Below the pieces are notes generated by a model that worked only from the letters and a program-made list of their open reading frames with translations, had not been told where the DNA came from and made no database searches. DNA of 64,000 bases from Cymbomonas tetramitiformis (Eukaryota > Chlorophyta > Pyramimonadophyceae > Pyramimonadales > Pyramimonadaceae): the NCBI GenBank assembly GCA_001247695.2, contig LGRX02035281.1, positions 17,957 to 81,956 of the forward strand, read 5' to 3'. The position numbers and the translations under genes are program-made. Below are positions 1 through 64,000 of the stretch, piece by piece; position 1 is the first letter of the stretch, and every line of letters begins with the position of its first letter.

Positions 1-96
1 CGTAAACCGTACGTTTAGGGCTCTACAGTATGTGAGAACTGAAGTCGGCTTGGTTGCAAAGACCTGTCTGGTATTTTCTCTAAGTATTTTCAGACG

Positions 97-405
97 TTCC
101 CAAAGTGACCAAAAACCGAACGATCGACGATCGAACGGTTTTTGGTCACTTTGGGAGTGAGATCGTGAGTTTAGGCTTGGTGACAACACGCAAAACAACA
201 CTGAGTATTTTCAGACGCGTTCCCAAAGTGACCAAAACCCGAACGATTGGCGATCGAACGGTTTTTGGTCACTTCGGGAGTAAGATCGCGAGTTTAGGCT
301 TGGTGACAACACTGAGTATTTTCAGACGCGTTCCCAAAGTGACCAAAAACCGTTCGATCGCCGATCGAACGGTTTTGGTCACTTTGGGAGTGAGATCGTG
401 AGTTT
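97..405. repeat. Array of three near-perfect hairpins in module A
   Basis: Three units begin at about 97, 220 and 331 (spacing 123 and 111 bp). Each holds an inverted repeat whose arms read CCCAAAGTGACCAAAAACCG and its complement around a GATCG-rich centre, followed by a spacer AGTGAGATCGTGAGTTTAGG. The right copy of module A holds two such units. Each unit could extrude a cruciform of roughly 60 bp. The function is unknown. Confidence 0.85.
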
Positions 406-1204
406 CTAAGGCTTGGTGACAACACGCGAGACAACACTCAGTGTTTAAGTATTACCAGTGTTTAAGTATTACCGTCTGAAAATACTTGGAGAAAATACTC
501 ACTGTTTGATTTGTTAAATATGCAATTTTAACTAAAGGCGGAAGGCTTTCTCTCCGGGAGTGTGCCCCTGTCCAGCGAAATAAAGATCTCTAAGATTGTA
601 TACTAATCTGAGTAATCCTTTGCTTCAAAATATTATCACATATTCCTACTTAGTATGATGTGGGTACCCGTTTCGCAAAGAAGATGAAACCCCATAGCGC
701 AACTATTGCGGGTTTCAAATTCCTTAAATTCCACCCGCTTCCGCCAAATGAACGCGTCATCCCACAACGAGATGTGTGGTTGACCGTTCAGTTTGTGCAA
801 TTTGTTTAGGGAAAACAACGCATACGAAATACTATTTTTGCTAACGCTTCCCTCATCCGTTGCCCAGGCTCTCTTGCAAACGAGCGCGCGAATGAGGGAA
901 GAAACGCCTAGCGGAAACGTGGACGCGGTTGACATCCGCGTTTCCGCTAGAGGTGAAATTGCACTGCCAAACGGCAGTATGTGTTTATTATGCTTATATG
1001 ATATGCGTGATATGTTCATGCTGTGCAGGATGCGTCCCTGTTGGGCGTGAGTCGAGTTGGCTGGCTCGAATCACGCCCATTACCCCCCTCTCAAGACCCG
1101 TCCAGCATCCTAGATTCCGAACGGATCTTGCTTCCAACCCTTTCTAATTTAAGCAGAATTGCCTGCACACTCGGTATCGTGGTCAGGAACTCGCGTAGCA
1201 TTAC

Positions 1205-1330
1205 GTATCTCGTTCGATGAAAGCCACGTACGGTACCTGGTTCAACGAAAGCCACGTATCTGGTTCAACGAAAGCCCTGTATCTAGTTCAATGAAAGCCC
1301 CGTATCTGGTTCAATGAAAGCCCCGTAATC
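1205..1330. repeat. 22-24-bp minisatellite in module A
   Basis: About five copies of a unit close to CGTATCTGGTTCAACGAAAG plus CCC are tandemly arranged. The matching array in the right copy (about 38570-38715) has more units, so the array changes length between copies. Confidence 0.8.
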
Positions 1331-1727
1331 TTGCTTGCGCAAAAAAAGTTGTTCCTAACACTTATTATATATGTAGTCAACTGTACAAGGGAACCGTGGA
1401 AAGCAAGGGCAACGCATCACCTTTCATTTTTTATGGAGAATCTTTTACCCTGTCCTTTTTCTTGAATAGAGGATAATAAAATGCATACCATCAGTGTGTT
1501 CAACAGTACATCGATACCCGCCGTTGTCGCAAGAAAGGCACACCCTGCCGTACTTTTTCGGAGGCTTCCTCATGTTTGCAATAACCAAGTGAACCGAGGT
1601 GGGGTGGGGGGGAAAATTCAAACGGTGATATTAGACGCATATGCATGTGTCACAAACCTATTCCCCAAAAACAGATCGAAATTTCTATTCCCCATTTTGC
1701 ACTTTTCTATTCCTAAATCATTATGCT

Positions 1728-3273
1728 ACCCATTATATGCCCCAATGCTATCCTCAAATGTCTTATTTCCTTCGAAACCCTACTCCGCAGACCAGGATCC
1801 CATAGTAATGCTCATAAATTAAGGGGCAACGAAAAGCGGGCGTGGTGTCGCCAAGACCGCCCGAACCTGTCGCTCGCGCATGCGCGCATGTCACCTCGGT
1901 TCCATAGAAGGTGTGGCAGTGCGCGAGGCAGCTCGGCTGCTCCCATAAGATGGTGAGTAGACCGGTTTCAATAAAGTGAGACATTCACTGGGTAGGGATT
2001 CTCAAGGGCTCAAGGTCTCAAGCAGCTCAAGTAGTCAAGTAGACTAGTGACACAATAGCGGTGTCACCTGCGACCAGACCGGCCCAGTGACCAGTTCTCC
2101 TTTTGCCTACCTCATGGACCCTGCGTTGATGAAGTGGGGCGCCCGAAAGTCGCGCGTGAAGGTGACTCCCGAATTTTTCCAAAACCGCCTTATTTTAAAT
2201 TCTGAAAAATCGGAATTAATTTTACCCAATATGCGTCGAAATTGGGAAATGCCGTGGAGGTCAGAATAGGGGTGTTTCTGGGGGGTGATCGATGCCTATC
2301 GACTAACCATTATATGTCCCCAATATTCCAATTCCAAATGCTACCTGGGGACGACTTTCTGATTCGAAAAAAAAAATCGGCATTCAGCCCCCTCGGCATA
2401 ACCCCTTAAAAATGGGCATTTGTGCTTGACGCGTGGTCGGCGTGGCAGGCTTGGTCAGGCATGACTCGACCCCCCCTTGTGCGATTTGACTTTATAGTCG
2501 TCATTGGTATACATCCTGCACGATTCTGATTTCGTGGCAGTCGCATGTAAGCAAGATCCGTGTGGGTAGGGGGTACATTTTCGAAAAGTGTGTTCGAAAT
2601 CGCAAAAAAGTGCCCCATTAATTTATGAGCATGACTATAAATACGAATAGCGGGAAAAGACAAAGGCGACATAAACTTAGACAGCTCGGTTTTCCATATA
2701 TATAGCGGCAATTTAAAATCTGTTACGGCAGGGGAAAATATTGTCAAGTCGGGAGGGAAATATATATGAACATGAACCAGACGGAGCGAGAAGGGGTCAC
2801 AGATAATAATATATAATGTATATATATATATATATATATTTTGTATACTTCCTATCGTACCACGTTCAGGAAAGTGATAAGCAAAATAGGAGCACCCACC
2901 AAAAGAAAAGCAGGCCCTGGAAGACAATCAGGACGGTAGCAACCACCGCGGGAGGAAAGATCAATTCGACTGCGCAAGGATGCCAAAAGTGAGTGGCCTG
3001 AATATCTCAAGCTGTGATATACGTGGGCACACCTCAGAAAGCCTCTTGATGTCAAAATGCACGTACAAAAAGTACTCCTCCTTGCAATTACGTCACGTGG
3101 AATTGGCAAACTGTCCAGCACTTGGGACGCTGGATGTATGCTTACAGAACTCCAAATGAAATGTGGATACACTGAGCGGACCTTATTAGCGTAGTAACTC
3201 TGCACGAGATGTACGATGACTGTCATACACGACATAATAACAATCACCGTACGGGATGCAACAAACGAGTACG
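1728..3273. other. No gene recognised
   Basis: The stretch between module A and the first dispersed repeat has no open frame resembling a known protein. It contains an AT-rich patch with a (TA)n run at about 2818-2840. Open frames here are short, overlap on both strands and lack coding character. Confidence 0.5.
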
Positions 3274-3690
3274 TGTGCTAGGAAGCAAGCACAAGAGCAA
3301 GAAAAATGGCTGAGTACAAAACGCAAGAGTACTCAGTACGGAGTACAGTAGGACCGATCAGAATGATGTTGATGTGAGGTGCCTAGTCTGTTGTACGGAG
3401 TACTCAGTACAGTTGAGTTATGGAAAGAGTTCATGAATGTATGAGAACTCGAAGTGTAACCAGTTTCGGAGATGAGATCTGAACTGAAAAGTGTAACATA
3501 AAAAGTAAGAAACTGTAACCGCTGTATATTGTGTAATGAAAGCATACACTGAAAGCATACTAGGAAGAATAACGAAATCGTATTCCGAATAGTGGACCAA
3601 CCGTATAGTATCGAAAACATACCTCGTGCGGTCGTTTAATAAGTAGAAATAGATAAGTCCGAAACCGTAAAGAAGAGGATAAGCAAGGGT
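3274..3690. repeat. Diverged dispersed repeat, copy 1
   Basis: Starts with GTGCTAGGAAGCAAGCAC and contains the characteristic stretch ACTCAGTACGGAGTACAGTA, later CATACCTCGTGCGGTCGTTT. The same order of motifs recurs in direct orientation at 7579-8020 with clear divergence. No protein is evident. It could be an old non-autonomous transposon; I see no clear terminal repeats. Confidence 0.7.
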
Positions 3691-4143
3691 GTAGACTCTC
3701 ACAAAATGGTAATTAGTCCGTTTTTTCGCGTTGCTTCCTTGATGTTTTGCGCAAATTCTGATTGAATGCAACCTTACCTCGCGTGATTAGCTAGCCTAGA
3801 CCGTTCTACGAAATCGAGAATGCCTGTTCTTGTGCTTGCGTTTCGCGGCGTTGGTTGTGTTTGAGGGTTCCAGGTACTCTTGGGGCCGCGTTGGCGTGAA
3901 GGAATTCAGCCCGACGACAATCTTTTAAGGTGCGCGCGTTGCCCCTTCTCTTGGCACGCATACGCACGCACGCATACGCCGTAATTTCGGCACTCCGCAG
4001 GTACTAGAATCTCAAATCGTCTCGGATTTTCAGCAATTTCGACCCTTTGCGGCGGAAGCGCTGCGCAAATTTTTTAAAATTTGCGTAGCTTTTGCTGAAT
4101 TTCGGGGTCGGTTTGGGATCTTGAGTGCCTCTAGTTTTAGTCC

Positions 4144-4497
4144 TCTAGTCCCCTCTATTCCGGAAATTGTCGAGCTTCGGCCGGTGTAAGCTGCTTGTGC
4201 TCGCGCACAAGTGGTAAATTTCTGAAGGCGGGTGCTAGTTGCCGCGCGTGGCGTGAGGCGCTTCCAATTGATTAGATTACACGCATACCACGCATAATGT
4301 TTTCGGATGGAGCTTTAATTTTCTAGTCCCCTCTTCTCCGGAAATTACCGCGCTTCGGCCGGTGTAAGCTGCTTGTGCTCACGCACGAGTAGTGAATTTC
4401 TGAATCGGCGGGTGCTGGTTACCGCGCGTGTCGTATAGCACCTCCAATTAGTTAGATCGCACACATAGCACGCATATGATGTATTCGGATGGAGAGG
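4144..4497. repeat. Two tandem units of about 178 bp
   Basis: TCTAGTCCCCTCT begins both units (4144 and 4322), followed by the shared core CTTCGGCCGGTGTAAGCTGC. The copies differ by scattered substitutions. Short GC-rich open frames downstream to about 4712 run on both strands and look non-coding. Confidence 0.75.
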
Positions 4498-5864
4498 AGT
4501 TCCAGGGTCGGTCGGGTCGTCGTGGGAGAGGTCGGTCCGGCGCCGCCCCCGGCTCGGCCGGAGGGTCCGGTCAGTCAGGATCTCGCGCTGCGGGTCTGTC
4601 AGTCGGCCCGGGCTCTTCGGAGTTCTGGGGCGCGGCTGGCAGGTCGGACAGCCGGGATTGGCGCTCCTGTTCGGTTGTGAGGACTGAACCAGTCTCACAG
4701 GTATGCAAGTAACACTTACAAGTAATATGGTACTGGGACCATAGGGTGATATCGGAAGACTTTGTATACTGTCGGATATTTCGTATAATTTAGGTGAACT
4801 TTCACTGTTTGAAGTTACAAGACACCAGAGGTTAGTGCCAATGTGTAACTAATTCAAAAACTGGCATGAGAGCTTGTTCAGCTCTTTAAGTAGTAACATG
4901 TCGACTCGAATTCCCTCAGATCTCATCCGAATTCGACAGTCACAGTGCTCAGTCACTTCATGTTCACATATCCTATGACCTGCCTTGTCATTTAGCCCTT
5001 GGGCTGCAGCTGCCAGTCATACAATGATCTCTGCTCTGATTTGCTGAATAGTCATAGATCTGATGACGTGGCAAGAACTGGGGCTCTCCTGGTTTCCCTC
5101 CAGTTCTGTGTGGCTGTTTGAATATAAAATGGTTCCCCCCATTTCTGGAATGGCTTCCCACCAATTCTCTCAACCTGATCTGCTGTGGTTGCAGGTGTTC
5201 AAAAAGTCACAAGCTGTCAGTCACCCTCGTCATACCTCTCGGTCATACTGGTGACTATCATCGGTGCTGTCACTCGTCATTCTGACACGTCTGTCTCTCG
5301 TTTGACTCGCGATACACCCTAGTACAACTCTCCCCCCCCCTTTCGGCGCGCCTACGTCCTCGCTAGGCTGTCCTGCGTGCCCTTATGTACATAGTCAGGG
5401 GGGTTAGCATGCACTTGCTAAATGCTAGTGCTTCATGAGGAGAAGCAAATGATGTAAAAATAAATAAAACATACTGTGGAGGTTACCACCAGTGTGTTGA
5501 GCTGAGGGGCTATAAACCACACACCCTCCAATCAAGGGTGTTTATATGATTATGATTATATCCAAATAGCTGCTGGACAGGCTGCAATAATTTGCTTAAC
5601 GGTATTCTAATAATCGTATCATCTTCTGTATAAATATTTTACGGTTTATTATTATAAGTGAGTACTCCACACTCACATTCTTGGTATCAAGAAAATGTAT
5701 CTATTTTCAAGATGTATAATATACGTGTATCTTCAGAGACGCGCATGTCAACGTATATACCTATGTGTACCCATTGTAATACATGTATATTGTAACAGGA
5801 CAGGGCCGTGACAAGACACCACACACATCCATACTCAAGCAAATAAAAAAGTGCGGGACCGTGA
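4498..5864. other. No gene recognised
   Basis: Unique-looking DNA with no convincing coding frame. It includes a CT-rich patch with a long C run near 5331-5340 and AT-rich DNA from 5450 to 5800. Confidence 0.5.
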
Positions 5865-7036
5865 GTGCACCCGTCTCGACGGGACGCATCGTCACGCGCG
5901 TGCAAGGAGGTCCACCCTTGCATGCGTGTCGCCACGAGGTGAGCACACCGAGGTGCTCACCCGCGCCCTCCCCTTAGGGCCACCGAGAGTGAAGCGTCCG
6001 GGAGCGGACCGCTTTTCTTTTTTGGGGGGAGAGAGCGCGCCGCGAGTGGCAGATGGCAGCCACCGCAAGCACGCCAGGCGCACCGCCATGAGGCAGCAGC
6101 TCTCGCTGCGCTGTCTCGGGCTGCGTGACGCGCCGCTGCCCCGCCAGGCACACCAGACGCATGGTGCCTGGGGGTAGCACGCAGCGTGTGCACCGTGCCC
6201 AGGCGCATCGGGCCTCCTTTCAGAGGTTGATGCGCGTGCCTGGGAGCAGCACACCGCGCACGCATGCCCCGCCGCCGAGCGCGGAGCGCGGCACCCGCAC
6301 TCGGGGTGCTGATGAGGCCGGCGAGCCCCAAGCTCCGGGCGAGTGCACCCGTCTCGACGGGACGCATCGCCACGCGCCTGCAAGGAGGCCCACCCTTGCA
6401 TGCGTGTCGCCACGAGGTGAGCACACCGAGGTGCTCACCCGCGCCCTCCCCTTAGGGCCACCGAGAGTAAAGCGTCCGGGGAGCGGACCGCTTTTCTTTT
6501 GGGGGGGAGAGAGCGCGCCGCGAGTGGCAGATGGCAGCCACCGCGAGCGCGCCGGGCGCACCGCCATGAGGCAGCAGCTCTCGCAGTGCTGTCTCGGGCT
6601 GCGTGACGCGCCGCTGCCCCGCCAGGCACACCAGACGCATGGTGCCTGGGGGTAGCGCGCAGCGTGTGCACCGCGTCCAGGCGCATCGGGCCTCCTTGCA
6701 GAGGTTGATGCGCGTGCCTGGGAGCGGCACACCGCGCACGCATGCCCCGCCGCCGAGCGCGGAGCGCGGCACCCACACTCGGGGTGCTGATGAGGCCGGC
6801 GAGCCCCAAGCTCCGGGCGAGTGCACCCGTCTCGACGGGACGCATCGTCACGCGCGTGCAAGGAGGTCCACCCTTGCATGCGTGTCGCCACGAGGTGAGC
6901 ACACCGAGGTGCTCACCCGCGCCCTCCCCTTAGGGCCACCGAGAGTAAAGCGTCCGGGAGCGGACCGCTGTTCTTTGGGGGGGGAGAGAGCGCGCCGCGA
7001 GTGGCAGATGGCAGCCACCGCGAGCGCGCCAGGCGA
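5865..7036. repeat. GC-rich tandem repeat, 478-bp period, about 2.4 copies
   Basis: The phrase GTGCACCCGTCTCGACGGGA begins units at 5865, 6343 and 6821, exactly 478 bp apart. Units contain short hairpins such as GTGAGCAC...GTGCTCAC. Long open frames occur on both strands, but a 478-bp period is not a multiple of three, so the frames shift from unit to unit. I therefore read the array as non-coding. Its GC content is far above the flanks. Confidence 0.85.
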
Positions 7037-7578
7037 CAGGTGAGAACCTGGATTATCCATCCACCAGAGCATTGGCTCTAGCCTCGGCACAGCCAGGCAA
7101 CATGTGGAAATCTGTATAATCCATTTCATGAGAGCATTGGCTCTAGACCTGGCACGACCGGGCGGCAGTTGGAGATCTGGATAAAAGCTCTGCGCATCCC
7201 GAGGAGGCGGTAGGGGTTTAAAACCTTTCCTCCGGGCCGGCATCCCGAGAAATGCCGGGTAATTGGCAAACCTATTGTCATCACCTGTAGTGTACCGTGT
7301 TGGAAGGTTTGAAACCTTGAGCGTAGTAATGGATGTGAGAACTCGAGCCTTGGGGGAGCCTGGTAGTGCAGATGGCAGACCGGTGAGAGGCCGACCCTTG
7401 TGCTTAAGAGGCCGAACTCCTTACTGCGGTGTGTGTCATGGGAAGTGTAATGTCATCCCAGACAACAGGCGGCTGAGACCTGTATAATCATCCTGAGCAA
7501 CATTAGAAGATCTGTATAAAAACTTCACCGGTCCGACGTGGTCAGCGTGGACGTGACCTTCCCTAAGGGGGGGGAGTT
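7037..7578. other. No gene recognised
   Basis: Contains two imperfect copies of a motif with GAGCATTGGCTCTAG (about 7068 and 7132) followed by GGAAATCTGTATAATCC-like text. No recognisable protein or RNA gene. Confidence 0.4.
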
Positions 7579-8020
7579 GTGCTAGGAGGCAAGCACAAGG
7601 ACCAGCGACGCAAGTAAAAGGGCTAAGAAAACGGCTAAGTGCAAAAAGCAACTACAATTTTGAAAATACTCAGTACGGAGTACAGTAGGACCAATCCGAA
7701 TGATGATGATGTGAGGTGCCTAGATCGCTGTACGGAGTACTTAGTACAGTTGAGTCCCGAGTTGAGTTTCATGATGCTTAAGAACTCTATGGCAGCCAGC
7801 TTCGGAGACGAGAACTGAACTGAGAAAAGTAACATAAAAGTACGAAACCGTAACCGCTGTATAATTGTATTGAAAGCATAAATTGAAAGCATAACTTGAA
7901 GTGAATATCGAAATCATATTCCGGATAGTTGACCGCAGAAGTATCGAAATCATACCTCGTGCGGTCGTTTGATAGTTAGTATAGAATAAACCCGAAAGTG
8001 TAAAGAAGTGAAGAAGCTGG
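7579..8020. repeat. Diverged dispersed repeat, copy 2
   Basis: Direct-orientation relative of 3274-3690, with the same motif order (GTGCTAGG start, CAGTACGGAGTACAGTAGGA, GTGCGGTCGTTT). It differs by many substitutions and small indels. Confidence 0.7.
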
Positions 8021-9780
8021 AGTGGTAGCCTCCTACACACGGTGCGCTTGAGCATGATCACAAGGATCACCAGCTCTTCCAGGGTGGTCCGGAATTTTCC
8101 GACGATTTTGCTGTCGGCGGACAGTCTGATTACGTGGATTACAACGACGATTATGGTGGGCCATGGGGACTACGACTCTGGTGGTGCCTATGGCCACGAT
8201 GATGGTGGCTCTTGTTACTATTGATTGGTTTCTTTTTGTTTATATGCGACGTATCCGGGCGCGGCGGCATTCTATCTCTTTTTATTGGTTAATTTACTCA
8301 CGACAATTGTCGGCTGCACCTTATTTTTTTTCTATCAGTTAATTTACTCACGACGCTAGCTGGCGGCGGCTCTGTTTATTTCTGGTTGGATCTGGCACAG
8401 TGTTATTCTCTGTTATTCGATGAGCACCATTGTAAGACCCCAGAGGAGGGCAATTTTTGGTGACAGCATTTATTTCGGGGATCCTACTAGTGCCACTCGC
8501 CAGCAGGAATTTGAGCCGTGGGCCAGACACGAGCGTGCTCTGGATTGATTGAGACATCGGAGATTTGAGTTGCTAGACCGAACACGAGCGTGCTCTGAAT
8601 CTATGGGGATCAGCAGATCTTTTCCCGTTCAGACGTCCACTCGACGGGCAGATTTTAAAATTGAAACCTTAGCCACACGCATTTGTTATACCTAGTTGTC
8701 CGATCTGGCATGCACTTTATGCTTATTTGTGATCTTCTGCGTTGGAATTTCCGGACTGTGACATGTTGCTGACTAGCTAACTATTCAGGCTTGAAACCTT
8801 AACACTTAACTAGTCAGGGCGGTGTGTTTGTCACTGTCACCAGCTTGTGTGTCCCACCTCAGGTGAGGTGGTGTGCTGGAATATCGGTATCGACAGTCGA
8901 GATCGACCTCGATATCGATATCCCGGTCTGTCACCTTTGGTGCGTCACACGTGACAGTTCCTAGAGAATAACCTATATATTCTATCTAATGTTATTCTCG
9001 TGGCGTTCGGTTCATCTCTGTTCGCACGTCTCACTTCCCTGAGACTGCTTTTCTAGCAGGATCATCCACAGCAAACCCCCAATATAAACCGGTTTTCTAG
9101 ACGTTGCGTACATCAAAATTCCAAAATTTTAAGCATCAAGTTATCAAATATCGGGATTACAGGACTCCTGGATTACGCGATAGTAAAAATTGTATTGAAC
9201 AATTTAACAATGTACATTTACATGTTGAGAATTCGATGCATGTGCATCATACATGAATATGCCATACATGCGTCTACAGCGACTGTTCATATGTTCAAAA
9301 CCACAATACTTGTACAAAAGAGCACAAACCGCACGTAGTCACGAGTTTGAGTGTTAATAATTATGACGAGTTGTGTATTTCTGCTAGATGACTTAATAAC
9401 ATTCTAAAGCAAGTGCATTGCTTTGCCATTTGCACACTAACGCTCAATTCCCCCCTTATCATAACTGTAATTGTAGTGGCAACCATGTGTGAGAGCTCGA
9501 GCTTACAATCGAAGCCTTATACCTTTTGAGAGGACACACCGACTGGTCCTCTCCCCCTAAAAACTTAGCTTTTCGTGTCCCTCAAAATCTCATACTTCAG
9601 GTGGCAACAAATCTCTACAGGTTCATAACGCACATGAAGTGAACAACTATCTTGAGTTGGCTATTAAATAATTCAAGAAGTGCATGCACAGAGGGCACAC
9701 ATCTAATGTTGATCAGATTCACACAAGTAAGAAGGGAATTGTGGGAGAAAAGGTATTCTTTTCCAAAGTTTAGCTAACTA
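8021..9780. other. No gene recognised; possible LTR-like junction
   Basis: No convincing coding frame. At about 8865-8885 the text GGTGGTG followed by TGCTGGAAT resembles the polypurine-tract/LTR-start junction of the LTR elements at 49.6-56.6 kb. I found no second copy of this putative LTR in the window, so I do not call an element. Confidence 0.3.
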
Positions 9781-11000
9781 TACGTTCTAATGTCTAAGTA
9801 CCTCTCTAAGTTTGCGACCTTTGTTTTTCCCCGAGGGCAGTTTGCTGAAAAACACAGGCATATCTATTCAGTTGCAGAGCTTCGCACAACAGCACCGCAA
9901 TGCACACTTTTCGTTGGTGTGCATCAGCAGGGTAGCGGTTTCCAGGCACGGCGTTCCCGCCGTCATCTTGCGCAGGCTAACTTTACCAGTTGCACAGCAT
10001 CGTCAACAATCCAGCCGTCGGTGGTGGACCCATTCAACTGAACAGCTTCCCAAACGCATCTTCCGCACTGTGCCCCGTACTTATCGCAATCCTCTAAAGC
10101 TCCCACGAGATCCTGAGAAGATCTGGTGTGCACGAGCGCAACTAGAGAATGCTCGGAATGTGTTTCGTCCTCACTATAAGTGCTTGAAAGTGACACCTCG
10201 CTCGAGTGTCGCGGCAGAGTCCTGGAGGAGGACGGACAGCTTCCCTGCGCACACCTCACAGGCTTTCAGATGTCGGAACAACATTAAATTCGCGTGGTGC
10301 AGTCATATGCAAGGCGGGAAACGCAGAAGACCACGGCAGCCTTGGAATGGGATCTACGGGCGATAGGCGGGGCGGCACGATATCAGCGACGCGCACTGCA
10401 AATCCATGGCTTGGCTTGCATAGTATGTAATGGAAACGGTTTTGAATGAAACTCTTACTTATTGATTATCCACACTCTCCAACTCATAAAGAAACAGTTA
10501 GCAGAAGCATAGGGAAGTTCCCTGGAAGTGGTGCAGGCCAGGATGCACGACGACTGAAATGCGGCAGTTCTACAACAGCGGCGTCCGTGGTAATATTTTA
10601 CACACCGGTGGCTCATTTGTTACTGGAGGAAATCTATGAAGGCAGAGAATTCGCGCTCAGAAGCGGCTGTGAACGACTCACCAGTGCTGTTGGACCAACG
10701 TGCGTGCTATATAACGTTGGTGACGAGGGCGAGGGTTTGGAAGGAAAGGATTCGGAGGCAAGAGAAAGTAGATCTTGTTCAGACCTTCGGCTAGAGTATC
10801 GAAGGCTATACGTTTCTAAACTTTGCAAGTTACTCCAAGAACTAACTTCCCGGGTCAACATTGTAAGAAATACGGTGATACTCGGAAGTGTATGTGAAAG
10901 TGTGTATCCAAAAAGAATATGCTGTATCTGTGCACTGCACCAAACCGAAATTGTTGCTCCTTATGTGCCTATCACAAAATACTAAAACTTGCACGTTCGA
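9781..11000. other. Region with weak coding character, no gene called
   Basis: Open frames of moderate length occur on both strands (for example + 10446-10985; - 9963-10259 and 10634-10861). The two minus-strand frames have more protein-like composition and the first ends at a possible GTAAAG splice donor. I recognise no domain and cannot choose a strand, so this stays an unassigned candidate for a spliced host gene. Confidence 0.25.
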
Positions 11001-12994
11001 GCCGAAGAGATGTGACTGAGATACTTTAATATCTTTGTTGTCTACTTACCGATGAAAACCAACGGAATCCGATGAAAACTATTGATCTGTATGGAAAAGT
11101 ATAGTGTGATACACGACAGTGTGTGTGTCATATCATAGTATTATTCTGTGTTGATATCAATATGAATATATGAATTTATATATTATATATGAATCTTCAA
11201 TCTACCAATCTTGAAAATTGCGACCTGTGTCAGATGTGAGCTGTGACGGGACGATAGAGCTGCACAACTTAAACTGGTCCGTTTATTTTTAACAGTGGCA
11301 ATTTTCTGAATCCGACAGTCCATGTACGATTCCAGAGATCAAAATACGATGCATTCCTTTGTCGCTCCCCAGGAATCTCTTCGGACCTTCCGATGTTCTC
11401 AATCTAAAAACATTGGACGGCTCGACTTTAGTTGGGCACCCCTACGGGACGACCGCGACCCGATGCGATGAGAGTGCAGCGATGAGTGTTATGACTCAGC
11501 CCACGTGGGTCCTCGAATTTTTTAAAGTCATTGTTGACGTGACGCTGACGCTGACGGGTTCGTTTGTACGTTTCTCGTTGGACATCACAGTCAGAGTCCG
11601 TTCATTAGTTGAAACATATTATATAAATATATAATATCATTCAATCAATATATTATCATATACAGATTTACTGATGTAGATCTTGACCCGTGCGCGTGCC
11701 CCCTCTCGGCTCTCGCCGACCCCGATGTGACAGCAACCTGTTGTGTGCCGTCAGGGGGAGTATAGTAGATACTACGTATCTACTATTCCCTCTGGTGCCG
11801 TCAAGCTGGAGGCTGCTGTATCTCGCTATCTGGAATCTGCTCGAGAGAGAGAGCTGAAAGGACCAGGCCGAGGCGAAAAGGTGAGAAGAAATTCTCCCAT
11901 TGGACATTGGAGCGCGCAGCGCGGCCACAGGCCAGCGACATGTACAGTACAGCGCCCGCAACGGGAAAAACACGCGGCTTAGGAGCTGGGACAGGCTGTT
12001 TATATCTATTATGAATTATGTGGTTATACCTTATTATCTTTAAAAAACGATACTGTAATCATGTATCAAGATTGAAGATTTCAAGATTAGATACGAAATA
12101 AAAGTAAAAAAGTTACAGTGTCACATATAATCGATAATGGACGATATCATTGGTATATCTGTATCGTGTACAATGCTAGGCGGATCGATCTCAAAAAGAG
12201 ATCTCCACTAGGCCATCTGACCGCAGGATCATGTGGGCGACAGTGCTTCGCTTTTTGCATCCCAACATCGAACATGCCATACCATGACGCGTGGGTGGCG
12301 TCGCGGTAAATGTACGCGACTGCAGTGGCACTGTCATCGCTAGCGACTGGCGATCGGAAGTTCGTCTGTGTCGCCCGTTGGGATTCGCGCTTTGCTGCTG
12401 CCGATTAAGTAAGTAGTAATTTCCTAATTTGGCCAGGTTCCAAATCATCAGGAGCAGAGGTTGCTATATCGTGTATGTGTATGGTCAATGGTGTACATCC
12501 CCGCAAGCCGGGGGTAAAATCCAAGCCCCCCCCCCGGATTGGAAAACCCCATTACATATGTGGCCGGGGCAAATAATTATATATTTGGGTTGGGGTCGGC
12601 GGGTTCAACCACATTGCATATAGCAACCATGGGGGCATGGCTAAGAGACTTTGCATATACTTGTGCCGGGGGTCTAGTTAGGGCTGCACATGGCGGACGA
12701 CGTACTGCGTACCGCTAGAGGATTTTACGTCGATTTAGAATATTCCATAAATTCAATCAATCTTACGGTCTATCGGTAATTTTCGAGTTAGTCCGATTTA
12801 CCGTGGTGTGTCTCATGCGTTGTTCCTGCAGTCGTGTCCCGTATACCACCAAGCTCCGATACTACTATAGTTACTCCTTGATACCACGACTGCGCCACGA
12901 GCCCATGAACGCGACGTTTTCAACGAAGGGTGACACTCAGAACCGTGTAACAAACGCTGGCTTCCCATGGTACCGCGCCGGGTTTGTCCAGCTA
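11001..12994. other. No gene recognised
   Basis: AT-rich and anonymous. A loose inverted pair GGTTGCTATAT...ATATAGCAACC brackets 12459-12628 and could be a small MITE-like insertion. I could not define a target duplication for it. Confidence 0.35.
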
Positions 12995-13217
12995 CAGTAA
13001 TACCGATATTTAAGAAACCGCGGGAATTTGGAGCCGCCCTAGCTTTCCGTATTTTTCGACCCCCCCTCAACGCTTAACACTTGGGTTCTTATTACACGTG
13101 TTTCGTTACGGCCTTAACACTAACCAAAAAGTTAGCCTAGCCTTTTCCGCATTTTTCCGACCCCCGAAAAGTCAGGCGTTCCTTAACCCAAAGATTTCCT
13201 TAAATGTGGTATTACCG
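12995..13217. mobile_element. MITE, 223 bp, TA target duplication
   Basis: Left end CAGTAATACCGATATTTAAG and the complement of the right end CGGTAATACCACATTTAAGG form terminal inverted repeats. TA dinucleotides lie immediately outside both ends (12993-12994, 13218-13219). A TA duplication and ends beginning CAGT/CGGT suggest a Tc1/mariner-type family; this assignment is inference. The element at 42645-43191 has closely related ends. It has no coding capacity and must have been moved in trans. Confidence 0.75.
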
Positions 13218-13219
13218 TA

Positions 13220-13602
13220 GTGACAGACGTGACAGATATGACAAGTATGACAGGTCTCGCGCTGGATGACTGCTGGAGGGGAACAGACTTGGTAAAGGAG
13301 ATATGGTCATTGTCAGATGACCGCGAAGTGATAAGAGGATATGACAGTTACAAGTTTGCCACTGACGTGTCAGTCAGAATACGGCAAACGGTAACATTGT
13401 TAAAGCTGGCATAGAATAATGACTTTCTATTGGCTAGATGAAGATTTCAGGGCGGAAGCCTGTTACAGATTTTGCAGATGTGACAATGACTCGAGATATA
13501 AGTAAGCTCTGACCGTAGGTCAGAACTAGAGGACTCATTATTGTTTTGCCTTCGCAAGTGCTAGGTGGCTGTTCGCGTGCCAGTGCTAGACCGCTAAGAC
13601 AG
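13220..13602. other. No gene recognised
   Basis: Begins with a short run of GACAG/GACAT-like triplet-spaced motifs (about 13221-13255). Otherwise unique and non-coding as far as I can see. Confidence 0.4.
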
Positions 13603-13858
13603 TGCTGGAATCTGTATAGGCAGCCCTGACTGGGAGTCCCGGTGCAGGCCCCTATGACAGACCCCTAGGCCAACACTGGACTGCTGACTGATCTGTAGGC
13701 TCGTGCTGTGACATACGCTGTGTCACAGGTAGGCTAGACTCCGTTACCGTTGCGAGACCGTTCGGGGTATATTTAGCTTAGGGTTTATATTATTATGAGA
13801 GTTTATCCACACACAGTTCGAGACCCTCTGATATCTTGTGAACTAGGATATTCCGGTA
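13603..13858 (+). mobile_element. Solo LTR (family 1) with GACAG target duplication
   Basis: This 256-bp segment is the reverse complement of the LTRs at 51405-51656 and 54701-54952, with moderate divergence. It begins TGCTGGAATC and ends TTCCGGTA. GACAG is found directly before (13598-13602) and directly after (13859-13863). A single LTR with an intact 5-bp duplication and no interior is the expected product of recombination between the two LTRs of a full insertion. Confidence 0.9.
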
Positions 13859-14361
13859 GACAGTTCTGCTCACAGTTTTGTACAATAATTCGTACTTTTG
13901 GTTATTATGCCGATCTTTTGATGAATATATTTTACTGCTGTTTTTATCTTTTTACAAAACAATAATGTCCTGCGCGGAGCGGCTTTTTATTTCAGTACTA
14001 ATTCAGAAGTAGAGACCCTTTGGCGACAAGCTCACAACAGTTGGTAACAGCAGATTCGGGAGACAGGCGACTCCAGGGACACCCACGGTGTACTGGCGGA
14101 CCCTCTTTCCTTTTTATACTTGGCGGTGCTCACACGGAAAAGGGCTCCCAGTGGCGGCGGCGGCGGATCAGCACTGAATTACTACTTAACCCCTATGGAG
14201 CGGTTTGTACCGTATACGAACACTTTGACCGCTCAGATCATAGTACATTCACAACTCGAACTGACATGACTCGTTGCAATCGCACATCCAAGCGCTTCGC
14301 ACGCCCACCGCGATAGGTATCATTAATGCTCAAGAATGGATTTTGCATATATACCTATTAT
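13859..14361. other. No gene recognised
   Basis: Anonymous sequence between the solo LTR and module B. An open frame at 14020-14316 has no recognisable features. Confidence 0.4.
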
Positions 14362-14409
14362 ATATGACCACTTCCGCGACTCAGATGGGATGGATTGACT
14401 GTTTTTTGT

Positions 14410-15150
14410 ACTCACCCATATGGTGCACGATTCCTATAGTTTAGCATTTTTGAGAACCAATTTTCATGTTGAGAATCCGATATTCGATGTCCACATATGT
14501 CAGTCGCATGTTACCACAACCCTAATTTGGGTTTAAAGGTCCCAAAATGGACTCAAATTGCAGTTTTAGCCACATTTTAGCAACTTTCACCTTGATTGCG
14601 CCCATATGGGGCGCGATTCCTACGGTCTAGCATATTTGAGAACCAATTTTCATGTTGAGAATTCGATATTTGATGTCCACATATGTCAGTTGCATGTTAC
14701 CACAACCCTAATGGACTCAAATTGCAGTTTTAGCCACATTTTAGCAACTTTCACCTCGATTGCGCCCATATGGGGCGCGATTCCTACGGTCTAGCATTTT
14801 TGAGAACCAATTTTCATGTTGAGAATTCGATATTTGATGTCCGCACATGTCAGTTGCATGGTACAATAACCCGAATTTGGGGTTTAAGGTCCCAAAATGG
14901 ACTCAAATTGCAGTTTTAGCCACATTTTAGCAACTTTCACCTTGATAGCGCTCATATGGGGCGCGATTCCTACGGTCTAGCATTTTGAATAACCAATCTA
15001 TATGTTGAGAATCCGATATTTGATGTCCGCATATGTCAGTTGCATGGTACAATAACCCGAATTTGGGGTTTAAGGTCCCAAAATGGACTCAAATTGCAGT
15101 TTTAGCCACATTTTAGCAACTTTCACCTTGATAGCGCTCATATGGGGCGC
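14410..15150. repeat. ~185-bp satellite, about five units (left copy)
   Basis: The landmark CATATGGGGCGCGATTCCTA (the first unit is variant) recurs at about 14418, 14604, 14768, 14953 and 15140. Each unit ends with CACATTTTAGCAACTTTCAC. The right copy has about seven units, so the array has expanded or contracted since duplication. Confidence 0.85.
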
Positions 15151-15486
15151 GATTCCTACGGTCTAGCATTTTTGAGAACTAACTTTCATGTTGGTGGTGA
15201 CAACTCCGAGATGGAGGATGGTGGAGATGAGACGACATGGGTTGTGTATGCTCTATACGCATGTCGCCCTCGCGGCGGCCTCGTGTTGGCATCGGATGCG
15301 GATCGGTGTCATTCCACCGGAAATTTTGTTCACTGCATGCATTGCCTGTTAATTTTGCATCGGCTGCGTCGACATGAGCATAACCGCGTTGCTCTCCCCG
15401 CAGCGGAGGTCCGAGGTGCTACAAGCGGGCATCACGCAGCTTTCGCCGTTGCAATAAGTGAACGTGCAATGGGCCCTTTATTATGA
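15142..15486 (+). CDS. Hypothetical protein conserved in both module B copies
   Basis: A 114-codon frame that starts inside the last satellite unit and runs into unique DNA; the more plausible start is the internal ATG just after the satellite. Its counterpart at 41128-41472 is open over the same length with only a few substitutions. The central part holds several Cys and His residues (around HSTGNFVHCMHC), which could bind a metal, but I recognise no family. It points towards the GRGKGRG-repeat gene, so the two are convergent. Conservation may merely reflect recent duplication, so coding status is uncertain. Confidence 0.35.
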   Translation: MGRDSYGLAFLRTNFHVGGDNSEMEDGGDETTWVVYALYACRPRGGLVLASDADRCHSTGNFVHCMHCLLILHRLRRHEHNRVALPAAEVRGATSGHHAAFAVAISERAMGPLL

Positions 15487-15984
15487 GTGTGATGAAAACC
15501 TCAGAGGATAGGGAATTGACATTCTTTGTGGTTATGACTTATGCATGTTAAGATCTTCCCATATTCACACGATCGCGTAGACGCGTACGTAATCGGAGCA
15601 GACAGGATGAAGCGGATGGCCACTCGTTTATTATTTGTGCAGCGGTGATTATAAAAATATTCATCTCATCAAGCGATCAGAGGAATTCGTCACAATCTAT
15701 CCATCAATGAAGATATCAAACTATGTATGTTGAAATGCTTACTACTCATCATAGCATTATGTATGGCAGGATGCCATGACGTGAGTTATTGGATCGCCCA
15801 TATCACATCCATGGGTTTATAACATAAACCACATTTTATGTTCTCGCTCCTCGCTAGCATAACAACATAATCGACCTCTGTGTGTTCACATTGAGTGTGT
15901 GTCTATGTCACATACTTGTTGCCACTTTTGCTCTACTCTCGATGATATGGTCTACAAGTGCATAATATATACTCGTGCCGCGGA
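15487..15984. other. Intergenic spacer between convergent ORFs
   Basis: AT-rich DNA with no open frame of note, conserved at 40630-41127 in the right module B copy. It would hold the 3' ends of both convergent transcripts. Confidence 0.5.
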
Positions 15985-17406
15985 TCAAACTTTCCTCTTG
16001 TTGCCTCGGCCACGAGCAGCAACTTGCGGTGTGGCTGCAGATGATGTAGTTTCTCCTGGCCCTTTGCCTCGTCCACGAGCAACAGGTGGCTGTGCAGCCG
16101 CAGATGATGCAACTCCCCCTCGCCCCTTGCCTCGGCCACGAGCAGCAACTTGCGGCACCGCCGTTGATGACGATGCAGCTTCGCCTCGGCCCTTGCCTCG
16201 TCCACGAGCAACAGGTGGCTGTGCAGCCGCAGATGATGCAACTCCCCCTCGCCCCTTGCCTCGGCCACGAGCAGCAACTTGCGGCACCGCCGTTGATGAC
16301 GATGCAGCTTCTCCTCGGCCCTTGCCTCGTCCACGAGCGACAGGTTGTGGTGCAGCCCCAGATGATGTAGCTCCTCCTCGCCCCTTGCCTCGGCCACACG
16401 CAACAAATGGCAGTGCAGCCACTGAGTCGATGTCAGCATCCTCTCCACCCTCTTGATTCTGATATCGTGCGGCATCAACACCCGCTTGTCCGGTGCGACG
16501 CACCCTAGAGTAGATCCGAGACAGAAATATTTGGACTTTGGAATCTAAGAGTTGCAACTCTTCGCGCCCTACAAAATGGACATCCATTCTCTCCCGGAGG
16601 GATGCGGCTGTGATCTTGTTATTGAGTTCCCACTGAGCAAGCATGAGGACTTCTTGTTCCTCTGAGAATTGGATGCGCGCGGCTCGTGTTAGCATACGCG
16701 CCCAGCCTCGCTCTAGCATGAGCGGCTGAGGGAGAGTGAACGTGAAAGCACATGGAAATGATTGTATAGATATATGCCGCATTATGCTGAAGATGCCATC
16801 TACCTCATGTGCCGCCTTGATGGCCTGGCAAGGTTCATCATTGATGCTACGCAGATGGCAACCGGGCACCAAATCACATGTCTTTAATCGCGATGTCTGC
16901 CATTTTATGCCATTCACAACCAAATCAGAGCTGCCATCAGATGTGCACGACACGTCTGCTTTGAATTGGGCATGTGATTCGAAGATGATGGTGCGGGTCT
17001 CCTCTATCGAAGCATGTGCCTTATGTTCATGGACTTTCTTCAACACGCCAATTTTGTCGTGTATCATGTTTTTCACCGAAGACAATTGTTTCCGACGACA
17101 TTTGCTGATGTGTGCTTCATACGAGACTCTTTTCCGCTTGCTGTCGAATTTCTGATCACACTCCAAACATACCAGCAATTGATCACTTGCGCATGCTTCG
17201 AGAGATTGTCTCAAAAGTGCACGCTATGTTTTCCGATAAAGCTTGAATGCTGAATGTGTCCCACTGCCATCTGAAGTGTTAGCACCGCGCTGATCACGCA
17301 ACTCCGCCTTCTCTCGCAGCATCTGGACTTTCTCTTGCTTGCGCAATTGATGGCTCTTGACGAGCAAAGACGCATGCTTGTCATTGCTAGTTGGGTTTGT
17401 GGGCAC
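15985..17406 (-). CDS. Zinc-finger and GRGKGRG-repeat protein, left copy, in-frame TAG
   Basis: The main open part (17214 down to 15985, 409 codons) begins with a probable C2HC finger (CLECDQKF...HISKC), then a middle region ending in a helical segment that looks like a DNA-binding or dimerisation fold (inference). The C-terminal ~170 residues are repeats built on GRGKGRG and alternating GVASSAAAQPP/EAASSST linkers, resembling AT-hooks or RGG boxes. Upstream in the same frame a lysine/glutamate-rich stretch (17406-17227) is separated only by a TAG at 17224-17226. The same TAG is present in the right copy. No ATG precedes the finger in this frame, so the start is unknown: an unrecognised intron, readthrough or decay could explain it. 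The tail is intact here but frameshifted in the right copy. Confidence 0.55.
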
Positions 17407-17627
17407 TTATGTGGCAATGATATCCTATGACACAACAACAAGTCCCAATTCAAGAACGAAAAATATGAATGAATGAGCAAAATAATCTTGATTATTATTG
17501 TTGTGAACATAACTTCATCATTATTATGCAACTTGCCCCCGGATCATTTCATACAACACACACACACACACATATATATACATATTATATCACTCTAAAA
17601 ACACCATATATATAGAGTACTATATAT

Positions 17628-17658
<31 letters not shown>

Positions 17659-17662
17659 ACAC

Positions 17663-17959
17663 TTGAAGCGCATGCGTCGACGCGGGGGCGAAGGCTCCAA
17701 TCAGCAAACCGCAAAGGAGGTCACGGACTCTTTGGACCTCCTACCCATGAAAGGCCTTGATAATAAGGCTGTCTATGTTCCCATACACAAATTGCCCGAA
17801 AATACACAGCTTGATAGCATTCATCATCTTCAATCGAAATACAATGTCAAGGAGCGAGAGGGTGGGCCAGAATCAAATATGCTCCGATGTTGGATTTTTG
17901 GGGGCATCGGACTTGGTACTGTCGTCAAGGTGGAGATTCCAGCGGAAGCAAACCTCAAG
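17663..17959 (+). pseudogene. Exon-like captured gene fragment in the foldback element
   Basis: An open frame of about 98 codons with normal amino acid composition sits in the left half of an otherwise low-complexity element. It ends in ACCTCAAG followed by GTAAGC, a consensus splice donor, after which the sequence becomes GT-rich repeat. I read it as a host exon captured by the element (transduplication). I do not recognise the protein. The start is ambiguous because the first residues overlap the TA-rich arm. Confidence 0.4.
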
Positions 17960-18119
17960 GTAAGCTCGTGATCATGTGTGTGCTCATGTGTGCTCATGTG
18001 TGCTCATGTGTGCTCATGTGTGTAAGTGTACACATTAGTATTCACTCTTGGCTTACCACAACGCATTGTGTGTAAGTGTATGCGTGTAGTTGAAGATTGC
18101 AAAATACTTAAATATGTGT

Positions 18120-19315
18120 GTTTGTGTGTGTGTGCGTGTGTGCGTGTCGGTGTGTGTATGGATGAATGAATATTGTTATGTGTTGCGGGCTGTGTGGCTT
18201 TAGCATGATTTCTAAATTAAGTATGCGTGTACTTGCTATGTCGTATACTTGTGTAGACTGTGATGTAGCAACTTTTCTAAATTATGTATGCTTGGATTGA
18301 GTATGTATGCAGTACTTGTATAGGCTGTGATATATCACAATGTGTATACTTATACTTGGATTTACTAGGTATACTATCTTGCATATGCTGTAATATGTTG
18401 TGTCTTTAGTAGCAAATTTTCTAAATTATGTAGGCCTGGATTTACTATGTATACTTGTATAGGCTGCATGGGTGATATAGCATTTTTTTTCTAAATTAAG
18501 CATGCTTGGATTTTCTCTGTATACTATCTTGTATAGGCTGTATTATGTTGTGTGGCTTTAGCAACTTTTCTACAATAGAAGTGTGGTTGGATTTGCTATG
18601 TATACTACTTGTATATACAGCTTATATACAAGATAGTATACATAGCAAATCCAAGCATACACAATTTAGTTTATGCAACCTACTACTATACAAATGTACA
18701 TAGCAAATCCGAGCATGCCTAATTTAGACAAGTTGCTAAAGCCACACAGCCTGCACACAAAGCCTGCACACACACACACCCACACACCCACACACAGCAA
18801 TATGCATCCATTCATACACATGCCGCACAAGCATGTTCACACGCGCGTGCGCACGCGCGCACACACACACACAACACTGCACAAAAACAAAACAAGGTTG
18901 ATTACTTAATTATTTTGCTGGGTTTTGATGAAGTCTAGAATCACATTGCCAACAAATATGGATAGAAAATTCTCCGGGGGCAAGTTGCCTAATAATGATG
19001 CAGTGATGTTCACAATGACAATTATGCCACAGCCTATACATGCATGCATAGCAAATCCGAGCATGCGTAATATATGAAACATGCTAAAACCACACAGGCC
19101 GCACCACACATACACACATAGCAATATTTATCCATCCACGATACAAATGCATGAGCGTGGTCACACACACACACACACGCGCACACGGCACACTTTTGGG
19201 AAAAAAAGAATTTTCATTATGGAGTTTCATTAGTCTTCCAGGGCCTGCTGTTTTAGCGGGTGCCTCTGTATTACACATTGTGATCTCTTACACACGGTGT
19301 GGCAGAGAGTATACA

Positions 19316-19349
<34 letters not shown>

Positions 19350-19419
19350 GTACTATATGTATATGGTGTTTTTAGAGTGATATAATATGTATATATATGT
19401 GTGTGTGTGTGTGTATGAA
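18120..19419. repeat. Palindromic interior of the foldback element
   Basis: The motif GGATTTGCTATGTATACTA (about 18588) faces its complement at about 18640, forming a hairpin of more than 40 bp per arm centred near 18617. Diverged copies of the motif (TGGATTTACTATGTATAC and similar) recur several times to the left. GT-rich DNA (18110-18160) pairs with CA-rich DNA (18765-18880). A further relative of the terminal repeat (CCGGGGGCAAGTTGCCTAAT) lies at 18976, suggesting nesting. Confidence 0.65.
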
Positions 19420-19892
19420 ATGATCCGTGAAAGCCAAAAAAAAAAACGTCTCAGCGTCCGAAGGGCGCGAGCACTGGAAAAAATGTTTTTTCGCGCATAT
19501 TGTTTATGATAATATTTTAGGTTTGAGTAGACGTTTTTCCTAGAATTTTGTCGACCAGAAGGTATTTTTCGACCCCTGTTTTGCTTCTTATAGTGAAATA
19601 TGGTGTCTTTTGCATCAAACCCTAAACCCTGCGGTATGATCTCGCTTTAGCTTGTATGATTTCTTGATATATGATATGAATTTTGAGTACCCAGCGACCT
19701 GAGTTTTTTACGAAGGTCCTGGGGAAAGAGTAACAAAACGCCTGGAGAAGCTGGAGAGCCTTGAGCTCTCCAGTGAGGAACCAAAACCATAAAGCACAAC
19801 ATTCCGCACAACTGAAGGAAAAAAGAAAAAACAACCTCAGAACTCTAACGCGCTTGGTTGTCGCGTTGTTGATAATCTCACACAGGAGAATT

Positions 19893-21710
19893 ATGAGCGA
19901 AGAAGGAGCCACAGATATGGACGCGCACACCCAACCAGAAACCATCCAGCAGAAATATGACTTTATGCGGAGTATGAACTCAGACGTGATTCGTGACAGT
20001 GATAAGTGGAGCGCTCAATTGGACCAGGACACAGTCTCGTCCCTCATTTATGCCACTTTCCTTGCGAAAGCAGACGCAGTCTTCGCAACTCGCAACATTC
20101 CAATAAACCATAAGCAGTTTTTCGGAAACATTCAAAGGCCATCCACTATGTGCACCTTCCTGTGGAACATTTTCAGACACGCGATAAATATGTGTTCGGT
20201 GAAAGGAAACGAAGTTGTCATTGAGTCAGCAGCAGCAACCACAAACGTTGAAAAGTTAATAAAGTACACCAGGAATACAGTTCAGAGGGAGAACATCAGA
20301 AACATTGTCGAAGCACTCCTGGAATTCGACTTGTATTTTCCCACACTGGCGTCAGTTCAGACACAAGTTGAGGAACGCATTGCGAAGCAGGCATCGGAGT
20401 TAACACAGCAGTCCCCCTCAGCCTCTGGATTAGCAGAAATCGACCTGGGTGCACACGAGGGAGCACAAGCCGAAGGTGCTCAAAACGAGGCGGAGAAAGA
20501 GGAAGAGGACACTTGGGAAGAAAGAGAAGAAGCAGGTATAAAATTAAACAGCCTCCCATTCTTAACCTGTTTAATCACAACTGCCGCATTGCAAAACGCA
20601 GTAACGAAAGCTCACGCACAGCATTTAGAGATAGCAAGCATTTCTTTTCTCATTCTTGCATTTCTAACAGCTGTGAACACAGGCGAGTACGACGGAATCG
20701 ACGGGCTAACTGGACAACGAGAAGTGTCACTTGTCAACCACGAAGAGGAAGCTGAGTTCGACTTGGCATCTCTACAAACGGCAGTGGACTACTCTGAGAC
20801 GGTGAAGAACGCCGAAACCGAAATCGAAGGCCACGAAGGTGACTTGGAGAACGAGGACTTTCTCCAGACACTGAAGATCACGAGACACAACGTCCAGAAC
20901 ATCGCGCGCTTCACTGGACGCGAGCTGAGTGAAGTCAGAAGGCAGTGCGAGGAGACCCTGACCAGGAAGCATCTCGACGTTGGCTCACTGGCAGTTGACG
21001 GTTTGTCGCGTAAGGTGGACGCATCGGGTGTCGCTAAGGTAAAAACCGCCCTCTCACTTCACGTAAAAAAGCATTCTCATAACTACTGCTCTTGCATTAA
21101 GCGCCATTAGCCTTTCAAAACTTTCATTCCTATAAACATTACGACAACGTGCATTCTAACTAGTGTAAAAACGCAGACTCCCTTCATCAAAGTTCAGCTA
21201 AAGAGCGAGGACGAAGCTGCCGCAATTCTCGAGCTGGGAATCCTTTTGGTGGACGGGCAGCGTTTCAACATCACTCCCAAATCTTCAAGACTAACTCGAT
21301 TCAACCTGTTCCTGCGTGCTTCCGCTCCCAATCTCCAGGTCTCAACGGAAAACATTGTCTCATTTCTGCTCACGACTCCATTTGCAAGCTTTGTAAAGCG
21401 GGTTGTCTTTCAACAGACATTCACAGAACAACCAGGCAAGGGCAGAGGATCACGGCTGGTCAGAAGGATCTACGCAGTACTCAGGCCCCCAGTTGCAGCA
21501 GCACCGGAACCGGCAGTACCGGACATTCAAAATCCGGAGCACGCAGTTTACTTCATTCCACTTCAGTACATCTACAACCCTGTTGGAGTTGTCCTGATTA
21601 CCCAGTGCAGTGCCCACGAGTGTTTCAAGTGTGCCCCATCTCCCAAAAGGTTCGGTCATTGTTCCAAGAACTGTATGGACAGCGGGAAAGGGAAGGGAAA
21701 GGGGAAATGA
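19893..21710 (+). CDS. LINE ORF1 (Gag-like, zinc knuckle)
   Basis: The first in-frame ATG is at 19893. The first ~380 codons are acidic and helical with an E-rich patch (around 20470-20530). A 138-bp segment, 21039-21176, begins GTAAAA, contains CTAAC near its end, closes with CAG and holds the only stop (TAG at 21108); removing it as an intron keeps frame. After it the protein reads TPFIKVQLKSEDEAA..., a pattern like the RRM-type domain common upstream of zinc knuckles in LINE ORF1, and then CFKC...RFGHCSKNC, a CCHC knuckle. A TGA at 21708 follows a GKGKGK stretch, but the same frame continues as Gly/Pro-rich sequence. A second optional intron, 20536-20670 (135 bp), is also in frame. The role would be RNA binding in the retrotransposition particle. 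Confidence 0.7.
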
Positions 21711-21857
21711 TCTGGTAAAGGAAAAGGATCAGGAGGAGGAGGCCCCCCAGGATTCCCACCAGGAGGCCCTCCAGGACCGCCGAGTACCCCCACAAAAAAC
21801 TCAGCCAAGTGGGAAGCAGCAAAAGCTAAAGCATTAAAGAGAAAGCTCACCCCCTCA
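21711..21857 (+). CDS. ORF1 C-terminal extension beyond an in-frame TGA, truncated by insertion
   Basis: In the same frame as ORF1, the codons after TGA encode SGKGKGSGGGG, then PPGFPPGGPPGPP and a lysine/alanine-rich stretch up to the insertion at 21858. Skipping the nested element, the frame would resume at 24375 and read about 25 more codons to TGA. The unbroken low-complexity composition on both sides of the stop suggests the TGA is a recent mutation or is read through. Confidence 0.45.
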
Positions 21858-24374
21858 TGGCTATTACCCGGAAGTACTGGTAATAGTACTTTCGACGCCG
21901 AAAGTACTGTCACAAGTACTTTCACGGCATAATTTTTTTCGGGGTCTTCCCATTATTGGGGGGGGCTGCCAATCATATCCCAGTCCCCTAAGGACCTAAA
22001 CTGAGTTGTCTTATGCCCCATTGGTCGGCTTTCCACTTGTAGCCTTCTCAATGGATGCTAGAAGCCAAGGGGGTAGCATTTTTTGTTACATTCCATTGTT
22101 TTGTAGTTGCAAAGATAGTGCCCTCTCCTTTTGAATTTTTTGAAAGCACGCATTGGCCGATGAACAAGCTGGCGATCACTCAAATCATAACTATATATCG
22201 CATCTAATCATGTATGTGACAATAAATCTGATGACATGATGGCATGTATGATAAGTTGCGGGTCAAACCCAGCCCTACAAGTGTGTTTAAACTAAGGGAT
22301 CTTATGGTAGGATAGGGTACACAAGTAGCATGCCGTGGATTCTCCCAACGGGCACCCTTGTACCGAGTATCGCTCGGAGATGATTTGTAACGATGTTGTG
22401 GACTATGAGACCCATTTTTGGGACCCCGATCGATGTCTAAGGTGCATATTTGAGTTTTGAAGAGAGTTCAGAGCCTACAGACAGCGTACCAGTACGCATA
22501 CACAAGTAGCATGCCGTGGATTCTCCCAACGGGAACCCTTGTACCGAGTATCGCTCGGAGATGATTTGTAACGATGTTGTGGACTATGAGACCCATTTTT
22601 GGGACCCCGATCGATGTCTAAGGTGCATATTTGAGTTTCGAAGAGAGTTCAGAGCCTAGCAGACAACGTACCATTACGCATACACAAGTAGCATGCCGTG
22701 GATTCTCCCAACGGGCACCCTTGTACCGAGTATCGCTCGGAGATGATTTGTAACGATGTTGTGGACTATGAGACCCATTTTTGGGACCCCGATCGATGTC
22801 TAAGGTGCATATTTGAGTTTCGAAGAGAGTTCAGAGCCTAGCAGACAACGTACCAGTACGCATACACAAGTAGCATGCCGTGGATTCTCCCAACGGGAAC
22901 CCTTGTACCGAGTATCGCTCGGAGATGATTTGTAACGATGTTGTGGACTATGAGACCCATTTTTGGGACCCCGATCGATGTCTAAGGTGCATATTTGAGT
23001 TTTGAAGAGAGTTCAGAGCCTAGCAGACAGCGTACCAGTACGCATACACAAGTAGCATGCCGTGGATTCTCCCAACGGGCACCCTTGTACCGAGTATCGC
23101 TCGGAGATGATTTGTAACGATGTTGTGGACTATGAGACCCATTTTTGGGACCCCGATCGATGTCTAAGGTGCATATTTGAGTTTCGAAGAGAGTTCAGAG
23201 CCTAGCAGACAGCGTACCAGTACGCATACACAAGTAGCATGCCGTGGATTCTCCCAACGGGCACCCTTGTACCGAGTATCGCTCGGAGATGATTTGTAAC
23301 GATGTTGTGGACTACGAGACCCATTTTTGGACCTTGATCGAAACACCATAGCAAGACCCTACTTTTATGTTATCTTACCAGAGTAACCACTGAGTGTGTA
23401 ATATGTTAGGAATGTGCGCTGCTATCATTCTGAGTGGGAATATAGTGGCCTCTACGTGTTCACATTAGAGTTTAAGAAAGTCAAAATTAAAAAAAATCGT
23501 GCAGTTGGAGTAATTAGGCTCCAAAATTAATTTTCCTGAAATTAAATGTGGCAGTGTGTCTGGAAATCTATTGTTTAATAGTAGGGTTGATTCAAATCGG
23601 TTCGGCAAGCGGTGTAATACTAGTACGGTCATGCATTAATGTTAAGATCGATATATTTGATATATACATCACTTTATAACTCGCATGGATCGCAATATCG
23701 AGGCAGTTATGGCAATTTGGGTTTGGGTTTGAATGTGGCCAAAATGGCATTATTGTGGAGTATGTGACCAGCATTCCGCTTGGGAGGAATGCCATAAATT
23801 GTGCAAGCTAAACATGGATCAAACCCCTCAACTCAAAGGACACTCATCTATGGCAGTATATCGAATTTTAGAAATGTTAACGAGCTCTATACATTCACAT
23901 ATGCGGTCACCATGCACCCACATATGACGTGCACCATATGGACGGTGACTATGGAAATCACGAATTTTTCTGTATTTGATGAGCGCGGCCCACATCACCA
24001 CGTGTTTTGAGCCCCAACCTTTATCATAATAGCATGCAACGTAGCACACGTTCGAACAAGGTCCCAATAATGTTGGGCACCGCTTTACTCGACATCCTAG
24101 GCCCATTAACAGCACCTAACAACACATCTAGTCGAAAGTACTTGTGACAGTACTTTCAGAAATTAATTATTTTCTGGTTTTTCACACCCTAAAAGTATGC
24201 TATAAATATACCAACCTAAACTTGATAACGGCACGTGTGAGTCATTTGGGAAATTAAAAAGGGTCGTAAATGAATTTTCAAAAATGTTAAACGACCCATA
24301 TCACCAAGTATACCGGATATCACATAGTTTTAGCAAAGTACTTGTAATAGTACTTTCCCGCCGGGTAATAGCCA
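21858..24374. mobile_element. Nested TIR element (2,517 bp) with CTCA target duplication
   Basis: Perfect 14-bp terminal inverted repeats TGGCTATTACCCGG and CCGGGTAATAGCCA bound the segment. Inside them both ends carry AAAGTACT-type palindromes (AGTACTGGTAATAGTACTTT at left; AAAGTACTTGTAATAGTACT at right, again near 24130). CTCA occurs at 21854-21857 and 24375-24378. No transposase is evident, so it is non-autonomous. It carries the 182-bp satellite and about 800 bp of AT-rich DNA without genes. It interrupts the tail of LINE ORF1 and therefore came after the LINE family formed. Confidence 0.85.
22319..23335. repeat. 182-bp tandem satellite, about 5.6 copies
   Basis: Units beginning ACACAAGTAGCATGCCGTGG start at 22319, 22500, 22682, 22864, 23046 and 23228, a period of 181-182 bp. 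Copies are nearly identical; alternate units differ at the same few sites (for example CGGGCACCC versus CGGGAACCC, GTTTTGAA versus GTTTCGAA), hinting at amplification of a multi-unit block. The array is wholly inside the nested TIR element. Confidence 0.95.
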
Positions 24375-24551
24375 CTCAGCTCTCAGCCCTGCTCACAAGA
24401 TCCCCGCAGGAGGCAGCCAGAGACAACCCCTGACACAGGAAGGTGACGAAGGAATTAATCTTGCTGAAGGTAGATACTGAGAAATTGGTCTGCTTAATCC
24501 GTCTCTTCTCTCTGAACACTTTCTCAGACTTTGTGATCCCGGGCATCTGAT

Positions 24552-25736
24552 ATGCAAGTGACCCACACTAGCATTCCTGCAACCAGAAGAGCCAATCTCT
24601 TCCTTGCTCTGCTCATTGTAACCCATCGGCCAGCAGTAAATTTAAGTATGCACAGCAAACATTTAAACCCCTGCTCTTGCTCTGCATTCTCTTTTATAAC
24701 TGCTGTACACTCCCCACAGTTTGTCTCACCACACAATGCATATTTCTCTCAACTTCAAAAGCTCAGTCTAGAAGCAGAGCACGGACATATATATGGCCCA
24801 AAATTCACGCTCAAACTTGCATTATATAGTCACCTTCATCATATGGACCCTTCTGTGAACGGCACACTGTCACTAAACAAATGCAAAGCACCCAACTGGC
24901 ATAATAATAACCTGCCACTTGATAAACACTTATGCAGTGAATACAGTTCCTCACATAGCTCACCTCCCGAGGCACCCGAACCAACAAACTTACAAGATAA
25001 CCTGCACCGGTTACTCAACACTACAATATTAATAAATAACCACACACGGTGCCTAGCTAACTTAAGAGGACGGGAAAACAAAGCAGGAAACACTACACAA
25101 TATGCAGGTAACTTAACACGGCATACTGATAACTCAATGCATTATACAGAAAGTTTGATAACATTTACACGGTGCTTAGAAAACAACATGCGGTCAACAA
25201 ATAACACAAATAAACCCATATACTTTCCGAAGCGGTTTGTTGCTAACCTGAAGCGGGTCACGGCAAACTTAGCTTGGTGTTTAAACAACTTAGAACTGAA
25301 TGCAATACACCGTAATAGTACTGATAAAATAATTTTACGAGAGGCTCGGGGGCACGAACACATGATTTTAGGGGAAAAGGCGGCTATAAGCACCAAAATA
25401 ATGGGAAACCCTAACCTCTTGAGTCGATACCTAGTGAATATGGGACGGGTAGAGGTGCGTAGGAGTAAAATTGGGCGAAAATATTTCACACAATGCTTAT
25501 ATATGACAATAAGGGATAGTAGGGAAAAAATAAAGGCAAACGGACAACCTTGGACCGGAAGCGAATTGCATGAGGCACAATTCGTTAAAAATCGAAATTT
25601 TGCAAAAAAAGAGCCTAGAACCAAAAAATTTCCGGGAAGGGATCCGAGGACTTATACGAAGCCATGTGCGAAAGAGGAAGGCCCAAATAAACGATATGGT
25701 AGCCGAGGGGAGGCAACAGGTGGGTGTAACGCGTAA
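24552..25736 (+). CDS. LINE ORF2 N-terminal region, heptad-repeat domain
   Basis: Opens with ATG at 24552 and ends at TAA when the frame shifts near 25700. It is rich in Asn, Thr and Lys. Between about 25030 and 25300 it is built from 7-residue units (RCLANLR, QYAGNLT, RFVANLK, RVTANLA, WCLNNLE) with consensus aromatic/hydrophobic at position 2, Asn at 5 and Leu at 6. I know no family for this. The repeat continues in another frame downstream (RYIAKLT, RWTENLK, KYTFNLI at about 25870-25930), which proves that a frameshift joins the two pieces. Confidence 0.5.
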   Translation: MQVTHTSIPATRRANLFLALLIVTHRPAVNLSMHSKHLNPCSCSAFSFITAVHSPQFVSPHNAYFSQLQKLSLEAEHGHIYGPKFTLKLALYSHLHHMDPSVNGTLSLNKCKAPNWHNNNLPLDKHLCSEYSSSHSSPPEAPEPTNLQDNLHRLLNTTILINNHTRCLANLRGRENKAGNTTQYAGNLTRHTDNSMHYTESLITFTRCLENNMRSTNNTNKPIYFPKRFVANLKRVTANLAWCLNNLELNAIHRNSTDKIILREARGHEHMILGEKAAISTKIMGNPNLLSRYLVNMGRVEVRRSKIGRKYFTQCLYMTIRDSREKIKANGQPWTGSELHEAQFVKNRNFAKKEPRTKKFPGRDPRTYTKPCAKEEGPNKRYGSRGEATGGCNA

Positions 25737-26046
25737 CACGGAGAGCACAATAATGCTCAGAAGCCACGGAAATGGGGGAAGCAAGGTGCGCACTGGTCTT
25801 GCAAAAGACACACGGGATGCAGTCAAGCGGGCTACAGATAAACTAATACGGAGCTCGGAAATAATGCGGCGATACATTGCAAAACTAACGCGGTGGACGG
25901 AAAACTTAAAAAAGTATACTTTCAATCTGATATGGGCCGAAAATAAATCAATACTTTCTGTCGGTAAAACTACAAATCACCCTGAGAACTTAAGACTGTA
26001 CTTAGTAAACCCAGCACGGACCGAGACATATTTTAAATGGAGATAA
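25570..26046 (+). CDS. LINE ORF2 fragment, second frame, continuation of heptad domain
   Basis: Only the part after about 25650 is likely coding. It is lysine/arginine rich, then carries three further heptads matching those in the preceding frame, and ends TGGAGATAA, where an ATG overlaps (ATGGAGATAA) and opens the next frame at 26037. Either a single-base indel or a coupled stop-start could join it to the protease frame; sequence alone does not decide. Confidence 0.45.
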   Translation: MRHNSLKIEILQKKSLEPKNFREGIRGLIRSHVRKRKAQINDMVAEGRQQVGVTRNTESTIMLRSHGNGGSKVRTGLAKDTRDAVKRATDKLIRSSEIMRRYIAKLTRWTENLKKYTFNLIWAENKSILSVGKTTNHPENLRLYLVNPARTETYFKWR

Positions 26047-28370
26047 TAATTGATAAAGACATAAGCGGCAGCATAATTATGACATATTACATAATGCGAC
26101 ACCTCTTGAGATGTGAGGAGAATATTAAGACACGAGCAGAACTGCAAAAGATCATCTACGGGCCCGCTATCATGCTTTTTCATTTAATGGCGGGACTTAG
26201 CAAAATGAAGTTGAACTCTAAACAATATTTTCCAGGGCCTAGAGTCATAATACACTTAGCTCACAAGAGACCTAAGGCATGCAAAAGGATCAGCAAGGGC
26301 GCCTTGAAATACATGATACAAAACCCCCAAATGGCATGGCTATGGGAGAGGGCACGGCCCCAAAATATAAAGAAATCTAAAATGAAATCACCCCTAAAAA
26401 TAACGAAACGTAAAATCCACCGCAAGAAGGGCAATGACACCGAGCAACATAATATGCCTGAACCTGATCAGATGTTAAGCGGTGGTGCAAGCACCGAAGA
26501 TAATGCAATAGATGGAAATAGGATGGCCACGGAATCACTGTACTCAGAAAAGGGGTGGTTAAATGCAACCCATGTCGGTGACGTAATGAAAATCCGGGAC
26601 CCGAGTACCATTGCCCCCATGGACCTCACAGACATGATGCTAAAAATGACATTGGAGGATCAAAAATTCACACAACTCATTATTAGTAGACTCAAGAAAT
26701 ATGGCCACACACAAATAGGCGTGTGTGACAATATACACTGGCGCCTCATAATGATCCGCTTGTCATCACCTGGGAAAATAGAAGCTTACATATATGACCC
26801 CTTTGGAGATAGAGCCGAAAGAGAAACCATCAATACGATTGTGGTAGCACTCAGAACTTGGCTGGAAAATCTCATAGCCACCACAGAACATAAGGTATTC
26901 ATAATTACCATTAGCAAAGATACATTTCAAACAGATACATACAACTGTGGCACATGGGTAGCAAAAACTGCTTTCAGATGGGCCCAATGGAACAGAGGTT
27001 CCCACCAGACCTCATTTTTCGAGTACCTAAAGTATGATCTATGTAGCGGGGAGTATGGCGACAAAACAATGCAAAAAGAAATACATAAATACCGATTAGA
27101 AATCAGGAAAGAAATAGAGCAGCTGGACAAGAATATCCGCAACACACTGGAGCTCAAAAACCTGGAGCCCAAAGGAAATGACGCGGTAACCAGCGGCCCA
27201 AATATGACTTCCCCCTCCCACCATATCCTCACACGGAGAGGTGCCACACCTAAAAAGCAGATAGAAACTCTGATAGAAACTTTCAGACTGGAATGGAAGA
27301 CACACACCACTAATGAAACAATTGTTTCAGAAGCCATTGAATCACATAGGAAATATCATCACACCTCGAATACGAATAACACCAACATTCAAATTCATCT
27401 CCTTGTGATAAATGAAATATGGTCAACTGCGGTCCACATAATTCCAGAAAGAAAGATTATTTATTGTGATTTTGATATTTCTACCAATAATCACCAGAAA
27501 GACATTTTCACACCTCTCCCAAAAGACCTAAGTGTGCACCGCATAACCTTGAAACTGGGAGTACACCCGAACAACATGGGGGTTTTCAATTTTACACTAG
27601 CCCACAAAGCCTCCCACATCCTGCACAACACTAAATTCTTCTCGGCAGCACAACTAAACAGAGATCTACGATACGAACTTGAAAACCTAAACATTAGAAT
27701 TCTTCCGCAAACGGGCAGAGAAGCTAGAATAACCAAACGCGAAAACAACAAAGCCATCTCAACCATACGACAATCATTAAGATCTCACCTCCCGAAAATT
27801 GATGCACATCCTACAAAGCCAAATCCTGAAAACAAAGAGTGTAAACCTAACTACACTGCTTATAATCACCTCATCTCAGGCAAAAGAAAACTTTCTAGCG
27901 CACACCACACACATGGATACCGCAGGAAACACTCTCATAAACAAAAGAGAATAATCCAAAAGACCAAATGCACAAACAAAATCTTTGATTGTGAAAACAT
28001 TTATGACGCAGATGGCAGATGCATCTTACAAAAAGCAAAACACAAAAGCGTTAGTAAACAATCTGAAGAATTAGACCGACTTACAAAACTACAACTAGCA
28101 CAACACTCTGGCAGTCTGATCATAATGGGTATGAATATGAGAGGCCTCCGACACCACAAAGAAGATAAAGACAGTTTGGTTAAATTAGAAACAATTTGCA
28201 ATCTTTTAATTGACAAACGGGCCGATATAATTTGTATATCAGAAACCAAAGTGAATACTGAAAACCTTGCATTAATTAAAACCCTAATGACACAAAAAGG
28301 AATCCAATTCCCCTATGATCTTATGGAACCCGAAAAGTTTACCACTTTCCATCTTGGTTACCACAATTGA
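26037..28370 (+). CDS. LINE ORF2: Ulp1/C48-like protease pair and endonuclease N-half
   Basis: This frame has 777 codons. Residues ~205-320 show the Ulp1-type catalytic set: His234 in HWRLIMI, Asp254 in YDPFGD, Gln298 in FQTDTYNCG and Cys304. Residues ~455-560 look like a second, degenerate copy: WSTAVHII with His467 and YCDFD with Asp478, but the expected Q...C box reads HPNNMGVF, without Cys. From ~690 the AP-like endonuclease begins, with Asn700 in GMNMRGL and Glu736 in ISETK. The frame stops at 28370; the endonuclease continues in the next frame, so a +1 shift lies near 28335-28365. Ulp1-like domains are known in several mobile elements, where they may process the polyprotein or remove SUMO-like modifiers; which applies here is unknown. 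Confidence 0.85.
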   Translation: MEIIIDKDISGSIIMTYYIMRHLLRCEENIKTRAELQKIIYGPAIMLFHLMAGLSKMKLNSKQYFPGPRVIIHLAHKRPKACKRISKGALKYMIQNPQMAWLWERARPQNIKKSKMKSPLKITKRKIHRKKGNDTEQHNMPEPDQMLSGGASTEDNAIDGNRMATESLYSEKGWLNATHVGDVMKIRDPSTIAPMDLTDMMLKMTLEDQKFTQLIISRLKKYGHTQIGVCDNIHWRLIMIRLSSPGKIEAYIYDPFGDRAERETINTIVVALRTWLENLIATTEHKVFIITISKDTFQTDTYNCGTWVAKTAFRWAQWNRGSHQTSFFEYLKYDLCSGEYGDKTMQKEIHKYRLEIRKEIEQLDKNIRNTLELKNLEPKGNDAVTSGPNMTSPSHHILTRRGATPKKQIETLIETFRLEWKTHTTNETIVSEAIESHRKYHHTSNTNNTNIQIHLLVINEIWSTAVHIIPERKIIYCDFDISTNNHQKDIFTPLPKDLSVHRITLKLGVHPNNMGVFNFTLAHKASHILHNTKFFSAAQLNRDLRYELENLNIRILPQTGREARITKRENNKAISTIRQSLRSHLPKIDAHPTKPNPENKECKPNYTAYNHLISGKRKLSSAHHTHGYRRKHSHKQKRIIQKTKCTNKIFDCENIYDADGRCILQKAKHKSVSKQSEELDRLTKLQLAQHSGSLIIMGMNMRGLRHHKEDKDSLVKLETICNLLIDKRADIICISETKVNTENLALIKTLMTQKGIQFPYDLMEPEKFTTFHLGYHN

Positions 28371-30084
28371 TGGTGATGCAAAAAGGGCAGTAATGACAAA
28401 ATTTTCAGGAAATAACGGTCTGGAGCTCTACATAGCCAGCGGTTACATGAATGATACCACACTAGTAGATGAACAAAAGGAATTATATGACACACTCACT
28501 GACTGGGCAGGAAAGGCAGGAAATAATCCTAAAAAGGCCTACATAGAGATAGGTGACAAAAACTGTACTATTACCCCAAATCAGCGGGTGGGTGGAAATT
28601 ACATGTCATATCAAGAGCATGTCGAGAAGAATAAGCATCTTCTAACTTATTTCAACAATGACAAATGTTCCCTCAATGAACTGATCATGGACCGAAACCC
28701 AAACACAGAAATTTTCACACATGTTATATCCAAAAACTCAAAAGCAAAGCTCACTCATATCATGGCAAACTCTACTATGGCAGAAATGACAGTTAAATCT
28801 GGATGGACGGAGGAAAACCCTTATATCATCTCCGACCACGGGATAGTATGGGCTGAATTTAAGCTCCCTCAAAACGACACTAAACCTGAGATAACTTCAT
28901 ATGCAACTTTGCCAACACCTAGATTTAATGGTGCCAAGGAAACCACACATGATGAGTACCCAGGTTACCCAATCAGAATGACAAACAAAAACACGGATAC
29001 AAAAAGGAAAATAAACAAGAAAGATATTGTAGGTCTCCTTGAAGCAAACGGATACAGCACAAATGAACTTGTGCACGCGTGCATCAATAAAAACAAAGCA
29101 AGAGACGCTATCAGCACCATCAAGGGTGACACCACTGATCTTGATCTTAAACGGGATAATACTGACGGCAGCCCCATAACAGTGAGCAAGCTCATAGCTA
29201 AAAATAAAGAGACAGACAACATAGAACAATGTTTAAAATGGCACAACAAACCCAAGGAATGGTGGATTCACCTTAATAGCCCATGGCATGCAGCTCATTT
29301 ACTCTCTAGAGGAAAGGGGATGCCAGAAGGTGGTCTCAACTTAGGCCATAACGACAAAGATAACATCTGGCATATAGGTTCGCCACACCTACTAAATAAG
29401 AAAGATGTAAATGCCTATCTCAAACGTCACCTTTCATTCAGCTCACTGGAAGTTAAGAAAATCACGAAATCCAGCACAGATGATCACATGACCAGCTGGG
29501 ATATTCTTCTACAACCCCATATGCCTGCTAAATTCTGGAACCTGTACGGATCTGAGATGCATTCGGAAAAAATAGACTGCACCACTCATTTATTCCAATA
29601 CGCTACAGGCTGGGTGTCCTACACTGAGAGACTACATAGCACACTTGAAATGGATAATGGATCGGAAGCAGCTAGAAACGGCGGCACTGGCCTCAAGGAA
29701 ATGCACCCTGACGCGACATGGGATACCCTGCACAAATTGGCACATCAGGCGGCAAGTGACGCCTTTGGCACCAAGAATCTTAACAAAACTGGGAGGTCAG
29801 AAAAACCATCAGCAGTATCTAACTATATATACAAATGGCTAAACACAGTACGCCGCACCATCAAATATTTGGATACAAGAACCCATGTTAGCAACATTCC
29901 GAAGCAAGCCAAAAAGGCTGCCCGCACACTACCGTTTGCCGCGCTCCAACCCAAACTCAATGAAGAAGCAGCCACATGGAGATTACGATTGCATGAAAAT
30001 TATGTAATAATCAGAAATGCTTTTCAAAAAAGCAGAGACACCGACATTGAACGACGCAAACTTCGAGAAAAAGAAGCCTTGTAG
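28315..30084 (+). CDS. LINE ORF2: endonuclease C-half and linker, ends in TAG
   Basis: True homology to the endonuclease starts after the frameshift near 28345. GDKN (28552-28563) stands where AP endonucleases have GDFN, and SDHG (28831-28842) holds the catalytic Asp-His. About 400 residues of linker follow, with no domain I recognise. The frame ends at TAG 30082-30084, but the same frame reopens at once and leads into the reverse transcriptase 14 codons before its ATG. The simplest view is one polyprotein with a stop mutation or a readthrough codon. Confidence 0.8.
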   Translation: MILWNPKSLPLSILVTTIDGDAKRAVMTKFSGNNGLELYIASGYMNDTTLVDEQKELYDTLTDWAGKAGNNPKKAYIEIGDKNCTITPNQRVGGNYMSYQEHVEKNKHLLTYFNNDKCSLNELIMDRNPNTEIFTHVISKNSKAKLTHIMANSTMAEMTVKSGWTEENPYIISDHGIVWAEFKLPQNDTKPEITSYATLPTPRFNGAKETTHDEYPGYPIRMTNKNTDTKRKINKKDIVGLLEANGYSTNELVHACINKNKARDAISTIKGDTTDLDLKRDNTDGSPITVSKLIAKNKETDNIEQCLKWHNKPKEWWIHLNSPWHAAHLLSRGKGMPEGGLNLGHNDKDNIWHIGSPHLLNKKDVNAYLKRHLSFSSLEVKKITKSSTDDHMTSWDILLQPHMPAKFWNLYGSEMHSEKIDCTTHLFQYATGWVSYTERLHSTLEMDNGSEAARNGGTGLKEMHPDATWDTLHKLAHQAASDAFGTKNLNKTGRSEKPSAVSNYIYKWLNTVRRTIKYLDTRTHVSNIPKQAKKAARTLPFAALQPKLNEEAATWRLRLHENYVIIRNAFQKSRDTDIERRKLREKEAL

Positions 30085-30126
30085 CATCTTTTCTCAACTA
30101 ACCTTTCGAGGTTTCTAGACACAGTC

Positions 30127-33100
30127 ATGGGAAAGATGAAACCTACTGAAAAAGGTGCAGCCGCTACCCCAGGTAGTGATGGAAAGATACCTGAGACAAA
30201 GACAGAAAGACTAAACACAACACTAGATGAATACAAAAATAAAAAATTATTTTCTACTAACCCGAATGAGCCAGATGAACTCCCACAGTGGCTCACTGAC
30301 ATTCTCAAGGATAGCCCTAAAATCCCCGATACGGCCGCCGCGAGACTACTGACAGAAATCACGCACAAAGAACTTCAACAAGCATACTCGGACTGTGGTA
30401 TCTCCACAGCACCAGGACCCTCAGGAATGAGATACTCGCAGTGGATCAAGGGCCCAGAGAATTTTCAAGAAGTTACTGTCTCACTTTTTAACCACATTCT
30501 TATAACTGGGAGATTTCCTAAGAGTGCAAAATCTGCAGTCATCCTTCCAATCCCTAAAAACCCCTCTGCACCATGTACAATAGATAATTCCAGACCTCTC
30601 ACAATGTTGGAAACGGGTCTTAAACTATTTAACACAATAATTGCTAACCGTCTCAAAACAATACTTAACACCCACCCCATTCTCTTTCCCATTCAAGATG
30701 CCTTTCTTCCGAATAAAAACATAGATGACTCACTCCAAATTTTGAATGAAGTAATATCGGATGCCAATAGATACGACAAAGACCTCCACGTAGTTTACCT
30801 GGACCTCAAACAAGCTTTTGACAGAGCTGAATTCTGGATGAGCAATTTAGCGCTCAGAAAGTTAGGACTCCCATCACAAATAATTAACATCACCTCAGAC
30901 ATCACCGATGATGCCTCTAGAATGGTACTCACTGAAGAAGGCCTCACAGATGAATGGTCCCTCGAATGTGGAGTTCCTCAGGGAGAAGTTTTGAGCCCAC
31001 TAAGGTTTGTAGCCATTATGGACATTCTGGCAATTTGGTTAGCAAAAAGAGCAAACGGTGTAAACCCGACAGGAACCACATATGGATATGAACTGAACTC
31101 TGAACGCCATAGACCAGACAAACCAGGAAATAATGTTATTCCTCCCTCCCAAAACCTATTAGAAAAGGACACCACTTTAAATATCTTTGCACGGTTCTTC
31201 TGTGATGACATCATTCTCGTGGGGAAAACTAAAGACGAAGTTCAAGACATGCTAGGTATAGTTAATGAATTTATGAGCTTCATCGGTATTCCCATCAATG
31301 TTAAGAAATCCAAATACTCTTACAGAAAGCGCATCAAACCTCAGGGCAAAACGGTAACGCGATATGACCTGTCCGATGATTTACTCATCTCAGGGGGTCA
31401 TCTGGAGCCCAATACAAATGACTCAAGTCCTTCCATTGATTCGAAATGGATACCCCCTGAGTCACCAGAATTCCTCGATTTCTCCAACAGCAAAGAGGTA
31501 AACAGATATCTCGGAGTATGGTTTGCACTAAATGGGGAATGGGACAAACAGGCGGAAATCCTTATCGACAGACTTAAATCTACCCTAATATCCATCCAAC
31601 TGCAACACATGACTCTACACCAGCTAAGATATGTTATAAATGCGGTTGTAGTACCGAGGATGGCATACCCCCTTAAAGTTACCTCAGCAATTGCCAACTC
31701 CTCAAAGAATGTCGCAATTGAATTAGACAAAATGATAGCTTCGTTTATAATTAAATATTTGGGCTGCCCAGTTGACACCAATCACCAAATAATCTGGACA
31801 GCAGTATGCCAAGGCGGGTACGGTATTGATAGTGTCTTTGATATTGTAACCGCGACGTGTATTACTGAAACTATGAACACCCTGTGTTCTGCAGATGAAC
31901 ACGAATATTGGCAACACAACCACACGGACCGTATCACTGATCCCCACCTCATCTCACTATATCGTAGAAACAGCAATTTATGGCTTAAAATAATAATTCA
32001 AAACATGAACAACGAAATGGGTAAAAATGCCATCTCGGGCTTCCCCTTATCACACTATGTAACCTACAGTCACACAAAAGACAAACGCTTTAACTGGTTT
32101 AGGCGTACAGGTCACATTATGGCAAAACTTGGATACGCTATCGACTCTAAAAATTACCCTGAAAATGAAGCGGGTGAAACCACATTAATCACCACCCTTC
32201 CCAGACAACTCTACATGTCGAGGAATGTTACCTCCGCAATACAAAAATATAACCTCAAGCACACAGGTTCCTTTCTGACTCCCTGCGGTGGAATGTTAAA
32301 AAACTGGCAAGAAAGTAAAGGCTTTTTCAGGCTGAACGGTAATAGACCTCCTGGATGGCTAACCGAAATCGAAAAGGAAATGCTTCAAAACCCTGTAGAT
32401 TTGGACCCACAGGCCAGATATGTCAAGAAACAATATAGAGACAACACAGTACCCCCCGACACGGGTGAATTTCATTGGAAAGGAAATGGTGACCGAAATT
32501 CCATCTCTCTTATTCACATTACGAATATTGACTCAGAGGCCATGTCAATACAATATACAGAATACAGTAACAATGCCATAAACCCTAATGTCTTTGTCAG
32601 AATCGAAGGTACCAACAGTTTTAAATACGACTTTGAATATAGCATCACCAATGACGGTTGCATCCTAATTCCAGCAGGTTCTATTTTCGAATATAATGAC
32701 CATATGGACCCGCCCTCTTCTGTCCTTGCTACAGTCAGTGATATTAACTCACACTATGATTACATCTCAGACAGACAGTATGAGACCATTATTGCCAGAA
32801 TGAAAAACAAAACTGCGGAGGAAGAAAGTGAATACAGCTGCCCTAGCGACTCGGAAGAAGAATCCACCCCCAACGCCGAAAAGAGCAAACAAATGGAAGA
32901 TTATGATATGGCAAGCGATGGTTCTCTATTTGCTGGAAAGAAAACAGCATGCAGTGGTGCAGCATATGCCATAAAAAACTTTGACAACGGGATGCCACTT
33001 GTTCGGAAGATGAATATCCCCCCCTCAAGAACTTTCTCCGCATCGGGGCTTCTTATCAAGGAAGATATCCAAAACCCGAGTAGCACATCTGCTGAAATTG

Positions 33101-35382
33101 CGGGACTGCGATTTCTACTCACAGAACAAAAAGAGAAACTCCTCAAATCTATTACTCCAATGGTACATGCCATTGACTCCATGGCAGCAATATCTGCTGT
33201 AACAAAGGATGGCAGGTCCATGAGTGCTCGGGACAAATTACGTGAAGCTAATCGCAGAGATGTGCAGGCTGTTCGCCTACTGTTAGAAGAACTTGGTTTT
33301 TACAGTGAAGGAGACCACAGCAAAATCATCCTCAAATGGATTAGGGGTCACAATAATGACAAAGTCCATGACAGAGTGGACCGTACTGCTAAAAGAGCCT
33401 CATTCAGAGGGGGCTGTCTAGACATCTCCCGCTACGACCCTGCCGAGGAACTACCCTTCTCGTTATTCTTTTTTGAGGTCCCTATCTTAGGCGATATCCG
33501 TAGTCACATTAGAAGAATTCAACGTCTCTCACACTATCATAATTGGAGAACTCTACAGTCTCAAGGGAAGTACTTGAGAATGCTCAACGAGAATAACACC
33601 GCCCCCACTAAAGATATTTCCAAAATAACACCTAAAGCTTTCACCGCTTCTAGAAGCAGAGAACTCCTGGGTCTCCAAGCCTCTCCAGCACGTTTATTTA
33701 AACTGGGGGAAATCGGGACTGAAAACTGCCCCTACTGCCAACAGAATACAAAATGCACCTTCGAACACATCCAACTTGAATGCTCAGGACATAATAATAG
33801 CTTGCATAGTCTTAGAACAACCCAAGATGGCGAACTAAGGAAAATCATTGCTGAAGAAATCTCAGAAAAGCCCAAACTACTAAACCCTGGAAAAGGTACC
33901 ACATACATCAAAACAGAGCCATCGAAACTTTTTCCACTTGCTGACCTTAGACAGGAAATGAAGGAGGAATTACACTTACACGCTCTCCCGGAAGCTAGCA
34001 TGTACCGACCATCAAGTTCAAAAAAGAATACCATTGCTGTGGCCGCTAAACCTGAAGTGGACCATGTCACGGGGACAATTAAATATCCCGAACTCCAATA
34101 TGTCCAGAAGAAAGAGTTTTGGAAACTTTTGGCCTGGCACCGCCTTTCCAACAAAGCAGTTCCATGCTCACTTGCGGAGTACTCGAATAGGGCACACGAT
34201 ATTCACGAAGCACTCAATGCATGTAAGTTTGAATCGGGGGATCCTAAAAACTGCTACGCAATCAGAAGAAGCCTCTTAGATATTTTGGTGGATGACAGGA
34301 ACCTTGACAAAAACGGCTGTGAACTTTTCTCCAACCCACTAAATGCCCACCCTAGAATTCACTCGAGAAGATGCATACCCACCACAAGAATTAAGAAAGC
34401 TCTCAGGCCCTTCTGCCATCATGGGAAAATTGGCTTTGATGGTCTCGCTTGGGATGCCTACGTGGATCCGATAACAGGCATCGGCAGAATCGTTTATGGA
34501 AATCCCCCCTTTGATGGGAAAGAAAAGGGCAAATCATCGGCGGTTATGACTACCTTGGAAATGGGACATAAAGCGGCCAACACCGTCCCCGGATTTTCAG
34601 GAACATGGATTCTTCCGCTGTCTCCCAAAAACCAAAAGAGATGGTTCGACAAAGGTTTTAAACTTGTTTTCAGATTCCCGCATAACACTATTCCATTTAT
34701 CCCACATGTATATTGGACGGGTGATGACCCCTACGTTCTCCCAGGTGGTGGATGCTATAAGGATGACTTTTCGGATGTTGTTATCATAGCTATAGACAGT
34801 GCACCCAGTGATACTCAACCAGTCTTTGACTGGAGGCCTACACAGAAAAAGATTGCCAGATGGTTCCTCAACGTTCTTCCTAAGTCCAGAGTCACGAAGA
34901 AGAGGCTAGAATACACAGGAGTCAGCTCTGATATTTGGGATGAAGTTCTGAACGAAAGAGACGAAGTACTTCCTTCTTCGCTTTGCCCATGGCCCACTCA
35001 AGACCCTCCTTATCATCAGAGTGATATTGAGCCTTATTATGGTGGTCACCACGACACGACAATCACCAACGCAAATTCCAAGCCCTTCATAAACACCGTT
35101 AAATGGCCCAAAGTTCTCACACTCATGGGATACCTCCCTCCTCTTTTTGGTACTGTCCTCAACACGATAGGTGTTCCCCGTGGCAAGATTAAACCTCTTC
35201 TCAAAAAACTATTAAGACTTTGCAGGCAACACACCAAAAATAGGCGAGACGTGTTTCTGTTAAACACCACCACCACCTTAAACACTGACCCGCATACAGT
35301 TGACATCTCGAGAAGTGAAGCCATGACAGAAACAGAAGCTGTGCAACAATCAAACGACTTTCTTCAAACCCTCCTGCAATAA
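30127..35382 (+). CDS. LINE ORF2: reverse transcriptase, RNase H, CCHC finger, Dam-like methyltransferase
   Basis: This frame has 1,751 codons. RT: APGPSGMRY (~96), YLDLKQAFD with Asp226 (motif A), GVPQGE at ~282 (motif B), FCDD at 358-361 (motif C; FADD is commoner). RNase H: Asp931 in MASDGS, Glu990 in TSAEIAG, Asp1017 in HAIDSM, His1075 and Asp1082/1085 in RGHNNDKVHDRVD. Zinc finger: CPYC...EH...C, 1201-1219. The remaining ~530 residues are unusual for a LINE. FSNPLNAHP (~1401), FDGLAWDAY, YGNPPF (Asn1459-Phe1462) and WILPLSPKNQKRWF follow the order of motifs in Dam-type N6-adenine methyltransferases, in which NPP[YF] is the catalytic loop. RT and RNase H copy the element RNA at the target; a methyltransferase role is unknown. 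The frame ends at TAA before a C-rich 3' UTR. Confidence 0.93.
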   Translation: MGKMKPTEKGAAATPGSDGKIPETKTERLNTTLDEYKNKKLFSTNPNEPDELPQWLTDILKDSPKIPDTAAARLLTEITHKELQQAYSDCGISTAPGPSGMRYSQWIKGPENFQEVTVSLFNHILITGRFPKSAKSAVILPIPKNPSAPCTIDNSRPLTMLETGLKLFNTIIANRLKTILNTHPILFPIQDAFLPNKNIDDSLQILNEVISDANRYDKDLHVVYLDLKQAFDRAEFWMSNLALRKLGLPSQIINITSDITDDASRMVLTEEGLTDEWSLECGVPQGEVLSPLRFVAIMDILAIWLAKRANGVNPTGTTYGYELNSERHRPDKPGNNVIPPSQNLLEKDTTLNIFARFFCDDIILVGKTKDEVQDMLGIVNEFMSFIGIPINVKKSKYSYRKRIKPQGKTVTRYDLSDDLLISGGHLEPNTNDSSPSIDSKWIPPESPEFLDFSNSKEVNRYLGVWFALNGEWDKQAEILIDRLKSTLISIQLQHMTLHQLRYVINAVVVPRMAYPLKVTSAIANSSKNVAIELDKMIASFIIKYLGCPVDTNHQIIWTAVCQGGYGIDSVFDIVTATCITETMNTLCSADEHEYWQHNHTDRITDPHLISLYRRNSNLWLKIIIQNMNNEMGKNAISGFPLSHYVTYSHTKDKRFNWFRRTGHIMAKLGYAIDSKNYPENEAGETTLITTLPRQLYMSRNVTSAIQKYNLKHTGSFLTPCGGMLKNWQESKGFFRLNGNRPPGWLTEIEKEMLQNPVDLDPQARYVKKQYRDNTVPPDTGEFHWKGNGDRNSISLIHITNIDSEAMSIQYTEYSNNAINPNVFVRIEGTNSFKYDFEYSITNDGCILIPAGSIFEYNDHMDPPSSVLATVSDINSHYDYISDRQYETIIARMKNKTAEEESEYSCPSDSEEESTPNAEKSKQMEDYDMASDGSLFAGKKTACSGAAYAIKNFDNGMPLVRKMNIPPSRTFSASGLLIKEDIQNPSSTSAEIAGLRFLLTEQKEKLLKSITPMVHAIDSMAAISAVTKDGRSMSARDKLREANRRDVQAVRLLLEELGFYSEGDHSKIILKWIRGHNNDKVHDRVDRTAKRASFRGGCLDISRYDPAEELPFSLFFFEVPILGDIRSHIRRIQRLSHYHNWRTLQSQGKYLRMLNENNTAPTKDISKITPKAFTASRSRELLGLQASPARLFKLGEIGTENCPYCQQNTKCTFEHIQLECSGHNNSLHSLRTTQDGELRKIIAEEISEKPKLLNPGKGTTYIKTEPSKLFPLADLRQEMKEELHLHALPEASMYRPSSSKKNTIAVAAKPEVDHVTGTIKYPELQYVQKKEFWKLLAWHRLSNKAVPCSLAEYSNRAHDIHEALNACKFESGDPKNCYAIRRSLLDILVDDRNLDKNGCELFSNPLNAHPRIHSRRCIPTTRIKKALRPFCHHGKIGFDGLAWDAYVDPITGIGRIVYGNPPFDGKEKGKSSAVMTTLEMGHKAANTVPGFSGTWILPLSPKNQKRWFDKGFKLVFRFPHNTIPFIPHVYWTGDDPYVLPGGGCYKDDFSDVVIIAIDSAPSDTQPVFDWRPTQKKIARWFLNVLPKSRVTKKRLEYTGVSSDIWDEVLNERDEVLPSSLCPWPTQDPPYHQSDIEPYYGGHHDTTITNANSKPFINTVKWPKVLTLMGYLPPLFGTVLNTIGVPRGKIKPLLKKLLRLCRQHTKNRRDVFLLNTTTTLNTDPHTVDISRSEAMTETEAVQQSNDFLQTLLQ

Positions 35383-35789
35383 TTCTCAAAAAATTTGCAA
35401 TAAAAGATGGTCCCGTGTCCCCAAGGGGAGGGTAGCCCCCCTCCCCTCCCCACCACCTCCCCCTCTCCCCCGCCCACCCTGACCCCTTCCTCAACGTCTC
35501 CAAAAACCCCCTTAATTCTCCGACTTCTCTCCCCACCGCCCAGATTCAGCCACCCCTCCACTCACCCGGCCATGGCTGCTTCTCCATCTTCTAGAGTTTT
35601 TTGCCTAGCACTTAGCTTTTTCTCTAGATGTCACCCTGCTGAAAAGTGGGTTGAGCCCCTTTGTGGGCGCGCTATAGCAGAGGGAGTAGCCCCTGGTGTT
35701 TTCACTAGCCTGCTTTGCAGGGATACCGCACTCTCAGGACTTTGTCCCCTTTGCTAGCGTAAATGTTTTTTATTATTATTATTATTATT
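35383..35789 (+). other. LINE 3' UTR and (TTA)n tail
   Basis: A pyrimidine-rich stretch (35415-35560) is followed by a segment with hairpin potential. The element ends with TTTTTTATTATTATTATTAT against the target duplication. Microsatellite tails rather than poly(A) are known for several LINE clades. Confidence 0.8.
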
Positions 35790-35844
35790 ATGATCCGGGG
35801 GCAAGTTGCATAATAATGATGAAGTTATGTTCACAACAATAATA

Positions 35845-35940
35845 GGAAAAAAGGTTATCGAGGAATAGATAAGTGCATAATGGGGAATATAAATTCCGTC
35901 CTGTTTTTGGGGAATAGAGTATATATGTCACATGACATCG
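35845..35940 (-). repeat. Diverged module-A end, inverted
   Basis: On the minus strand this matches the last ~90 bp of module A (CCAAAAACAGG...GGAAT...ATTCCCCATTATGCAC), with clear divergence, and it lies exactly where module A would abut module B. It indicates that the left locus was once a B-A unit like the right one, now interrupted by the foldback element. Confidence 0.65.
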
Positions 35941-36231
35941 AGCCATGCCATTTATCGTTTCGGAGGTACAAGCGCAAGCGGTTCAGCGTGTGCAATATTT
36001 TGCGTCTGGCACACCCCCTTCTTCTAAACAATTTTTTGCATGTAGCATGAAGCATAATTTTTTCCACCATTCGATTCTAAAGCGTTTGTATTCATTAGGT
36101 GAATACCTTTCGTTTGAGCTATCGATTGGCCCCATCCGCAACCGCATCAGCTTAGCCTTCGCGACTGCAAGCTAAGTTGGTGCGGTGTGAGATGGTTTCA
36201 ACCACTTGCGGCTTTGCATAATAGGGGTTTT

Positions 36232-37215
36232 CGTGAGAATCTTCTCACGAAACTTGGCAGTGATATTATTCATATCAATATCAGTGCACCCTCAAGAGCA
36301 TATGGCAAGCCGTTGAGTATATTAAAGACGGCCGCGTGCTGGCATGATGCCTTTTGGGTTTGAAACCCAAACCCAAACATGCCAAACAGCGAAGGGCTTC
36401 CCGTGAGTTCCAGCGCACGTAACTTTGCAAAATATATTGATAAGATGCATATATTTTACTTTCCTGAAGTGCAAGTTTTGCGATAGCTTGTGCGCGAAGT
36501 TAACATATTATTTCTTTGACCCAGATTTATGAGTTTGTATATCACGCTAAAATCTGTGTCAAAGAAATAGTAATACCATTTTGCGCACAGACTTTCTTAG
36601 ACCTTGTGCTTCGAATATATCAAAGATAAATATCTTGGCAATATTTCTACGCAGTTACGTGCGCTAGAACGCACGGGAAGCCCTTCGCTGTTTAGCATGT
36701 ATTGGGTTTGGAAACATTCGAACCCAAGCCCAATAGATCTGCCAAAGAAATAAATTGATGGTTTTGCCAACAAGTTATCTCAAACCTTGAGCTTCTGAGA
36801 ACTGAAAGATATGTGTCTTCTAAATATGTGTGCATAGTTTCGCGCGCTATAACGCACGGGAATTGCTTTTCAGTTTGGCATGTATTGGGTTTGGGTAAAC
36901 TCGAACACAAACCCAATAAATCTCCAAAGAAATAAATTGATGGCTTCGTGCACAAGGCTTTTGAGGCCTTAGGCCTTTGGCAACTAAAAGATATATATCT
37001 TAGTGATACTTTTGCAAAGTAACGTGCGCTGGAACTCACGGGAAGCCCTTTGCTGTTTGGCATGTTTGGGTTTGGGTTTGCATGTACCCAAACCCATTAT
37101 GTGTAGCACGCGTTTTGCGCATAGCTCACATCAGAGGTTGTGCGTTTGAGGGTGCACCAATATTGCTGTTAGCAATATTGGTGCCAAGTATCGTGCGCTA
37201 GAACGCACGAGAACC
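36232..37215. repeat. Nested inverted-repeat block
   Basis: The outer arms pair around GTGCACCCTCAA (36286) and its complement (37148). Inner arms pair 36356-36480 (AACATGCCAAACAGCGAAGG) with 36955-37083. Three or four further copies of the motif GCGCTAGAACGCACGGGAAG or its complement lie between them, each followed by TTTGGGTTTGGG-like text. No protein is encoded. It looks like a MITE or foldback that has duplicated its own arms. Confidence 0.65.
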
Positions 37216-37424
37216 CCTCCGCTGTTTGAGTTTTGATGCGATGTGCATGAAAGTTATAAGGGCCTCTCAGCTGAGCTGATGCGGCCACGGATCGGCTCAG
37301 TCAAGAGCTCAAAAAACTCCTACCTAAGAGTCTAAATGATATATCTATGTGCATTACGAACGTTGGAAAATGTTTTCCCAATCTAATTTACTCGCAAACA
37401 GTGTGGGGTATACATACGTGCAGT

Positions 37425-37492
37425 GAAATATTCACGGCCGTGAATTTAATATTCACGGCCGTGAAATTAATATTAACGGCCGTGAATTCCAG
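37425..37492. repeat. Three tandem palindromes TTCACGGCCGTGAA
   Basis: AATATTCACGGCCGTGAATT occurs three times in a row with small changes (the third reads TTAACGGCCGTGAA). They sit immediately upstream of the right module A copy. Perfect palindromes of this size could bind a dimeric protein; no function is known. Confidence 0.85.
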
Positions 37493-37504
37493 ATTCGGGA
37501 GGGC

Positions 37505-39107
37505 GTAAACCGTACAGTACGTTTATGTGAGAACTGAAGTCGGCTTGGTTGCAAAGACCTGTATGGTATTTTCTCCAGGTATTTTCAGACGTGTTCCCAA
37601 AGTGACCAAAAACCGAACGATCGGCGATCGAACGGTTTTTGGTCACTTTGGGAGTGAGATCGTGAGTTTAGGCTTGGTGACAACACGCGAGACAACAGCA
37701 GCACTGAGTATTTTCAGACGTGTTCCCAAAGTGACCAAAAACCGAACGATCGCCGATCGAACGGTTTTTGGTCACTTTGGGAGTGAGATCGTGAGTTTCT
37801 AAGGCTTGGTGACAACACGCGAGACAACACTAAGTATTACAGTCTGAAAATACTTGGAGAAAATACTCACTGTCTGATTTGTTAAATATGCAATTTTAAC
37901 TAAAGGCGGAAGGCTTTCTCTCCGGGAGTGTGCCCTGTCCAGCGAAATAAAGATCTCTAAGATTGTATTAATCTGAGTAATCTTTTGCTTCAAAATATTA
38001 TCACATATTCCTACTTAGTATGATGTGGGTACCCGTTTCGCAAAGAAGATGAAAACCCATAGCGCAACTATTGCGGGTTTCAAATTCCTTAAATTCCACC
38101 CGCTTCCGCCAAATGAACGCGTCATCCCACAACGAGATGTGTGGTTGACCGTTCAGTTTGTGCAATTTGTTTAGGGAAAACAACGCATACGAAATACTAT
38201 TTTTGCTAACGCTTCCCTCATCCGTTGCCCAGGCTCTCTTGCAAACGAGCGCGCGAATGAGGGAAGAAACGCCTAGCGGAAACGTGGACGCGGTTGACAT
38301 CCGCGTTTCCGCTAGAGGTGAAATTGCATTGCCAAACGGCCAATATGTGTTTATTATGCTTATATGATATGCGTGATATGTTCATGCTGTGCAAGATGCG
38401 TCCCTGTTGGGCGTGAGTCGAGTTGGCTGGCTCGAATCACGCCCATGATTACCCCCCTCACAAGAACCGTCAAGCATCCTAGATTCCGAACGGATCTTGC
38501 TTCCAACCCTTTCTAATTTGAGCAGAATTGCCTGCACACTCGGTATCGTGGTCAGGAACTCGCGTAGAATTACGTATCTGGTTCACTGAAAGCCCCGTAT
38601 CTGGTTCAACGAAAGCCACGTATCTGGTTCAACGAAAGCCCTGTATCTAGTTCAATGAAAGCCCCGTACCTGGTTCAACGAAAGCCCCGTATCTGGTTCA
38701 ATGAAAGCCCCGTAATCTTGCTTGCGCAAACAAAGTTGTTCCTAACACTTATTATGTAGTCAACTGTACAAGGGAACCGTGGAAAGCAAGGGCAACACAC
38801 CTTTCATTTTTGATGGAGAATCTTTTACCCTGTCCTCTTTCTTGAATAGAGGACAATAAAATGCATACCATCCGTGTGTTCAACAGTACAACGATACCCG
38901 CCGTTGTCGCAAGAAAGGCACACCCTAGTGTACTTTTTCGGAGGCTTCCTCATGTTTGCAATACCCAAGTGAACAGATGGGTGGGGGGGGATAATTCAAA
39001 CGGTGATATTAGACGCATGTTCATGTGTCACAAACTTATTCCCCAAAAACAGGTCGGAATTTCTATTCCCCATTATGCACTTTTCTATTCCTAAATCATT
39101 ATGCTAC
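37505..39107 (+). repeat. Repeat module A, right copy
   Basis: Direct-orientation copy of 1-1727. The hairpin array has two units (about 37593 and 37723, 130 bp apart). The 22-24-bp minisatellite at about 38570-38715 is longer than on the left. It joins module B without a break at about 39107, probably the ancestral arrangement. Confidence 0.85.
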
Positions 39108-39203
39108 CACAATAATAATCAAGATCATTTTGCTCATTCATTCATATTTTTCGTTCTTGAATTGGGACTTGTTGTTGTGTCATAGGATATCATTGCCACA
39201 TAA

Positions 39204-40629
39204 GTGCCCACAAACCCAACTAGCAATGACAAGCATGAGTCTTTGCTCGTCAAGAGCCATCAATTGCGCAAGCAAGAGAAAGCCCAGATGCTGCGAGAGA
39301 AGGCGGAGTTGCGTGATCAGCGCGGTGCTAACACTTCAGATGGCAGTGGGACACATTCAGCAATCAAGCTTCATCGGAAAACATAGCGTGCACTTTTGAG
39401 ACAATCTCTCGAAGCATGCGCAAGTGATCAATTGCTGGTATGTTTGGAGTGTGATCAGAAATTCGACAGCAAGCGGAAAAGAGTCTCGTATGAAGCACAC
39501 ATCAGCAAATGTCGTCGGAAACAATTGTCTTCGGTGAAAAACATGATACACGACAAAATTGGCGTGTTGAAGAAAGTCCATGAACATAAGGCACATGCTT
39601 CGATAGAGGAGACCCGCACCATCATCTTCGAATCACATGCCCAATTCAAAGCAGACGTGTCGTGCACATCTGATGGCAGCTCTGATTTGGTTGTGAATGG
39701 CATAAAATGGCAGACATCGCGATTAAAGACATGTGATTTGGTGCCCGGTTGCCATCTGCGTAGCATCAATGATGAACCTTGCCAGGCCATCAAGGCGGCA
39801 CATGAGGTAGATGGCATCTTCAGCATAATGCGGCATATATCTATACAATCATTTCCATGTGCTTTCACGTTCACTCTCCCTCAGCCGCTCATGCTAAAGC
39901 GAGGCTGGGCGCGTATGCTAACACGAGCCGCGCGCATCCAATTCTCAGAGGGACAAGAAGTCCTCATGCTTGCTCAGTGGGAACTCAATAACAAGATCAC
40001 AGCCGCATCCCTCCGGGAGAGAATGGATGTCCATTTTGTAGGGCGCGAAGAGTTGCAACTCTTAGATTCCAAAGTCCAATTATTTCTGTCTCGGATCTAC
40101 TCTAGGGTGCGTCGCACCGGACAAGCGGGTGTTGATGCCGCAAGATATCAGAATCAAGAGGGTGCGTGGAGAGGATGCTGACATCGACTCAGTGGCTGCA
40201 CTGCCATTTGTTACGTGTGGCCGAGGCAAGGGGCGAGGAGGAGCTACATCATCTGGGGCTGCACCACAACCTGTCGCTCGTGGACGAGGCAAGGGCCGAG
40301 GAGAAGCTGCATCGTCATCAACGGCGGTGCCGCAAGTTGCTGCTCGTGGCCGAAGCAAGGGGCGAGGGGGAGTTGCATCATTTGCGGCTGCACAGCCACC
40401 TGTTGCTCGTGGACGAGGCAAGGGCCGAGGCGAAGCTGCATCGTCATCAACGGCGGTGCCGCAAGTTGCTGCTCGTGGCCGAGGCAAGGGGCGAGGGAGA
40501 GTTGCATCATCTGCGGCTGCACAGCCACCTGTTGCTCGTGGGCGAGGCAAAGGGCCAGGAGAAACTACATCATCTGCGGCCACACCGCAAGTTGTTGCTC
40601 GTGGCCGAGGCAACAAGAGGAAAGTTTGA
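39204..40629 (+). pseudogene. Zinc-finger and GRGKGRG-repeat protein, right copy, frameshifted
   Basis: Same gene as at 15985-17406. The upstream Lys/Glu-rich frame ends in the same TAG (39384-39386). The finger-containing frame (39396-40181) then runs until a 4-bp insertion near 40162 (GGTGCGTGGAG here, GGTGGAG on the left), which throws the glycine/arginine tail into another frame (40129-40629). The left copy therefore shows the intact tail. The tail repeats are otherwise conserved, with a few substitutions such as GRSKGRG. Confidence 0.55.
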
Positions 40630-41127
40630 TCCGCGGCACGAGTATATATTATGCACTTGTAGACCATATCATCGAGAGTAGAGCAAAAGTGGCAACAAGT
40701 ATGTGACATAGACGCACACTCAATGTGAACACACAGAGGTCGATTATGTTGTTATGCTAGCGAGGAGCGAGAACATAAAATGTGTTTTATGTTATAAACC
40801 CATGGATGTGATATGGGCGATCCAATAACTCACGTCATGGCATCCTGCCATACATAATGCTATGATGAGTAGTAAGCATTTCAACATACATAGTTTGATA
40901 TCTTCATTGATGGATAGATTGTGACGAATTCCTCTGATCGCTTGATGAGATGAATATTTCTATAATCACCGCTGCATTAATAATAAACGAGTGGCCATCC
41001 GCTTCATCCTGTCTGCTCCGATTACGTACGCGTCTACGCGATCGTGTGAATATGGGAAGATCTTAACATGCATAAGTCATAACCACAAAGAACGTCAATT
41101 CCCTATCCTCTGAGGTTTTCATCACAC

Positions 41128-41472
41128 TCATAATAAAGGGCCCATTGCACGTTCACTTATTGCAACGGCGAAAGCTGCGTGATGCCCGCTTGTAGCACCT
41201 CGGACCTCCGCTGCGGGGAGAGCAACGCGGTTATGCTCATGTCGACGCATCCGATGCAAAATTAACAGGCAATGCATGCAGTGAACAAAATTTCCGGTGG
41301 AATGACACCGATCCGTATCCGATGCCAACACGAGGCCGCCGCGAGGGCGACATGCGTATAGAGCATACACAACCCATGTCGTCTCATCTCCACCATCCTC
41401 CATCTCGGAGTTGTCACCACCAACATGAAAGTTAGTTCTCAAAAATGCTAGACCGTAGGAATCGCGCCCCAT
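41128..41472 (-). CDS. Hypothetical protein conserved in both module B copies (right)
   Basis: Counterpart of 15142-15486 with the same length and the same Cys/His cluster. Visible differences are a few substitutions (for example ASDTDR for ASDADR, HRMRR for HRLRR). As on the left, the first ~14 codons belong to the satellite. No recognised domain. Confidence 0.35.
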   Translation of the reverse strand: MGRDSYGLAFLRTNFHVGGDNSEMEDGGDETTWVVYALYACRPRGGLVLASDTDRCHSTGNFVHCMHCLLILHRMRRHEHNRVALPAAEVRGATSGHHAAFAVAISERAMGPLL

Positions 41473-42600
41473 ATGAGCGCTATCAAGGTGAAAGTTGCTA
41501 AAATGTGGCTAAAACTGCAATTTGAGTCCATTTTGGGACCTTAAACCCCAAATTCGGGTTATTGTACCATGCAACTGACATATGCGGACACCAAATATCG
41601 GATTCTCAACATATAGATTGGTTATTCAAAATGCTAGACCGTAGGAATCGCGCCCCATATGGGCGCTATCAAGGTGAAAGTTGCTAAAATGTGGCTAAAA
41701 CTGCAATTTGAGTCCATTTTGGGACCTTAAACCCCAAATTCGGGTTATTGTACCATGCAACTGACATGTGCGGACATCAAATATCGAATTCTCAACATGA
41801 AAATTGGTTCTCAAAAATGCTAGACCGTAGGAATCGCGCCCCATATGGGCGCAATCAAGGTGAAAGTTGCTAAAATGTGGCTAAAACTGCAATTTGAGTC
41901 CATTTTGGGACCTTTAAACCCAAATTAGGGTTGTGGTAACATGCAACTGACATACGTGGACATCAAATATCGGATTCTCAACATGAAAATTGGTTCTCAA
42001 AATGCTAGACCGTAGGAATCGCGCCCCATATGGGCGCTATCAAGGTGAAAGTTGCTAAAATGTGGCTAAAACTGCAATTTGAGTCCATTTTGGGACCTTA
42101 AACCCCAAATTAGGGTTGTGGTACCATGCAACTGACATATGCGGACATCAAATATCGGATTCTCAACATGAAAATTGGTTCTCAAAAATGCTAGACCGTA
42201 GGAATCGCGCCCCATATGGGCGCAATCAAGGTGAAAGTTGCTAAAATGTGGCTAAAACTGCAATTTGAGTCCATTTTGGGACCTTTAAACCCAAATTAGG
42301 GTTGTGGTAACATGCAACTGACATATGTGGACATCAAATATCGGATTCTCAACATGAAAATTGGGTCTCGAAAATGCTAGACCGTAGGAATCGCGCCCCA
42401 TATGGGCGCAATCAAGGTGAAAGTTGCTAAAATGTGGCTAAAACTGCAATTTGAGTCCATTTTGGGACCTTTAAACCCAAATTAGGGTTGTGGTAACATG
42501 CGACTGACATATGTGGACATCGAATATCGGATTCTCAACATGAAAATTGGTTCTCAAAAATGCTAAACTATAGGAATCGTGCACCATATGGGTGAGTACA
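41464..42600. repeat. ~185-bp satellite, about seven units (right copy)
   Basis: CGCGCCCCATATG landmarks occur at about 41464, 41651, 41835, 42021, 42206 and 42393, with a variant last unit at 42577. Two forms alternate (ACCCCAAATTCGGGTTATTG versus ACCCAAATTAGGGTTGTGG). Confidence 0.9.
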
Positions 42601-42644
42601 AAAAACAGTCAATCCATCCCATCTGAGTCGCGGAAGTGGTCATA

Positions 42645-43191
42645 CAGTAATCACTCACATTTAAGGAAACTCGACGTTAAGGAAATAGCCAGCGTTTGGG
42701 GGGGGGGTACCCAACTCGATGAGAAAAGCTTGGATTTTCCGACTTATGAGATGGCCTGAAATAAGGAAAATGACCGCTGGCTGCCTAGCTGGAGAGGCAT
42801 TTCTTAAACTAAGAAAACTTTGCCGGGAAATTGACAAATATGGTATATTTGATGGGTTTTCATGATTTTTGCACAAAACTTGTCTTAAAGGTTTAAGTTC
42901 CTGATAGTCTGTTTCAGATATAATATCGTCATCAAAATCTTGCTTTAATTCTTTAAGCTGCGCACGGCTCTCAGGCTCCATTTTCTCGGAAAATGAACAC
43001 CTTAAGAGAACGGGCTGGCTAGGGAAGGTGTCCACGTGGATGGTTATGGAATTCGCTGGCTGGCTCACGAGATCGCGGTCCACTATCCATAGCGTTCTCT
43101 TATGACGCCGACGCGGCGGGGGCTACCCAACTCGATGAGAAAAGCTGACTGACCTGGATTTCTCTGTTTTCTTACAGGTGGGTGATTACTG
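42645..43191. mobile_element. MITE, 547 bp, same family as 12995-13217
   Basis: The left end CAGTAATCACTCACATTTAA and the complement of the right end CAGTAATCACCCACCTGTAA are terminal inverted repeats. TA lies outside both ends (42643-42644, 43192-43193). The ends resemble those of the 223-bp MITE (CAGTAAT...ATTTAAG). Inside, a minus-strand frame (42661-43083, ~140 codons) lacks an upstream ATG and reads like a short acidic protein piece (LKELKQDFDDDIISETDY); it may be captured host sequence. ACCCAACTCGATGAGAAAAG occurs twice (about 42709 and 43122), an internal duplication. Confidence 0.75.
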
Positions 43192-43193
43192 TA

Positions 43194-44668
43194 TTATGAC
43201 TTAAGCGATAAAGACATTGATAACATATTGAGCATGTTACCTCATGATATCATTGATACATACCAAGATTTTCGGCTCTTTACCAATGCCATGAAGGGAT
43301 TGAATCAACTCACAAAATGGAATGAATTTTCAAAGACCAAACCGAAGTATGATCATGAAAACAACATCAAGATATGGAATGCATGCAAACCCAATGAGTT
43401 TGATTCAATCTCATGGCTACTCTCCAAAGCAAAAAAGAAGATAGCCGTCAATCATCATAAAATGAAAAGACTTCCAAGGAATAAGATTAAACCTCATAGT
43501 GTCATAAGGCGTCCTAAATTACAAAATAAACAAGGATCGGACGTTCTAAAATTTGGAGAGTCATACATCATCAAATCGGGTTGTGCCACCGGAAAAACAA
43601 CAACATTCATGGACCACACTAAAGCCAATCTTGAAAAGAGAAACGGAATGAAGTTTATAAGCATTGTGTCAAGAGTGAGTTTGGCCGAAGATCACTATAC
43701 AAAGTTCAATGAGGCGGGGATCAATTGTAAAATTTATAACGATGAGGACGACTCGTTGAAGCAAGGAGATAACATTGTCATTCAATTAGATAGCTTGTGC
43801 ATGTTGAGTAGATTTGATTTGAAAGAGTATACCATTTTCATGGATGAGTGGAATTCTATATACGACCATCTTATAGGGTCTACAACCTTGAATACAATTA
43901 GGAGTCACATCTACCCATATCTCAAACACGTACTAAATACAAGTAGGAATTACATTGCAACCGATCAAGACATATGTGACGATTCTATTGAATTTTTGAA
44001 TACGATTAACAAGGAGTATATGTTCATATATAACAAGCACAAACATTTTTCGGGTGTTCCGATCTATGAGATTAAAAAAGAGAAAGACCTTAGAAAGATG
44101 ATATTAAAACAAGACAAGTACTTGATCCCAATGGACTCCGCTACCTTGGCCGAAGAATTGTATGCATATTTAAAACCACACCATGACGATTTAGTATTGA
44201 TCACCAAAAAGACCGACAAACTACCTAATTTCAACACTACCAAAAAGATAATATATAGTCCCAAAGTAGTGTATGGGATAGATTGCAACAATAAAGAGAT
44301 GAAACGTCCCGTGTTTGCACTATACAAAGAACATACCATCAACCCATTAGGCATGGCCCAACAAGTGATGAGAGAAAGAAACCCGACATGTGTATATGTC
44401 TTCTTTTACAAGCAAAAATACAAACCAAACCCGAAGACACTTGAAGATGTGAGAAACGATTTGGAGAGCACCCACACAATGGGATTAGAACTATTTAAGT
44501 TGCCGTCAATCCCAAAAGAATTGGCCGAGGAATACTTAGAATCTCGGGCACGATTTGAGTACAAGCAACTTTGTTACAACACCAATAAACGAGCTCACTT
44601 CATCAATATAATGAGAAATCAAGGGTTTGTGTTTGAGAATCAATATCTTAAAGCACAAAGGTTGATCG
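43194..44668 (+). pseudogene. Primase C-terminal/origin-binding helicase fragment, giant-virus-like
   Basis: About 490 codons open at both ends. The N-part (LSMLPHDIIDTYQDFRLF...WNEFSKTKPKYD...IWNAC) follows the PriCT-2 pattern found C-terminal to primase domains in large DNA viruses and mobile elements. Next comes a superfamily-2 helicase of the herpesvirus-OBP type seen in nucleocytoplasmic large DNA viruses: Walker A SGCATGKTT (43578-43604), SRVSLAEDHY (Ia), MDEWNS (Walker B), ATDQDI (III) and QQVMRERN (VI). Replication initiation would be the role in an intact virus. Here the 5' side is cut by module B and a MITE, and the 3' side by repeat DNA rich in GGACCTA; codons 44669-44781 are not homologous. 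I call it a truncated endogenous viral or virus-like relic. AT-rich codon use differs from the PIG-M exons. Confidence 0.7.
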
Positions 44669-46030
44669 GGCCTATCGCGGACCTACGAGCAATTCTCCTC
44701 CGGACCTATGGGCCTAACAGTTCTAGTATGGCCACACCACCGCTGGAAAGCCCCGGACCTACGGTGGGCCTATGGATTTAGGAGTGGTTTGTTGTCCAGA
44801 TGTATTTATCGGGGACAGGTCGAGCTTACAATGTGTGATGTGATCGGGGCCTACGGCGGACTTATTGAAAATTGTATCGAATAGGAAAGTTGAGATGTTG
44901 GCATGCATTTTACTATTCCCACGTTATGCTGATTTATAAGCAATCTTTAGATTTGGCAAATTACGGTGTGGATAAGGTCTGGATCCCTAGTAGAAAATAA
45001 TGCCTAAAACCGTCGGCAATGCTGGAGGCAAAAACTCCGCGCATGGCGAGCAGGGAAGATATCTTCCTGGGATTGGCCGGCCCGGGGCCGTGTCACGGAG
45101 GCCCGGGCCGAAGGCGGGCCGAAGGAAAAGTTGCGGATGGGCCGAGTCGCATTGAGGGGAAAATCGATAAATTTCCAAAATTTTATCGATTTTTGACAAA
45201 TTGTCATACTTAAAATTAAAATTTTGCGCCTGCGGCGGGCAATTTTGGGTTCGGGCCGAGACGGGCTGAAATGTGGCCGAAGTAAATTCCCAATGCGGGC
45301 CGAGTCACCTCAGCGGAAGATATCTACCCTGATGGCGAGTAATCTGGCTGGAACGTAGACCCGACGATGCATAGGGGAAATGCTCCACCGACCCGGATAT
45401 GGGTGAAAATATGCAAAAATCTGGCGAAAGTCGGTTAAGATCGAGTGAAAATTATTCGCCTGCGGCGCACAAAAAATGGGAGAAAGTCAACGCATTGGGT
45501 CCGAGTAATTAATTGGAGGTGCGCTGACACCAAAAACAATCGTCATTTTCTACTTGACCTGGGTCTTTATTGTCCGGAAAGAGAAGCCTTAGACGAATAA
45601 ATAAGTCAGGCATATGTGCATCGTGGTTTTTGAATAGGTTGAATTTGGTTTTATAAAGATTTTGGAACATTTCGGTATTTATTTTCTTGTAAACTTTTAG
45701 ATTTATTAAAAATTGTCTTGATATATGTCTAGTACTGTAACGCTATATAATCGACTCGTGGGATTCAAATATCAAGTCATGCATAATATAAGTGCATTGA
45801 TATGCCTTTGATGATGATAAGAGTGATTCGAACTCGAAGGGATGTACTAGATGAAACACTTGATTAGGCGAAATCTTATGTGTATTTGTTAACCTAGATA
45901 ACCCACATATAATATGTCAAATTGGACGGGCCGCAAGGACCTATGGCGGACCTATGACTATTTGAGTGAGGACCGCCCGGACCTATACGGGACCTACGAA
46001 ATCCAGAAAACGGGGGCTACGGTGATTTCT
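44669..46030. other. No gene; repeat-bounded segment
   Basis: Both ends carry imperfect copies of GGACCTATGGCGGACCTAT-type text (44672-44775, 44850-44870; 45924-46000), as if one element with such termini truncated the helicase. The interior holds a GC-rich patch with short palindromes (45065-45130) and AT-rich DNA. No coding frame is credible. Confidence 0.45.
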
Positions 46031-47000
46031 TGAAGACAGCAGCACTGCCTTTCAGGCAAATTACGCATTTCCGATGGCGTACGCGTTTCAGGCGTTATGC
46101 GTATTCCTGGCGGCGCGTGCGCTTCGGCTGACACGAGCACTTCCGGTGACACATGCGCCCTACTGATACGCACGCTGCAAGCGATGTGCAAGCTTCGGGC
46201 GATAAACGCAACTCGGACTGCGTGAACTGCGCCTTTCAGGTGATGCGCGCTGGCCTGGCGCTGTGCGACATTCAGGCGAGGTTCGCCATTCCGGTGAGGC
46301 ATGCACGTCGTCGATACACTGGTTCCAAGCGAACTGTGAACTTCGGGTGTCGTTGTGGCGAAACAGGCGGTGCGCGCGTCTCGGGCGATGCACGTGCTTC
46401 AGGCAACGGGCGCATTGCAGCAAACCGAGCATTTCAGGCGATGCGCACATTTCGTGCGAAGTGCGCCTTTCGGGCGAACCTGCCTTTCAGGCGACACGCG
46501 CCATCCTGGTGATGCGCGCCTTTCTGGTGATGTGCGCCGTCTGGGCGAAACGCGCCTTTCAGCCGGTGTGCGTCGTTCAGGCGGTGCGCGCCATTCAGGC
46601 GAGTCGAGCGTTTCGGGCGATACACGTGTTTCAGGCGACAGGCGCATTGCAGCGAATCGAGCATTTCAGGCGACGCGCCAATTTCGTGCGAAGTGCGCCT
46701 TTCGGGCGAACATGCCTTTCAGGCGACACGCGCCATCCTGGTGATGCGCGCCGTCCGGGCGGAACGCGCCCTTCAGGCGGTGTGTGCCTTTCGGGTAATG
46801 CGCGCCATTCAGGCGAACCAAGCGTTTCAGGCGAACGGGGCATTTCGGTCCGGGTACACGCGTTTCATCGATATGCGCATTTCAGGCGAACGCGTCTTTC
46901 CGGGCGAATGCGCCTTTCCTCGGAGCGAATGCGCCTTTTAGGCAGAGCGCGCCTTTCAGGCTGAACGCGCCTTTCGGGCCGCACGCGCCTTCGTCAGGCT
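46030..47000. repeat. Degenerate 21-bp minisatellite with higher-order units
   Basis: Repeats of about 21 bp on the theme GCGCGCCTTTCAGGCGA-TG fill almost 1 kb. A block containing GGGCGCATTGCAGCAAACCG recurs 232 bp later (46393 and 46625), so about 11 monomers form a higher-order unit. Because 21 is a multiple of three, frames stay open on both strands (heptads such as AFQATRA or SPERRAS). I treat these as non-coding. Confidence 0.85.
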
Positions 47001-49590
47001 TTTCAGGTGAGGGCAGGAGTCAGGAGTCAGGGAAATGGAGACAAGGGGAGTATAAGAGTGAGTAGGGAAGAGCGAGCGCGCTTGCGGAGCCGGCAGGTCG
47101 CTGCTGCCGGTGGGCTGCGAGCTTGAGGGTGACGTGCGTCTATTGTGGGCTGCTACCCGCCAGTGAAGCTGTTTTCGCGGACCTGCACACCAAGCCACAC
47201 AAAGCCTCCCCCAACCCGAAAAAGCAAGGAAAGGTGCACGAGCCATTCAGAGAGAGACTCTGTATGGCTGGAAGGGCCGAAAGCAGGTGTCGCAGTTGGC
47301 ATGGCACTTGAAAGGTCGCAGAGCTGCGCAAAGCTAGCGTCTCAGGCGCCATGGCTGCGAAGCACTGCACCCGTGCTGATGAGTCACAACAGAAGCACAC
47401 TCAACAAAAGTTGCTGACCCAATCTGCCACAAAGTTTGAAAAACCATGTCAGGCATGCACACGCTGGCCTGAAGTGCACTGAGCCTATGGCTGCCGTGTC
47501 ACTCCGCGCGCGAGCCTGGTGCCATCACATAGGAGTTCACACACAAGTGAAAACAAAGGAGATCCGAGGAATATTTTCAAAACCAACGAAGAGGTTCGGC
47601 ACCCTGTTAGGTGATACCGTTCCAGCAGAACAAAACAACACTTTGCAATTGGGCATTCACTGCGGCTCGCGTGTCGTGCGCCCAGGTCGCGGCACGAGCG
47701 GCTCCTGCGGTGAATGCCCCCAACCTGCCACAAGGCCTAGTTGGTGCCCTTCGAGTAGCCAAGCACGAGTTCACGTCGAAAATTATGAAAGAAACTGCGG
47801 GCAAAGGCGTGCTTCGAGCACACGCATGGCAAAAAGGCATGGGTAAGGTGTCCAGACCCGAGCTGGCGCGTCGCCAACCATGAATTCCCACAACCTGTCA
47901 TACAGGCCCGTCGGGGAATTCACCGCTGCCAACACCCACATGGGTCGAATTCACAAATACAAACACACTAAAAACTGAAGGGAAAACATTCGGCTGCCAT
48001 GCTGTCAAAAGGTTGCAGTCAGGTGTTTGGACTCGAGCTGGCGCGCCGTAAGCCGTGAATTCCCACAACCTGTCACACAGGTCCGTTCGGGGAATTCAAC
48101 GTTGCCACAGCCTGCGCAGGTCGAATTCGCAAAGGTAAACATCATACAAACTGTGGGAAAAACATGGGTTCGGCTACAACCTCGTCAAACAGCAAAAGTC
48201 AGGTGTCACGGCTCGAGTTAGCGCGGCTACGGTTGTGCATTCCCAAACGCCGGTCACATACGCCGGTTTGAGCATATTCAGCAAGCAAGCCCTGCGAGGT
48301 TCGAATTCGCATAGCAAATGGTGCAAAATATGGCACAAAAAGGCCGGGCGCATCGTGCCCACACGTGAATACCGCTGAGAGTGCCTGTAACGGTTCGCCG
48401 CGTCGCGGGTGTGAATTTATGACAAACGCAGCTTCGGGCTATCTCGCCGCTAGGCGCTCAACGGGAAAAATGCGCCTCTGTGGGAATTCACGAGCGTGTT
48501 CTGAATTCGTGAACGTTTTCGGACAGCTGCGGATCTCCACCGCTGCGGAACGGCGATATACGTGTCTATCGTTGTGCTACGTAAAACATGTCAGGCGGCA
48601 ACGCGCTTCTGCCGCGCCTGCTCGTAGATTCGCAAAACGGGCGCGGGCCTAACTTGCACTCGCAGACTGTAGATTCAGGCTCAGATGGAAGCATGAAAAG
48701 CAGAAAGGCAAACGAGCAACACAGGGGGCAATTCACAGATAAAGCGAACACCCCGGCACGACTTCGCACACACATCAGAGTGGCGTGCCGGCACTCTGGG
48801 GATCCGAACCAGACTCTTACAAACTGCTAGTGACAAAGCTCTCATGTGGATTCGAAGCATATGTATGTATATATCACATTTAATACTAGGCCACAAGAGG
48901 CAAATATCACTGTCCCGCAGAATGGTTTTGAAAGGTTCGGATCTCCTTTTCGAAAGCAGGAGCTAGCTAAATACTCAAGCGAGCATAGTGGAAGTCCGTG
49001 AATGCCATTGTCGTTTCGGATGCCCTGTGACCATTGGTTCCCAGTGACAGCGGCGTTTGGTGTCAACGCGCGCTTGCGTTTGCCCTGTCATGCATCGCCG
49101 AGACGTCATGTGTGGTCGTGTCGTGATGTCACTTCGCGTGATGTCATGCTTGACGCTCTGCGGTGCTCGCGGATCGGCACGGGCTGGTCGCGGCGACGTC
49201 GATGTAGCGCTTGGCGAGGCGTCGTGCATGATTTATACTGGGAGGGAGATCTGAGCTGGAAGGTGAACGTGATATGCTCCGGGCGCTCGAGCGGACAATG
49301 AACTGGGGTAGGACCGTGACTGAGGGGGGAATGACAATTACTGAAAAAGGGGGTCATGGTTGGGGCGTTTGCTGTCGGCTGAGACGGGCGCGATGGGGGC
49401 AAATGCGGTGGGGTCTGACATGGGCTGCGGTAGCGTGACTAAATATGGGGGGCCTGACAGGCCCGTCAAGGGTGCTCGAGGGACCCCTTCTAAGCGTGTT
49501 TGATGTTGTGACAAGATAGCATCCCGCTGAATGCTGTGTGAAAACATAGCATGTACACCAAGAAATAAATGCACACGACAAGCACACCCT
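47001..49590. other. Intergenic DNA with a ~175-bp repeat
   Basis: No recognised gene. From about 47680 to 48330 there are four diverged units marked by GGTGTTTGGACTCGAGCTGG-like starts (47848, 48022, 48202) and AATTCCCACAACCTGTCA. The flank at 49586-49590 (ACCCT) is the left target duplication of the outer LTR element. Confidence 0.5.
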
Positions 49591-49848
49591 TGATGAGAAG
49601 TGAGATTCTCTGGTTGGTGGGGGATATATATATATATAGTCAGATATATATCTATCACAGAACGTGCAGTCAGTGAACACTCGCTTTCGGAATACTAAGA
49701 TGATAACATAAAATACTTTAGGGGTTTTATGCATCTGTGTTCCGAGCTACCGAGACGCATGCTACGTGTGACACGGCTCTCCGAAGGAGGACAGCAGGAG
49801 ACAGGCCCCCCCACTTTATAGTGGGGGGGTAAATCGGTCTACCCGTGA
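49591..49848 (-). repeat. 3' LTR of element 2
   Basis: Reads TCACGGGTAGACC... on the minus strand and contains two stretches able to form hairpins: CCCCCCACTTTATAGTGGGGG and the TA-rich ATATATCT region. Preceded by the tract ...GGAGGTGGTG. Confidence 0.93.
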
Positions 49849-50104
49849 CACCACCTCCTCCAGAAGGAGAGAGGTGGAAACAGGGAGCAGTGTCAATAGG
49901 CCTGCCGGCCATCCCACAGCAAGAAATCTAAGGAGCCTTTTTCAGCTCAGCTAGAGGGGCATCCGCCGGCGCTAGTTCATGCTGCTTAGATTGAAACAGA
50001 GCAGGGCTACACATAATTGTCTAGTGAATCAGGGTTTGGGCTCTGGAGCAGGCGGCGGCGACGTTCTCGATGACAGAGGACGTCGAGCGTAAGGAAGACG
50101 ATGT
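49849..50104. other. Element 2 3' internal region
   Basis: Untranslated region between the stop of the 143-residue protein and the 3' LTR. The purine-rich tract directly before the LTR (minus strand, ending GGTGGTG) is the presumed plus-strand primer. Confidence 0.6.
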
Positions 50105-50536
50105 TCAGCCAATGCCCGTGCGGTGCCAAGGCCAAAAGCGGCCAGGCACCACCAAAGCGAATGCACCGACGAAGAAAGGGTGAGGAGGCGTAAGGTGGAA
50201 AATGCGGTGAAGGGATGTGGTCGAGCTCATGGGAAAAGGCTTGAAAGGGATGATGGTGAAGGGTGAAGTGGGCGTGACAACACCACCAGACACCACCAGA
50301 TGGTGACCAAGGGGCGCACAAGGTGAAGGCGAGGGAAGGGGAGGGATGAGGTCGAAATAGCCAAAGCACTCGTTGTCGATGGTGAGCGCGATGGACTCGA
50401 GCTTGGTGTCTGGTGCGCAAACACCACCAGACACCACCAGACCATAGCCAATGGTAGGATGTTGCCGATGTACTCGAAGAGTAATCAACGCTGAACGAAC
50501 AGCGGCCATACGTGCACGCTGAGGTCCAGTAGACAT
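50105..50536 (-). CDS. Element 2 protein, 143 residues
   Basis: ATG at 50536 gives MSTGPQRARMAAVRSALITL; the frame ends in TGA after HRTGIG. It aligns along its length with the element 3 protein: RSAL[IV][ST]LR[VL]HRQH, DLVVSGG/GLVVSGGVCAP, HLVVSGGV/HLVVCGGV and a common C-terminus ending GIG. Conservation between two distinct LTR families, including the stop position, argues that it is translated. It has no recognisable zinc knuckle, protease or RT motif; a diverged Gag-like role is possible but unproven. Confidence 0.55.
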   Translation of the reverse strand: MSTGPQRARMAAVRSALITLRVHRQHPTIGYGLVVSGGVCAPDTKLESIALTIDNECFGYFDLIPPLPSPSPCAPLGHHLVVSGGVVTPTSPFTIIPFKPFPMSSTTSLHRIFHLTPPHPFFVGAFALVVPGRFWPWHRTGIG

Positions 50537-50969
50537 GGTCGCTGACCACTGACCGCTGACTGCAGAATCCGCGAACCCAAAGCTAGGGTTCCCAAGCGAA
50601 AAGCTAACTTCTCGTAAAATTAAGCAAATCAAACGATGAAAGGGTCGAAAGGGTCAAATTGGGGTAGATTTTTGCGAGGAAAACGCCGGTGAGGTCAAAA
50701 TAGTCGTACGGTAAGCCAGCTTTGCTGCAGGAGAAGCGCTGCTGGCCAGAAAGTCAAAAAGGTTGCGGTAAAGCGGCATTTCGGTCGTTGATGCCGGAGT
50801 GGTAAAGCGACATCTCGGTAATCATGTCGGGGCGGTAGTCGGTGTAGTTCGACGAGACTCTCGGTGTCGGTAATCGGTAAGGGTAAAATCGGTGATGCAG
50901 TAGCGGTAGTCGGTGAAGTTCGACGAGACTTGCGGTAGTCGGTACGTTCGGCGAGACGGAAATTAGAAT
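50537..50969. other. Element 2 5' leader, part interrupted by element 3
   Basis: Leader upstream of the ATG on the minus strand. It contains short repeats of TCGGTAGTCGGTAAAG type (50760-50960). AGAAT at 50965-50969 is the left target duplication of element 3. Confidence 0.6.
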
Positions 50970-51219
50970 TTATAAGAAAGTAGATATATTGGCAATATAT
51001 TCACTGCCAGAAAGATGTCAGAGGCACAGTGAGGTAGGGTTCACGGTTGTCTAAAGTCAGATTAAACGTAAGATACTCGGGTTTTATATGTCGGACACAC
51101 GGTGACACACGAGCGGAGCAACGGGCAGGCACTGCAGGTGACATCCGAGCAGGCGAGGGGTGACACAGGGCACCACAGACCTCTCCCCTTATGGGGGGTG
51201 AAAGTCAGTGTTCCCATGA
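50970..51219 (-). repeat. 3' LTR of element 3
   Basis: Minus strand begins TCATGGGAACACTG and ends CTTTCTTATAA. Contains the hairpin-like ACCTCTCCCCTTATGGGGGG. Differs from the other LTR of the pair at only a few bases. Confidence 0.93.
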
Positions 51220-51404
51220 CACCACCTCACCCCGAAGGTGGGAGGTGCACTGCAGGGCCAGCCGGTACTCCCGGGCAGGCGGCTAGGAGAAATGTAATGT
51301 TACTCTAGTTACTAGCCAACTCGTGATTGTCAATCGAGGTTTCAATCTAGGCAGGCTAAAAAACGGCGGCGGCGGCGCTCCCAATGATGTGAAGCACCAG
51401 CCCA

Positions 51405-51656
51405 TACTGGAATATCCTAGTTCACTAGATATCAGAAACTCCCGAACTGTGTGGATAAACTCTGAAGATAAATAAACCCTAAGCTAGATATACCCGGAAC
51501 GGTCTCGGACGGTTTCGGAGTCTAGCCTACCTGTGACACAGCGTGTGTCACAGCACGAACCTATAGATCAGTCAGCAGTCCAGTGTTGGTCCTAGGAGTC
51601 TGTCATAGGGGCCTGACCGGGACTCCCAGTCAGGGCTGCCTATACAGATTTTAGCA
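51405..51656 (-). repeat. 3' LTR of element 1
   Basis: On the minus strand runs from TGCTAAAATC to GATATTCCAGTA. It holds the palindrome TGTGACACAGCGTGTGTCACA. Directly preceded by CTGGGGTGGTG, the presumed polypurine tract. Confidence 0.93.
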
Positions 51657-51974
51657 CACCACCCCAGCACTGTGGGTGGTGACTGTCTAGGAGAGTCAGA
51701 AAATGTAAGATAAGTCAGGGCAGGAGCCAGGTTGACAGACCTAACTGCTAATCCAACTGTGCAATTCTGAAACACAAATTGGAAACCCTCTAGCTAGCAC
51801 AGGTGCAGAAACCTACGGGCATTGTGCACCCGCTAAACAATTGAAAGGCACCGAGCTAGCAAGCCAGAATGTAACCTGTAGATGTCAAAAGCAAAACATA
51901 AACCAGAAAAGTTGTTGAAGTCACCGGAGTTCCGCACACCACCATGTTGGTGTGCATCCAGAGTGAACAAGAAG
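51657..51974. other. Element 1 3' internal region
   Basis: Between the end of the gag-frame remnants and the 3' LTR. No coding frame; ends in the purine-rich tract. Confidence 0.5.
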
Positions 51975-54302
51975 TCAATCGACAGCACCAAAGTAGCCAG
52001 CTGTGGTCTCAATCAAGTCGGACCCGAAGGGAGGGTTCCCGAAAGGACCTCTCTCATGTAGAGCCACACCGTAGAAGAAGGCCATGTCGAAGCTCAAATC
52101 TGCCTGAGCAAGATCCTGAAAGATGTCAGGGGGCTCAGGCGGCTCAAGCGGTGGCACATTGTCAGCCACAAAGAAACCCTGAGCCGGGATCACTGACTCA
52201 ACAAATTCACTCGTGGAGAAAATTGACGGAGTCTCCCAATCGAGATCACCACCAGGCGAAGGCAATCCCGCAGCCGACTGAGCATCGGGCACAGCTGCCA
52301 CCCCCATGATCGAGATGCAAAGAACGAGGGAAAGGAGGAAAGGAATTCCCCACGGCCCAACCGTGGCAGGAAAGCCCCAGGGCGGCTTCCCACAACCGTA
52401 GGTCCTCTGCTCGCCACGGGCGGCCCGGAAACATGATTGGCCGACGGAGGCGAACCCCGCGGCTTCAGCCGGAAGCTGCCGTCGGCAAAGTCCTCGTAGT
52501 CGTCGGTGTCGTAGCCGGTGAGGTCAACCGGCGCGATGGCGGCGTGGTTGACAGTCTGAACGAACCCAGGGAACTCACCGTCCGTCGTGGCAGTCACCCA
52601 CGCCGATTGAAGCGGCACGGGCTTCACATCCTCCTCCTGCGAGACAGGTATAGCAGGGGCCGGCACGGCGGATGCCGATGCCGCCGCACCACCTGCCGGA
52701 ACCTGCTCCTCCGGCATGTTCCCCGCTGCCGCGGGGCCGCACACCAGAGCCGATGCATGCGGCTCGAGAACCGCCCGTGGCGGGAAGGATGCGTGGGTGT
52801 AGTGCACCTTGCAGTTTGCCGCGGCATGGACCTCCGCGGCGAGATCGTCCAGCCGCTGATGAATGTCGTCACCTGCGGGCTCGTCAGCAGGCTGCTGCGG
52901 CTCTACCGTGAAGCCGTAGGCGGACACGTCGATCCCGCCCACCGCACCCGCACAGAGTACCGCAGGCGGCCCGTACGTAGATGCCGCAGTGGCAAAAGCC
53001 TCGGCCCCATCATCCGCCGCCTGCTGGAACAGGGCACACATGGCCAATGCACGCACCCCCTCCGCGTCCTCCTCGTCGATGGGAATGCAGAATGCCGCGG
53101 CCGAGTGCGGGGGATGCTGACGCCCGCCCAACGGACAGTCGCGGTAGAAGTGGTACTGCTCACCTTTTCCCGCCTTCTTGCACCTCCCGCAAAAGGGCTT
53201 CGCCTTCTGGTCGTCACGGTCGAAACCGACCGCAGCAGGCAGCGGGTGCGTGCCGACACGGAATCCCCGCTGCGTACCGCGCTGCTGCTGCTGCCGCTGC
53301 TGACGCTGCGGCTGCTGCCGCTGCGCTGCGCCGCGGTGCGTCCGCCCCGCGTTGTTGTCGTAGCAAGTCCTTGAAGCTCGTTGATCTTGTTGAGGAGGGC
53401 ACCGTACTCGGTGCTGGAGAGCTGCGCGGAGATGCCGCTCTTGCCCGAGACTGCCTTCCCCGCCCCCGTCTGCGCCCAAGCCTGATAGATCTCCACCACA
53501 AGGGAGCGGAGAGACGCCAAGGAGACATGCGCGAGATCGGCCGCGAGAGGGTACCGCACCTTGACCGCGGTGTAAAACACCGGGTCCAGCCGGTTGTAGA
53601 GGGAGAGCTTCCTGGTCTCCTCGGGGGGTGTCCAGTCCGTAGCTTTGTTATCCCGCACCAGACGCTGTTCCCGAGCCAAGATGGGCTGCGGGTCAGTGTC
53701 CGCGGGATAACGCAACGCGGCGTGCTCCTCCTGGTGCGATTCACGTAGCGCCACTGGTACGCAGCCCTTGATGATGTCCACAAGAGCTCGCCGTCCATCA
53801 CGGTCAGACGAGGCGTCGGTGCCAGTCAGCCAGACGTAGGCGTTGCTGTGTTTCTCGACAACCAGAGCCAGAACGTCGTAGAGCAAGCCGTTGACCTTGG
53901 CCACCACACGAGCCAGAGGGTCGTCGAGGTCAAAGGATGCCAGCTCCAGCCCAGCCGAATGAAACTCCGTACGCAGCTGCACCACCAGCTCGGAGAGGAG
54001 GCCAGCGTCGTCTGTACCGCGGAAATGGTGCTTTTTGTCACCAAGGACATCCTCGCGGATACAGTACCCTTGGCCCACTGGCGGTGTAGACGCGCCTTGT
54101 AGACTTCGTCAACCAGCTTGCTCTGCTCCTGCAAGTACTTCCTGGTCGCCACGTCTGCATCCTCGTTGGAATTCGGAGCGGGGGTCGGAACAGTTGGCGT
54201 ACGCACCGTCGGACTGTTCCGAACCCCGTCTAATAGCCTCAGTGAGGCGTCGATGTCACTGTCCCTGTCCAGGGACTTCTTCGCTCGGGTCAACATGCCC
54301 AT
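51975..54302 (-). pseudogene. Gag polyprotein of element 1, frameshifted
   Basis: Starts at 54302 (MGMLTRAKKSLDRDSD). About 75 codons on, the frame changes near 54075 to one that runs to about 53360 and reads as a typical helical Gag body (EIYQAWAQTGAGKAV). It then changes near 53360 to a Gln/Arg-rich linker followed by FCGRCKKAGKGEQYHFYRDC, a zinc knuckle with a long Cys-His spacing (C-x2-C-x9-H-x4-C). The acidic, Pro/Ala-rich tail continues to about 52300, then in yet another frame (GDLDWETPSIFSTSE) to 51975. Three indels are needed, although the LTRs are almost identical. Either this copy was defective when it jumped and was helped in trans, or the frame changes reflect assembly errors. 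The protein would package the element RNA. Confidence 0.65.
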
Positions 54303-54700
54303 ACTCTGAAAAGCCAGAGGGGAGGTGGTACGCAGTCGCGCGGTTGGGTGTGGTAGCGGAAAATGGTAATGGTCAGCAGCGGAGAGGAGCTAAGAGAGTG
54401 GAGCGGCGAGGGGCACTCGAAGATGTCGTCGAAGTCGAAGGTGTCGCGAACACCAGCCCAGAAAACAGTAACCAGCAGGGCCAGTGCTGGTGCAAAACCG
54501 GATCCGAACTTTGCTAAGACTAGTCCGTAACGAGGCGCGGTCCCCATGGCCGCCACTCACAGTTGCTTACCGCAAACAATTCATACCATAATTCCTAGTC
54601 GCACCCAAACGCGCATGCGCGCACCACCTCTCCAAGCGGCCGTTTAGCCAATCATGGCCAAATCAGCAAGTGGAATAAAAGCGTGGATGGGGCCACGACC

Positions 54701-54952
54701 TACTGGAATATCCTAGTTCACTAGATATCAGAAACTCCCGAACTGTGTGGATAAACTCTCAAGATAAATAAACCCTAAGCTAGATATACCCGGAACGGTC
54801 TCGGACGGTTTCGGAGTCTAGCCTACCTGTGACACAGCGTGTGTCACAGCACGAACCTATAGATCAGTCAGCAGTCCAGTGTTGGTCCTAGGAGTCTGTC
54901 ATAGGGGCCTGACCGGGACTCCCAGTCAGGGCTGCCTATACAGATTTCAGCA
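54701..54952 (-). repeat. 5' LTR of element 1
   Basis: Same length and nearly the same sequence as 51405-51656. Since the element reads on the minus strand, this copy carries the promoter. GCCCA target duplication follows at 54953. Confidence 0.93.
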
Positions 54953-54967
54953 GCCCATCGTCGTGGA

Positions 54968-55408
54968 TCAACCGATGCCCAAGCGAGGCCAAAGCCCACA
55001 ATGGCGTGGCACCACCAGAGCACATGAGCCGAAGTAGGGGGGGCGAGAAGGGCGAAGGTGGAAAATGCGGTGAGCGTGCTCAACGAACGCGCTGCACACA
55101 GCAAAGGTGAGGATCGAGGAATTGGAATGGGAGTGGGCGGTGGTGATAACACCACCACACACCACCAGATGACGGCCAAGGGATGCGTCGGGTGAAAGCG
55201 GAGAATGCGGAGAGGCGAGATCGTAGGAGTCAAAGTCTTTGCCGTCGATCAAGCCAAAAATGTCGGAGTCGAGGTTGGTGCCTGGCGAACAAGCTCCACC
55301 AGACACCACTAGGTCGCAACCAGGGGTAAGATGTTGTCGATGTAGTCGTAAAGATACCAACGCTGAACGTGTAGCGGCCATACATACACGCTGGAGTGAG
55401 GCGGCCAT
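54968..55408 (-). CDS. Element 3 protein, 146 residues
   Basis: ATG at 55408 (MAASLQRVCMAATRSALVSL); stop TGA after PRLGIG, the same C-terminal end as the element 2 protein. The frame is open further upstream, but the leader there is shared non-coding DNA. Motifs in common with element 2: RSALVSLRLHRQH, DLVVSGGACSP and HLVVCGGV. No known domain. Element 1 sits only about 15 bp downstream of the stop, leaving the gene intact. Confidence 0.55.
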   Translation of the reverse strand: MAASLQRVCMAATRSALVSLRLHRQHLTPGCDLVVSGGACSPGTNLDSDIFGLIDGKDFDSYDLASPHSPLSPDASLGRHLVVCGGVITTAHSHSNSSILTFAVCSAFVEHAHRIFHLRPSRPPYFGSCALVVPRHCGLWPRLGIG

Positions 55409-56051
55409 GGCCACAGACTGCAGACTGCAGAATCTGCAAACCCAATGATAGGGTTCCCAAGCGAAAAAATAACTTGTCGCAAAATCAACCGAATCCAGCG
55501 ATGGAAGGGTCAATTCGGGGTAGATTTTCGCGGGGAACACGGCGGTAAGGTCAAAAACGTCGTGCGGAAAGCCAATTTTCCGGCAGCAGAGGTGCTGCTG
55601 GCCAGAGTGTCGAAGGCGTAACGTAAAATCTCGTAAAACCAACCAAATCAGATGATGAAAAGGTCAAATTGCAGTAGAATTTCGCGGGGAAAACGTCGGT
55701 GAAGTCAAAATAGGCGTAAGGTAAGCCACTTTTGCTGCAGTTCAGGTGCTGTCGTCCAGAGGTTGAAGAACACAAAGGAATTGTCGGTTATAAAGTAGTG
55801 TCGGTCCAGCTGAAATTTGACGCACGGAAAGTGCGTTAAGCGCCGGTAAATGCGGATTGTCGGTAAAAAAATGACGGGAGTGACCGATGTGAAAACAAGC
55901 CGGTCGTTGTCAAAAGTGTCGGCTAGTAAGTGTCGGCTAGTAAATGTCGGCTAGTAAATGTCGGAATTGTCGGCTAGTATAGAATCATAGGGCGTGAAGC
56001 GGACGGAAGACCGATGAAAACACCACCACTGAACGTGGGTGGGCTATAACC
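55409..56051. other. Element 3 5' leader
   Basis: Leader between the 5' LTR and the ATG on the minus strand. Contains a short tandem GTCGGCTAGTAAAT repeat (55918-55978). The primer-binding site GGTTATAGCCCA lies against the LTR at 56040-56051. Confidence 0.65.
56040..56051 (-). promoter_or_regulatory. Primer-binding site of element 3
   Basis: Reads GGTTATAGCCCA immediately inside the 5' LTR. It matches the complement of the anticodon-side half of initiator tRNA-Met (GGTTATGGGCCC in Copia) with small differences, so half-tRNA priming is likely. Confidence 0.6.
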
Positions 56052-56301
56052 TTATAAGAAAGTAGATATATTGGCAATATATTTACTGCCAGAAAGATGT
56101 CAGAGGCACAGTGAGGTAGGGTTCACGGTTGTCTAAAGTCAGATTAAACGTAAGATACTCGGGTTTTATATGTCGGACACACGGTGACACACGAGCGGAG
56201 CAACGGGCAGGCACTGCAGGTGACATCCGAGCAGGCGAGGGGTGACACAGGGCACCACAGACCTCCCCCCTTATGGGGGGTGAAAGTCAGTGTTCCCATG
56301 A
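56052..56301 (-). repeat. 5' LTR of element 3
   Basis: 250 bp, paired with 50970-51219. AGAAT duplication follows at 56302-56306. Confidence 0.93.
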
Positions 56302-56341
56302 AGAATCCCAAAAGAAACAATGCCACCACTGAAGTGGTCAA

Positions 56342-56350
56342 CCCATAACC
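56342..56350 (-). promoter_or_regulatory. Primer-binding site of element 2
   Basis: Reads GGTTATGGG directly inside the 5' LTR, identical over nine bases to the Copia half-tRNA-Met primer site. Confidence 0.6.
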
Positions 56351-56606
56351 TGATGAGAAGTGAGATTCTCTGGCTGGTGGGGGATATATATATATAGTCA
56401 GATATATATCTATCACAGAACGTGCAGTCAGTGAACACTCGCTTTCGGAATACTAAGATGATAACATAAAATACTTTAGGGGTTTTATGCATCTGTGTTC
56501 CGAGCTACCGAGACGCATGCTACGTGTGACACGGCTCTCCGAAGGAGGACAGCAGGAGACAGGCCCCCCCACTTTATAGTGGGGGGGTAAATCGGTCTAC
56601 CCGTGA
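56351..56606 (-). repeat. 5' LTR of element 2
   Basis: 256 bp, paired with 49591-49848 (258 bp). ACCCT duplication follows at 56607-56611. Confidence 0.93.
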
Positions 56607-56611
56607 ACCCT

Positions 56612-57427
56612 CCGTTTTCATCGTTACGAAAATGCAAAGAAATCAAATGTCAAAGTTTTGTCGGAACGCTTACAAGCGAGGAAGTTGGGATTCTGAGACG
56701 ATCGAGCGGCAAAACTGAACTCTCAAGGTTTTCGAGTAACTCAACCCTACATCGCACGCTCTCCCTAAGTGCGTCTTGTAGTCGCCGCGGCAAACACTGG
56801 GCGTGGCATCCCCTTAGTTTATACCCCTTGCCTTGACTTACTCTTGCTCTTGTCCCCAGAGCTTATGGACTAAAATATACTTAGGGTTTGTAACATTGAT
56901 GGGGTCCATAACTCCGAGCCTCTTCGATCAACTGTAACGTTGACCCTCGTGTGTCGCAGGCCGCGCAAACTCTGGGAACAAGCCTGAAGAGTTAGAGTGT
57001 CATGTCACCTGTCTGGGAACAGGGAAACAACTATCATGATCATTTAAAATCATAACAAGAGAAGGTTCCTGGTTCCTGACCGATCGCAACCTGATCGCAG
57101 ACCCCTCGTTCCGATATCTATAGGGTTCAGCTCCAAAGTTTGACTTCTTGCGCGACCTATGTTATATCCATGTTTGTGAGTGTACGAAGCTTATCCTAAT
57201 ACTTTTCATGGGAGCAGAGATCTCAGAGCGATTTCAGAGTATGCGAAGCATATGCGAGTTTCAGCCTCTCGAGGGAATCAGTTGGGAAAAGCCGCGAACC
57301 AGCCAACGCTTATGCGAGGGAGCGTGGGCTTAGGGTTAGGGGGATTCTAGCTTTACTCCAAAGTTTCTTTTCTTCAAACTGATCACCGGAACCTTTTCTT
57401 CTATAACCCGGTATCTGTAAGCTAGAA
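56612..57427. other. Upstream region of PIG-M
   Basis: Unique DNA between the LTR nest and the PIG-M start, presumably its promoter and 5' UTR. I see no clear TATA box, and no credible protein, although a 77-codon frame is open at 56603-56836. TTAGGGTTAGGG-like text at 57329-57340 is too short to be telomeric. Confidence 0.5.
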
Positions 57428-60400
57428 ATGGCCTTCAAAGTCTTTGCAGCTGGAGCCTTACTCAGAATTGCTCTCATCATCTATGGAGAGTGGCACGATG
57501 AGCACATGCCTGTCAAATATACGGATATAGATTATTCTGTGTTTTCTGACGCGGCTCGTTATGTAGGCGAAGGGCGATCTCCGGTCGGTATTTCACTTTT
57601 CATGGATAGTCGTTTGCACCGAGCACCGCCCAGTTACTAAGCCATTGTACCGGGCGGACTTTTTCAGTACACGCGGGATACATATCGATATACTCCTTTG
57701 ATCGCTTTCTTCCTTGTTCCAAACTGCTTTATACATCCTGCCTGGTGAGCTCATGCCTTCTGACATCTTCGCTGCTGCTCGTAAATTCAATGAGTTTCCC
57801 TCGGTTATGCCTGAATCTATGACGCGCTTGGACGCCCTTCTCATTTGCAGGGGGAAATTTTTATTTTCTGCTGGAGATGTTATTGTGGGGTGGTGAGGCT
57901 GACCTTATTGAGCCCCTTGATGCGAAGATCTTGTGCACGCTACTAGTTGCCGTGCAGATGCTTTATTATTTCAGCTAGCAAAGCAAATGTGTACAGCTAC
58001 TATCTGATATTAGGCAAATCATGTTTGTCGCCAATGCGTGCCAGTCACTGCGGCTATGGCCGCACAACTTCAAGCGCACTGGTCTAGAGTACTGTTGCAC
58101 TGAACGCTGTGTCGATTCACTCATATTGCAAGATGGCCCTTGCGCTTGGGCACTCATATTGTGCCGCCTCTTCATTTGTGGTTAGGTTGATACAACGTAT
58201 TTGCCGCCGGCGGGCTATCCCCCCAGGTAAACGGCCGCTCTCACTACCAGCAGTCAACAAGTGAGAATCGGTCTGCCATATTACGTTGTCCAAGCTTCTT
58301 TCGTTGGCGTGTGAAGTGTTCTGCTGCTTCCCTGCTTGCATTTTGCGGATTATGCCCCTATCCTTTGTTTCACGTTGTCGTCCGCGTGGATTGCCCAGAC
58401 ACCGCAACGTGGTGCATGGCTGCTTGGCTGTTCAATCCGTACACTGCCACGGTGGCGACACGAGGCAACTGTGAAGCACTGGTGAGATGCAATCTGTCCG
58501 CTTCCCTCGGAGCCTCTTTGATGGCGACGCGCTCCACGTCACTATGGACCTTCATCAAATGTGTTCTTATCTACTCTGCTCCAAGAATTTTATTTGGAGC
58601 TACCCCTCTCGCCGTCCGTGCCCGTCCATGACCTTGCTAGCAAATGCGCACTCCGTTATCTGAGTGAAAGAATTGTAGCCCACCGAACTCAGTACGGAGA
58701 ATAATACCTTGTTGCAGGTCGGCATTATGATGCTCGCCGTTGTTAACTTCTTGATGGCTCGCCGTGTAGTCCCCGCGGCTTTCTTGTTTGGCCTGGTTGT
58801 ACACATCAGGTGCTATCCCTTCTTGAGCTCAGCCTCACCACGCAGACAGCTTTGGTGGAGCTATTCGCTTGTTTGACGGCTTCTCACAGTGAACTTGCTG
58901 TGCTATGCTTCCCCTGCTGAAGTCTACCTGCCCTTCAGTGCCTGTGACCTCTCCTGTGAACCCTGACCTCCTGTGCTAGTCTCAATACTATATATATATA
59001 TATATAATCTTGATAGGCTTAATCTCGCTAAACCATAGCGTGCTCTGCTGAATCTGAAGCTACCCGGAACCTGAATCTACCCTGCAATCCTGGAACTGCT
59101 GAACCTGCTGAATCTGAAGGGAACTGCTGACTCCGAATCTCCCTTACGATGGCAAGTTATATCATCGGTCAGTGTTCAGCCGGGCAGGTGAGAATTCAGC
59201 CTGGCAAGTTAAAGTCTTCCCCATCCTATTTTAAAGCAGCTGAACCCGAACCTTCCCAGTTGAATCTTACCCCGCCGTGCTGGACCATACCCTGCAGATC
59301 TTATCCCAACTAGCTGAATATCAACCTATCCTGCTTTATACTAAGCTGCCAGGCTGAATCCTCACTTGACCACTGAACTCTGACCGATGACACATGTTGC
59401 CATCATACGCTTGCTGCTGAACCCAAACCTGCCCCGCTGATTCTTAGCCTCCCCTGCTGGCGACCTATCTTGATAACCCATGTATACCTTTCTGCTAACC
59501 ATAGCCTACCCTGTCGACTCTTAACCTACATCGCCAAACCCATATGTACCCTGTTGACCGTTAACCTGTGGTGCTGATCCTAACTGCCCTGTTCAGCTTA
59601 CCATGCATGCTCAACCTCAACCCAGCCTGCTGATGCTGCAGTGTTAACTCCAAGACACTGCTTCATGGGTGATTCGCCACTGCCCTTCAGACTGTATCGC
59701 CTGAACGAATGTGAACAACACGGCAGGTTCTATTATCTTGAAGAAGTTCTAAGAGCAACATCGTACATAAACTGAAATCATTTAATAAATTGTTGTGCAC
59801 AGCACGTCGGATTAAGTTGTCTTAAGAGTTTTCATACACATCCCAGCAGTTTGAATCGTCTTCGCAGCTGTTGTGAGCAGCGCAGCAGATTGAATTTTCT
59901 TTAAAGCTGTTGCAAACATCACGGCAGATTGTACCCTATCATATACACGCCTTCGCTGCTGCTATTTATGGACCACCACTTCCGGCGAGGCAGCGCAGGT
60001 GCGCCTGAGCCGAGCCTGCGCCCGCCAGTAGCCCCAACTTTGCTGTGAGCGGCCTGATACTCCCTGAAGGCTGAAACTATTTCCAAACCCGAAGGGCGGT
60101 TATGACTAAGATTTCAATAACAATGGCAATGGTCATGCCGAGCCCCATGACATGTCACAGCTCAGCTCAAGACTAAGAGGGTGGCGTCTTCCCCGCAGCC
60201 TCATGGCACACTGCAGCCGAGCATATGTGTCGCTGCTAGATAGTGGAGAGAGGGACTCTGCCAGTCTGTGAACGCGTATCAAAGCTTACCCTTTGCACAC
60301 TTTATCATCGGATGTCGAATGCAAGGCAGAGAGCAGAGGACCTGTCGCCGGGGTAAAGGGCAGGAGTGCTGGTGGCAGCGTTCCTCAACCGCGACCGTGT

Positions 60401-63400
60401 GGCATTCGCCATCATCTCTGGGATCACCTTCATGGCTCTTGGAGTGGCCTTCTTTCAGCTCTACGGCTGGGATTTCCTTCAGGAGACATACCTTTACCAC
60501 TTGTCTCGCAGGTGCGATCTGTGGTGTGAACACCCAATGAGAGCTGTGTGGTGTGAACACCCAATGAGAGCTGTGGGGTTTGAACACCCAATGAGAGCTG
60601 TGCGGTGTGAACACCCAATGAGAGCTGTGGGGTGTGAGCACCCAATGAGAGCTGTGGGGTGTGAACACCCAATGAGAGCTGTGGGGTGTGAACACCCAAT
60701 GAGAGCTGTGTGGTGTGAGCACCCAATGAGAGCTGTGGGGTGTCAACACCCAATGAGAGCTGTGCAGTGTGAACACCCGACGAGAGCTGTGGGGTGTGAA
60801 CACCCAATGAGAGTGTGTGGTGTGAACACCCAATGAGAGCTGTGTGGTGTGAACACCCAATGAGAGCTGTGAGGTGTGAACACCCAATGAGAGCTGTGGG
60901 GTGTGAGCACCCAATGAGAGCTGTGCGGTGTGAACACCCAATGAGAGCTGTGTGGTGTGTGAGAGCTGTGTGGTGTGAGCACCCAATGAGAGCTGTGAGG
61001 TGTGAGCACCTACGAGCTGTGGGGTGTGAACACCCAATTGGGAGCTGTGGGGTGTGAACACCCAATAGAGAGCTGTGTGGTGTGAACACCCAATGAGAGC
61101 TGTGGGGTGTGAACACCCAATGAGAGCTGTGTGGTGTGAACACCCAATGAGAGCTGTGTGGTGCGAACACCCAATGAGAGCTGTGGGGTGTGAACACCCA
61201 ATGAGAGCTGTGGGGTGTGAACACCCAATGAGAGCTGTGGGGTGTGAACACCCAATGAGAGCTGTGTGGTGTGAACACCCAATGAGAGCTGTGCAGTGTG
61301 AACATTCGACGAGAGCTGTGGGGTGTGAACACCCAATGAGAGCGGTGTTGTCAACATCTCTTGCAATTTCTGTTTTATTGCTGAGGATAGTTTTAGATCA
61401 CAACATGTATCCACGGCAGTCATTCACAGAGCAGGATGCATCCACGGCGGTAATTCACAGAGCAGGATGCATCCACGGCGGTCATTCACAGAGCAGGATG
61501 CATCCACGGCGGTAATTCACAGCGCAGGATGCATCCACGGCGGTAATTCACAGCGCAGGATGCATCCACGGCAGTCATTCCCAGAGCAGGATGCATCCAT
61601 TTGCGGTCATTCACAGAGCAGGATGCTCCGGTAATTCATAGAGCAGCATGCATCCACGGCGGTATTCCCAGAGCAGGATGCATCCACGGCAGTCATTCAC
61701 AGAGAGCAGGATGCATCCACGGCGGTAATTCACAGAGCAGGATGCATCCACCGCAGTCATTCACAGAGCAGGATGCATCCACGGCGAATTACAGAGCAGA
61801 GCATCACGCAGTCACAGAGCAGGATGCATCCACGGCGGTAATTCATAGAGCAGGATGCATCCACGGCGGTAATTCATAGAGCAGGATGCATCCACGGCGG
61901 TAATTCATAGAGCAGGATGCATCCACGGCGGTAATTCACAGAGCAGGATGCATCCACGGCGGTAATTCACAGAGCAGGATGCATCCACGGCGGTCATTCA
62001 CAGAGCAGGATGCATCCACGGCGGTAATTCACAGAGCAGGATGCATCCACGGCAGTCATTCACAGAGCAGGATGCATCCGCCGCAGTCATTCACAGAGCA
62101 GGATGCATCCACGGCAGTCATTCACAGAGCAGGATGCATCCACGGCGGTAATCTATAGAGCAGGATGCATCCACGGCGTGTAACTACTATGAGCAGGATG
62201 CATCCACGGCGGTAACTTTTTTATAGGATGCATCCACGGCATCATTACAGAGCAGGATGCATCCACGGCGGCAATTCACAGAGCAGGATGCATCCAAGGC
62301 GGTAATTCACAGAGCAGGATGCATCCACGGCGGTCATACAACTCAGTATTCCTCGAAGGACACATCATCGTACTTTTGATCGCTCTCCCTCCGCTCGACC
62401 GTTGTTAACCAATCAAGTTGCTGCGCGCAGGGACCCCAGGCATAACTTCTCCATTCACTTCTACCGACTATATCTTGATTTCGAGGATTCAACGGAGGTG
62501 GGCTCGGGTCTGGAGAAGTTTATGCTTGCTCTGCCTCAGCTGGGGACTCTACTGGTGCCTTCCCTGCCTCAAGCCCGGGTCTGGAAAAATCGGTGCCCCC
62601 CTTGCCTCAGCTGGGGACTCTACTGGTGCTTGGCTGGGGCAGTGGCTGGACTCAAGCCTGGGGGTGTGGTGGTGGCTGGCCTTAAGCCTGGGGGATGTGG
62701 TGGCTGGCTCGCCTCAAGACCGCGGCTGTCGTGGTTGCAGGTTTGCCTTGCATTGAAGGCTGTGTAAGTGGATGACTTTGCCTTGTCTTGGTGTTCTGGC
62801 GCTGATTGGCCCCTCTAGCTCCGCGCTGTGCTGGTAGCCGGCATGGGGCCTCATGCTATGAGCAATGGCGTTGGTTGGCGTTCCTCAAGCTTGGGGCCGT
62901 GGCGGGGGCTGGTTTTGCCTCAAGCTTGGGGCCGATGGGGAATGGTCTTGCCCCGCTTCAAATGTGCATGGCTGGCTTTGGTCTCAAGCTTAAATGTGGC
63001 AATGGGTTTGACCCTGCTTGGGGTCGTGGGGCTATTTTACCTGCCTAAATGGTGGGGGCTGGTCATTCCGGCTTCAAATGTGGTGGGGCTGGTTTCATCC
63101 CCCGCCTGTCATCATGGTGGGGCCGTCTTTGCCTCGCCTAAATGTGGTGGGGGCTGGTTTTGCCTCAAGCTTGGGGCCGTGGTGGGGGCTGGTTTTGCCT
63201 CAAGCTTGGGGCCGTGGTGGGGGCTGGTTTTGCCTCAAGCTTGGGGCTGCGAATCCTTGGTCAACGCCACCTTGTTTTCTTGTTTGCCCAGTTACCACGA
63301 CACCCCTTTGGAGCGTGCTGGTGGAGAGTCATGTTGGAGCGAGATTGATGACCAGTTTGCTTGGCGAGATGAACAGGCAGTGGCGTTCCATTATGCCAGG

Positions 63401-63691
63401 GATTTGCCCTTCAGTCTCTTCATCCAAACCCTCATTTTCGTGACATTTAACAAGGTGAGTGGGATGCTGTCTCTGGCATCAGCAACTTGTGTTGTTCAGC
63501 TTCTTTTGAACCGGTGAGTTTATTGTTAGGTACAAACGTAGGATTGAACGAGGGTGCTTCGTTGGTCAAGGTGTGCACGGCACAGTATTTTGTGTGGTAC
63601 TTTTCGCTGATCCCCCTCGTGCTGCCTGGACTCGGCGTGGCGAGCACGCCGGCCTCGATGCGCCATCTGAAGGCCGCTGTTGCTCTCTGGG
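57428..63691 (+). CDS. PIGM: GPI mannosyltransferase I (PIG-M), 11 exons, 3' end outside window
   Basis: Transfers the first mannose from dolichol-phosphate-mannose to the GPI precursor in the ER lumen; a multi-spanning membrane enzyme. Exons by phase-consistent GT-AG joins: 57428-57583, 57668-57744, 57851-57892, 58186-58226, 58399-58481, 58718-58809, 59928-59998, 60364-60511, 62431-62554, 63377-63454 and 63571-63691. They give about 344 residues against ~400-430 for the family, so one or more C-terminal exons lie beyond. Family blocks: YTDIDYSVFSDAARYV (catalytic DxD at 33-35), [122 protein letters not shown]. Exon 1 starts at the first ATG. Four donors are GTGC rather than GTGA/GTAA (exons 6, 7, 8, 9). 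Introns 6, 8 and 9 are filled with repeats. No stop or frameshift is seen, so it should be functional. Confidence 0.93.
58890..59900. repeat. Irregular CTGCTGAA-rich repeat in PIG-M intron 6
   Basis: Loose tandem repeats on the theme ACCCTGCTGAATCT fill most of the 1.1-kb intron. A TA run lies at 58988-59006. The acceptor ACGGCAG is at 59921-59927. Confidence 0.6.
60512..61350. repeat. ~25-bp minisatellite at the donor of PIG-M intron 8
   Basis: About 30 units of GTGTGAACACCCAATGAGAG plus CTGTG/GG. The first unit starts at the splice donor itself (GTGCGATCTGTGGTGTGAAC). Frames stay open for long stretches on both strands, but the position inside a phase-consistent intron argues against coding. 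Confidence 0.95.
61405..62340. repeat. 31-bp minisatellite in PIG-M intron 8
   Basis: About 30 units of AGAGCAGGATGCATCCACGG plus CGGTAATTCAC, with degenerate units near 61800 and 62160-62260. It occupies the rest of intron 8 up to about 90 bp before exon 9. Confidence 0.95.
62590..63250. repeat. GGGGCTGG-rich repeats in PIG-M intron 9
   Basis: A 36-bp unit (CTGGTTTTGCCTCAAGCTTG plus GGGCCGTGGTGGGGG) is tandem three times at 63154-63248, with looser relatives from 62870. Near its start, GCCTCAGCTGGGGACTCTAC (62605) duplicates the end of exon 9 (62533), including the donor-like ACTGGTGC. Confidence 0.85.
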
Positions 63692-63837
63692 GTAACATTC
63701 TAGTTCTCCCTTACCCACTAGTTTTTCTCGTGTGGCTGGATAGACTCCTGCAAGTTGCCACATTTTTATGGCGTTACATTTGCTGGGTCCCTGGAAAAGC
63801 GCGTCAGCACCTTTGCTGTACGACAACGCGGTGGTAG

Positions 63838-64000
63838 CTTTCGGTGTCATGACCCGTGGCCTTCGGGCATCAGTGGTGTGATAACCTTCGGGCATCAGTG
63901 GTGTCATAACCCGTGGCCTTCGGGCATCAGTGGTGTCATAACCTTCGGGCATCAGTGGTGTCATAACCCATGGCCTTCGGGCATCAGTGGTGCCATGACC
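63838..64000. repeat. Minisatellite after PIG-M exon 11
   Basis: CCTTCGGGCATCAGTGGTGT followed by CATAACC, with CGTGG inserted in alternate units, repeats to the window edge. It is presumably another intron array. Confidence 0.85.

Follow-up and report, generated by a model that had tools for sequence, protein, structure and literature searches.

What kind of element produces catalytic motifs of several enzymes one after another on a single strand, and on what does the methyltransferase at its end act? These questions were raised by a locus of Cymbomonas tetramitiformis lying in a window of 64,000 nucleotides (the whole stretch of DNA analyzed, contig LGRX02035281.1, to which all coordinates refer). 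The reading that we favor, with a probability of about 0.5 once the proposed role at the mRNA cap is included, is that of a damaged LINE copy from a lineage whose reverse transcriptase (RT) polyprotein acquired, by fusion at its end, an adenosine N6-methyltransferase of the PCIF1/CAPAM type. The features are collected in Table 1.

Limits of the insertion

The window contains an inverted duplication (14415-17512 recurs inverted at 42220-39099, 97.7% identical), and one opposite-strand stretch, 17493-17658, aligns both to the 5' flank of the LINE up to 19427 (108 of 118 columns, 7 gaps, simple-repeat stretch) and to its 3' flank from 35790 (55 of 55). The two alignments overlap by 8 bases, ATGATCCG, found once there (17540-17547, other strand). 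Since the 5' flank is joined straight to the 3' flank, this is the empty, preinsertion site, which sets the limits of the insertion at 19428 and 35789 (16,362 bp). The RT-bearing segment was thus inserted as a single unit with a target duplication and a simple-repeat tail, and the 8-bp duplication and (TTA)n tail that a sequence-only reading had given as its borders are proven by the empty site. A 43-bp duplication of the flanks (18973-19015 versus 35794-35836), considered as the target duplication, was rejected after the empty site was found. The ends of the LINE (19400-19760 and 35380-35800) did not match each other when compared, i.e., there were no long terminal repeats. Inside the unit sits a DNA transposon with 182-bp tandem repeats (22297-23323); it fills 21858-24374, and the LINE proper is therefore ca. 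13.8 kb long. The left arm of the inverted duplication (14415-17512) lacks both the LINE and the segment 35845-39098, and a direct repeat of ca. 1.5 kb (205-1730 and 37579-39108, 91% identical) adjoins the right arm.

Table 1. Features of the LINE and of its insertion site, in coordinates of the window
Feature	Position	Strand	Basis
Empty site inside opposite arm of inverted duplication	17493-17658	-	Alignment to both LINE flanks
5' target-site duplication, ATGATCCG	19420-19427	+	Empty-site comparison
Whole inserted LINE, including nested DNA transposon	19428-35789	+	Empty-site comparison
ORF1, ending in CX2CX8HX4C knuckle	19893-21710	+	Gag-like by knuckle and place
Nested DNA transposon, 14-bp TIRs TGGCTATTACCCGG, TSD CTCA	21858-24374		Repeat comparison
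ORF2, first part: protease, uncharacterized region, AP endonuclease start	26037-28370	+	777-codon open frame
C48/Ulp1-type cysteine protease core (putative)	26727-26972	+	PF02902 match and four catalytic residues
AP endonuclease (putative), broken by frameshift and apparent deletion	28116-28851	+	Motifs MNMRG, SETK, GDKN, SDH
ORF2, second part, ending at in-frame stop 30082-30084	28291-30084	+	Open frame, comparison with P0003
ORF2, third part: RT, RNase H, zinc knuckle, methyltransferase	30127-35382	+	1751-codon open frame
Reverse transcriptase	30550-31344	+	PF00078, 1.8e-21
RNase H	32911-33384	+	PF00075, 0.0042, below cut-off; catalytic residues
Zinc knuckle CX2CX9HX4C, zf-RVT-like	33727-33783	+	Motif; PF13966, 1e-4 in P0022, below cut-off
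PCIF1/CAPAM-type methyltransferase domain (predicted)	33973-34869	+	Fold comparison; NPPF motif
(TTA)6TT tail: six TTA units and TT	35770-35789	+	Sequence reading
3' target-site duplication, ATGATCCG	35790-35797	+	Empty-site comparison

Coding content and state of the copy

Along the plus strand the order is putative protease, putative endonuclease, RT, RNase H, knuckle, and methyltransferase. The RT (motifs YLDLKQAFD at 30796 and FCDD at 31198-31209) has the R2 (E 4.7e-23) and LINE-1 (E 3.3e-18) enzymes as its best solved relatives, and the RNase H residues D931, E990, D1017, H1075, and D1085 of the 30127 frame are invariant in all four aligned sequences. The motifs of the putative AP endonuclease, read by eye, stand in order, with the Exo_endo_phos profile below cut-off (E 0.11 in this copy and 0.012 across the whole domain in the relative P0003). 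In the protease, all the catalytic residues are present (H234, D254, Q298, and C304 of the 26037 frame, i.e., His at 26736, Asp at 26796, Gln at 26928, and Cys at 26946); PF02902 matched with the trimmed piece only (E 6.4e-4, 20.1 bits against a curated cut-off of 20.7) and was not among the Pfam matches listed for longer pieces containing the region. Of the five enzyme types claimed on one strand by the sequence-only reading, RT and RNase H are thus borne out by the profile match and the catalytic residues, respectively, while protease and AP endonuclease stand as sub-cut-off profiles with motifs. Two pieces of the 26037 frame had been singled out there for profile comparison: residues 205-320 enclose the piece that matched PF02902 just under its cut-off, and residues 455-560 had no match in database searches. 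To the eye, 27417-27581 (residues 461-515) resembles another protease-type fold whose catalytic positions hold other residues. For the protease region, a PDB sequence search found no match to any protease, and none of 5006 candidates in a protein database search was significant.

ORF2 begins at or upstream of 26037 and carries two lesions, a frameshift at ca. 28300, within the AP endonuclease and accompanied by an apparent deletion near 28300-28340, and an in-frame stop (30082-30084) inside a stretch co-linear with P0003. Both are flanked on either side by sequence co-linear with that relative, and this copy is therefore defective. A Pfam scan of the ORF1 frames 19761-21107 and 21111-21707 matched no family. 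ORF1 has two intron-like stretches, 20536-20682 (147 nt) and 21039-21176 (138 nt), both multiples of 3, of the form GT...CAG with CTAAC shortly 5' of the CAG, and with a G+C content of 0.38-0.40 versus 0.48-0.55 in the surroundings; apart from the stop that ends ORF1, its only in-frame stop, at 21108, falls in the second. If these are real introns, the copy derived from unspliced RNA. The coding strand of the LINE is A-rich (AT skew of 0.17-0.30 over 24001-34000), as it is in L1 elements.

Relatives and constancy of the domain order

A protein search returned 20 proteins, 17 of which matched in the RT region alone. The remaining three, P0001, P0002, and P0003, cover 62, 91, and 97% of the query at 54, 30, and 29% identity, respectively. 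P0003 is a single ORF of 2566 residues running from the endonuclease through the end of the methyltransferase, P0002 runs from the RT on, and P0001 starts ahead of RNase H and reaches the end; P0002 is a near twin of P0003 in the RT, so the two were counted as one lineage. The C-terminal domain used as a query brought 24 further proteins, mostly fragments, including P0038 from C. tetramitiformis itself (63% identical over 576 columns that span RNase H and reach the beginning of the methyltransferase). Searches for relatives in viral contigs and genome contigs found none. In an RT tree of 22 rows, the element groups with P0002 and P0003 (support 100/99), and a wider fork that takes in the long-branched P0019 lacks good support (84/89); the RT of the lineage forms its own branch among these 22 sequences, a set free of Dualen, I, CR1, and RTE references. 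Of the 27 homologues examined, alignment A4 omits five (P0033, P0034, P0035, P0043, and P0044, the last of which looks chimeric) and A5 omits nine.

These relatives bear on whether the methyltransferase belongs to the LINE at all. A methyltransferase gene placed by chance beside a LINE with which it has no connection, whether in this copy or by misassembly, might be suspected in a damaged copy that carries a nested transposon, but it is scarcely credible and we consider it already refuted: P0001, P0002, and P0003, on other contigs, keep the same domain order in one chain as far as each extends, and the empty site bounds the entire unit. A LINE lineage combining these enzyme types is thus supported, and the part of the proposed new lineage that holds is the order from endonuclease to methyltransferase, which recurs in divergent relatives. 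The protease is another matter. Its region found no homologue in the protein database and lies outside P0003, so the lineage may not carry it throughout. That the C48 domain was picked up recently, as a passenger, by this copy or its subfamily is a distinct possibility, if not the one we would back, since P0003 starts at the endonuclease; against this, the protease and the start of the endonuclease share one 777-codon open frame with the catalytic residues intact, and P0003 may be cut or may have its protease on another ORF.

Fold of the C-terminal methyltransferase

The C-terminal domain carries ELFSNPLN at 34321-34344 and NPPF at 34501-34512. In all five fold comparisons, the first rank went to a PCIF1 entry or a PCIF1-named protein, and the PCIF1 fold was found in two structural models. 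The match covers ca. 215 to 240 residues at ca. 10 to 15% identity to PCIF1; with the element's own model, Foldseek separated 6irx (1e-3) from a bacterial methyltransferase (4.7e-3) by a small margin (TM-score 0.36). Behind PCIF1 come phage Dam proteins (from 3e-4, viral library) and rRNA adenine methyltransferases (PDB). On these models, the nearest fold of the domain is PCIF1/CAPAM, the mRNA cap adenosine N6-methyltransferase. The domain had earlier been called Dam-like, which is not the most apt name: Dam ranks behind PCIF1 in the viral library, and no Dam-named family is listed in Pfam or PHROGs for the 23 aligned members, so that Dam was rejected as nearest kin. The 50 best rows of VIA-align include no Dam, an absence that on its own rules nothing out.

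The motif is well kept. NPPF is present in this element and in 14 of the 15 homologues with a recognizable motif, among 27 examined; most of the other 12 end before or start after its position, and P0043 continues past it but departs from the sequence of the family before reaching it. NPPF and the neighboring residues are conserved across lineages that are ca. 30% identical.

Sequence comparison gave a more distant picture. PF12237 did not match this element in Pfam scans, and its best score among the homologues was 15.4 bits against a curated cut-off of 31.1, so we term the domain PCIF1-like rather than a member of PF12237. Against two vertebrate PCIF1 cores, hhalign (core of 14 of 23 rows) scored 17.0 with NPPF alone aligned, which is not significant (up to 20.9 in 50 shuffles), nor is the -1.9 bits given by hmmsearch (profile of 15 of 19 rows), a score equaled or exceeded by 377 of 857 scored NPPF-keeping shuffles and by 164 of 619 scored full shuffles. 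The PCIF1 kinship likewise failed to emerge from PDB sequence searches, whether the query was the domain by itself or a profile built from 4 or 23 sequences. A DNA pattern for the PCIF1 motif hit 15 loci in viral contigs, none PCIF1-like in the frames read by eye.

What the methyltransferase may do

According to PMC6318281, PCIF1 places a methyl group on N6 of the adenosine that is transcribed first, beside the m7G cap; it is most active on a full cap, and disruption of NPPF deprives it of activity. Its mark is tied to DCP2 resistance and to translation in PMC10946433. The RT, the putative AP-type endonuclease, the target duplication, and the tail together imply movement by target-primed reverse transcription. 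This is established LINE biology, and so is cis preference, the tendency of a LINE protein to remain on the mRNA that encodes it. Once translated, the ORF2 protein would thus stay bound to its mRNA, its methyltransferase would modify N6 of the cap-adjacent adenosine of the element RNA, and the mark would protect this RNA against decapping or make its translation more efficient; the C48 protease might cut the polyprotein or SUMO-like targets of the host. That the lineage writes its own cap mark, m6A(m) in cis, so that its RNA is selectively stabilized or hidden before reverse transcription, we propose tentatively and hold to be somewhat doubtful. The N-terminal domain of PCIF1 is helical and cap binding, and the aligned range starts mainly at PCIF1 residue 414 (three zebrafish rows start at 178); this domain is largely outside the match, which makes the cap specificity of the element's domain putative. 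A point against the cap model is that the inserted copy begins with TGAAAG, i.e., with TG rather than A, although the start of the transcript may differ.

The sequence-only reading had the methyltransferase mark the new copy or its target, and here the nearest fold points away, to RNA rather than DNA. An adenine methyltransferase acting on DNA (or internally on RNA) to mark either the newly made cDNA or the target, a role that has been suggested for the methyltransferases of DIRS elements, is less likely: PCIF1 came first in every fold comparison, and the aligned members lack any listed Dam-named family. We regard as more improbable still that the domain, while keeping the PCIF1 fold, serves the retrotransposition complex solely by binding RNA or as a structural part. 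LINE proteins do need to bind the element RNA, and the sequence is far from PCIF1 by hhalign and hmmsearch; set against that, the retention of NPPF and its neighbors across such divergent lineages fits catalysis. If the cap model were true, a LINE marking its own caps would parallel a possible role of PCIF1-like genes in giant viruses.

Comparison with known elements

With PCIF1/CAPAM and the PCIF1-WW proteins of giant viruses, the element shares the methyltransferase fold and the NPPF motif. It differs from them in that no WW domain matched in the frames scanned with Pfam, the helical domain is not matched over its length, and the domain is fused behind RT and RNase H. Among LINEs, Dualen/RandI also has a green alga as host. 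As described in PMC4640811, it encodes APE, RT, and RNase H, of which our element has the RT, the RNase H, and a putative APE, plus a restriction-like endonuclease; judged against that description of Dualen, the C-terminal methyltransferase sets our element apart. Pfam scans, which are not a specific test for a restriction-like endonuclease, found none in the element. Some NeSL and Utopia LINEs have an Ulp1-like cysteine protease upstream of the RT, as this element putatively does, but encode a restriction-like endonuclease, and the word "methyltransferase" is absent from the text of PMC4640811. SymbioLINE-Dnmt is a methyltransferase-carrying LINE too, with a cytosine DNMT in ORF1 in the account of de Mendoza 2018 (PMC5890265), whereas here an adenine-type domain of RNA-cap-type fold lies at the end of ORF2 and ORF1 has no Pfam family. 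DIRS elements with Dam are likewise retroelements with an adenine methyltransferase (PMC6338049 and PMC5890265); they use a tyrosine recombinase, in contrast to this LINE with its endonuclease that makes target-site duplications and a fold nearer to PCIF1.

DNA methyltransferases are known in retroelements (Dam in DIRS; DNMT in SymbioLINE, SymbioDIRS, and Gypsy). Among the titles and abstracts listed in literature searches, none described a LINE that carries an adenine or cap methyltransferase, which supports absence from print weakly. If true, a LINE bearing a methyltransferase of the RNA-cap type would reveal a new route for an element to control the fate of its own RNA, and it would raise the question of the origin of PCIF1-like enzymes in giant viruses and algae.

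Other features of the window

Rfam and tRNA scans of the window found nothing. Downstream of the LINE, at 43228-44781, an ORF of 517 codons has weak, sub-cut-off matches to DEAD/ResIII helicase and PriCT_2 primase domains and is possibly a replication gene of viral or mobile-element origin.
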